Assembly: GCA_027047045.1 (NCBI GenBank)
Contig: JALTWL010000323.1
Location: 1-32,198 of the forward strand
DNA from: Micavibrio sp.
Lineage (GTDB): Bacteria > Pseudomonadota > Alphaproteobacteria > Micavibrionales > CSBR16-224
Direction: 5' to 3'
Length of the DNA stretch: 32,198 bases
Under the pieces are notes generated by a model. The model made no database searches. It was not told the DNA's origin and was given only the letters and a program-made list of their open reading frames with translations. Each line of letters starts with the position of its first letter. The stretch's first letter is position 1. A program made the translations under genes and the position numbers. Below, piece by piece: positions 1 to 32,198 of the stretch.

Positions 1-1027
1 CATAACCTGTAAGTAATCTTGGTATATCATCATAAAGCTCTTTTTTTGCTGTTTCTCGTGAATTTACATCAAATAAATAAAGTTGCCCTTCTTCTTCTGG
101 ATTATAAGATAACATATTTAAGCCTGCCCTTCCGTAATGGGCTTGCATTGTGCTATTATCGTGCAAAATATTATTATATACCTGTCTAGCTCTATAAGAA
201 TTTGCAAAATGTATTAACCAATATCTCCAGCCATTAGGGTTGTGAATTGAAAAAGGGCTAAAATAAGGCGTGATATTGCTTAATAAATCAAATATTACCT
301 TTTCAGATTTTCCTTGCCATTCCCCCTTACTTATAGGCTCTCCTTTTTCTAAAATATTAAATACTGCCTTATACATCTCTGGTTGTTTGATTAATGCCTG
401 ATTTTGACTTTTATTAGGAGAAAGATAGCACAGGGCAGTTTCTATAGAAAAAGTAAGGAAAATTTCTGCCGATTTCCATGAAGACATTATATCTTGAATT
501 TCATTGTAATAAACATCAGAGTATCCATATTGATCAAGATTAAAAATTACATTTTTATACCCAGCTAATCTTAACGGTTCCTTTATATATGAATAAAGTT
601 CATGAAATTCAAGGCTATAATAATTTATAGAGATATGAAGCCTAGGAGAAGTTTCTTTAATTTTAGCCTCAATAGGAGCAATATTTTCTTTCAATATTGA
701 AATAACTTTTTTGTCTATATCGTTTAATATTATATAACATTCAATTTCTATAGGTTGAATACCTTGAGCAATACGATCTATATTAATTTCCTCAAGAGTT
801 GTATTTAAGGTATCTATAAATGTTAGTGGGGAACCATATGAGCCACATTTATACTGTCCACCTCCAGCAAAGCCATCTATTATTGCTAATCTAAAATGTC
901 TGCGGTAGGGCAACTTACAACGAGTGATAAGATACTCCCTAAAATAATCTTTTAATATTTGTAGTTTCTTGCTTGAATGGTCTTCAAGAGTAACACCATC
1001 TTCCCAGCTATAATGCTTTTTTACCAT
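1..1027 (-). CDS. Three-Cys-motif partner protein (TcmP-like), copy 1, 3' partial
   Basis: The frame opens with ATG at 1027 and stays open to the left edge, so the C-terminus is missing (at least 342 residues present). The N-terminus has the His/Lys-rich helix of TcmP-like proteins (EDHSSKKLQILKDYF), then DGFAGGG near residues 51-57 and NLDQYGYSD near residues 153-161. These resemble motif I (FAGxG) and motif IV positions of Rossmann-type methyltransferases, so a SAM-dependent activity is possible but is my inference. It is the last visible gene of the minus-strand run and starts 3 bases after the stop of the three-Cys-motif gene, the partner that names this family. A second, divergent TcmP-like gene lies on the other side of that partner. 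Identity is fairly sure from the motifs and the pairing; biochemical function is unknown. Confidence 0.75.
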   Translation of the reverse strand, partial: MVKKHYSWEDGVTLEDHSSKKLQILKDYFREYLITRCKLPYRRHFRLAIIDGFAGGGQYKCGSYGSPLTFIDTLNTTLEEINIDRIAQGIQPIEIECYIILNDIDKKVISILKENIAPIEAKIKETSPRLHISINYYSLEFHELYSYIKEPLRLAGYKNVIFNLDQYGYSDVYYNEIQDIMSSWKSAEIFLTFSIETALCYLSPNKSQNQALIKQPEMYKAVFNILEKGEPISKGEWQGKSEKVIFDLLSNITPYFSPFSIHNPNGWRYWLIHFANSYRARQVYNNILHDNSTMQAHYGRAGLNMLSYNPEEEGQLYLFDVNSRETAKKELYDDIPRLLTGY

Positions 1028-1030
1028 ATT

Positions 1031-1810
1031 CTAACTATACATTGCTGTTTTAGGCATTTCATCCCATACTCGCCCTCTGTATTCACGTCCATTTGCTTTT
1101 TTAGAGCGTTTTTTATTATCTTTCCCCCATGTTCCCCACTGCTTAAAGAAAAATGCTGTACTATAATTCAAACATTGTTGATAAATTTCATCAATCCATT
1201 CTTCTTTAATAATACGGGCTTTACTTCCACTCTCACCACCTACAATGGCCCAATGTATATTTGACAAATCAATATTACCAACGGAACCAATCAATGGTTC
1301 AAAAGATATAAATCTTATCTTAGCAGGTACTTTACGTAGATAATCAACACGGTCAATTACCCTTGCATCCTCTATACTTGTACCAAGCCAAACATTTGGA
1401 AGTATATCTTCAATTGTATCAGATAATACCTTTGCCATACGCTTTGGACGTTTTGTTAATATTTGATAATTATGATGCGGTGTGTTTTTCATCACATCCC
1501 AAACAGATAAAATAAATTTATCACTAACATCTTCATGAAATAAATCACTCATAGAATTTACGAAAATCTTGCGTGGTTTCTTCCACTTATATGGTATTGC
1601 AAGGGAATCTATATCTTCTCTAATAACCCCATTCCACACTGTATTTTTACCAGTTTTTTTTATCAAGCCTTTGTATTTCTCCATTCCCATAGCTTCTAAA
1701 CGTTTCGCCATTTGCATAGCATAACAATTCTTACAGCCAGCACTAACTATTGAACAGCCAGCCACTGGATTCCACGTTGCATCGGTCCATTCTATTGCTG
1801 TTTTTGTCAT
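1031..1810 (-). CDS. Three-Cys-motif protein, phage Gp37/Gp68-like (DUF5131 family)
   Basis: This 259-residue protein starts with the family signature AIEWTDATWNPVAGC and has three closely spaced cysteines at 19, 26 and 29 (C-x6-C-x2-CY), the arrangement that gives the family its name. The pattern resembles the iron-sulfur cysteines of radical-SAM enzymes such as spore photoproduct lyase; a 4Fe-4S cluster is therefore an inference. Further conserved blocks are LTKRP near the middle, GGESG near residue 192, and FFFKQWG near residue 222. It lies 7 bases after the upstream TcmP-like gene and 3 bases before the downstream one, so the three are almost certainly cotranscribed. Family members occur in phages and mobile islands, often beside TcmP. 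A role in nucleic-acid modification or repair is plausible but not shown here. Confidence 0.88.
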   Translation of the reverse strand: MTKTAIEWTDATWNPVAGCSIVSAGCKNCYAMQMAKRLEAMGMEKYKGLIKKTGKNTVWNGVIREDIDSLAIPYKWKKPRKIFVNSMSDLFHEDVSDKFILSVWDVMKNTPHHNYQILTKRPKRMAKVLSDTIEDILPNVWLGTSIEDARVIDRVDYLRKVPAKIRFISFEPLIGSVGNIDLSNIHWAIVGGESGSKARIIKEEWIDEIYQQCLNYSTAFFFKQWGTWGKDNKKRSKKANGREYRGRVWDEMPKTAMYS

Positions 1811-1817
1811 AACTTCA

Positions 1818-2921
1818 TTACTCCATAAACCTTACGGTTATTATGCGATTTTTATTTTTATAATGTTTACTATTAATATAAAAACCACCTCTATTCCTTT
1901 GTTCTCCTGCTATAGTCGCAACTTTAATTTTTCCTATTTTTTCAAGATCCTTTAATTGTTTTATCAATTCTGAAGGTAGAAAACCGTGTTTAATACCTAA
2001 TTCATATAATACAACATTATCATAAGAACATTGATAATCTATGAAATCTAATACAGAAGAAGTGTTTTTAATCAAATTCAATATGAAAGTATTATCGTCT
2101 TGGAATAAAGTATCTTTATATTCTTTCTCTGACTGACTTTTTCGAACTTCTTTTTGAGCTTCCAAAAACTTCTCCGCTCCCAATATATGATGGGATACAA
2201 AAAACAAAGCATACTTATTATTTTTATTCTCATTTTCAAGCAACTGGTAATAAACATACTTTGACTGAGAAATATTACGAAAAGCATAGGTAATAGTCGC
2301 CGCAAAATCCTCTGGGCAATCTACAGTTTCTACTGTGGATTTATCAATACCAAGCCCTTCTAAAAACTTGGCTATTGGTTCGTAATATTTTTTATCTACT
2401 TCTGAACTATCTGCTAGCTTTAAAAACCGATATATATGACTTAAAGGAATAAAGATTAAAAAGTCACAGTTCCTTGTTTTAAAAAGAGTTTCTAAATTTT
2501 TTGTGCCAATTTGTGTGTATCCATACGGATCAATAAAAAATAAATTATGGGTATTAAAACTAGGCTGCCACTTATTAATGAATACATTGGCATCTTCACA
2601 GGAAACTGATGCGAAATCAAAATCCTTCAAATGTTCTCTTAATTGTATACAATTCTTCTCTTTATATTCATTCAGCTTTAAATTGATAGTTTTGTTATTC
2701 TTATTTTTTGTCTCTATTGCTTGTTTTATAAATTTTGCTGCTATAATAGCACTACCTTCTTCATCATTATCAGAAATACCACAGCCAGCAAAAATATCAT
2801 AAATATCAATGTTATTAAACGCAGTTGTCACTAACAATATAGAGAGATAACGCTGAAGGTATAATCTATATAGCTCTAATTTGATTTTACTATGTTCATG
2901 AATAATATTATTTTTATCCAT
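1818..2921 (-). CDS. Three-Cys-motif partner protein (TcmP-like), copy 2
   Basis: This 367-residue protein has a TcmP-like layout: an N-terminal helix (HSKIKLELYRLYLQRYL, residues 10-26), DIFAGCG at 42-48, and FFIDPYGY at 128-135. The last two look like methyltransferase motifs I and IV. Residues from about 295 onward (LPSELIKQLKDLEKIGKIKV) look like a winged helix, common at the end of TcmP proteins and suggestive of nucleic-acid binding. It overlaps the end of the AlbA_2 gene by 8 bases and is followed 7 bases later by the three-Cys-motif gene. It is clearly diverged from copy 1: the motifs are spaced differently and copy 1 reads LDQYGY where this one reads IDPYGY. Having two partners around one three-Cys protein is unusual. 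Catalytic activity is inferred only. Confidence 0.75.
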   Translation of the reverse strand: MDKNNIIHEHSKIKLELYRLYLQRYLSILLVTTAFNNIDIYDIFAGCGISDNDEEGSAIIAAKFIKQAIETKNKNNKTINLKLNEYKEKNCIQLREHLKDFDFASVSCEDANVFINKWQPSFNTHNLFFIDPYGYTQIGTKNLETLFKTRNCDFLIFIPLSHIYRFLKLADSSEVDKKYYEPIAKFLEGLGIDKSTVETVDCPEDFAATITYAFRNISQSKYVYYQLLENENKNNKYALFFVSHHILGAEKFLEAQKEVRKSQSEKEYKDTLFQDDNTFILNLIKNTSSVLDFIDYQCSYDNVVLYELGIKHGFLPSELIKQLKDLEKIGKIKVATIAGEQRNRGGFYINSKHYKNKNRIITVRFME

Positions 2922-4212
2922 TTGATACCTTTTTTATTATATAGTGAACAGCAGCGTCATTATATAAAGACGGAGTTCCGCTAGGTAATACTTTTGTTTT
3001 CTTATATTTTTCAGCATGTTTATTATTACAAAAATTATATGCTGAATACTTTTTATTTTGCTTTAAATTTTCATCTTTTATTACCTTATTAATCTTAGTG
3101 TTTGTTACGCCTGCAACCTGCTTCTTTACCTCATCCGTCATTTCCTGCCATGAATAAGGATAAGTTTTAATAAGATCTTCCTTAGTCATAACAACTTTAG
3201 CAGAGCTCTTGAGTTCTCCGATAAGTTTTAAAGCAGGAGCACCAGATTTCTCGACAAACTCTCCCTCTTTCACAAAGCTAATTTGTGGCAAAACCTTTTC
3301 ATCAATAACAAAGCTTCCCGCCTTACCATCTACCTCACCAGTATCCAGATTTAAAACTGCGGAATTTTCAATTCCATTAGATAAAATATTGCTTATATGT
3401 TTGGTGAGAATTGTTTTGGATAGGCTGCGAATTCTCTCTTCAATAATTTGTTGTAATTCCACGGGAGCAATCAAACGGTTCTCACCTTGATAGCGATAAT
3501 AGATATGCCCCTCTGCTGCTCCACTTTCCTTGTGCTGCCTAATAAACATCACAGGTTTTATTTTTGCAGGGTAGATATATATGATACCAACAGTTTTACT
3601 GTTAAAATCCATTGTTTTAGTGTCAAAATCAATCCCACAACTCAGATAGTTTCTTATAGTTTGGTTCACGTCTTTACGATCAAAATTTCTAAATTTTTCT
3701 TTATCTATTCCAACTAATTCCCATGTTTTATCTTTAACACCAAATACTATATAACCACCTTTGTTGTTAGCAAATGCTACTATTGCTTTTATACAGTTTT
3801 TAATCCAATATTTACCAAATGACTCTTTACATTCAAGCTTATCCGTTTCTGTAATATCAAGATTTTCTTTATTGCCTTTTTGTTTTTTGAACAATTCATC
3901 TAATACTTCCTTACTTAAAGGATTTGTATCAATACCTGTAAAATTAGCTAATTCTTGTGCACGTTTTATATATTTATCTGTATCTTTATCCGAAGCTGCC
4001 TTTATTTCTTTATAGCGAGGCTTATTTGTTCTGACTTCGGAAATACGTCCACCATTGATTTCAGGCAATTTATCCAACCGTCTTGTCGTATTAATAAGAC
4101 CAAGAATATCCTGATTTCTATATTTACTTTTACCGCGACCAATAAGGTTACGAATAATTCCCACTTCGAAATCAGTCAAAGAACCTTTTCTTAATTTTCG
4201 CTGTCCCGTCAC
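2914..4212 (-). CDS. AlbA_2 / Schlafen-type (divergent AAA_4) domain protein
   Basis: The 432-residue protein has a central AlbA_2 domain at about residues 125-240. It shows a Glu-rich lead-in, the hallmark IVAFANNKGGYIVFGVKD, and a later strand ending in IYIYPAKIKPVMF. AlbA_2 proteins were formerly annotated as divergent AAA ATPases and bind nucleic acids or nucleotides. The N-terminal 80 residues are basic and look like a small DNA-binding module (GGRISEVRTNKPRY). The C-terminal 90 residues carry YPYSWQEMTDEVKK and KKYSAYNF, a module I associate with restriction-linked AlbA_2 proteins. The gene overlaps the methylase stop by 4 bases (ATGA-type) and overlaps the next gene by 8 bases. As third gene after a helicase and a methylase it fits the ATPase component of an Hma-like locus. 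That assignment rests on memory of the family. Confidence 0.78.
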   Translation of the reverse strand: MTGQRKLRKGSLTDFEVGIIRNLIGRGKSKYRNQDILGLINTTRRLDKLPEINGGRISEVRTNKPRYKEIKAASDKDTDKYIKRAQELANFTGIDTNPLSKEVLDELFKKQKGNKENLDITETDKLECKESFGKYWIKNCIKAIVAFANNKGGYIVFGVKDKTWELVGIDKEKFRNFDRKDVNQTIRNYLSCGIDFDTKTMDFNSKTVGIIYIYPAKIKPVMFIRQHKESGAAEGHIYYRYQGENRLIAPVELQQIIEERIRSLSKTILTKHISNILSNGIENSAVLNLDTGEVDGKAGSFVIDEKVLPQISFVKEGEFVEKSGAPALKLIGELKSSAKVVMTKEDLIKTYPYSWQEMTDEVKKQVAGVTNTKINKVIKDENLKQNKKYSAYNFCNNKHAEKYKKTKVLPSGTPSLYNDAAVHYIIKKVSNG

Positions 4213-7200
4213 TTCATAGTCTCCTCGATGATTTGGATTTCGTCGGGGGTGAGGTCATAGAGCTTATAGACAAGACTATCTATTTTTTGTTCTAAATCTT
4301 TTACATTGGTACTTTTATCCTGTTGTTTTATTTTTGTAATTCGTTCTGTCAGATTTTCTAACTTCGCTACTATATCCTTATTTTCTTCTGTTATTGGTGG
4401 GATTGGAAGTTTCTCAAAATTATACTTATAGTGCCTGTAAGCACTACCTACAAGTGTATCAAGTTTACTAACAAACAAATTTATAATAAGTTTTGAATTC
4501 AATATAGCAAGTTGCCACAAACTTAAATCACTTGCAAAATAATTGGTATCAAGTAGATAAAATCCTTTGTTGACAGCACTATATTCATTGTCACCTACAC
4601 TAGCCCAAACAATTTTTTCTTGTTCAAAATTCTTCCAATAGGAAATTTGGTCTTGTGTTTCAAACCACTTATTTCCTGTTCTTTTTCTTGATTTTCTGCC
4701 ATCTGGCAACTTTGCACCTGTTTGAGCTAGTCGTTCTTTTCCAAACTCAAGGAGATAATCTCTTATTGCGGGATAATCATCTATATTCAAATTCAGTGCT
4801 GGAAAAGTGGCTATCAACCACAAGCCTTGCCAGTCATATGTCCATTTTTTGATGTCGCGGCCGCGCAGGAGGGGTTTTAGAATTTCGGCGGATTTTGGGT
4901 CTTTTGTACAAAGTTCTTCTTTGGTTTTATTATCAATGATAAAGGCTTCATTTAGTCCTGTTAAAACACCACGCCTTATCTCAACATACCAATCTTTTAA
5001 CGGTTTGCCTATTTTTTCTATTTTTTCTTTTAGGGCTTGTTCTTCTCTTGAGCAAATAAACCATACATCATCACTCAGGTTGGAAAGCTCTACACCATTA
5101 TTGTCTAGCTCTTGCCTGAGGTTTTTAACCTGTTTACTTACGGTTACGGCTTTAAGTTTATTTTCATTTTTCGCTCTTTCTATCAATAGGATATTGGTAT
5201 CAACGGTTGCGGTTTCAAATACGCCGCTACCTAAATCTATTAGAATTTTGGGGTTATATTCGGTAAAAAATCCTCTTAGCTTTTTGCCATATCCCGCCCG
5301 CATCCATTTGTTAGAAGTGATATAGCAAAGATTGCCGTGTTTTCTAAGCAGGTTAATACCTTTCTCATAAAATAAGGAATAAATATCACCCGTTTTAGCA
5401 AAAGTTTCAAAATCTGCTTTTGCGTATAATTTTCCTAATTTACCGCCATCTTTTTGTAATTGAATATAGGGCGGATTACCAATAACAATGTCAAAACCTT
5501 CATTATTCCTAAATACCTCTGAAAAGAAGATTCTAAAATCAAACTGTCCTTTTTTGTCAAAGGTTTTTACAATTTTGTCTATTTCACTTTCATAACTTCT
5601 TTTTTTTCTTTTTCTTGTTTCTGAGAAATGTAAATCCTTCAATTTTTCAAATTCTTTTAAAAGATGTTCGTTAAATAAATCTACTTTTATGCTAAGAAGA
5701 GAATCTCCTTTCACGATTTTATAGGTCAGGTTTGGCAGAGGTTTAATCTCATCCATGTCTTCTTCATCTACCACTAGGGATAGCCATAGCCGTAGCTTAG
5801 CAATTTCTATGGCGCTTTCTTCAATATCCACCCCATAAATACTGTTTTGGATTGCTCGGCGTTTATATTCGTAAGGATTGGTTTTATTTGTTTGTCTGAT
5901 TAGTCCTGATTCTAGCAGAGTTAATCTTGCCCGCACAATTTCATGCATAATGCCAACAGGAAATGCCCCTGAGCCAATGGCGGGGTCACAGATTTTAACA
6001 TCGGCCAGAGCTTTATCTATTGCCTTTGCATTTTTACGAATGGTTTCTGGTAGTTTGTAACGATAGGTGCTAGTTTCTTTGCCTTTTGATTTTGTTGTGG
6101 CATCATTTTCTCGAAAAGAATCTCCGTGATAGATAAAATCGGTAATATCTTCTTTGGGAACTTTTACACTATATTCTTCTTGCTCATTGATATTTAGTTT
6201 TGCATCGAGATAATTAATCAGGCTTTCCTGACACATATAATGAACAATCTCACGAGGAGTATAAAATGCTCCTTTAGATTTTCTATCTTTAACTTCCAGC
6301 AGGTTTTCAAAAACTTTACCCAGCATTTCAGGGTCAACGGCGACCTCTTTTTCTAATGCCTCATCTTCACGAACAGTGAAGTTATAACGGTCAAAAATGT
6401 CAAATATACCATCACCCTTATCACCTTGCACTGTTATGTTATTGTTCGAAAACAATTCATTAGGGATATTGAAGTCATATTGCTCCCATTCATAATTATT
6501 GGTAGGTTCAAACAGCCCACCATTTAAGAACGGGATTTTACAATCAAATCGCGAATAATAATGGCCATCACGCTCTGTCGCTAAAGCCTCATAAAATAAC
6601 GGCTCCAAATAATTATCAAAGAATTTATCGTCACCTTTATTTATACATTTTCCTAGCAATGATCTTAGATAATTTTTATCACCGGTTCCCCATTTTTCAT
6701 GTTTATCAACGCCAAGCCACCCTTTCTTTTGTAAGAAGTATAAAAAGACAATTTGCCCTAATAGCTTTTTACAAAAATCAGCCGTTTCAATATTACATAC
6801 GGCTAAATGTGCCTCTACACTAGGGTTTTCTTTACGTACTTTATCAAGGGATTCTGTCAGTCTTAAAAACAGCTCTTTATATTGTTCAAAGAATTCTTTG
6901 GTAACAGATTCAATATTAAAAGCTTGCTCAAGCTCAGTAAGCGTTGTTTCAGTATCACCTGTTAATATAGGGAATAATTGCCTTCTCGCAGTATGCGTTT
7001 TCTCATTACCGCCAACCAAGAATGAAAATCTACGCGCTGGGGTGAGTTCTTTTTTAACCTTGTTCTTTTCTTCATCCAGTACGTAGTCCATCCGTACCAG
7101 AGAGAAACGCCATTCATCAGAATCATCAGTGTAAAAAGCAACCAAAGCAGCATCTTTTAAAGCTCCGCCACGGCTACCGTTCAAATAGCGGGCAACAAAG

Positions 7201-7481
7201 TTACGCTGCATAGTACGTGCATTTTCAAGAGTTCTACTGTTTTTTAATTTTACGGCAAGGACATCTATTTCCATGCTCTCTGGGTCTGTAAACTTAAAAA
7301 GTCGTTTATAAGAAACAACACTGTCTTGAAAAGCCTCAGGGATGTATTTTCCAGTTGATGCTTTTTCTTTGCATTCTTCGTAGTTTGAAAATAGATTCCT
7401 AATAAATAAACGGAATTTATCTTCGTTATAGCTAGTAGTAAATGTTGTATCTACTAAGCTTTTTGCTTCCTGCTCTTTCAT
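4209..7481 (-). CDS. Eco57I-class N6-adenine DNA methyltransferase with TaqI-like specificity domain
   Basis: This 1090-residue protein has the motifs of gamma-type N6-adenine methyltransferases. Motif X-like GAFYTPREIVHYM lies near residue 403, motif I DPAIGSGAF near 497, and catalytic motif IV NPPY near 666. The C-terminal segment (about residues 945-1030, ending in YNFEKLPIPPI) matches the TaqI-type target-recognition domain. The long N-terminal 400 residues resemble the extended N-terminus of Eco57I-like single-chain enzymes. I see no clear PD-(D/E)xK nuclease motif in it, so cleavage would have to come from the PLD-helicase partner. The gene starts 3 bases after the helicase stop and overlaps the AlbA_2 gene by 4 bases. 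Expected role: methylate a host recognition sequence in a restriction-like defence system. Confidence 0.9.
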   Translation of the reverse strand: MKEQEAKSLVDTTFTTSYNEDKFRLFIRNLFSNYEECKEKASTGKYIPEAFQDSVVSYKRLFKFTDPESMEIDVLAVKLKNSRTLENARTMQRNFVARYLNGSRGGALKDAALVAFYTDDSDEWRFSLVRMDYVLDEEKNKVKKELTPARRFSFLVGGNEKTHTARRQLFPILTGDTETTLTELEQAFNIESVTKEFFEQYKELFLRLTESLDKVRKENPSVEAHLAVCNIETADFCKKLLGQIVFLYFLQKKGWLGVDKHEKWGTGDKNYLRSLLGKCINKGDDKFFDNYLEPLFYEALATERDGHYYSRFDCKIPFLNGGLFEPTNNYEWEQYDFNIPNELFSNNNITVQGDKGDGIFDIFDRYNFTVREDEALEKEVAVDPEMLGKVFENLLEVKDRKSKGAFYTPREIVHYMCQESLINYLDAKLNINEQEEYSVKVPKEDITDFIYHGDSFRENDATTKSKGKETSTYRYKLPETIRKNAKAIDKALADVKICDPAIGSGAFPVGIMHEIVRARLTLLESGLIRQTNKTNPYEYKRRAIQNSIYGVDIEESAIEIAKLRLWLSLVVDEEDMDEIKPLPNLTYKIVKGDSLLSIKVDLFNEHLLKEFEKLKDLHFSETRKRKKRSYESEIDKIVKTFDKKGQFDFRIFFSEVFRNNEGFDIVIGNPPYIQLQKDGGKLGKLYAKADFETFAKTGDIYSLFYEKGINLLRKHGNLCYITSNKWMRAGYGKKLRGFFTEYNPKILIDLGSGVFETATVDTNILLIERAKNENKLKAVTVSKQVKNLRQELDNNGVELSNLSDDVWFICSREEQALKEKIEKIGKPLKDWYVEIRRGVLTGLNEAFIIDNKTKEELCTKDPKSAEILKPLLRGRDIKKWTYDWQGLWLIATFPALNLNIDDYPAIRDYLLEFGKERLAQTGAKLPDGRKSRKRTGNKWFETQDQISYWKNFEQEKIVWASVGDNEYSAVNKGFYLLDTNYFASDLSLWQLAILNSKLIINLFVSKLDTLVGSAYRHYKYNFEKLPIPPITEENKDIVAKLENLTERITKIKQQDKSTNVKDLEQKIDSLVYKLYDLTPDEIQIIEETMK

Positions 7482-7484
7482 GCC

Positions 7485-10400
7485 TTATCCTTTAATTAAA
7501 AATTCTGAGAGAATAATTTCTCTTACAGAGTTATTTTCTGTTTTTTTATCATTTATATATATATCATCTGCCTCAATATGATTTTTTAGCACAGCTAATA
7601 TCTTAAGCGGTGCAAGACCTGATTTTTTTAAAGCAGCTTTAATACGTTTGCTGGTATTTTTAGGAATACTGCCAACTTCAAAAGCCTTTCTGACTCGTTT
7701 TAAATATTCTTCATCTTCTTCTGTAAAACCTTTAAATGTACGAATAGAACTGGATTTTAACATTTTAATGATTTGTGCTTCATTTGAAGCACCACCTCTT
7801 GTAGCGGAAGCTTCTTGTGAATCTTCTGATGTGATGTTTTTTAGATGCTCTTTATTTTGTGCAAGCAAATCATAATAACTTTGAGGCACGTGGTGTAATT
7901 TAGTTTCTGGAATGCATTCAAATAAGGACGCCGCCTCAAGGAAAGTTAGCTCTTGTGGGTTAACATTATCAACCACTACAAACTTCTTTAAACGTCCTTT
8001 ACGGAAAAATGTAATTAAGCTATCAGTGCTTACTATATCCGTTTTATCTAACTTACGACCACTACGGGCTTTTTTAGGTAGCTTTTTTATATGCTCAAAC
8101 AAATCTGGATTCTTATCTCGTAAATCACGAATTACTTTTAGATGTCTTAACTCTGAATCTGCAATGTCTTCCTCATCTTCAAATGTATTTTTATCATTCA
8201 ATTTTTTATAAAGGTTATCACCAAATAATTCATGTGTAGACAACTCTTCGTCATCGCTCAAGTATTTTGCATCTTCGCCAAGAGTATTGTGGAAGGCTTG
8301 AATTTTTGCCTTGATATTATCCTCTAATCCTAAATGTGCATCTGATTGTGCTGTTGGAAAAATATTGAAAACATAAATTTTATTGTGCTTTGTTCCAACA
8401 CGATTCACACGACCAACACGTTGCAATACTCTTGTCGGATTCCACGGTAAATCGTAATTAATAATAATATGAGAGCGGTGGAGATTTATCCCCTCTGCCA
8501 ATACATCTGTAGTAATTAGAATACTAACATCATCTTTAGGCTTTTTATGCTCTGGTTGATAGTTTGCTTCAATTATGTCTCTTAAACTGTTTCCACTATA
8601 TTTTTCACCTCGGTATGTTCCGCCTTGACTTGAATACGAGAGAACCTTGTCAGTAAATGTTTTATCCAAATTTTCTTGCAGATATTCAACAGTTTCTTTT
8701 GATTCACTAAAAATGATAACTTTTTGATCTTTTAGTATTGGATTTTCCTGTAATTCTTTTGTGAAATATTCTAGTTTTGGATCGCTATCTATGGGCTTCC
8801 ATAAAGCAGATATTTTCTTCAAAATAATAAGATCAGTTTCTAAATTATCTTTATATTCTGATTTGAAATCATCAGATGAAATCTTTTCTGCATTCTCTTC
8901 CTCTAATAAAAAATGCAATTTATCCTCATTGTCGGATTCTAAAAGTTCAAATACATCAACCTTATTGCTTATCCAAACAGTTCCAGAGTCATACATGCTT
9001 ATAAAATTTTCGTAAGATGTTATGAAACGAGAAAGTGAACGTTTAAATGCGTAAAAGCTACTCTCTAAACGCTTAACAAGTATTCCCTTCATAAAACCGC
9101 CTACATTACGTTGAGATTGCAGTTCAAACTCCAACAACTTCTCTTTTAGAAAAAGTTTTGGTGTATAGCGTGCATAGGAAAATTCTTTAAGCAATTCCAT
9201 CGTTTGGTCAAAAACCCTGTCCGTTTCTTTATCAAATTGATAAATAATCCTTTGTGGTTTTCCTATATCAGGAAACGTCAATCCTTGCTGTGTGATATCT
9301 TTACTAAAGTATTTTTTAATCTCTGAACGTGTACGCCGAACCATAATATGTTTTAACACCTTGTCACGAACCTGCTCAGAAGTACGCTTAACGGCATCTA
9401 AATATTCTTGAGAGCCTTTTTCATGACCATCTAGTTCTTTTTGCTGTTCCCTAAAGAAAGCTTCAAGGTTTTGAGCGCCTGGAATTGTACTGTTTTTTGC
9501 TGGCTGGAATAATTTAATCTGCGTTTTTATATCATCTAACTTGTTATTCAAAGGCGTAGCAGAAACAAGAATTACTTTCTTATTTCGACAGATTCTATGT
9601 AGGTTTTCATAGCTACTTGTAATCTCATTTCTAAATCTATGAGCTTCATCAATTACAATGTATGTATATTTATCAACGCCTTTTTTAAGTAAATATTCTA
9701 ATTTACCTAAAGATTCCACATCAAAACCCGGAACATAAAATTGATGTAATGTTTCCTTCCAGTAATCAGCTAGCACAGGTGGACAAATGATTAGTTTTCT
9801 TCCCGGAGGAAGTTGTTGTAATAACATAGCGGTAATAAAAGTTTTGCCTAACCCAACAACATCAGACAAGAATACACCATCATACGTATCTAGAATTTTC
9901 TTAGCAGATAAAACGGCTTGGCGCTGATAACTTAGGTCCATAAAGCCATCAGGTAATGCAAAGTCTATTTCTTCATCTGCATTTATATCTTCTTTGAAAT
10001 ATTCATATAGGAATTTTAAGTAAATTTGATAAGGAGTAATCTTGTCATTCAGCCATGTTTTATTGCGTATGGTGTCAATATACTCCTCAGTTATATCCAC
10101 GCCTTCCTCCCACAGATCCTCAAACCTATCAAGAGCATATTCGACATCCGCTTTGTCTTTAAGCTCTACATTAAATTCACGCTGGGCAACGAGACCGTTT
10201 TCAGAAAAATTACTTGATCCAGTAACAACACGACCATAATCTCTATCATCTTCTTGAAACCTTGTAATATAAACCTTTGCGTGAATGTTATGGCTAGGGT
10301 GAACACGAAGTTCTAATTTTCCAGATTTAATAAATTCAATAAATTTTTTAGCGGCAACTTCAACTTCATAGATGTCTTCTGTAACTTCCATCTCATGGAC

Positions 10401-10694
10401 TAGATTATCTGTATAAATCTCACGGCAACGCTCATGAGACTCGAAATCTAAATCTCCCTGACTTTTTGCCTCATCTAAAAGCACAAAACTTTTCCTATCG
10501 GTATTTAAACCAACTAGAATTCGAATTTTTTCAACCGTTCCCAGTTCTTCATACATACGGAAGAAACCGCTTGTACGAAAATACCCAACAAGAATATCAA
10601 AAAACTGTGCATCACGAGTGGTGCTAACGAAACGATCATAAAGGGAATAGTTATCTGTATTTGTAAAAAACTTAAGATCACTATTAACTGCCAT
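7485..10694 (-). CDS. PLD-nuclease/SNF2-family helicase fusion
   Basis: This 1069-residue protein joins an N-terminal phospholipase D-like nuclease domain to a superfamily 2 (SNF2-type) helicase. The PLD motif is HAKVY followed by GSSNFSENGL at roughly residues 137-165. The helicase motifs are in order: GLGKT (near 280), DEAH (near 348), SATPLNN (near 375), ITTDVLAEGINL, and QRVGRVNRVG (near 760). Only one HKD half-site is visible, so an active nuclease would need to dimerise. It is the first gene of the minus-strand run, with the methylase only 3 bases downstream. Motor plus nuclease plus methylase is the logic of DISARM- or Hma-type systems; no DISARM-type DrmA or DrmB is seen. Start ATG at 10694 has only a weak ribosome binding site (GTGGA). 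Confidence 0.9.
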   Translation of the reverse strand: MAVNSDLKFFTNTDNYSLYDRFVSTTRDAQFFDILVGYFRTSGFFRMYEELGTVEKIRILVGLNTDRKSFVLLDEAKSQGDLDFESHERCREIYTDNLVHEMEVTEDIYEVEVAAKKFIEFIKSGKLELRVHPSHNIHAKVYITRFQEDDRDYGRVVTGSSNFSENGLVAQREFNVELKDKADVEYALDRFEDLWEEGVDITEEYIDTIRNKTWLNDKITPYQIYLKFLYEYFKEDINADEEIDFALPDGFMDLSYQRQAVLSAKKILDTYDGVFLSDVVGLGKTFITAMLLQQLPPGRKLIICPPVLADYWKETLHQFYVPGFDVESLGKLEYLLKKGVDKYTYIVIDEAHRFRNEITSSYENLHRICRNKKVILVSATPLNNKLDDIKTQIKLFQPAKNSTIPGAQNLEAFFREQQKELDGHEKGSQEYLDAVKRTSEQVRDKVLKHIMVRRTRSEIKKYFSKDITQQGLTFPDIGKPQRIIYQFDKETDRVFDQTMELLKEFSYARYTPKLFLKEKLLEFELQSQRNVGGFMKGILVKRLESSFYAFKRSLSRFITSYENFISMYDSGTVWISNKVDVFELLESDNEDKLHFLLEEENAEKISSDDFKSEYKDNLETDLIILKKISALWKPIDSDPKLEYFTKELQENPILKDQKVIIFSESKETVEYLQENLDKTFTDKVLSYSSQGGTYRGEKYSGNSLRDIIEANYQPEHKKPKDDVSILITTDVLAEGINLHRSHIIINYDLPWNPTRVLQRVGRVNRVGTKHNKIYVFNIFPTAQSDAHLGLEDNIKAKIQAFHNTLGEDAKYLSDDEELSTHELFGDNLYKKLNDKNTFEDEEDIADSELRHLKVIRDLRDKNPDLFEHIKKLPKKARSGRKLDKTDIVSTDSLITFFRKGRLKKFVVVDNVNPQELTFLEAASLFECIPETKLHHVPQSYYDLLAQNKEHLKNITSEDSQEASATRGGASNEAQIIKMLKSSSIRTFKGFTEEDEEYLKRVRKAFEVGSIPKNTSKRIKAALKKSGLAPLKILAVLKNHIEADDIYINDKKTENNSVREIILSEFLIKG

Positions 10695-10839
10695 ATTTAT
10701 TCTGATTCCACATATATTTAATAAAATTTATCTGTTGCTAACATACCGCAATATTTAAATAAAATCTATATTCTTATTTACCTAATATCTAAGAACTATC
10801 AATAATTTCAAATCTTTCTAAATCAACTTATCGCAACAA

Positions 10840-10913
10840 TGCCACCTACTCCGTGCAACAGCTTTACTGTCTTTCTCTAACGTTGCAGTACTAACGGATG
10901 CACGGCAGTGGCA
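10840..10913. repeat. Long imperfect inverted repeat between ardA and the helicase operon
   Basis: The arms CCGTGCA (10851-10857) and TGCACGG (10899-10905) are perfect complements. They extend outward through TGCCAC (10840-10845) and GTGGCA (10908-10913) with a small internal bulge, and inward through GCAAC (10855-10859) and GTTGC (10882-10886). The block is GC-richer than its surroundings. No T-tract follows on either strand, so it is not a standard terminator. It could be an mRNA leader structure of the helicase operon, an operator, or a mobile-element scar. Confidence 0.55.
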
Positions 10914-10984
10914 ATGTGCAAAACGTCTCCTTTTCAAGAAAGGCCTCAATTATTGAAGAATGGAAAATATTAGGAATACGGAAT

Positions 10985-11494
10985 TTAAGAAGCCCTGTAT
11001 ATCAAGTTCTGTCCTGCGACTTCGGTTTCAGTGTAATCGAATTCTAAGTCACGAGCTATTGCATCGTAATCGATGTAGTATTGCAAGTTCTGTGGAATAT
11101 CTCCGAATAGACCATCTTCTACAAATTGTTCGGCTAGTTCTTTCATGCTGTCTAGACTTTCATAAATTTCTAAATCAAAATCCTCTGGAGAGTTATTGAT
11201 AAAATCGAAACTATATCCGCATTCTCCAACGGCGATGATTACTCTGATTTTTTGATCGGTATCCCACTCTTCGGCTTTATCGAAGAAATCTGAGATTGTT
11301 GCTTGGTTAATATCTAAGGCTTTGAATAATTCAGCGTCTATAAGATCACCATCAATGAATTGAATTTCAAATTCCTCAACTTGTTCGCCGTAATCATTAC
11401 GGCAATTCTTGTATTTACTGGAATAATCATCTAAACTATCAAAGTAAAATCCTGTTGCTGAAATATCATATGGTTGCGCGTAAAGTTTAATCAT
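10985..11494 (-). CDS. ardA: Antirestriction protein ArdA
   Basis: The 169-residue, strongly acidic protein ends with blocks typical of ArdA: EQFVEDGLFGDIP, LQYYIDYDAIARDLEFDYTE and GQNLIYRAS. ArdA proteins mimic B-form DNA and inhibit type I restriction-modification enzymes. They are carried by conjugative plasmids and transposons and made early after transfer. The length matches the family (about 165-170). The start is supported by an AAGGAG site 8 bases upstream of the ATG at 11494. It lies in the same direction as the helicase-methylase operon, 290 bases upstream of it. An antirestriction gene next to a restriction-like locus suggests both arrived on one mobile element. Its leader is GC-richer and full of dyads (see separate entry). 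Confidence 0.88.
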   Translation of the reverse strand: MIKLYAQPYDISATGFYFDSLDDYSSKYKNCRNDYGEQVEEFEIQFIDGDLIDAELFKALDINQATISDFFDKAEEWDTDQKIRVIIAVGECGYSFDFINNSPEDFDLEIYESLDSMKELAEQFVEDGLFGDIPQNLQYYIDYDAIARDLEFDYTETEVAGQNLIYRAS

Positions 11495-11529
11495 TTTCTT
11501 AACTCCTTTTTATTTTTTGACCTCGCTTA

Positions 11530-11730
11530 ATTGCGCTGTCTATGGCCACGGATAGACGGGAGTAAAAGCTGTTAATGCATCTTCTTTAGACCACAACAAA
11601 GTGAAGGACGGGAGAATTATCTGTTTCTTGATTTTCGCGAGGAAAGGCGGCACGTCTGGGGAAGAAACCGTAAATCCGCCGTTGCGTTAAACAGCTACTA
11701 CCGTCACGTCCGCCATTTTTGACGGGGCAT
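11530..11730 (-). promoter_or_regulatory. GC-rich, dyad-rich leader region of ardA
   Basis: Several nested dyads are visible: GTCTAT/ATAGAC (11538-11543 with 11552-11557), AGCTGTT/AACAGCT (near 11567 with near 11690), GGCGG/CCGCC enclosed inside that pair, and CCGTCA/TGACGG (near 11701-11726). GACGGGAG occurs twice, at 11555-11562 and 11607-11614. I see no strong sigma-70 promoter in it for ardA. In several conjugative plasmids, ardA and other leading-region genes are expressed from promoters formed by folded single-stranded DNA. This region has the right size and place for such an element. A structured RNA is the main alternative. Confidence 0.4.
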
Positions 11731-11818
11731 GGAGCGTGGTTGAATAAAAGGATTTAGAATAAATGTACTTTACTACTCTCTATTAGAATGTTCAAGGCAT
11801 TTTTCTTGCAAATTGTCA

Positions 11819-11852
11819 ATTGTATTTACAATCTGTAAAACTGTGATATAAT
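11819..11852 (+). promoter_or_regulatory. Sigma-70-type promoter with overlapping palindrome, leaderless
   Basis: TTTACA (11825-11830) and TATAAT (11847-11852) are separated by 16 bases. The ATG of the downstream ATPase begins at 11859, only 6 bases after the -10, about where transcription should start. No Shine-Dalgarno site fits in between, so the mRNA is probably leaderless. The palindrome ATTGTA-TT-TACAAT (11819-11832) overlaps the -35 and could bind a repressor, perhaps the gene's own product. Confidence 0.65.
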
Positions 11853-11858
11853 AAAAAT

Positions 11859-13025
11859 ATGAGTATTATTAATAGAACAGCAGAAAAAACTTTAAAATCC
11901 CTAGCCAAGAGCTACCCAGCATTGGTGATAACTGGACCGCGACAATCAGGGAAAACAACAATTACACGCAAAGTATTTGCTGACAAGCCATATGTATCAC
12001 TAGAAGATCTTGATACACGAGAATTTGCTACACAGGACCCAAGAGGTTTTTTAGAACAATATAGTGATGGTGCAATTTTTGATGAAGTGCAAAGAGTTCC
12101 TGAAATATTTTCCTATCTACAAACAAAAATTGATGCAGATAAGAAAATGGGAAAATTTATTTTAACAGGATCACATCAATTTGATCTAATTTCGGGAATT
12201 ACACAAAGCCTTGCAGGGCGGGTTGCCCGCCTCTCCCTGTTACCATTTAGCTATGCAGAATTACAAAATGCAAACAAAGCACCTAAAACAGTAGAAGAAC
12301 TGATGTTCAAAGGCCTATATCCACCAATATATGACAGAAAGCTAGATCCTGATATTTGGTATGATAACTACGTTAATACATATCTTGAGCGAGATGTTAG
12401 ACAACTAATAAATATCCGTGATCTCAGCAGTTTTCAAAGATTTCTTCGAATGTGTGCAGCTAGAACAGGGCAAATATTAAATTTATCCTCCCTTGCTAAT
12501 GATTGCGGCATTACACACAACACCGCAAAAGCTTGGATATCAGTTTTAGAGGCCAGCTATATCGTATATTTACTACAACCACATCACGAGAACTTTAATA
12601 AACGCATTATAAAGTCACCAAAACTTTATTTTTATGATGTTGGACTTGCAACATGGCTTCTAAATATTTCTAGTTCAGAACAACTGATCACGCACGCATC
12701 AAGAGGAGCTCTTTTTGAAAACTGGGTTATTTCAGAGCTTATAAAACAGCGTTATAATCAGGGAAAATCATCTAATCTTTATTTTTGGAGGGATAACACA
12801 GGTAATGAAGTCGATGTGTTAATCGACCAAGGAGAAAAACTTTTTCCCATCGAAATTAAATCTGGAAAAACAGTTACAAAGGACTATTTTAAAAATCTAA
12901 ATAAATACATGGGTTTTGCACAAGACAAAGCTAAAAAACCAGCTCTAATTTATGCTGGTAACACAGGACAAAACCGTCAAAATTGTACAGTTATTCCGTG
13001 GAAAGAAATTAACAATATAGAGTAA
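11859..13025 (+). CDS. AAA_14/DUF4143 family ATPase, copy 1
   Basis: The 388-residue protein has a Walker A GPRQSGKT at 26-33, a Walker B-like AIFDEVQRVP near 72-81, and the sensor ILTGSHQFDL. It follows with LAGRVARLSLLPFSYAEL, the standard lead into a C-terminal DUF4143 domain. The end carries GNEVDVLI and FPIEIKSGKT, a PD-(D/E)xK-like pattern typical of DUF4143. The family is widespread, often near mobile elements, and its function is unsettled. The start is set by the -10 box immediately upstream. It lies alone on the plus strand, convergent with the next gene. A second, divergent member sits at 20108-21337. Confidence 0.88.
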   Translation: MSIINRTAEKTLKSLAKSYPALVITGPRQSGKTTITRKVFADKPYVSLEDLDTREFATQDPRGFLEQYSDGAIFDEVQRVPEIFSYLQTKIDADKKMGKFILTGSHQFDLISGITQSLAGRVARLSLLPFSYAELQNANKAPKTVEELMFKGLYPPIYDRKLDPDIWYDNYVNTYLERDVRQLINIRDLSSFQRFLRMCAARTGQILNLSSLANDCGITHNTAKAWISVLEASYIVYLLQPHHENFNKRIIKSPKLYFYDVGLATWLLNISSSEQLITHASRGALFENWVISELIKQRYNQGKSSNLYFWRDNTGNEVDVLIDQGEKLFPIEIKSGKTVTKDYFKNLNKYMGFAQDKAKKPALIYAGNTGQNRQNCTVIPWKEINNIE

Positions 13026-13115
13026 ATCTGACTGACCTGTAACCACACACATACTTAAAAAGAAAGCATTAAAATACCATGCTCTGTAAATACACGAGGG
13101 GGATAACGATGCCCC

Positions 13116-13146
13116 AACTTGAGGTCACAAATTGCGATCTCAAGTT
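13116..13146. terminator. Hairpin between convergent genes
   Basis: AACTTGAG (13116-13123) and CTCAAGTT (13139-13146) form a perfect 8-bp stem around a 15-base loop. It lies between the end of the ATPase gene (13025) and the end of the convergent unknown gene (13194). No T-tract follows on either strand, so intrinsic termination would be weak. Apart from this hairpin I see nothing in 13026-13193. Confidence 0.3.
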
Positions 13147-13193
13147 ATCAAACTCTTCCCATTCCGCTAATTCTTTACAAGAAAATTGCTATT

Positions 13194-14180
13194 TTACTTA
13201 TTGTGCCCAAATTTATTTTTAGGTGAATTGCTATTAGAATTTTTTAAATTCTTCTGTTGGATAACATCTGTATAGGCATTCTGACGAAACAGTTTTTCCC
13301 AAGCATTATCTTTCATTAAAGTCTGTTTAAAGTAGTCTTTTAGTATATCTATATTGCCACTAAACATCGCTTTTAATGTCTCTTCTTTTAAAAAATCTTC
13401 CCCCCACCTGTCTATAAAACCTGACGCTGGCTTAATAACTGTCTCATAGAATTTTTTAGCCTCTGGAAATTTTGCTTCGTCAAATGACATATGAATTATT
13501 TCACTTAAAATCTCTTGTTCTTTCGAGTTTAAATTATTTTGATCAATTAGGTCTGAATATTTTTCATTTAGAAACTCACTTACAGAAATTTGGTCAATAG
13601 CATCCATCAATGTATTCAAATTGACCGACACAGGACTTTCGTCATTAAGATTTGGCGATGAATAACTTATACCATTAGCATTACGAAAATTTATTCCATA
13701 CTGATGACGATAAACAGATTCATTGTCATTCTCATCTACCATAAATGTTCTATAGGTTGAGGCATGAACACTATCATGAATATAAGCACGTGCTAATTCT
13801 AACGTTCTAAGTTCTTTATTTGGAATATTTTCTTTATTCAAAATAGTACCAAAAGCTAAATCATTGAAATAATAATATCCCCCCGCAGGAACTCCATAAA
13901 AACCACCTATACTAGTATCCTTTGGCTGAGATACCAAATAACGATCAAATGGCATTAATTCAAATTGATCAGAAAAAGTTTTAAAGTGTTTCTCTGCTGT
14001 TTCAATAATGTCTTGAAATAGCTTCCAATCTATATCTAACTCATCATTTTGTTTAGCATCATTTAAAGAAATATGTTTTGCAAATTTTTCAGGGATTTCT
14101 AAGCGTTTTTGTTTTAGAAAACTTTCAATTTTCGTAACATCGCCTTTATTACCTTTATATAATTCGTTACGCTTTTTCAT
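13194..14180 (-). CDS. Unknown protein with HDxxH-like motif
   Basis: I do not recognise this family. The chosen start at 14180 gives 328 residues and has an AGAGGAC ribosome binding site just upstream; an in-frame ATG at 14225 lacks one. The N-terminus is basic and lysine-rich. There is no signal peptide or membrane segment. The middle holds GGFYGVPAGGYYYFNDLAFG, then AYIHDSVHASTYRTF, where His135, Asp136 and His139 could bind a metal. The C-terminal third is helical and acidic, ending in an Asn/Lys-rich tail. It lies 66 bases downstream of a Nudix gene in the same direction and is probably part of that operon. A metal-dependent hydrolase is one guess from the HDxxH pattern alone. Confidence 0.6.
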   Translation of the reverse strand: MKKRNELYKGNKGDVTKIESFLKQKRLEIPEKFAKHISLNDAKQNDELDIDWKLFQDIIETAEKHFKTFSDQFELMPFDRYLVSQPKDTSIGGFYGVPAGGYYYFNDLAFGTILNKENIPNKELRTLELARAYIHDSVHASTYRTFMVDENDNESVYRHQYGINFRNANGISYSSPNLNDESPVSVNLNTLMDAIDQISVSEFLNEKYSDLIDQNNLNSKEQEILSEIIHMSFDEAKFPEAKKFYETVIKPASGFIDRWGEDFLKEETLKAMFSGNIDILKDYFKQTLMKDNAWEKLFRQNAYTDVIQQKNLKNSNSNSPKNKFGHNK

Positions 14181-14246
14181 TGTGTCCTCTTTAAAATATT
14201 TAAGGACATTATATTTGCATAACATTAAGGAATTGTTAACAACATA

Positions 14247-14714
14247 CTACCAAATATAATTTATTTCTTTATTTTTAAAATATTCAGCAATACGTTTTTT
14301 TGTTCCTATAGAAGTTGTCTCTGGAATTTTGTCTGGAGCAAAAAAAGCCCATGTTTCAATTTCTAAATTTTGCTTAGGATCTAATTCAAATTCTTTAATA
14401 ATAAAGATTGATACAAAATCATTTTTATGTTCAAAAAAGTTTGAATATGTACCAAGTAAAACAGGGGAATCTTTAACAATAAGATCAAGTTCTTCTTTTA
14501 ACTCACGTTTAATTGCATCAATAAGATGTTCTCCTTTATCAACCCCCCCACCAGGGCAATACCAGAGATCAGAATAAGTGTGTTTAACAAGTAGCACTTC
14601 TCCATTTTTATTAATAATTAAAGCTCTAACACCAATTGTGAACGGCTTTACAATGCGCCAATAAAGCTTTAGTAAAAAGCCAATAGGTTTAAAAAATAAT
14701 TTCTTTAGTATCAT
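14247..14714 (-). CDS. NUDIX hydrolase
   Basis: The 155-residue protein contains a Nudix box at residues 56-78: GVDKGE, then REL and EEL. It fits G-x5-E-x7-RE-U-x-EE-x-G-U except that the late Gly is Asp (EELDL). The lead-in LWYCPGGGVDKGE is typical of the fold. Nudix enzymes hydrolyse nucleoside diphosphates linked to another group; the substrate cannot be read here. The first 25 residues are hydrophobic and basic (LKKLFFKPIGFLLKLYWRIV), an amphipathic lead seen in several Nudix proteins. Its ATG overlaps the stop of the upstream peptidase gene by 4 bases, implying translational coupling. Confidence 0.85.
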   Translation of the reverse strand: MILKKLFFKPIGFLLKLYWRIVKPFTIGVRALIINKNGEVLLVKHTYSDLWYCPGGGVDKGEHLIDAIKRELKEELDLIVKDSPVLLGTYSNFFEHKNDFVSIFIIKEFELDPKQNLEIETWAFFAPDKIPETTSIGTKKRIAEYFKNKEINYIW

Positions 14715-15742
14715 GGACGTACCGGTAATTTTGCTAAGCCAAGTTTAGCCATATATACCCCATTATAATAGTCTTTGTCACCTATTTTTATTTTATGCAG
14801 AATATAATTTGTTGTGACTGAGCCGTGCATTTGAAAATGTATGTGGCTAGTCTTCCCCCCTAATTCAGGGTAATTCATATGTGTATCTGTTTTAGGTAGT
14901 TGTACTTTACCTAGTGGGTTATCAGCCTTTATATGCTGATTAACCAGTTCTGATGATACCTCTACATTTCCCAAAACACAGGTTAATCCATAATCAGATT
15001 TTATAACAACACACGGCTCTTGCTCGTCTATAAGTGTTTCTATTGTTAAATACCCTGATATTGGGGCATATACCGTTGTTCCTTCATCTACATAAATATC
15101 TATACCTTTATGTGCTATACGATCAGTACTATTTTTTTGATATTGCTTTGCTCCAAGTCTGGACAGTTTGGGAACTTTTTTAGATAATACACTAAACTGC
15201 TCATGCAATGTTTCAGTTGTTTTTATATCAATATTTTTAATATAGCTTTTAAATCCACCTTGCGGGTCAAAATCATCTAATGTAGAAATTACGCATCCAT
15301 CCTTTGAATTAGATTCAATAACATATGTGATACCATCTTTTGCTGTACCTAGAATCAAGCCAACATGGTTATATATTTTATCTGGAGATGTATCTAAATT
15401 AGGAAATTTAATAACAATATCTGCTGGCTGAGTATTTTCAAGTGTCACCTCTTCTCCACTAGGTGCTGACCTTTGGCTTTCTGCAATAAAAGGAATACCA
15501 ATTTGAGCCCCTTCCCAATATGCTTGAGATGTAAGAGTTGAACAATCCACAGTATCACTTGCCAACTCTTCCGTGCGCAAATAGGAATTACCTAAAAATT
15601 GCAGAGATGATTTTAAAATTTGCATACGTTCAGAATTTAGACAATATCCATCCTGTATATTATTTTCAAATACTTCCAATAACAAATTTTTATTTTTAAC
15701 TGAAATATTTAAATCGTTAATATAATTTTTAAAATTATCCAT
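14711..15742 (-). CDS. NlpC/P60-like and M23-like peptidase fusion
   Basis: The 343-residue protein seems to fuse two cell-wall peptidase folds. In the N-terminal half DCSTLTSQAYW (Cys67) and NHVGLILG (His126) match the catalytic Cys and His of NlpC/P60 enzymes. In the C-terminal half HKGID (211-215) and SHIHF (His300, His302) match the HxxxD and HxH zinc-binding motifs of M23 metallopeptidases, with APISGYL between them. Both active sites look intact. There is no signal peptide, so it either acts inside the cell, is released by lysis, or uses another export path. The start has GGAG about 8 bases upstream. It leads a probable operon with the Nudix gene (4-base overlap) and the unknown HDxxH gene. 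It could be an endolysin-like or effector-like enzyme. Confidence 0.72.
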   Translation of the reverse strand: MDNFKNYINDLNISVKNKNLLLEVFENNIQDGYCLNSERMQILKSSLQFLGNSYLRTEELASDTVDCSTLTSQAYWEGAQIGIPFIAESQRSAPSGEEVTLENTQPADIVIKFPNLDTSPDKIYNHVGLILGTAKDGITYVIESNSKDGCVISTLDDFDPQGGFKSYIKNIDIKTTETLHEQFSVLSKKVPKLSRLGAKQYQKNSTDRIAHKGIDIYVDEGTTVYAPISGYLTIETLIDEQEPCVVIKSDYGLTCVLGNVEVSSELVNQHIKADNPLGKVQLPKTDTHMNYPELGGKTSHIHFQMHGSVTTNYILHKIKIGDKDYYNGVYMAKLGLAKLPVRP

Positions 15743-16362
15743 TTATTGCTCCATAATAAAATACAAACCAATCATATACATATAAAGTTTATATTTCATT
15801 ACTTAAATATGAAAATGCCATTTTGATCTATATGAAATACCGCCCCATCCAATCGGATAAATATTAATAAAAAGTCCTAAATGGACTGTTTATTAATGTT
15901 TGTCACTGGATATCTTAATGAAATAAAGCCAAGTAATTGACGAAGATTTAATTTAGATGTAAGTGAGGGTTGGTATTGATGAAATCATCTTAACGAAGTT
16001 ATCTCAATGAAATTGTGAGTATTCAATCGGCATACGGTTGATCGATGGTAGTTCAGAAGGCAGAGCGAAGTCTCCTTTTGATCTTAATGAAATTATCATG
16101 GTTTTTAGGAGCTCGAAGGCTCTCTGAATATATGGGTTGTTAGGGAGATATAAATCTCCTTAACTTGTGATTGAACGGCAATGCGTTTATCTCCATGAAT
16201 GGCCCTAAAGAGGGATGCAACAGGAGAAGATAGGGAGTCATTTTCCCCCTTGCCAATCATGATGTATATACATAACTACTCGCAAAACACAGTCAGCGTC
16301 AATAACGTTTCAGTTTTGTTGCTATCCAGATGCGTCAACAGCCACGTCCAAATGGCTTGCAG
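15743..16362. repeat. Gene-free stretch with dispersed ATCTYAAYGAARTT-like repeats
   Basis: I see no convincing gene in these 620 bases. A 13-base motif recurs on the plus strand: ATCTTAATGAAAT at 15912-15924, ATCTTAACGAAGT at 15987-15999, ATCTCAATGAAAT at 16001-16013, ATCTTAATGAAAT at 16081-16093, and a weaker ATCTCCATGAAT at 16189-16200. Short dyads include GAGCTCGAAGGCTCTC near 16109 and GGAGATATAAATCTCC near 16145. It may be a decayed repeat-containing gene, an operator cluster, or a mobile-element relic. Confidence 0.4.
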
Positions 16363-16797
16363 TTACAGATGGGTGATTTCAATATCACCCCACTTTAATC
16401 TTAGATACTCAGCTACAAGACGGCGATGGCAGTGCTCAGGTGTCGGCTCACTACATAGCAAGCAACCACCATCAATTATCTCTCTTGATACTTTTTCCTC
16501 AATACGCCTTTTATTCATTAGTTCGATAAACTTACTCTCATATACGAACCAGTCACCGCCGTTTTTCTTGTACTCCTCAAGAATGTCCTTAGTTGGTGCT
16601 AAACCTGGAAGGTGGATATATTCAATATCAAGAATTTCCCTTAGAAAGAATCGTAAATCATCTTTCTTGGTAAATCCAGCAAGTTGCGATACATTATTGA
16701 GGCGAACATCAACCACCCTAACCAACCCTGGTTGTTTGAGTTTAGAAAAAAATTGTTCAGCGTTCTTCTTTGTAAAACCTATCGTAAAAACCCTCAT
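16363..16797 (-). CDS. DUF488 family protein, copy 2
   Basis: The 144-residue protein begins VFTIGFTKKNAEQFF, has DVRLNNVSQLAGF near residues 30-42, and ends with CSEPTPEHCHRRLVAEYL, the C-x-E...CHR motif of DUF488. The two cysteines and the His-Arg are the most constant residues and could form an active or metal site, but the activity is unknown. The ATG overlaps the stop of the upstream DUF488 gene by 4 bases. It is the last gene of a three-gene minus-strand operon. Base composition is clearly richer in G+C than the genes around it, which suggests transfer. Confidence 0.85.
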   Translation of the reverse strand: MRVFTIGFTKKNAEQFFSKLKQPGLVRVVDVRLNNVSQLAGFTKKDDLRFFLREILDIEYIHLPGLAPTKDILEEYKKNGGDWFVYESKFIELMNKRRIEEKVSREIIDGGCLLCSEPTPEHCHRRLVAEYLRLKWGDIEITHL

Positions 16798-17426
16798 GAT
16801 AGCCCCCTGATAGTTTTTTCTTCAATCAGCATTGCAGTAGTATTATCATCCTGATAGGCGAGCTGCTCTCCACGTATGTGATACGCCCGTCTCAGTATTT
16901 TCTCTCTGCTATCGAACATATCTATATCCGATATTTTTAGTAGCTTCAGCATGCGGTCCTCCATCTCTGCTTGGGTTTCTAAGTGACCATCTGCATGAAT
17001 GTGCTGAACTTGAACACCTAACCCGCACAGCTGGCGTGCAACCAATACTGCTCTATGGCAATCTAGAGGATCCTTTTCTGCGCACATCAAAGCTATACGA
17101 AACCTCTCCATTCCAGTGCGAACTCGCTCTAGCCCTTTTAGGAATAAAGGATCTTTAGCGAGTAGCTCGTATTGCACCTTTCCTTGTCTATAACATGAAG
17201 GATTTTTACTACGTGCACCCAACTCTTCTCCTAGAAATACGTAGGCAATTCCCTCTTGAGCAAGTGACGATTTTAGTTCCTGTTGAGAATACTGTGGAAA
17301 GTACCGGCTATACGGGTGGGAGCGTACATCAGCTAGCGCAGTTATTCCGTGCTGCTCTAGCAGCCTGATAAACACCTCAATGGGATGTACAGAGTGACCG
17401 ATTGTGTAGATCATACTCATACTCAT
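16794..17426 (-). CDS. DUF488 family protein, copy 1
   Basis: The 210-residue protein starts IYTIGHSVHPIEVFIRLL, followed by ALADVRSHPYSRYFPQY and FLGEELGAR. It has the family's CAEKDPLDCHRAVLVARQL near residues 117-135. It is longer than copy 2 and of the canonical TIGHS type. Three in-frame start codons arise from a tandem ATGAGT hexamer (17409-17426), and the first overlaps the stop of the dual-OB gene. The C-terminal 60 residues (after ETQAEMEDRMLKLL) are an extension of unknown role. The function of DUF488 is not settled; paired genes like this recur in accessory regions as far as I recall. Confidence 0.87.
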   Translation of the reverse strand: MSMSMIYTIGHSVHPIEVFIRLLEQHGITALADVRSHPYSRYFPQYSQQELKSSLAQEGIAYVFLGEELGARSKNPSCYRQGKVQYELLAKDPLFLKGLERVRTGMERFRIALMCAEKDPLDCHRAVLVARQLCGLGVQVQHIHADGHLETQAEMEDRMLKLLKISDIDMFDSREKILRRAYHIRGEQLAYQDDNTTAMLIEEKTIRGLS

Positions 17427-18133
17427 ACTCGTGCCCTCTGGGGAGTGATTATAGAAGCTACCAGCTTGTAAGCGTACCCTTTATACAATTGAGCAAGACT
17501 AATGCATGCTATAACATGTTCAAGTAGATACTCCCCATCTCCTTTATTACGACAGACCAGCTCAAATTCTGGGTCAGTCAAGTCAAGTTGATATTTTTGG
17601 TCTTTATAATCAAAGTTGGCTCGTACAACGGTTTTCTTATTCCCAAAATCTGGAGCTTTGGGGCCTACGTGTAGCGTAATTTTGTTCAATTCAATTAGAC
17701 GTAAAGATCCAGCTGAATGGTCTATAAGATTTTCAGGAACTCGATTATTATTTCCGTAATATGAGCTGTCACCATTCGCCCATAGATCAGCATCGTCGTC
17801 AACGAGAGCAGTAACATCACTCCATGACGCCCGTCCTATCTTTTTCCAGCGTAACCTACTGTCTATTAGTACGTTTTCGGCTTGATGTCCAATAGGCATC
17901 TTTCTAATGCATGGGAGTTCAATTATATCTAGTAATTGCGCAGTTTTGCTATCTTGGTATTTCATATCGATATCCATAATAGCATGATCAGGGCGATTAC
18001 TTATTGGTCGGATCCAAGTCTGGTCACTCTTGCGTTTACCTGCAATGCAATGACCACCAGGCCTCCTAGAATTCGCTAAGCAAACAATTCGTTCAACAAA
18101 ACCTTTGTGCGTACTACCGTTCATGTTGTCCAT
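17423..18133 (-). CDS. Dual-OB-like domain protein
   Basis: The 236-residue protein has VERIVCLANSRRPGGHCIAG at residues 13-32, TWIRPISNRP near 39-48, a block of beta-strands, and LACISLAQLYKGYAYKL-like sequence near the C-terminus. This pattern matches, from memory, the dual-OB domain proteins annotated beside DUF488 pairs. OB folds commonly bind nucleic acids, so it may be the recognition subunit, but that is inference. It is first in the operon; its stop overlaps the next start (ATGA). TTGACA, a consensus -35, lies on the minus strand at 18178-18183, although no good -10 follows. Composition is GC-richer than the surroundings. Confidence 0.62.
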   Translation of the reverse strand: MDNMNGSTHKGFVERIVCLANSRRPGGHCIAGKRKSDQTWIRPISNRPDHAIMDIDMKYQDSKTAQLLDIIELPCIRKMPIGHQAENVLIDSRLRWKKIGRASWSDVTALVDDDADLWANGDSSYYGNNNRVPENLIDHSAGSLRLIELNKITLHVGPKAPDFGNKKTVVRANFDYKDQKYQLDLTDPEFELVCRNKGDGEYLLEHVIACISLAQLYKGYAYKLVASIITPQRARV

Positions 18134-18356
18134 TCCATACCAAATCTAACCGATAGACCTAGGCAACTTCCCACCTGTCAATTATAACAAGCCAACCACA
18201 ACCAACCACCTGTTAATTTTTTCCACAAGACCTCTGGCACAGTGTATACATACTAGCTATGTTTAGCAAGTGATATTCTAGCTTCTATCTAAGGAGTTCT
18301 CTGTGACGAAATTTTTGTACTCCAGCAAGTGACTAGAACAATGCAAAAACTACTAG

Positions 18357-18863
18357 AAAAGTAAAGCTCGCCTAGCTAGATTTAAGGGCGGTGCTGGCGG
18401 AATATGGGATATTGTAACTGGTAAAGATGTAGAAATAAAAGAGCTCAATAAACAAGAAGAAGAGCAGCTAATCCAAATGCAACAGCGACTATTTTACGTA
18501 ATGCGGCAATATGAGAAATTAAAACAGCAGCAAGCCGAACAGCAACGCATAGCAACATTCAACAGTGCATTTAATGCAAAAATACAAGCAATGCAATATA
18601 GCCTAAATGGTGTACCGATGTATAAAATATCAATCTCTGACCCACCGTTAGATATAGCTGCTTATCGTCAAACGCTCAGCTATCAAAGCTCTGTAACACT
18701 AATCAAAACTATAAAAAGCAAGCCACCAAAGGGGCAAGTAATCAATGCCGCAGATTTGGCAAAATCCACCGCCACCGTCTCCGAAATCCTTAAGCGTGTC
18801 AAAACTACGAGTACTAAAGGTGGTGTACGTAAGGCTTGCAAACCCACGCCAAGTATGCGATAG
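18357..18863 (+). pseudogene. C-terminal remnant of a conjugative relaxase (MobA/TraA type)
   Basis: The open frame after the TAG at 18354 reads LARFKGGAGGIWDIVTGKDVEIK and then a Gln/Glu-rich coiled coil (EEEQLIQMQQRLFYVMRQYEKL). This resembles the region after the relaxase domain of Ti-TraA/MobA-type proteins (a GLWDRLTGK-like motif followed by a coiled coil). No N-terminal relaxase with its Tyr and His triad is present. An AAGGAG site and GTG at 18303 start a frame that stops after nine codons, and another short frame leads to TAA at 18362, so the 5' part is broken. The first ATG in the remaining frame is at 18477. It may be expressed as a small protein, but a decayed transfer gene is likelier. 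Confidence 0.5.
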
Positions 18864-18907
18864 TTCCACAATTATCATGTTAACAATTAAATACTGGGCG
18901 GCTAATA

Positions 18908-20077
18908 ATGTCAAAACGCTCTAAAAAACTTAATAAGGTATCGAAAAAAGAGAAGAAAGCTATACCGAAAATTAAGGATAGCACTAAAAAACTAAGAGAA
19001 AAATATAAATATCGTAAAAAAAGCATCTCTCCTAGAGACCTGAGTAATATGCATTTTCATGGATGGATAGTTTATCTAAAAAAAATGCAACACAATGTTC
19101 AGAACATTTCACAAAAAACCAGAGATAACATTTTTCAAGACTTCCTTGAGCTAGAGGAAGGTTATGTTTACAGACTTTCGCAGTCTTATCAAACCAATAT
19201 ACGAGAATATTTATCTCCAGTTCAATCTATACAGAAAATGACTTGCCCCCCCGAGTGCATTAAAACCTTAAAAAAAATGTGGGCTACTGGTGAAAGTGCC
19301 ACTAACATTGCGAAAGAGTTAGGTGGTGTTACCCGAAGCACTGTTATTGGAAAGGCTCGCTGCCTAAATTTACCTATGAATAAATTTAGTTTGCATCAAA
19401 CAGATGATGCCAACACAGCTACCTCTAAAGAAAAGCCTGCACGAGCAACTACAAATACAAAACAAAAAACAACATATGGGTACAAAATCATACAGGCCAT
19501 ACCAAACGCTGATATAGAAGACATTATGAGGATATGGATGAATACCATCCGCACCCTTAGCAACCCTAAAGTTGCAGGACGTGATAAGGAGGACCTTGCC
19601 TACCGTATTCAAAACAAAATTAACAAGACGTGGATCAAAAGATATGGCGGTAAAGTAGATGAAAATGGCTACTTTGTTTGGCCAAATACAGATATAGGCT
19701 CCAGTAAAACTACAATAGCCTCGTCCCTGTTTGATGACTGGCAGGAAAAAGGGGTTCTTTCATTTTATGGTTATCACGTTGGCAACACAAAGGGTGTTTC
19801 ATCACAAACACGGCAAACCATCCTAGAAGGGGTATTCAACGCTGTTATTCCGCCTGTTTTTGATTTGCCCTATTTATATCAATGGGGAGCACCGGCAACC
19901 CCAGCACGCCTCAAGAAAATAGCTTACACACTTGCTTCAAATGCTAGGAACTTCAAAAGACAAAAAAACAGTTCATATTTAGATGCAATTAGAGAGTGGG
20001 AAGAAGATCTAGAATTCATGAAAAATAAATTCTATATTGAAAGATTTCATTTTGCTTGGCCTAGCTCTAACATCTAA
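18908..20077 (+). CDS. GcrA-motif protein with a C-terminal accessory domain
   Basis: The 389-residue protein has a very basic N-terminal 40 residues. A helix-turn-helix follows at about 116-156 with MWATGESATNIAKELGGVTRSTVIGK, the hallmark of the alphaproteobacterial cell-cycle regulator GcrA. The C-terminal 110 residues (YHVGNTKGVSSQTRQTIL, YLYQWGAP, ARNFKRQKNSSY, FHFAWP) look like a separate domain that I recall from accessory-region proteins of unknown function. Ordinary GcrA is about 170-200 residues with the motif at the very N-terminus, so this is not the chromosomal regulator. It lies alone on the plus strand after the relaxase remnant. GcrA recognises methylated GANTC with sigma-70; whether this protein senses methylation is open. 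The ribosome binding site is weak. Confidence 0.7.
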   Translation: MSKRSKKLNKVSKKEKKAIPKIKDSTKKLREKYKYRKKSISPRDLSNMHFHGWIVYLKKMQHNVQNISQKTRDNIFQDFLELEEGYVYRLSQSYQTNIREYLSPVQSIQKMTCPPECIKTLKKMWATGESATNIAKELGGVTRSTVIGKARCLNLPMNKFSLHQTDDANTATSKEKPARATTNTKQKTTYGYKIIQAIPNADIEDIMRIWMNTIRTLSNPKVAGRDKEDLAYRIQNKINKTWIKRYGGKVDENGYFVWPNTDIGSSKTTIASSLFDDWQEKGVLSFYGYHVGNTKGVSSQTRQTILEGVFNAVIPPVFDLPYLYQWGAPATPARLKKIAYTLASNARNFKRQKNSSYLDAIREWEEDLEFMKNKFYIERFHFAWPSSNI

Positions 20078-20107
20078 TTTAAATCTATAACTAAACATAC
20101 AATAAAA

Positions 20108-21337
20108 CTAAGACCAAATTGCACTAAATGGTACGGCCTTAAAATCATCACCAAAACTAAGTGTATTTGTTCCTGCATAAAGAACTATTCCAGTAAACGG
20201 ACGAGTTTTGGCAAGATTTTCTTTAAACCACCGTAAATGCTTAAAATCATTCTTACTAGCTGAGGTAGAGGCTTTAATTTCAATACCTAACAACGCTCCA
20301 TCATCAGGACGTTCAATAAGAAAATCAATCTCTCGTTTCTCCCAATCTCTGTAGTGATACATACGGTAATCATTATAATCGACCTGAGCCATTAACTCAT
20401 TAAAAGCAAATGTTTCAAATAGCTTGCCTATACGGTCTGAATCAAGACGGATTTGGTCAATACGCCAGTCTAATAGAGTTGCCATTATTCCACAATCTGT
20501 CATAAAAATTTTAGGATGCTTACCAATACGATCATAATCTCTACTACTCCATGCAGGGACACGCTCTGCAAGGTAAAGAGCTTCAAGAGCATTAATGTAA
20601 CTTTCCGTTGCTTTTCGTTTAACAGAAATCTTCGATGTAATAGATGAAATATCCATATATTTTGACGACCATGCGGCAAGGACATTTAAAAGCTCCCGTA
20701 CAGCTTCTTTACGGTGAATACGAGCAACATCTTGCAAATCACGATCTAGCAGAGCGGTTGTATAGTCACGATGCCATGCACGTCTATCCTTTTCAGGCAA
20801 AGCAATAGCTTCTGGATATCCACCACGCATGGCATATTCTATGATTTGCTCTTTTTCTTCGTTATAGGTATCTGTTTTCAATTCCCCGTCAAAAAGTCGT
20901 TGTAAAAAAATTGGTTGTGCACCTAGAATTTCTGCCTGAGATAGAGGGCGTAAACGGAGTTTTGCTATCCGTCCAGCTAAAGATTCTCGTGCAGTAGGAA
21001 TAGCATTTAAATTTGCAGAACCTGTTAAAAGATATTGACCAGATCTCGTATCATTATCAACGGCCATCTTAATGGCAAGCAGCAAGTCTGGAACACGCCG
21101 AACCTCATCAATAATCAACGTCTTACTTTCATGTTTTACAAAGCTATGAGGATCGGATTTTGCTGCCTCGAGCAAACCTATATCATCTAGGGTTCTGTAT
21201 TCTACATCCTTTGTTTGCAACGCTCGTGCAAGAGTAGTTTTCCCACACTGTCTAGAACCAGATAGCAATACAACACGCCTTGTTTTAAGAGCATCTTGAA
21301 TAGTCTGCTGTTGCCAACGCTTTATGAAATTAGTCAT
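20108..21337 (-). CDS. AAA_14/DUF4143 family ATPase, copy 2
   Basis: The 409-residue protein has a Walker A GSRQCGKT at 27-34, a Walker B-like TLIIDEVRRVPDL, the sensor LLTGSANLNAIP, and LAGRIAKLRLRPLSQAEIL leading into DUF4143. The end has REIDFLIERPDDG and LGIEIKASTSAS, the PD-(D/E)xK-like pattern of the family. I chose ATG at 21337 over an in-frame ATG at 21424. A good promoter lies between the two (-10 at 21395-21400), and the longer N-terminus would be encoded by the 23-bp repeats. It is convergent with the GcrA-motif gene, 30 bases away. It is only distantly similar to the copy at 11859. Confidence 0.88.
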   Translation of the reverse strand: MTNFIKRWQQQTIQDALKTRRVVLLSGSRQCGKTTLARALQTKDVEYRTLDDIGLLEAAKSDPHSFVKHESKTLIIDEVRRVPDLLLAIKMAVDNDTRSGQYLLTGSANLNAIPTARESLAGRIAKLRLRPLSQAEILGAQPIFLQRLFDGELKTDTYNEEKEQIIEYAMRGGYPEAIALPEKDRRAWHRDYTTALLDRDLQDVARIHRKEAVRELLNVLAAWSSKYMDISSITSKISVKRKATESYINALEALYLAERVPAWSSRDYDRIGKHPKIFMTDCGIMATLLDWRIDQIRLDSDRIGKLFETFAFNELMAQVDYNDYRMYHYRDWEKREIDFLIERPDDGALLGIEIKASTSASKNDFKHLRWFKENLAKTRPFTGIVLYAGTNTLSFGDDFKAVPFSAIWS

Positions 21338-21394
21338 TTTAAGTATCTTTCTCTTTAAATCTTTAGAATCAGCGCATAAACCAATTCTGAGTAT

Positions 21395-21424
21395 ATTATA
21401 ACTTTTATGCTCGGGAAATTGCAA
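21395..21424 (-). promoter_or_regulatory. Probable promoter of the DUF4143 ATPase, inside the repeats
   Basis: On the minus strand TTGCAA (21424-21419) and a perfect TATAAT (21400-21395) are separated by 18 bases. Transcription would begin near 21388, giving a leader of about 50 bases to the ATG at 21337. Both boxes come from equivalent positions of adjacent 23-bp units, so the repeat factor would directly control it. Confidence 0.6.
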
Positions 21425-21481
21425 CTTTTATTGTCGGGAAATTATAACTTTTATGGTCGGGGTATTACAATTTTTATTGTA
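21395..21481. repeat. Four tandem 23-bp repeats upstream of the DUF4143 ATPase
   Basis: The units run head to tail at 21395-21417, 21418-21440, 21441-21463 and 21464-21481 (the last truncated). The consensus on the plus strand is ATTRYAACTTTTATKSTCGGGAA. On the minus strand each unit ends in TTATAAT, TTGCAAT or TTGTAAT. The period of 23 bases equals the usual distance from a -35 to a -10 box. This looks like an operator/promoter array or iterons. Confidence 0.85.
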
Positions 21482-21524
21482 TAATTTTACTGGATTTTAA
21501 CTATTTTCATGGTATATTAACCTT

Positions 21525-21577
21525 GTAAGACCCCAGATGTCCCTGCCTTTGGCATACTACTGGGGTTACGCTTTTTT
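21525..21577 (+). terminator. Hairpin with T-tract, plus strand (terminator or small RNA)
   Basis: The outer stem pairs ACCCCAG (21530-21536) with CTGGGGT (21560-21566), extended by GTA/TAC across a 2-base bulge. An inner hairpin TGCC-TTT-GGCA spans 21544-21554, and six Ts follow at 21572-21577. It has intrinsic terminator form on the plus strand, but no plus-strand gene leads into it. It lies just past the 3' end of the integrase gene, so it could end a small RNA or mark an attachment region. Confidence 0.55.
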
Positions 21578-21603
21578 AGGAAGTATTTTTTAGTTCTTTC
21601 CTA

Positions 21604-22947
21604 TTAACCCACAAAAAGCTTACTTTCCTGTACGAGTTTTCTTACCTCCTCCAAACTTGGAACATCATCGACAGTAGGACATTTTACGATTGTATCTAAT
21701 ACCAAAGCCCAAATATCAGCGGCTTTACGTTTTTCTGCATCATAGGAGTATTGAATATAAACGCTATTTGTAACGCCTGACCTGCTATCTTTATGATTTA
21801 GCATCAGTTTTGCGTAGTGAGGCAATAATCCCACCCCAGCAAGCCAAGTTGCGGCTGTACGGTGTAAATCATGCGGAGTAATATTTTCTATTCCTAACAA
21901 CTCCCTTTTTCTATCAATTGCTCTGGCAAGGGCAGATTTGCCCATAGGCTTTAAATCTGTCTTGCAAATATTCTTTTCTGGATTTCTGGCTTTGGTTGAG
22001 CCAAAAACATATTCACTGTTAGATGTATGCTGACTAACGAAATCTAAAATATCCAATGCATAATGGTTAAGTGGCACACGATGCATGGTTTTATTCTTCG
22101 TATCCTCCATGGACATTTCCCAAATCTTTTCATCTAATTTAAGGGAAGAATATTTCATATTTCTGACTTCTTTCCCACGCTGCATTGTCACCAACATAAA
22201 CTTTAAAGCATTTGCAGTAATTGGCGGCAATCCAACATGATCTATTCTATTCCAGAAAAACCATATTTCTTTAAAATTGAGAACGCGTTCTCTAATATTG
22301 CTTGTGCCGTAATTTTGAATTTTTGCTACAGGATTTGTTTTGATTAATCCCCTATCTATAGCAATATTAAACATTTGACGCGTATAATCAAAAGTATGCT
22401 TTAAAGCAGACCTGCCACTTTGATGTGCATAATTTCCATGTGCATCTTTCTTTTTTGCTCCACGTTCCAAAATATTATTTTGAATAATATCCAAATCTTC
22501 TGGAGTTACTTCATCTATGTATTTATTGCCAATGACTGGAATAATATCTTTCTCTAAAGCTCTTTCTTCTTCCCTAATATCCGTCTTACCTTTCCTTTGT
22601 CCAATTATAATATATTCATTTTTAAGATCTAAAACCGTTAGCTTGTTTTTTTTAATTTCCTCTTCTTCCTTAATTTCTTTAACTGGGTCACGTCCGTATT
22701 CTCTTACCTGTTCATAAAGATCTTCATATTCTCTTCGAGCATCACGAATTGACCACTCAGGATATTTGCCAATTGTGTACCAAACGCTCTTGCCATTTTT
22801 AGTATATTTATAAACAAATGACTTATTCCCAGAGGGAGTAACACGCAATCCAAATTCTGGACAATCTTCACACCAATAGACGATACGCTTATTTTCTGGC
22901 TTAATATTGCGTATTATGGTATCTATAAACTTGATTTTCTTAGGCAT
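21604..22947 (-). CDS. Tyrosine recombinase (phage/P4-type integrase)
   Basis: The 447-residue protein has the N-terminal DUF4102-like domain of P4-type integrases (FGLRVTPSGNKSFVYKY, WYTIGKYPEWSIRDAR). A core-binding domain and a C-terminal catalytic domain follow. Visible catalytic residues are Arg257 (QRGKEVR), Lys284 or Lys286, His359, His385 (LNHKD), and the nucleophile Tyr397 (VYIQYSY). Where the family has HxxR, this protein reads HDLHR: His362 replaces the second catalytic Arg and the Arg is shifted by one. The codon CAC is one base from CGC. The start has AAAGGAAT upstream. It probably inserted the island, but may now be impaired. No tRNA or tmRNA target is visible beside it. Confidence 0.93.
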   Translation of the reverse strand: MPKKIKFIDTIIRNIKPENKRIVYWCEDCPEFGLRVTPSGNKSFVYKYTKNGKSVWYTIGKYPEWSIRDARREYEDLYEQVREYGRDPVKEIKEEEEIKKNKLTVLDLKNEYIIIGQRKGKTDIREEERALEKDIIPVIGNKYIDEVTPEDLDIIQNNILERGAKKKDAHGNYAHQSGRSALKHTFDYTRQMFNIAIDRGLIKTNPVAKIQNYGTSNIRERVLNFKEIWFFWNRIDHVGLPPITANALKFMLVTMQRGKEVRNMKYSSLKLDEKIWEMSMEDTKNKTMHRVPLNHYALDILDFVSQHTSNSEYVFGSTKARNPEKNICKTDLKPMGKSALARAIDRKRELLGIENITPHDLHRTAATWLAGVGLLPHYAKLMLNHKDSRSGVTNSVYIQYSYDAEKRKAADIWALVLDTIVKCPTVDDVPSLEEVRKLVQESKLFVG

Positions 22948-23269
22948 TGTCTATATTCCTTTAATTTACTGGGCTACTTTTCAAGGCTAGAAAGTAGCCA
23001 GCTACGTAACATGATTATTTAAGCTTTGGTATTTTTTGATTCGGGGATAAATACTTCGATGGGTCTTCTAACCACTCTAGAATAGATCTAGATAACAATA
23101 TGAAATTATAATATAGTACTTTATACTTTTTAAAAACACCTATTAAAAGACAATATTGTTTTAAACCAAGATGAATTATTTAATGAAAGAAAACCCATTA
23201 AAAGAAGTATATTAGAACAGACCTACTAGGCAGATTTAATGAGCTAGATACTATTAAAAAATATAGGAA
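22948..23269. other. Gene-free stretch upstream of the integrase, with a perfect dyad
   Basis: GGCTACTTT (22972-22980) and AAAGTAGCC (22991-22999) form a 9-bp perfect inverted repeat around a 10-base loop. It lies 25 bases upstream of the integrase start and could be an operator or a recombinase arm site. The rest of the stretch to 23269 is AT-rich. I see no gene, tRNA or strong promoter in it. Confidence 0.4.
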
Positions 23270-23593
23270 CCGCTTGAGCTAATGCAGTTTCAAAATGAGT
23301 ATCCCACAAAACAGGTTCATCAGAGCGATAGATGCGGCCTTTTGCATACAAATCAAAGAATGATTTTTGTGAAGTACGCTGACAATGTTTGTTAATTGTT
23401 GAATATAACTCATCGCATGGCCAACGTGCAAATGTGCAGCAGAAACATAAGGAGGAGGAGTGTTTACAGAAAATGTTTTGGACTTACTGTTTGGGTCATA
23501 TTTATATATTTTTTTTGCTTCCCAAAGCCTGCAAAGCTCGGCTTCTACATCGCTGTGTTCAAAAACCTTATCAATAATTTCACTTATAGTCAT
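23270..23593 (-). pseudogene. Valyl-tRNA synthetase fragment with internal deletion
   Basis: The first frame from ATG 23593 (AAGGAAAT site upstream) matches a class I valyl-tRNA synthetase N-terminus: LWEAKKIYKYD, then TPPPYVSAAHLHVGHAMSY with the HIGH-like HVGH. The frame is then lost. Another frame resumes with TSQKSFFDLYAKGRIYRSDE and PVLWDTHFETALAQ, a segment that normally lies about 80-100 residues later. The gene stops being recognisable at about 23270. So an internal out-of-frame deletion and a 3' truncation both occurred. The PPPYVSAAHLHVGH style looks unlike the standard bacterial ValRS and may reflect an acquired second copy. It is non-functional. Confidence 0.75.
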
Positions 23594-23623
23594 TTAGCCT
23601 ATATTTCCTTATATATTATATTT

Positions 23624-24126
23624 GGAGCTGACATCTAATAAAGTTCTTTTAGTAGTTTTTTTAGGTCTTCAACCAACTCTTTTGGCAACCCCGTATTAAA
23701 TCTCCATTCACATTCTTTCAAGAATAAATTAAAATGATTCCTAGGAACACCATTAAATTTTCTCATGTGCCGTTTTGCTTGATTCCAAAAGTTTTCAATA
23801 CCATTGATATGATTATTTCTCTCCGCAAATAACTTGGAATGATTTATTCTATAATGTTTAAATTCTGATACATCTAAAGCATTATATGCTCTTCAGTAAT
23901 CAGTATAAACAATACTGTCAGGCTCTATTTTCTACCGTATTATAGGTGTTAAGGTATCAGTTTTGGCATCTAGTATTATCTGGGTATAAACCTTTCCTCC
24001 TCGTTTTAATATTCCAAATACCGCTACCTTTCCTGTCGAGCTCCTTCCTCTTTTTCCCTTACGTCTACCACCAAAATATGACTCATCTAATTCAACATTA
24101 TAATAAAATTGTTCGATAGGATTTTG
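23624..24126 (-). mobile_element. Truncated IS1595-type insertion sequence
   Basis: The C-terminal part of an IS1595-like transposase is present, and just beyond its stop lies GGAGCTGACATCTAAT (23624-23639), which looks like the terminal inverted repeat. The other end is absent: transposase similarity fades near 24126 in an A-rich junction inside the small ankyrin-like gene. The element therefore lost its 5' half or was joined there by recombination. I cannot define a target duplication. Confidence 0.6.
23635..24123 (-). pseudogene. IS1595-family transposase, truncated, two nonsense codons
   Basis: A continuous frame reads VELDESYFGGRRKGKRGR, VFGILKRGGKVYTQ, IVYTD, FAERNNHINGIENFWNQAKR and MRKFNGVPRNHFNLFLKE, ending at the TAG at 23635. 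These are conserved blocks of IS1595-type DDE transposases, including the first Asp in VELDES and the second in VYTD. Two in-frame stops interrupt it: TAG after TPIIR and TGA after VYTDY, with no frameshift. The N-terminal zinc-binding part is missing. Decay by point mutation only suggests recent loss. A gene this broken cannot move the element unless supplied from elsewhere. Confidence 0.82.
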
Positions 24127-24317
24127 CTGTTTTTTTTATCAGTAGATTGTAATGCAATTTGTAAGATAGCTTGTGTTACTGCTTGGTCAGCAGGTATTTT
24201 CTTGACCATTTTATCAATAAGTAATTCTGGCGCGCGTTCTACTATCTCTTTAACCATTGCCATATCTCCATTTTCTATAGCAACATCTAAAATACTTTTA
24301 TTAGGAAAATCATACAT
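24087..24317 (-). CDS. Small ankyrin-like protein with IS-derived 3' end
   Basis: The start at 24317 is chosen for its GAGGGAG ribosome binding site; a further ATG at 24365 lacks one. The 76 residues include SILDVAIENGDMAMVKEIVERAP, the helix-loop-helix of an ankyrin-like repeat, and a second weaker unit around QAVTQAILQIALQS. The last dozen residues are encoded by transposase sequence read out of frame, after an A-rich junction near 24125. The gene was therefore probably longer and lost its end to the insertion. There is no signal peptide. Whether the stub is expressed is unknown. Confidence 0.5.
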   Translation of the reverse strand: MYDFPNKSILDVAIENGDMAMVKEIVERAPELLIDKMVKKIPADQAVTQAILQIALQSTDKKNSKILSNNFIIMLN

Positions 24318-24445
24318 TTTATTCACTCCCTCTTTTATTAAATTATCTATACCAAGTATCACCATTATTTTAATTATAATGCATAACTTGTATTATGTTA
24401 AGTCTGGGGTAGATGTTATGACCATAGCTTTAATAATTATACAGG

Positions 24446-27400
24446 CTAAGCAGCAAGATTATCCAATAGGCTTGGTTGTTGTAGGTCAACTGATACAAGC
24501 TGAGATATGCCTTTTTCTCCCATTGTAACCCCGTATAGTCTGTTAACTCTAGCCATAGTCATTCTATGGTGGGTGATTACTATAAAACGGGTAGATGTTT
24601 CTTTGGTTAGCTGTTCTAAAAGGCTACAAACTCTGTCAACATTGCTATCATCTAATGGAGCGTCAATCTCATCTAACACGCATATTGGAGCAGGGTTGGT
24701 AAGGAACATTGCAAATATTAAGGCAATAGAGGTAAGTGTTTGCTCTCCACCTGAAAATAGCGATAATATTTGCATTTTTTTACCTGGTGGTTGGGCATAT
24801 ATTTCAAGCCCTGCGTCAAGTGGGTCGTTTTTATCTGTAAGCTCTAAATAGGCAGAGCCACCATTAAATAGTCGTCCAAATAAATCTTGGAAATGTTTAT
24901 TGACGGTATCAAATGCTTTTAGTAGCCTTTCACGGGCTTCTTTATTTATTTTAATAATTGCTTGCCTAAGCTTACTAATAGCAGAAATTAAATCTTCCCG
25001 CTCTTTGCTAAGTATATCTATTTGCGCCATTACTTCTTGCGCTTCTATATCTGCTCTTAGATTTACAGGCCCCATATTATCACGTTCTTTGAGTAGCTTT
25101 TCTAATTTATTTTGAGCTTTCGTCAATTCTAATTGCTTGTCTAATTCTTTGTCTAGACCTGTTTGTGATAGCATTTCATCAATAGAGCAAGAAAACTTTT
25201 CCTTTATTTGAGAAATTATCATTGCTTCAGTTTCCTTAGCAGCGCCAACCGTGGCTTTGGCATGAGCCCGTGCTTCTTTTGCATCTGATAGTTCTTTTTC
25301 CGCAGCTTTTAATTTTGTTTGTAAGTCATTTACAGTATTTTCCAATTTTATCAATATATCAGCAGCAATATTTCGTTTTTCTTCTGCATCTGAAATTTTA
25401 TCTAATAGTAATTTTAATTCATTTTCTAGCTTATTTGGTTTTGTAGTTAGCTCTTGTTGTTTTTTGATGACGTCTTCTTGTCTGACGGTTAGTTCAGCAA
25501 GGCGAGTTTCTGTCTTTTTTATATTATCATTACAAATAGTAAAATCAGAATTTAATTCCTCTATTCTCTGTTTGCGTATATCTTCTGCCCCTAGTAATTG
25601 GTCATATTTAGATTGTTTTGATATCTTATTTTGTCTAAGAGTTTCTAATTTATTTGTTATTGTAAGCAGTTCTTTTTCGCAATCATGTGTGTCTTCTAAT
25701 TTAGATAGATTTAATTTGATTTTTTTATATTCTGTTTTTAACTCTTTTGTTTCATTTTTAGAATTTTTAATATTTTCTTGCAAGGCTGATATGCGAGCTT
25801 TTATTTTAGTATTTTGCTGAGTTAGCTCATCATAGCGTAGTCTAAGCGTGTGAAGTTCACTTTCTTTATAATTGATTTGTTGTTTTATATCTGTGATATG
25901 AGAGATTATTTTTTCTCTTTTATCTTTAGCTAGTTGGATTATTTTTTTATCTTGCTCCAATTTTTCTTCTAACTGAGGCAATTGTTTTTTGCAGCTATTT
26001 AATTTATTTTTTTGTTCAAGCCGAATAGCCGCACCACTAGGAGCATCGGGGGTGATAACCAAACCGTCCCAACGCCAAGCGCTGCCTTCTTTTGTGACTA
26101 TAATTTGTCCTGCTTTTAATTGGGGCATTAGTTTTTTTGCAGTGTCATTGTCCTTTGCCACTGCTATTAAGGCTAGCCTGCGAGATAATAATTTTGGCGC
26201 TTTTACAAATTTACTTAAAGCATCTAGTCCATCTGGAAGGGCGGGGGGGGGGACAAATTCTGGTAGCTCTAACCAATATATGGGAGCATCTTTATTGTCA
26301 GTTGCCTCCGCATCTTCACCAAGTGCAACCGCAAGGGCTTTTTCAAAACCTCCCTTAACTTCTATATCATTCAAAATAGGCTTCGCATTTTTAGAAATAT
26401 CTTTAGATGATAAAATATGCTCAATAGTTTCTATTTCAGCAGTTAATTTTGTAATTTCATTTTGGCTTAACTGTAAGTTAGCTACAGCTTGCTCTATTTC
26501 TATTTCAATGGCTAATTTTTTCTTATCGAAAGTATCAAGTTCCCCTTTTAACCCATTTATATCATTGGAGTTTGTGTTAATTTTTTCTTTTATATTTTCT
26601 TCTTCTAAACCCTCAGGTATTTTGCTATTGAGTTCTTCTAGTTCATGTTGCATATGAGCAATTCTAACGCTTAGTTTAGATCTTTGCGCCTCTATATTAT
26701 CAAGATTTTGTTCAAATCGCTGTTTTTTATAGTTCCTATCATTTAATTTTGCGGTAATAGATGAGCTTTTTTCTCTAAGTGTTTGTATTTCTTTGTTGTC
26801 ACTATCAATTTGTATTTTGAGCTTGTCAAGCGTAGAGCTACTATTTTCTTCACTATCTTGTAGTTGTGATTGTTGTAATTCTGTTTGTAAATATTTTTGC
26901 TTTTCTTTTAATTCTTTTATTGTTTCTTCTTCGTGCAAAATATCTGAATTTATCAAATTCAGAGATGCTTTACTGTCTTTTAATTCTTTGTCTAACTGTT
27001 CGGCTTCTTTTTCAAGCATACTATAAGATAGTTTTAAATGCTGCAGAACGGCAGATGCGTTGGCTTCTTTTTTTCTAGCATTGGGTAGTTGTGCAGTTTT
27101 TTCTGTATAGTTCTTGCTAAGAGAAGTAACTTCAATTGTGCATTGTCCAACCGCATCATCTGCGCATTTAAAGCGATACAGCGCTTCATTTAAGGCCGTA
27201 TTAGTTTTTAACCATTGTAAATATAAAACACTCGCCTCTGCTTTTTTAATATGGTCGGTTAAGTTTCTATAGCGTGATGCTTGTCGGGCTTGTTTTTTTA
27301 ATCCTTGCATTTGCAATTCCATAGTGCCAAGCACATCTTCTGCCCGAATTAGGTTATTTTCTGCTGCTTTTAATTTTAATTCTGCTTCATGCTTTCTGGT

Positions 27401-27925
27401 GTGAAGTCCTGATATACCTGCGGCTTCTTCTAACACTAGGCGACGTTGAGTTGGTTTTGCATTTATTAAATCAGCAACACGCCCTTGAGAAACAAGGGCT
27501 GGGGAGTTAGCACCAATAGAAGAATCAGCAAATAATAGCTGAATATCTTTTGCCCTGACTATTTTACCATTTACCCGATATGTAGAGCCGTTTTCTCTTT
27601 CAATATGGCGGGTGATTTCTAGCTCATCAGCGTTGTTGATTTCAGCGGGCGCAGTTCTATCACTATTATCAAGCCAAAGCGTAACTTCTGCGGTATTTCT
27701 AGCTGGACGAGCTTTTGTACCGCTAAAAATAACATCGTCCATAGCCGAGCCACGCATGCGTTTAGCAGAGCTTTCTCCCATAACCCATCTAAGCGCTTCA
27801 ACCAAGTTGGATTTTCCACAGCCATTAGGTCCAACAATACCCGTTATACCGCTTCCTATTTCCATAGAAGTGGGGTCAACAAACGACTTAAAGCCATGCA
27901 ATCTAAGCTTTTTAAATTGTACCAT
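24446..27925 (-). CDS. smc: Chromosome segregation protein SMC
   Basis: The 1159-residue protein has the full SMC layout: an N-terminal ATPase half with Walker A GPNGCGKSN near 32-40, a coiled coil, a hinge at about 500-660, a second coiled coil, and the C-terminal half with signature LFSGGEQTLTSIAL near 1052 and Walker B ICVLDEIDAPLDDSN near 1080. SMC forms the condensin ring with ScpA and ScpB that organises the chromosome. I prefer ATG 27925 (MVQFKKLRLHGFKSF) over a TTG four codons earlier. It follows dsbA by about 46 bases in the same direction, an order typical of alphaproteobacteria. A run of ten Gs on the plus strand near 26243-26252 encodes prolines in the hinge. Confidence 0.97.
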   Translation of the reverse strand: MVQFKKLRLHGFKSFVDPTSMEIGSGITGIVGPNGCGKSNLVEALRWVMGESSAKRMRGSAMDDVIFSGTKARPARNTAEVTLWLDNSDRTAPAEINNADELEITRHIERENGSTYRVNGKIVRAKDIQLLFADSSIGANSPALVSQGRVADLINAKPTQRRLVLEEAAGISGLHTRKHEAELKLKAAENNLIRAEDVLGTMELQMQGLKKQARQASRYRNLTDHIKKAEASVLYLQWLKTNTALNEALYRFKCADDAVGQCTIEVTSLSKNYTEKTAQLPNARKKEANASAVLQHLKLSYSMLEKEAEQLDKELKDSKASLNLINSDILHEEETIKELKEKQKYLQTELQQSQLQDSEENSSSTLDKLKIQIDSDNKEIQTLREKSSSITAKLNDRNYKKQRFEQNLDNIEAQRSKLSVRIAHMQHELEELNSKIPEGLEEENIKEKINTNSNDINGLKGELDTFDKKKLAIEIEIEQAVANLQLSQNEITKLTAEIETIEHILSSKDISKNAKPILNDIEVKGGFEKALAVALGEDAEATDNKDAPIYWLELPEFVPPPALPDGLDALSKFVKAPKLLSRRLALIAVAKDNDTAKKLMPQLKAGQIIVTKEGSAWRWDGLVITPDAPSGAAIRLEQKNKLNSCKKQLPQLEEKLEQDKKIIQLAKDKREKIISHITDIKQQINYKESELHTLRLRYDELTQQNTKIKARISALQENIKNSKNETKELKTEYKKIKLNLSKLEDTHDCEKELLTITNKLETLRQNKISKQSKYDQLLGAEDIRKQRIEELNSDFTICNDNIKKTETRLAELTVRQEDVIKKQQELTTKPNKLENELKLLLDKISDAEEKRNIAADILIKLENTVNDLQTKLKAAEKELSDAKEARAHAKATVGAAKETEAMIISQIKEKFSCSIDEMLSQTGLDKELDKQLELTKAQNKLEKLLKERDNMGPVNLRADIEAQEVMAQIDILSKEREDLISAISKLRQAIIKINKEARERLLKAFDTVNKHFQDLFGRLFNGGSAYLELTDKNDPLDAGLEIYAQPPGKKMQILSLFSGGEQTLTSIALIFAMFLTNPAPICVLDEIDAPLDDSNVDRVCSLLEQLTKETSTRFIVITHHRMTMARVNRLYGVTMGEKGISQLVSVDLQQPSLLDNLAA

Positions 27926-27971
27926 AAAAAAACCCAAGTAATATATCTGTCATAATTTATCAGATATGATA

Positions 27972-28769
27972 CTATTTAGAGCTAGTGTTTTGCAAGAGTT
28001 TATCTAAAATTTCTTTAAACTCTTGAAATTTTAAAGCTCCACTAGCTTTTTCTTCACCATAATTAAAGATAAAAGTGGGGGTAGCACTAACAGACCATCT
28101 ATTTTGTCCCGATTGCATATTTTTAAGAACATGCATTTCAAGTTCAGTATTTTTGGTACATTCCTCAAATAGAGCAGGTGTCATTCCAGCAAGGCGACCT
28201 GTTTTTTCTAAGGCTTTCATAGGTTCGTCTGCCTCTATCCATCTTGATTGATTTACAAATAAAACTTCAATTAAGTTAAAAAACATACTAGGTGGCACAC
28301 ATCTTGCCATCATGCTTGACTTTAATGCTAGTTTATCTAATGGAAATTCTCTAAATACCCAATAAACCTTACCTGTGTCTATATATTCTTTTTTTACATC
28401 AGCAAAAGTTTCACTGTGGAATTTTGCACAATGTGGACAAGTCATTGATGCATATTCAATAATTGTAATAGGAGCATCAGCATCACCTAAGGTTCTTTCT
28501 GTAGTTGCTGCATATATATCAAAAAGTTTGGGTTCTTCCACTTTTTTTTCTTTAGGCTCTAAAACTTCTTTAACCGCCTTGTCAATTAGGCTAGTTGTAG
28601 AAGATGCCTCAGATGTTGTGGTTTTTTCAGCCTTTTGTATATCAGAAGATCTTTCTTCTGCGAATACTGTTGCTGATTGTGTGAATAAAAATACCCCTAA
28701 AAATAAAATAGCAAAACCCAATAGATATTTTTTGGGTGATAGATAATTTTTTACATTTATTAAAAACAT
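27972..28769 (-). CDS. DsbA-family periplasmic thiol-disulfide oxidoreductase
   Basis: The 265-residue protein begins with a basic segment and a hydrophobic stretch (LLGFAILFLGVFLFTQS) ending at TVFA-EE, a likely signal-peptide cleavage site. A low-complexity Thr/Ser/Lys linker follows, then a thioredoxin fold with the active site CPHC near 110-113 and a late cis-Pro in SATPTFIF. TCPHCAKFHSETF and YWVFREFPLD are typical of alphaproteobacterial DsbA-like proteins located upstream of smc. It should form or isomerise disulfides in exported proteins. The start has AAGGAG 10 bases upstream. A terminator lies directly before it, so it needs its own promoter, which I cannot pinpoint. Confidence 0.93.
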   Translation of the reverse strand: MFLINVKNYLSPKKYLLGFAILFLGVFLFTQSATVFAEERSSDIQKAEKTTTSEASSTTSLIDKAVKEVLEPKEKKVEEPKLFDIYAATTERTLGDADAPITIIEYASMTCPHCAKFHSETFADVKKEYIDTGKVYWVFREFPLDKLALKSSMMARCVPPSMFFNLIEVLFVNQSRWIEADEPMKALEKTGRLAGMTPALFEECTKNTELEMHVLKNMQSGQNRWSVSATPTFIFNYGEEKASGALKFQEFKEILDKLLQNTSSK

Positions 28770-28821
28770 GGTCTTTAAACTCCTTTCAAATGGTAAAGTC
28801 AGACTTTCTAAGCTAAATAAT

Positions 28822-28864
28822 AAAAAAAACTGTATAGTAATTTATAATACTATACAGCTTTTTT
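28822..28864. terminator. Bidirectional intrinsic terminator
   Basis: CTGTATAGTA (28830-28839) and TACTATACAG (28848-28857) form a perfect 10-bp stem with an 8-base loop. Eight As precede it (28822-28829) and six Ts follow (28859-28864), so it can act on both strands. On the minus strand it ends the transcript of the small exported protein gene. Confidence 0.85.
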
Positions 28865-28889
28865 ATAAAGTATAAATTTTTAAATGCAG

Positions 28890-29240
28890 TTATTCTTTTG
28901 TATTTACATCATTAACAACGTCAGTAACTTTTTTTTCTAAGCTTATTTCTTCTGATATCTCTAATTTTTTTGTATCTAGTTCATTTGCAACTTTGTCGCT
29001 TATTTCTTCACCTGCAGCAGGTTCAATATTTTCAAGTTGACCAATAATATCTGACCTAGCAATTTCATCATTTGTAATGACTAAATTTTCGTCTGCAAGA
29101 GAACTACTTACTTTTATTCCTTTATCATTTAGTTCAAATTTTGTAACAAGCTTGTCATTTTTCACCTTATCTTCATTGGTAACAAATATAAGGGCAGCAA
29201 CAACAAAAGCCCCAAGCACTAATAAAAAAGATTTTTGCAT
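28890..29240 (-). CDS. Small membrane-anchored or exported protein, unknown
   Basis: The 116-residue protein has one N-terminal hydrophobic segment (FLLVLGAFVVAALIFV, residues 5-20) and then an acidic, lysine-rich, low-complexity tail rich in Asp, Glu, Asn and Val. It has no cysteines, so it is not a lipoprotein. I do not recognise a family. The tail should lie in the periplasm if the segment acts as an anchor. GGAG lies about 11 bases upstream of the ATG. It is transcribed alone: tandem TATAAT boxes lie upstream and the bidirectional terminator downstream. Divergent from fliQ. Confidence 0.7.
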   Translation of the reverse strand: MQKSFLLVLGAFVVAALIFVTNEDKVKNDKLVTKFELNDKGIKVSSSLADENLVITNDEIARSDIIGQLENIEPAAGEEISDKVANELDTKKLEISEEISLEKKVTDVVNDVNTKE

Positions 29241-29297
29241 TATTTTTTATTCTCCAAATTTTGTTTATTAACATTAAATAATAACCGCTAGTGGCAA

Positions 29298-29317
29298 TAT
29301 TATACCGTATTATACCG
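29298..29317 (-). promoter_or_regulatory. Tandem -10 boxes upstream of the small exported protein
   Basis: A 10-bp sequence TATTATACCG occurs twice in tandem at 29298-29307 and 29308-29317. On the minus strand this gives two perfect TATAAT boxes ten bases apart, about 55-70 bases before the start at 29240. No clear -35 is visible for either. A nearby dyad ATACCA/TGGTAT (near 29341-29360) may be an operator in this divergent region shared with fliQ. Confidence 0.45.
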
Positions 29318-29482
29318 TTGCAGTTAGAATCACTAATGATATACCATAATATTTTGGTATTATATGTATATTCTGATATAGAAATCAATATTTTTTAGAA
29401 ATATTGTATATATTATTTAGTTGTTATATTCTACAATTTAAATATATTAAGGTAATTATTATTTAGGTATCTATTTATATTT

Positions 29483-29749
29483 ATGGAACAGGCAGAAATA
29501 ATAGATTTTATGCAACAAGCAATTTGGCTTATAATTAAGCTGTCAACTCCTGTAATGTTGGTTGGACTTTTGGTTGGGGTGATAATTGCGCTTATTCAAG
29601 CTTTGACACAAATACAAGAAATGACACTTGCTTTTGTGCCTAAAATGATTGCTATTTTCTTGTCTATTTTTATTTTATTTCCAGCTATGGCTGTTGCTCT
29701 GCAGGCTTTTATGGAGATGATAGCTGACAAAATAATTGCAATGGGATAA
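29483..29749 (+). CDS. fliQ: Flagellar biosynthesis protein FliQ
   Basis: The 88-residue protein has the usual FliQ length and two membrane helices (LIIKLSTPVMLVGLLVGVIIALIQ and the FVPKMIAIFLSIFILFPAM region). The conserved QALTQIQEMTLAFVPK lies between them. FliQ is part of the FliPQR export gate of the flagellar type III secretion apparatus in the inner membrane. It is followed after 9 bases by fliR. No fliP is adjacent in the window. The ribosome binding site is poor. Confidence 0.95.
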   Translation: MEQAEIIDFMQQAIWLIIKLSTPVMLVGLLVGVIIALIQALTQIQEMTLAFVPKMIAIFLSIFILFPAMAVALQAFMEMIADKIIAMG

Positions 29750-29758
29750 TCTAATATA

Positions 29759-30529
29759 ATGCAATTTGATATTTTTATAACAGATGGTCTATTTGCTTTT
29801 TTGTTACTATTTTGCAGAGTGGGAACAGCTATTATGCTTATGCCCAGTATTGGGGATAGTTTTGTGCCTACTAATATCAGGATAGTATTTGTACTGGCAA
29901 TTTCTTTTGTTATGACACCTATTTTAGCATCGCAACTTCCATCACCGCCAAATGAATTTTTGCCTTTTGCCTTATTGGTAATGTCTGAAGTTATGGTTGG
30001 TTTTTTTATTGGTACTGTGATGAGAGTGCTTATATCTTCTTTAGATACTGCGGGCATGGTGATTTCTTTGCAATCTGGTTTTGCAAATGCGCTTGTATTT
30101 AATGCAATTGCGGGAGGGCAGGGTTCTATTACTGGGGCGTTATTTTCTATTTTGGGCGTTGTGTTATTATTGGTAACAAATATGCATCATTTACTTCTTA
30201 GCGGTATTTTTGAGAGCTATAATATTTTTCCTGCAAACGGAGCTTTTTTAGATAGTTCTTCTATGGCCAAAGTAATTGTCCATTCGGTCAATGCTGCTTT
30301 TAATGTTGGTGTTCGTATGGCAGCGCCCTTCATAGTAATTGGCCTACTTTTATATACGGGCTTTGGGATACTTGGGCGACTTATGCCTCAAATACAGATT
30401 TTCTTTTTGGCTTTGCCCATACAAATATGGCTTAGTTTGCTTACTCTTTCTATGGTGTTTTCTGCGGCTATATATATGTGGCTTTCATTTTATGAAAGTG
30501 AAATTTTGCGTTTATTTGGGCAGGGATAG
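29759..30529 (+). CDS. fliR: Flagellar biosynthesis protein FliR
   Basis: The 256-residue protein is an integral membrane protein of about six helices with the FliR pattern: LLFCRVGTAIMLMPSIGDSFVP near the start, VGFFIGTVMRVLISSLDTAGMVISLQSGFA in the middle, and GRLMPQIQIFFLALPIQI near the end. It completes the FliPQR export gate with FliQ. The length is normal. It lies directly after fliQ and is followed by recO after only 2 bases, so recO is probably on the same transcript. No flhB follows, unlike many bacteria. Confidence 0.95.
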   Translation: MQFDIFITDGLFAFLLLFCRVGTAIMLMPSIGDSFVPTNIRIVFVLAISFVMTPILASQLPSPPNEFLPFALLVMSEVMVGFFIGTVMRVLISSLDTAGMVISLQSGFANALVFNAIAGGQGSITGALFSILGVVLLLVTNMHHLLLSGIFESYNIFPANGAFLDSSSMAKVIVHSVNAAFNVGVRMAAPFIVIGLLLYTGFGILGRLMPQIQIFFLALPIQIWLSLLTLSMVFSAAIYMWLSFYESEILRLFGQG

Positions 30530-30531
30530 CA

Positions 30532-31260
30532 ATGGAAATTTGGGAAGATACAGCCATAATTCTAGCAGTTAGAGCGCATGGAGAAAATGGTGCTATTGTT
30601 ACTTTATTAACAGAAAATCATGGTAAATATTCAGGTTATGTTCACGGGGGACAATCTTCTAGATTGCGAGCCATTTTACAAATAGGCAATATTGTTGCAG
30701 CAGAATGGAAATCTAGAATAAATGATAGTTTGGGACAATATAAATTAGAGCTCATAAAATCCTCAGCAGCCGCGGTTCTGTCAGATAAAATACGTCTGCA
30801 AGCGTTGCAGTCTGCTTGTATTATTGCCAACCTAACACTGGCAGACAGAGAAATTTGTGTAGCTGTTTTTTCTGGTTTTATAGCTTTTTTAGAAAATCTT
30901 GAACTATGTGATGATGATATATGGTTTCCATCATATATTTATTGGGAAATTGGATTGCTAAGAGAGCTTGGCTTTGGTTTAGATTTAACTTGTTGCGCAT
31001 TGACGGGTGAGGTGGATAATTTAGCCTATGTCAGTCCCAAAACAGGCAGAGCCGCCAGTTTTGATGCGGCATATCAATATAGAGAAAAACTATTGGAGCT
31101 ACCAAATTTTTTAGTAAATAACAATAAAGTTGCTAAGGGTGATATATCAAAGGGATTAAAATTAACTGGTTATTTTTTACAAAAAAAACTATTTGAGCAA
31201 ATACACAAAGAATTACCAAAGGCTAGATTAAGATTAGAACAATTAGCAGAGCAATTATAA
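30532..31260 (+). CDS. recO: DNA repair protein RecO
   Basis: The 242-residue protein has the RecO layout. An N-terminal OB fold contains WEDTAIILAVRAHGENGAIVTLLT and GKYSGYVHGGQSS. A helical C-terminal domain contains YWEIGLLRELGFGLDLTCCALTG. RecO acts with RecF and RecR in loading RecA on gapped DNA. The zinc-finger cysteines of some RecO proteins are reduced here to the CC pair. The start has AGGGA upstream. It is coupled to fliR by position, an arrangement I do not know as standard. Confidence 0.93.
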   Translation: MEIWEDTAIILAVRAHGENGAIVTLLTENHGKYSGYVHGGQSSRLRAILQIGNIVAAEWKSRINDSLGQYKLELIKSSAAAVLSDKIRLQALQSACIIANLTLADREICVAVFSGFIAFLENLELCDDDIWFPSYIYWEIGLLRELGFGLDLTCCALTGEVDNLAYVSPKTGRAASFDAAYQYREKLLELPNFLVNNNKVAKGDISKGLKLTGYFLQKKLFEQIHKELPKARLRLEQLAEQL

Positions 31261-31288
31261 AATTATTGACTTAATTCGTAATAATTTT
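31259..31288. terminator. Weak AT-only hairpin between convergent genes
   Basis: AAAATTATT (31259-31267) and AATAATTTT (31280-31288) form a perfect 9-bp stem with a 12-base loop. It lies at the stop codons of recO and the convergent gene. It contains no G-C pairs, so it would be a weak terminator at best. Confidence 0.35.
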
Positions 31289-32198
31289 AAATGGTATAGC
31301 AAATTTTTCTTGTTTGGTTGCATATATAATATTTAAGAATTGAGCTTGCCTATCGGATAGCTGGATTGTTATTTGATATATACCACTGTTGGCTTTATTT
31401 ACAGTGGTTGATTTTATTTTTATTGGTTTTTTATTTTTATCAAGAGGGATTATTTGAACTAATTTATAAATATCGCCAATAATATCTAATGTAATGGTAT
31501 TTTTTGCTATTTCTGTTAGCATTAGCGACATATTTTTACTTGATGTTGTCATGTTGCTACCAATTTTATTGGCATAAATTCCTTTACTTTTTAAACCGCG
31601 TGGCAATCTAACGATTATTTGCCCACCTATACCAATGATATTTTTATTATTTAATATTCTTTTGGGGTCTTTTTTATTTAAAGAAACATATCTAGCTTGT
31701 AGAATATCCAAGCTGGCTTGTTTTACTTCTGTTTTTTTAAAATCTATGAATTTTCTAATCAAAAATGGTAGTTTTTTTATTTTTTTGGTATCTTGATATA
31801 GCAGTTCTTTAATACGCAGTTCTGTGCCAAATATATTATTATAAATAGAAGGAGCAGCAGGAGCAGCAATTGATGCATTGATGGACAACCCCATATCTCC
31901 ACCTAGATTATTTATTTTATCAACGCATATAAAAAATGGTGGAAATATCCTAGATGCTGTTTTTTTTGGGCAAAATTTGCTAAAGTCATAAACAGAATAT
32001 ATTTGTGCATATTTAGAGAAATTTTTAGCTGTATCAGATTTTACACGTTCTATTTTAGTGATATTATTTGTAGTATAATTTTTGCCTTTGTTCCAAAAAT
32101 TGTAACTTGAAAAACTATATTCTTGTTTTGTGCTGTACTTTCCGTAAATAATTTCTATAGAGGAAATTTTTCCAGCAAATTGTTTTTTTATATTTCTT
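31271..32198 (-). CDS. Unknown protein, 5' partial
   Basis: The frame is open from the right edge to the TAA at 31271, giving at least 308 residues; the N-terminus lies outside. It can be mistaken for a 207-residue gene starting at 31894, but the same frame continues upstream without a stop (FCPKKTASRIFPPFFICVDKINNLGGDM). The visible part is rich in Lys, Ile and Asn, with alternating beta-type patterns and no membrane segment. LSINASIAAPAAPSIYN and GIYQITIQLSDRQAQFLNII stand out. I do not recognise a family; an AsmA-like envelope protein is a weak guess from the beta-rich pattern. It converges on recO. Confidence 0.65.
   Translation of the reverse strand, partial: RNIKKQFAGKISSIEIIYGKYSTKQEYSFSSYNFWNKGKNYTTNNITKIERVKSDTAKNFSKYAQIYSVYDFSKFCPKKTASRIFPPFFICVDKINNLGGDMGLSINASIAAPAAPSIYNNIFGTELRIKELLYQDTKKIKKLPFLIRKFIDFKKTEVKQASLDILQARYVSLNKKDPKRILNNKNIIGIGGQIIVRLPRGLKSKGIYANKIGSNMTTSSKNMSLMLTEIAKNTITLDIIGDIYKLVQIIPLDKNKKPIKIKSTTVNKANSGIYQITIQLSDRQAQFLNIIYATKQEKFAIPFKIITN

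Follow-up and report, generated by a model that had tools for sequence, protein, structure and literature searches.

A predicted restriction-modification operon in Micavibrio sp. with a probable embedded TcmP-DUF5131 defence cassette

Main finding

A run of six genes at one end of the 32,198-nucleotide stretch of Micavibrio sp. DNA analysed here (the window) is probably best explained as a restriction-modification operon with an accessory AlbA_2 gene, into which an autonomous second defence cassette with the arrangement TcmP-DUF5131-TcmP is embedded. The component families of this operon are all known, while their combination is new. TcmP-DUF5131 is a common and mobile defence candidate, the candidate status stemming from PADLOC, and the window together with two relatives, loci L055 and L059, provides compact operons for testing the function of the cassette and its cooperation with the restriction pair.

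Gene arrangement

All six open reading frames lie on the minus strand and are tightly packed, with junctions of +3, -4, -8, +7 and +3 bases in the order of the run, exactly as in the first-pass annotation, which had described six genes in one direction with junctions of -8 to +7 bases and had also named the families as we find them. From the spacing, the six genes may be co-transcribed. The last gene is open at the contig end. An integrase gene is located elsewhere in the window (21604-22947).

The helicase-methylase pair

The run begins with a PLD(HKD)-SNF2 helicase of 1069 aa (7485..10694, minus strand), identified by Pfam and PADLOC profiles and by motif conservation. It combines PLDc_2, SNF2 and Helicase_C domains, with the PLD nuclease domain at the N-terminus (H138-x-K140, G159-S-S-N162) and the SNF2 motor carrying G281-L-G-K-T285 and D349-E-x-H; in a set of 64 sequences, 95% or more retain these motifs. 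The PADLOC model for 'HKD+Snf2' proteins, C3a139, matches with 189 bits. The next gene (4209..7481, minus strand) encodes an Eco57I/type-IIG-like N6-adenine methyltransferase of 1090 aa, assigned by Pfam, PADLOC profiles and motifs, in which an Eco57I/N6_Mtase part is followed by a C-terminal TaqI_C, TaqI-like specificity domain. Motif I reads DPAIGSGAF (position 499) and motif IV NPPY (position 669), and the IIG methylase model PDLC03596 matches the protein over its full length (1133 bits, residues 1-1087). N-terminal conservation centres on D73, R89, R93 and W124-RFS, and a clear PD-(D/E)XK motif was not seen in this region.

Among the best 80 of 548 relatives, distributed over many phyla, the PLD-SNF2 helicase accompanies the methylase in 77 loci, often with a spacing of -14 to +6 bases, and the HKD, Walker A, DEAH, DPA-x-GSGAF and NPPY motifs are conserved. 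Domains and catalytic motifs predict a widespread two-gene DNA restriction-modification pair. Within the same family and order two such core loci are present and neither contains the cassette; a class-wide helicase search added one more distant match, on a 3.5-kb contig. The methylase of the closest relative, L018, is 88% identical, and its contig ends within that gene. No relative of TcmP or AlbA_2 was found in the L018 genome, but with the assembly interrupted at the locus this absence carries no information.

The AlbA_2 gene and other accessories

The third gene starts with GTG and encodes a Schlafen/AlbA_2 protein of 432 aa (2914..4212, minus strand), recognized by its SLFN_AlbA_2 domain (PF04326, 77 bits) and by acidic residues: by inspection, E122, E127 and an Asp following GG-x4-G-V-K sit at the positions of the acidic RNase residues of Schlafen proteins. 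SLFN14 is the best PDB match. A close relative (517 bits) is present in L048, an operon of the same type. Accessory genes of the core operons vary, SMC/AAA proteins occurring in 14 of 87 neighbours, AlbA_2 in eight of 87, and NYN, Fic, YhcG, Abi_2, GmrSD and OLD-type proteins, among others, being found as well. The AlbA_2 gene thus appears to be an exchangeable accessory and most likely encodes a Schlafen-type RNase.

The TcmP and DUF5131 proteins

The remaining three genes encode two TcmP proteins on either side of a 'three-Cys' protein. TcmPa, a class I SAM-methyltransferase-like protein of 367 aa (1818..2921, minus strand), is assigned by TIGR04474, predicted fold and tree position, and TcmPb (342 aa; 2..1027, minus strand, open at the contig end) by TIGR04474 and its clade in the tree. 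Both score above the TIGR04474 cut-off (114 and 180 bits versus 53), and the PADLOC model PDC-M30A yields 205 bits on TcmPa and 82 bits on TcmPb. In the TcmP tree, TcmPa falls into an 'upstream' clade as sister to the L055 protein and TcmPb into a 'downstream' clade; we take TcmPb to be cut by the contig edge because its clade relatives mostly comprise 403-461 aa and the reading frame stops at 342.

RlmJ is an rRNA N6-adenine methyltransferase. The predicted TcmP model (pLDDT 84) has 403 PDB matches at E<=0.001, and the best ones listed are all methyltransferases, RlmJ included, so that the predicted fold is that of a Rossmann-type class I SAM-methyltransferase. Motif IV of TcmP reads DPYG, DQYG or DQCG and differs from the (D/N)PPY of amino-methyltransferases, an argument against a simple N6-adenine enzyme that leaves the methyltransferase fold untouched; given this atypical motif, catalysis by TcmP is likewise a prediction.

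The 'three-Cys' protein (259 aa; 1031..1810, minus strand) corresponds to Pfam family DUF5131 (340 bits) and is recognized by the PADLOC models PDC-M41B (339 bits) and PDC-M30B (328 bits) as well as by its cysteine motif. Gaps of 3 and 7 bases separate its gene from the flanking TcmP genes. The canonical radical-SAM cluster motif is C-x3-C-x2-C. DUF5131 features C19-x6-C26-x2-C29-Y-A, that is three cysteines, all invariant in 23 sequences, with a spacing that is not the canonical one. A PDB comparison of the predicted model (pLDDT 91) gave spore photoproduct lyase as its top six matches, albeit weak ones (probability 0.97-0.99, E 2.4e-3 to 1.3e-2), and weak resemblance to MiaB and viperin is also seen, pointing weakly to a radical-SAM protein of the spore photoproduct lyase kind. 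Sequence-only PDB profile searches returned nothing significant for TcmP or DUF5131 (RlmJ E 1.6), and both folds are therefore given as predicted. Phage genomes often carry DUF5131 (159 records), many of them lacking a recognizable TcmP. The methyltransferase fold and the radical-SAM pointer, both taken from predicted models, may supply a specific chemical hypothesis for genes that had been called a poorly understood module, and they agree with the earlier suspicion that these proteins act on nucleic acid.

Comparison with known defence systems

The first three genes had initially been likened to Hma, a system of helicase, methylase and ATPase that is defined by the DUF499 ATPase HmaC (PMC8565338). 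Helicase and methylase share one operon in both cases, but the window lacks HmaC and its third gene encodes a Schlafen-type AlbA_2 protein instead of an ATPase. A search of the whole genome, window included, gave no PF04465 (DUF499) match, the control genome of Thermotoga maritima being positive. The HmaA match to the helicase is weak and restricted to the motor region (93 bits versus 189 for C3a139), and the 25 PADLOC matches listed, out of 46, do not include HmaB, the window methylase being of the N6 Eco57I type. With no DUF499 gene in the genome, we reject membership in Hma.

Type-2 DUF499-centred BREX-related (BR) systems consist of an HKD-SNF2 helicase, an N6-methylase, DUF499 and DUF3780 (PMC12839542). 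An HKD nuclease at the N-terminus of an SNF2 helicase combined with an N6-adenine methylase is shared with the window, and their Schlafen-type accessory RNases resemble the AlbA_2 protein; however, the window genome is devoid of DUF499, and DUF3780 gave no match in Pfam scans covering the operon together with the genes around it. DISARM class 1 (DrmD, DrmMI) and single-gene PLD-helicase systems (NF042964) are similar to the SNF2 helicase and Eco57I-type methylase at the superfamily level, whereas NCBIfam scores lie far under the cut-offs (155 versus 1100, 144 versus 610) and the PLD domain of the window is fused to the motor. DrmB and DrmC had no match in the window genes scanned.

PADLOC's PDC systems were gathered by 'guilt by embedding' in defence operons (PMC10855318). 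Two of these candidates, PDC-M30 and PDC-M41, comprise TcmP and DUF5131, and both component models are matched by adjacent genes in the window, which differs in having two TcmPs of separate clades flanking one DUF5131 and in the location of the cassette in a PLD-SNF2 helicase/Eco57I-type operon. We found no functional study or phage test of TcmP, DUF5131 or PDC-M30 in the literature searched.

Probable autonomy and embedding of the cassette

In 33 genome and plasmid loci, TcmP always has DUF5131 adjoining or one gene off, and islands with CBASS, AbiE, Hna, ISP or MmeI-like genes are among the places where the two occur. In 26 TcmP loci, a scan for the helicase-methylase core gave no instance of it. 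Conversely, 59 core operons have 2 kb or more of sequence downstream, and 57 of these lack the cassette. These distributions suggest an autonomous, mobile cassette that usually resides apart from the restriction core.

Beyond the window, two embedded loci were found among the best 80 of 548 core relatives. L055 has the order helicase, methylase, HNH-like, TcmP, DUF5131, and L059 the order helicase, methylase, TcmP, DUF5131 with a 4-base overlap. Their TcmPs belong to separate, well supported clades, so recruitment into the core operon occurred independently at least twice. The window cassette itself is composite, since its DUF5131 shares 70-76% identity with the DUF5131 partners of downstream-clade TcmPs and only 49% with that of L055, though the L055 TcmP is the sister of TcmPa. 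With about 22 TcmP occurrences in 299 genomes and assuming 4 Mb genomes, the chance expectation of TcmP-DUF5131 behind the core in the 59 operons is about 0.002, and the probability of at least two cases is about 1e-3 even at an assumed 30-fold enrichment in defence islands. The association of cassette and core is above chance.

Which reading fits best?

A mobile TcmP-DUF5131 pair may have landed beside a restriction operon without any selective link, as mobile genes are dense in defence islands, an integrase gene lies in the window and the cassette adjoins many unrelated systems. We consider this unlikely in view of the low probability just given, the same-strand orientation with junctions of 3-8 bases and the recurrence in two further core operons whose TcmPs fall into different clades; moreover, in Acidovorax a second restriction-type operon (MmeI-like methylase, helicase, GIY-YIG) likewise continues into DUF5131-TcmP-TcmP. 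The opposite proposal, made in the first-pass annotation, is that the six genes are one obligate system in which TcmP and DUF5131 modify or sense the DNA handled by helicase and methylase. It draws on the tight junctions along the whole run, on the union being found again, with gene overlaps, in L055 and L059 and on the fact that in all three operons the methylase is followed by one or more genes each for TcmP and DUF5131, and yet appears quite unlikely, as cassette-free core operons and core-free TcmP loci prevail and the L055 and L059 TcmPs stem from different clades. What holds of the earlier proposal are the genes, their tight coupling, the suspected action on nucleic acid and the union, which had been deemed chance should it never be found again; the obligate single system and the Hma label do not.

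The cassette could also be an anti-restriction or anti-toxicity element that modifies nucleic acid of the host, such as tRNA or rRNA, and thereby protects the host from the nucleases of the operon, including the AlbA_2 RNase. RlmJ among the fold matches of TcmP, the resemblance of DUF5131 to spore photoproduct lyase and, weakly, to MiaB and viperin, and the frequent phage-borne DUF5131 would fit; still, the L055 and L059 cassettes occur without an AlbA_2 gene and most cassettes adjoin neither AlbA_2 nor the core, making this very improbable. That DUF5131 and TcmP perform a new radical-SAM-dependent hypermodification or repair of nucleic acid, adding to the restriction pair another chemical level at which self is marked or damage reversed, is an unlikely extension; if true, it would amount to a restriction-modification system with radical chemistry.

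Under the preferred reading of a restriction-modification operon with an embedded second cassette, the methylase would place N6-adenine marks on host DNA at sites that its own specificity domain recognizes, while domains and conserved catalytic motifs suggest that the SNF2 motor of the helicase travels on unmarked DNA and the N-terminal PLD domain cuts it. The AlbA_2 protein, most likely a Schlafen-type RNase, may act as a back-up if restriction fails. The TcmP-DUF5131-TcmP cassette (PDC-M30) would have been inserted into this operon, with which it is probably co-expressed, radical-SAM-like DUF5131 and Rossmann-fold TcmP probably modifying nucleic acid in two steps so as to impede phage or label self. 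According to the TcmP tree, such embedding into this core operon type took place at least two independent times.

Gene organization and the helicase-methylase core

Between positions 10694 and 2, the window is occupied by six minus-strand genes whose junctions measure +3, -4, -8, +7 and +3 bases. The first encodes a PLD-SNF2 helicase and the second an N6-adenine methylase of the Eco57I type, which bears a TaqI-like recognition domain; these are followed by an AlbA_2 (Schlafen) protein, TcmPa, a DUF5131 ('three-Cys') protein and a second TcmP, TcmPb, which is interrupted by the contig end (other members of its clade mostly comprise 403-461 amino acids). The first-pass annotation had described families and spacing accurately; its 'Hma-like' label is not borne out. 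A DUF499 ATPase is the defining part of Hma and related BR systems (PMC8565338, PMC12839542), and a search of the whole genome found none, ruling out Hma membership. The nearest described analogue of the working parts of the core, i.e. helicase plus methylase, is Type-2 BR with its HKD-SNF2 helicase and N6-methylase, but the window locus falls outside this type when tested for membership. It is best read as a probable restriction pair whose accessory genes are modular, bearing an embedded, composite TcmP-DUF5131 cassette.

The domains imply that the core is a restriction pair, in which the methylase would mark DNA and the helicase motor plus PLD would cut it. A methylase search with one genome per species yielded 548 relatives. 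Among the best 80 of these, which were fetched, 77 are accompanied by the PLD-SNF2 helicase; two of the other three have scant or absent upstream sequence, and L046 is the only locus lacking the helicase despite a full upstream flank. Hosts include Nitrospirota, Bacteroidota, Planctomycetota, Chloroflexota, Patescibacteria and Pseudomonadota, among others, and at least 95% of sequences retain the HKD residues, Walker A and DEAH of the helicase and the DPA-x-GSGAF and NPPY motifs of the methylase.

Varying genes are placed between or behind helicase and methylase, among them SMC/AAA ATPases (14 of 87 neighbours), AlbA_2 (8 of 87), NYN, Fic, YhcG, GmrSD, Abi_2, UvrD and OLD-type genes. On a Parabacteroides plasmid, a gene annotated as encoding an RNA-binding domain lies next to the pair and takes the AlbA_2 position. 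The nearest relative of the window AlbA_2 protein (517 bits) resides in L048, an operon of the same type; its Glu122, Glu127 and an aspartate further along are positioned like the catalytic acids of Schlafen RNases. In two core operons whose hosts belong to the order of the window genome, the cargo (L188:10994-13120 and L187:5967-7663) consists of DUF262-like plus AlbA_2-like genes, or else of a SIR2-like gene, as judged by eye.

The TcmP-DUF5131 cassette

The union of core and cassette was found again in an alphaproteobacterium (L055: helicase, methylase, an HNH-like gene identified by eye, TcmP, DUF5131) and in a Desulfobacteraceae MAG (L059: helicase, methylase, TcmP, DUF5131), where methylase stop and TcmP start overlap by four bases. 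These are two of 59 core operons with at least 2 kb of downstream sequence, 0.002 being expected at genome-wide TcmP density. TcmPa groups with the L055 protein (support 100/99) and the L059 protein falls into a separate clade, which indicates that the cassette entered this operon type at least twice. The window cassette is itself composite, because its DUF5131 is 70-76% identical to partners of the TcmPb clade and only 49% identical to that of L055. The core and cassette halves would probably act as separate defences with shared expression. In Acidovorax, an MmeI-like methylase-helicase-GIY-YIG operon unrelated to the core continues into DUF5131-TcmP-TcmP.

The AlphaFold model of TcmPa (pLDDT 84) has the strand order of a class I SAM-methyltransferase. 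At E<=0.001 it gave 403 PDB matches; all 50 that are listed are methyltransferases, and RlmJ (23S rRNA m6A) is among the top matches with some of the highest TM-scores. Motif I (D-x-F-x-G-x-G) and the motif-IV aspartate are invariant in TcmP, motif IV reading DPYG/DQYG, not DPPY. The top six matches of the DUF5131 model (pLDDT 91) are all spore photoproduct lyase, albeit weak (E 2.4e-3 to 1.3e-2); viperin and MiaB come lower in the list. Its cluster motif is C-x6-C-x2-C. The simplest reading is a putative radical-SAM enzyme (DUF5131) and a methyltransferase (TcmP) that would both act on nucleic acid.

DUF5131 is adjacent to or one gene from every above-cut-off TcmP in 18 other Pseudomonadota genomes and 15 plasmid records. 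One DUF5131 is also flanked by two TcmPs in L113, L117, L132, L134, L192, L193, L194 and L198. Neighbours include CBASS, AbiE, ISP and MmeI-like restriction genes, reverse transcriptase and Hna; TcmP SMa2243 is listed together with Hna SMa2245 in published RNA-seq data (PMC12445080). TcmP-DUF5131 is PADLOC PDC-M30, a defence candidate found through 'guilt by embedding'; 32 P. aeruginosa strains encode it and 68.8% are phage resistant, a correlation only (PMC10855318). DUF5131 also occurs in 159 phage records. Many DUF5131 genes on viral contigs L139-L186 have no recognisable adjoining TcmP, so that in phages DUF5131 may work by itself or together with some unrelated protein.

Genomic context

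An ArdA-like antirestriction gene (10985-11494, minus) lies 290 bases upstream of the helicase on the same strand; it may have a regulatory role or be left over from another element. Two AAA_14/DUF4143 proteins are encoded at 11859-13025 (plus) and 20108-21424 (minus), the first matching PADLOC candidate PDC-S01 (361 bits). DUF488 and dual-OB (DuOB) genes at 16794-18133 (minus) overlap by 4 bases and are apparently a coupled pair. Given a tyrosine integrase with an Arm-DNA-binding domain (21604-22947, minus) and the FliR and RecO backbone genes at the window's far end (29759-31260, plus), the part of the window with the operon resembles a genomic island. Beside the integrase, a short ORF (23279-23593, minus) matches the beginning of a class I tRNA synthetase and is possibly a gene fragment at an integration site.
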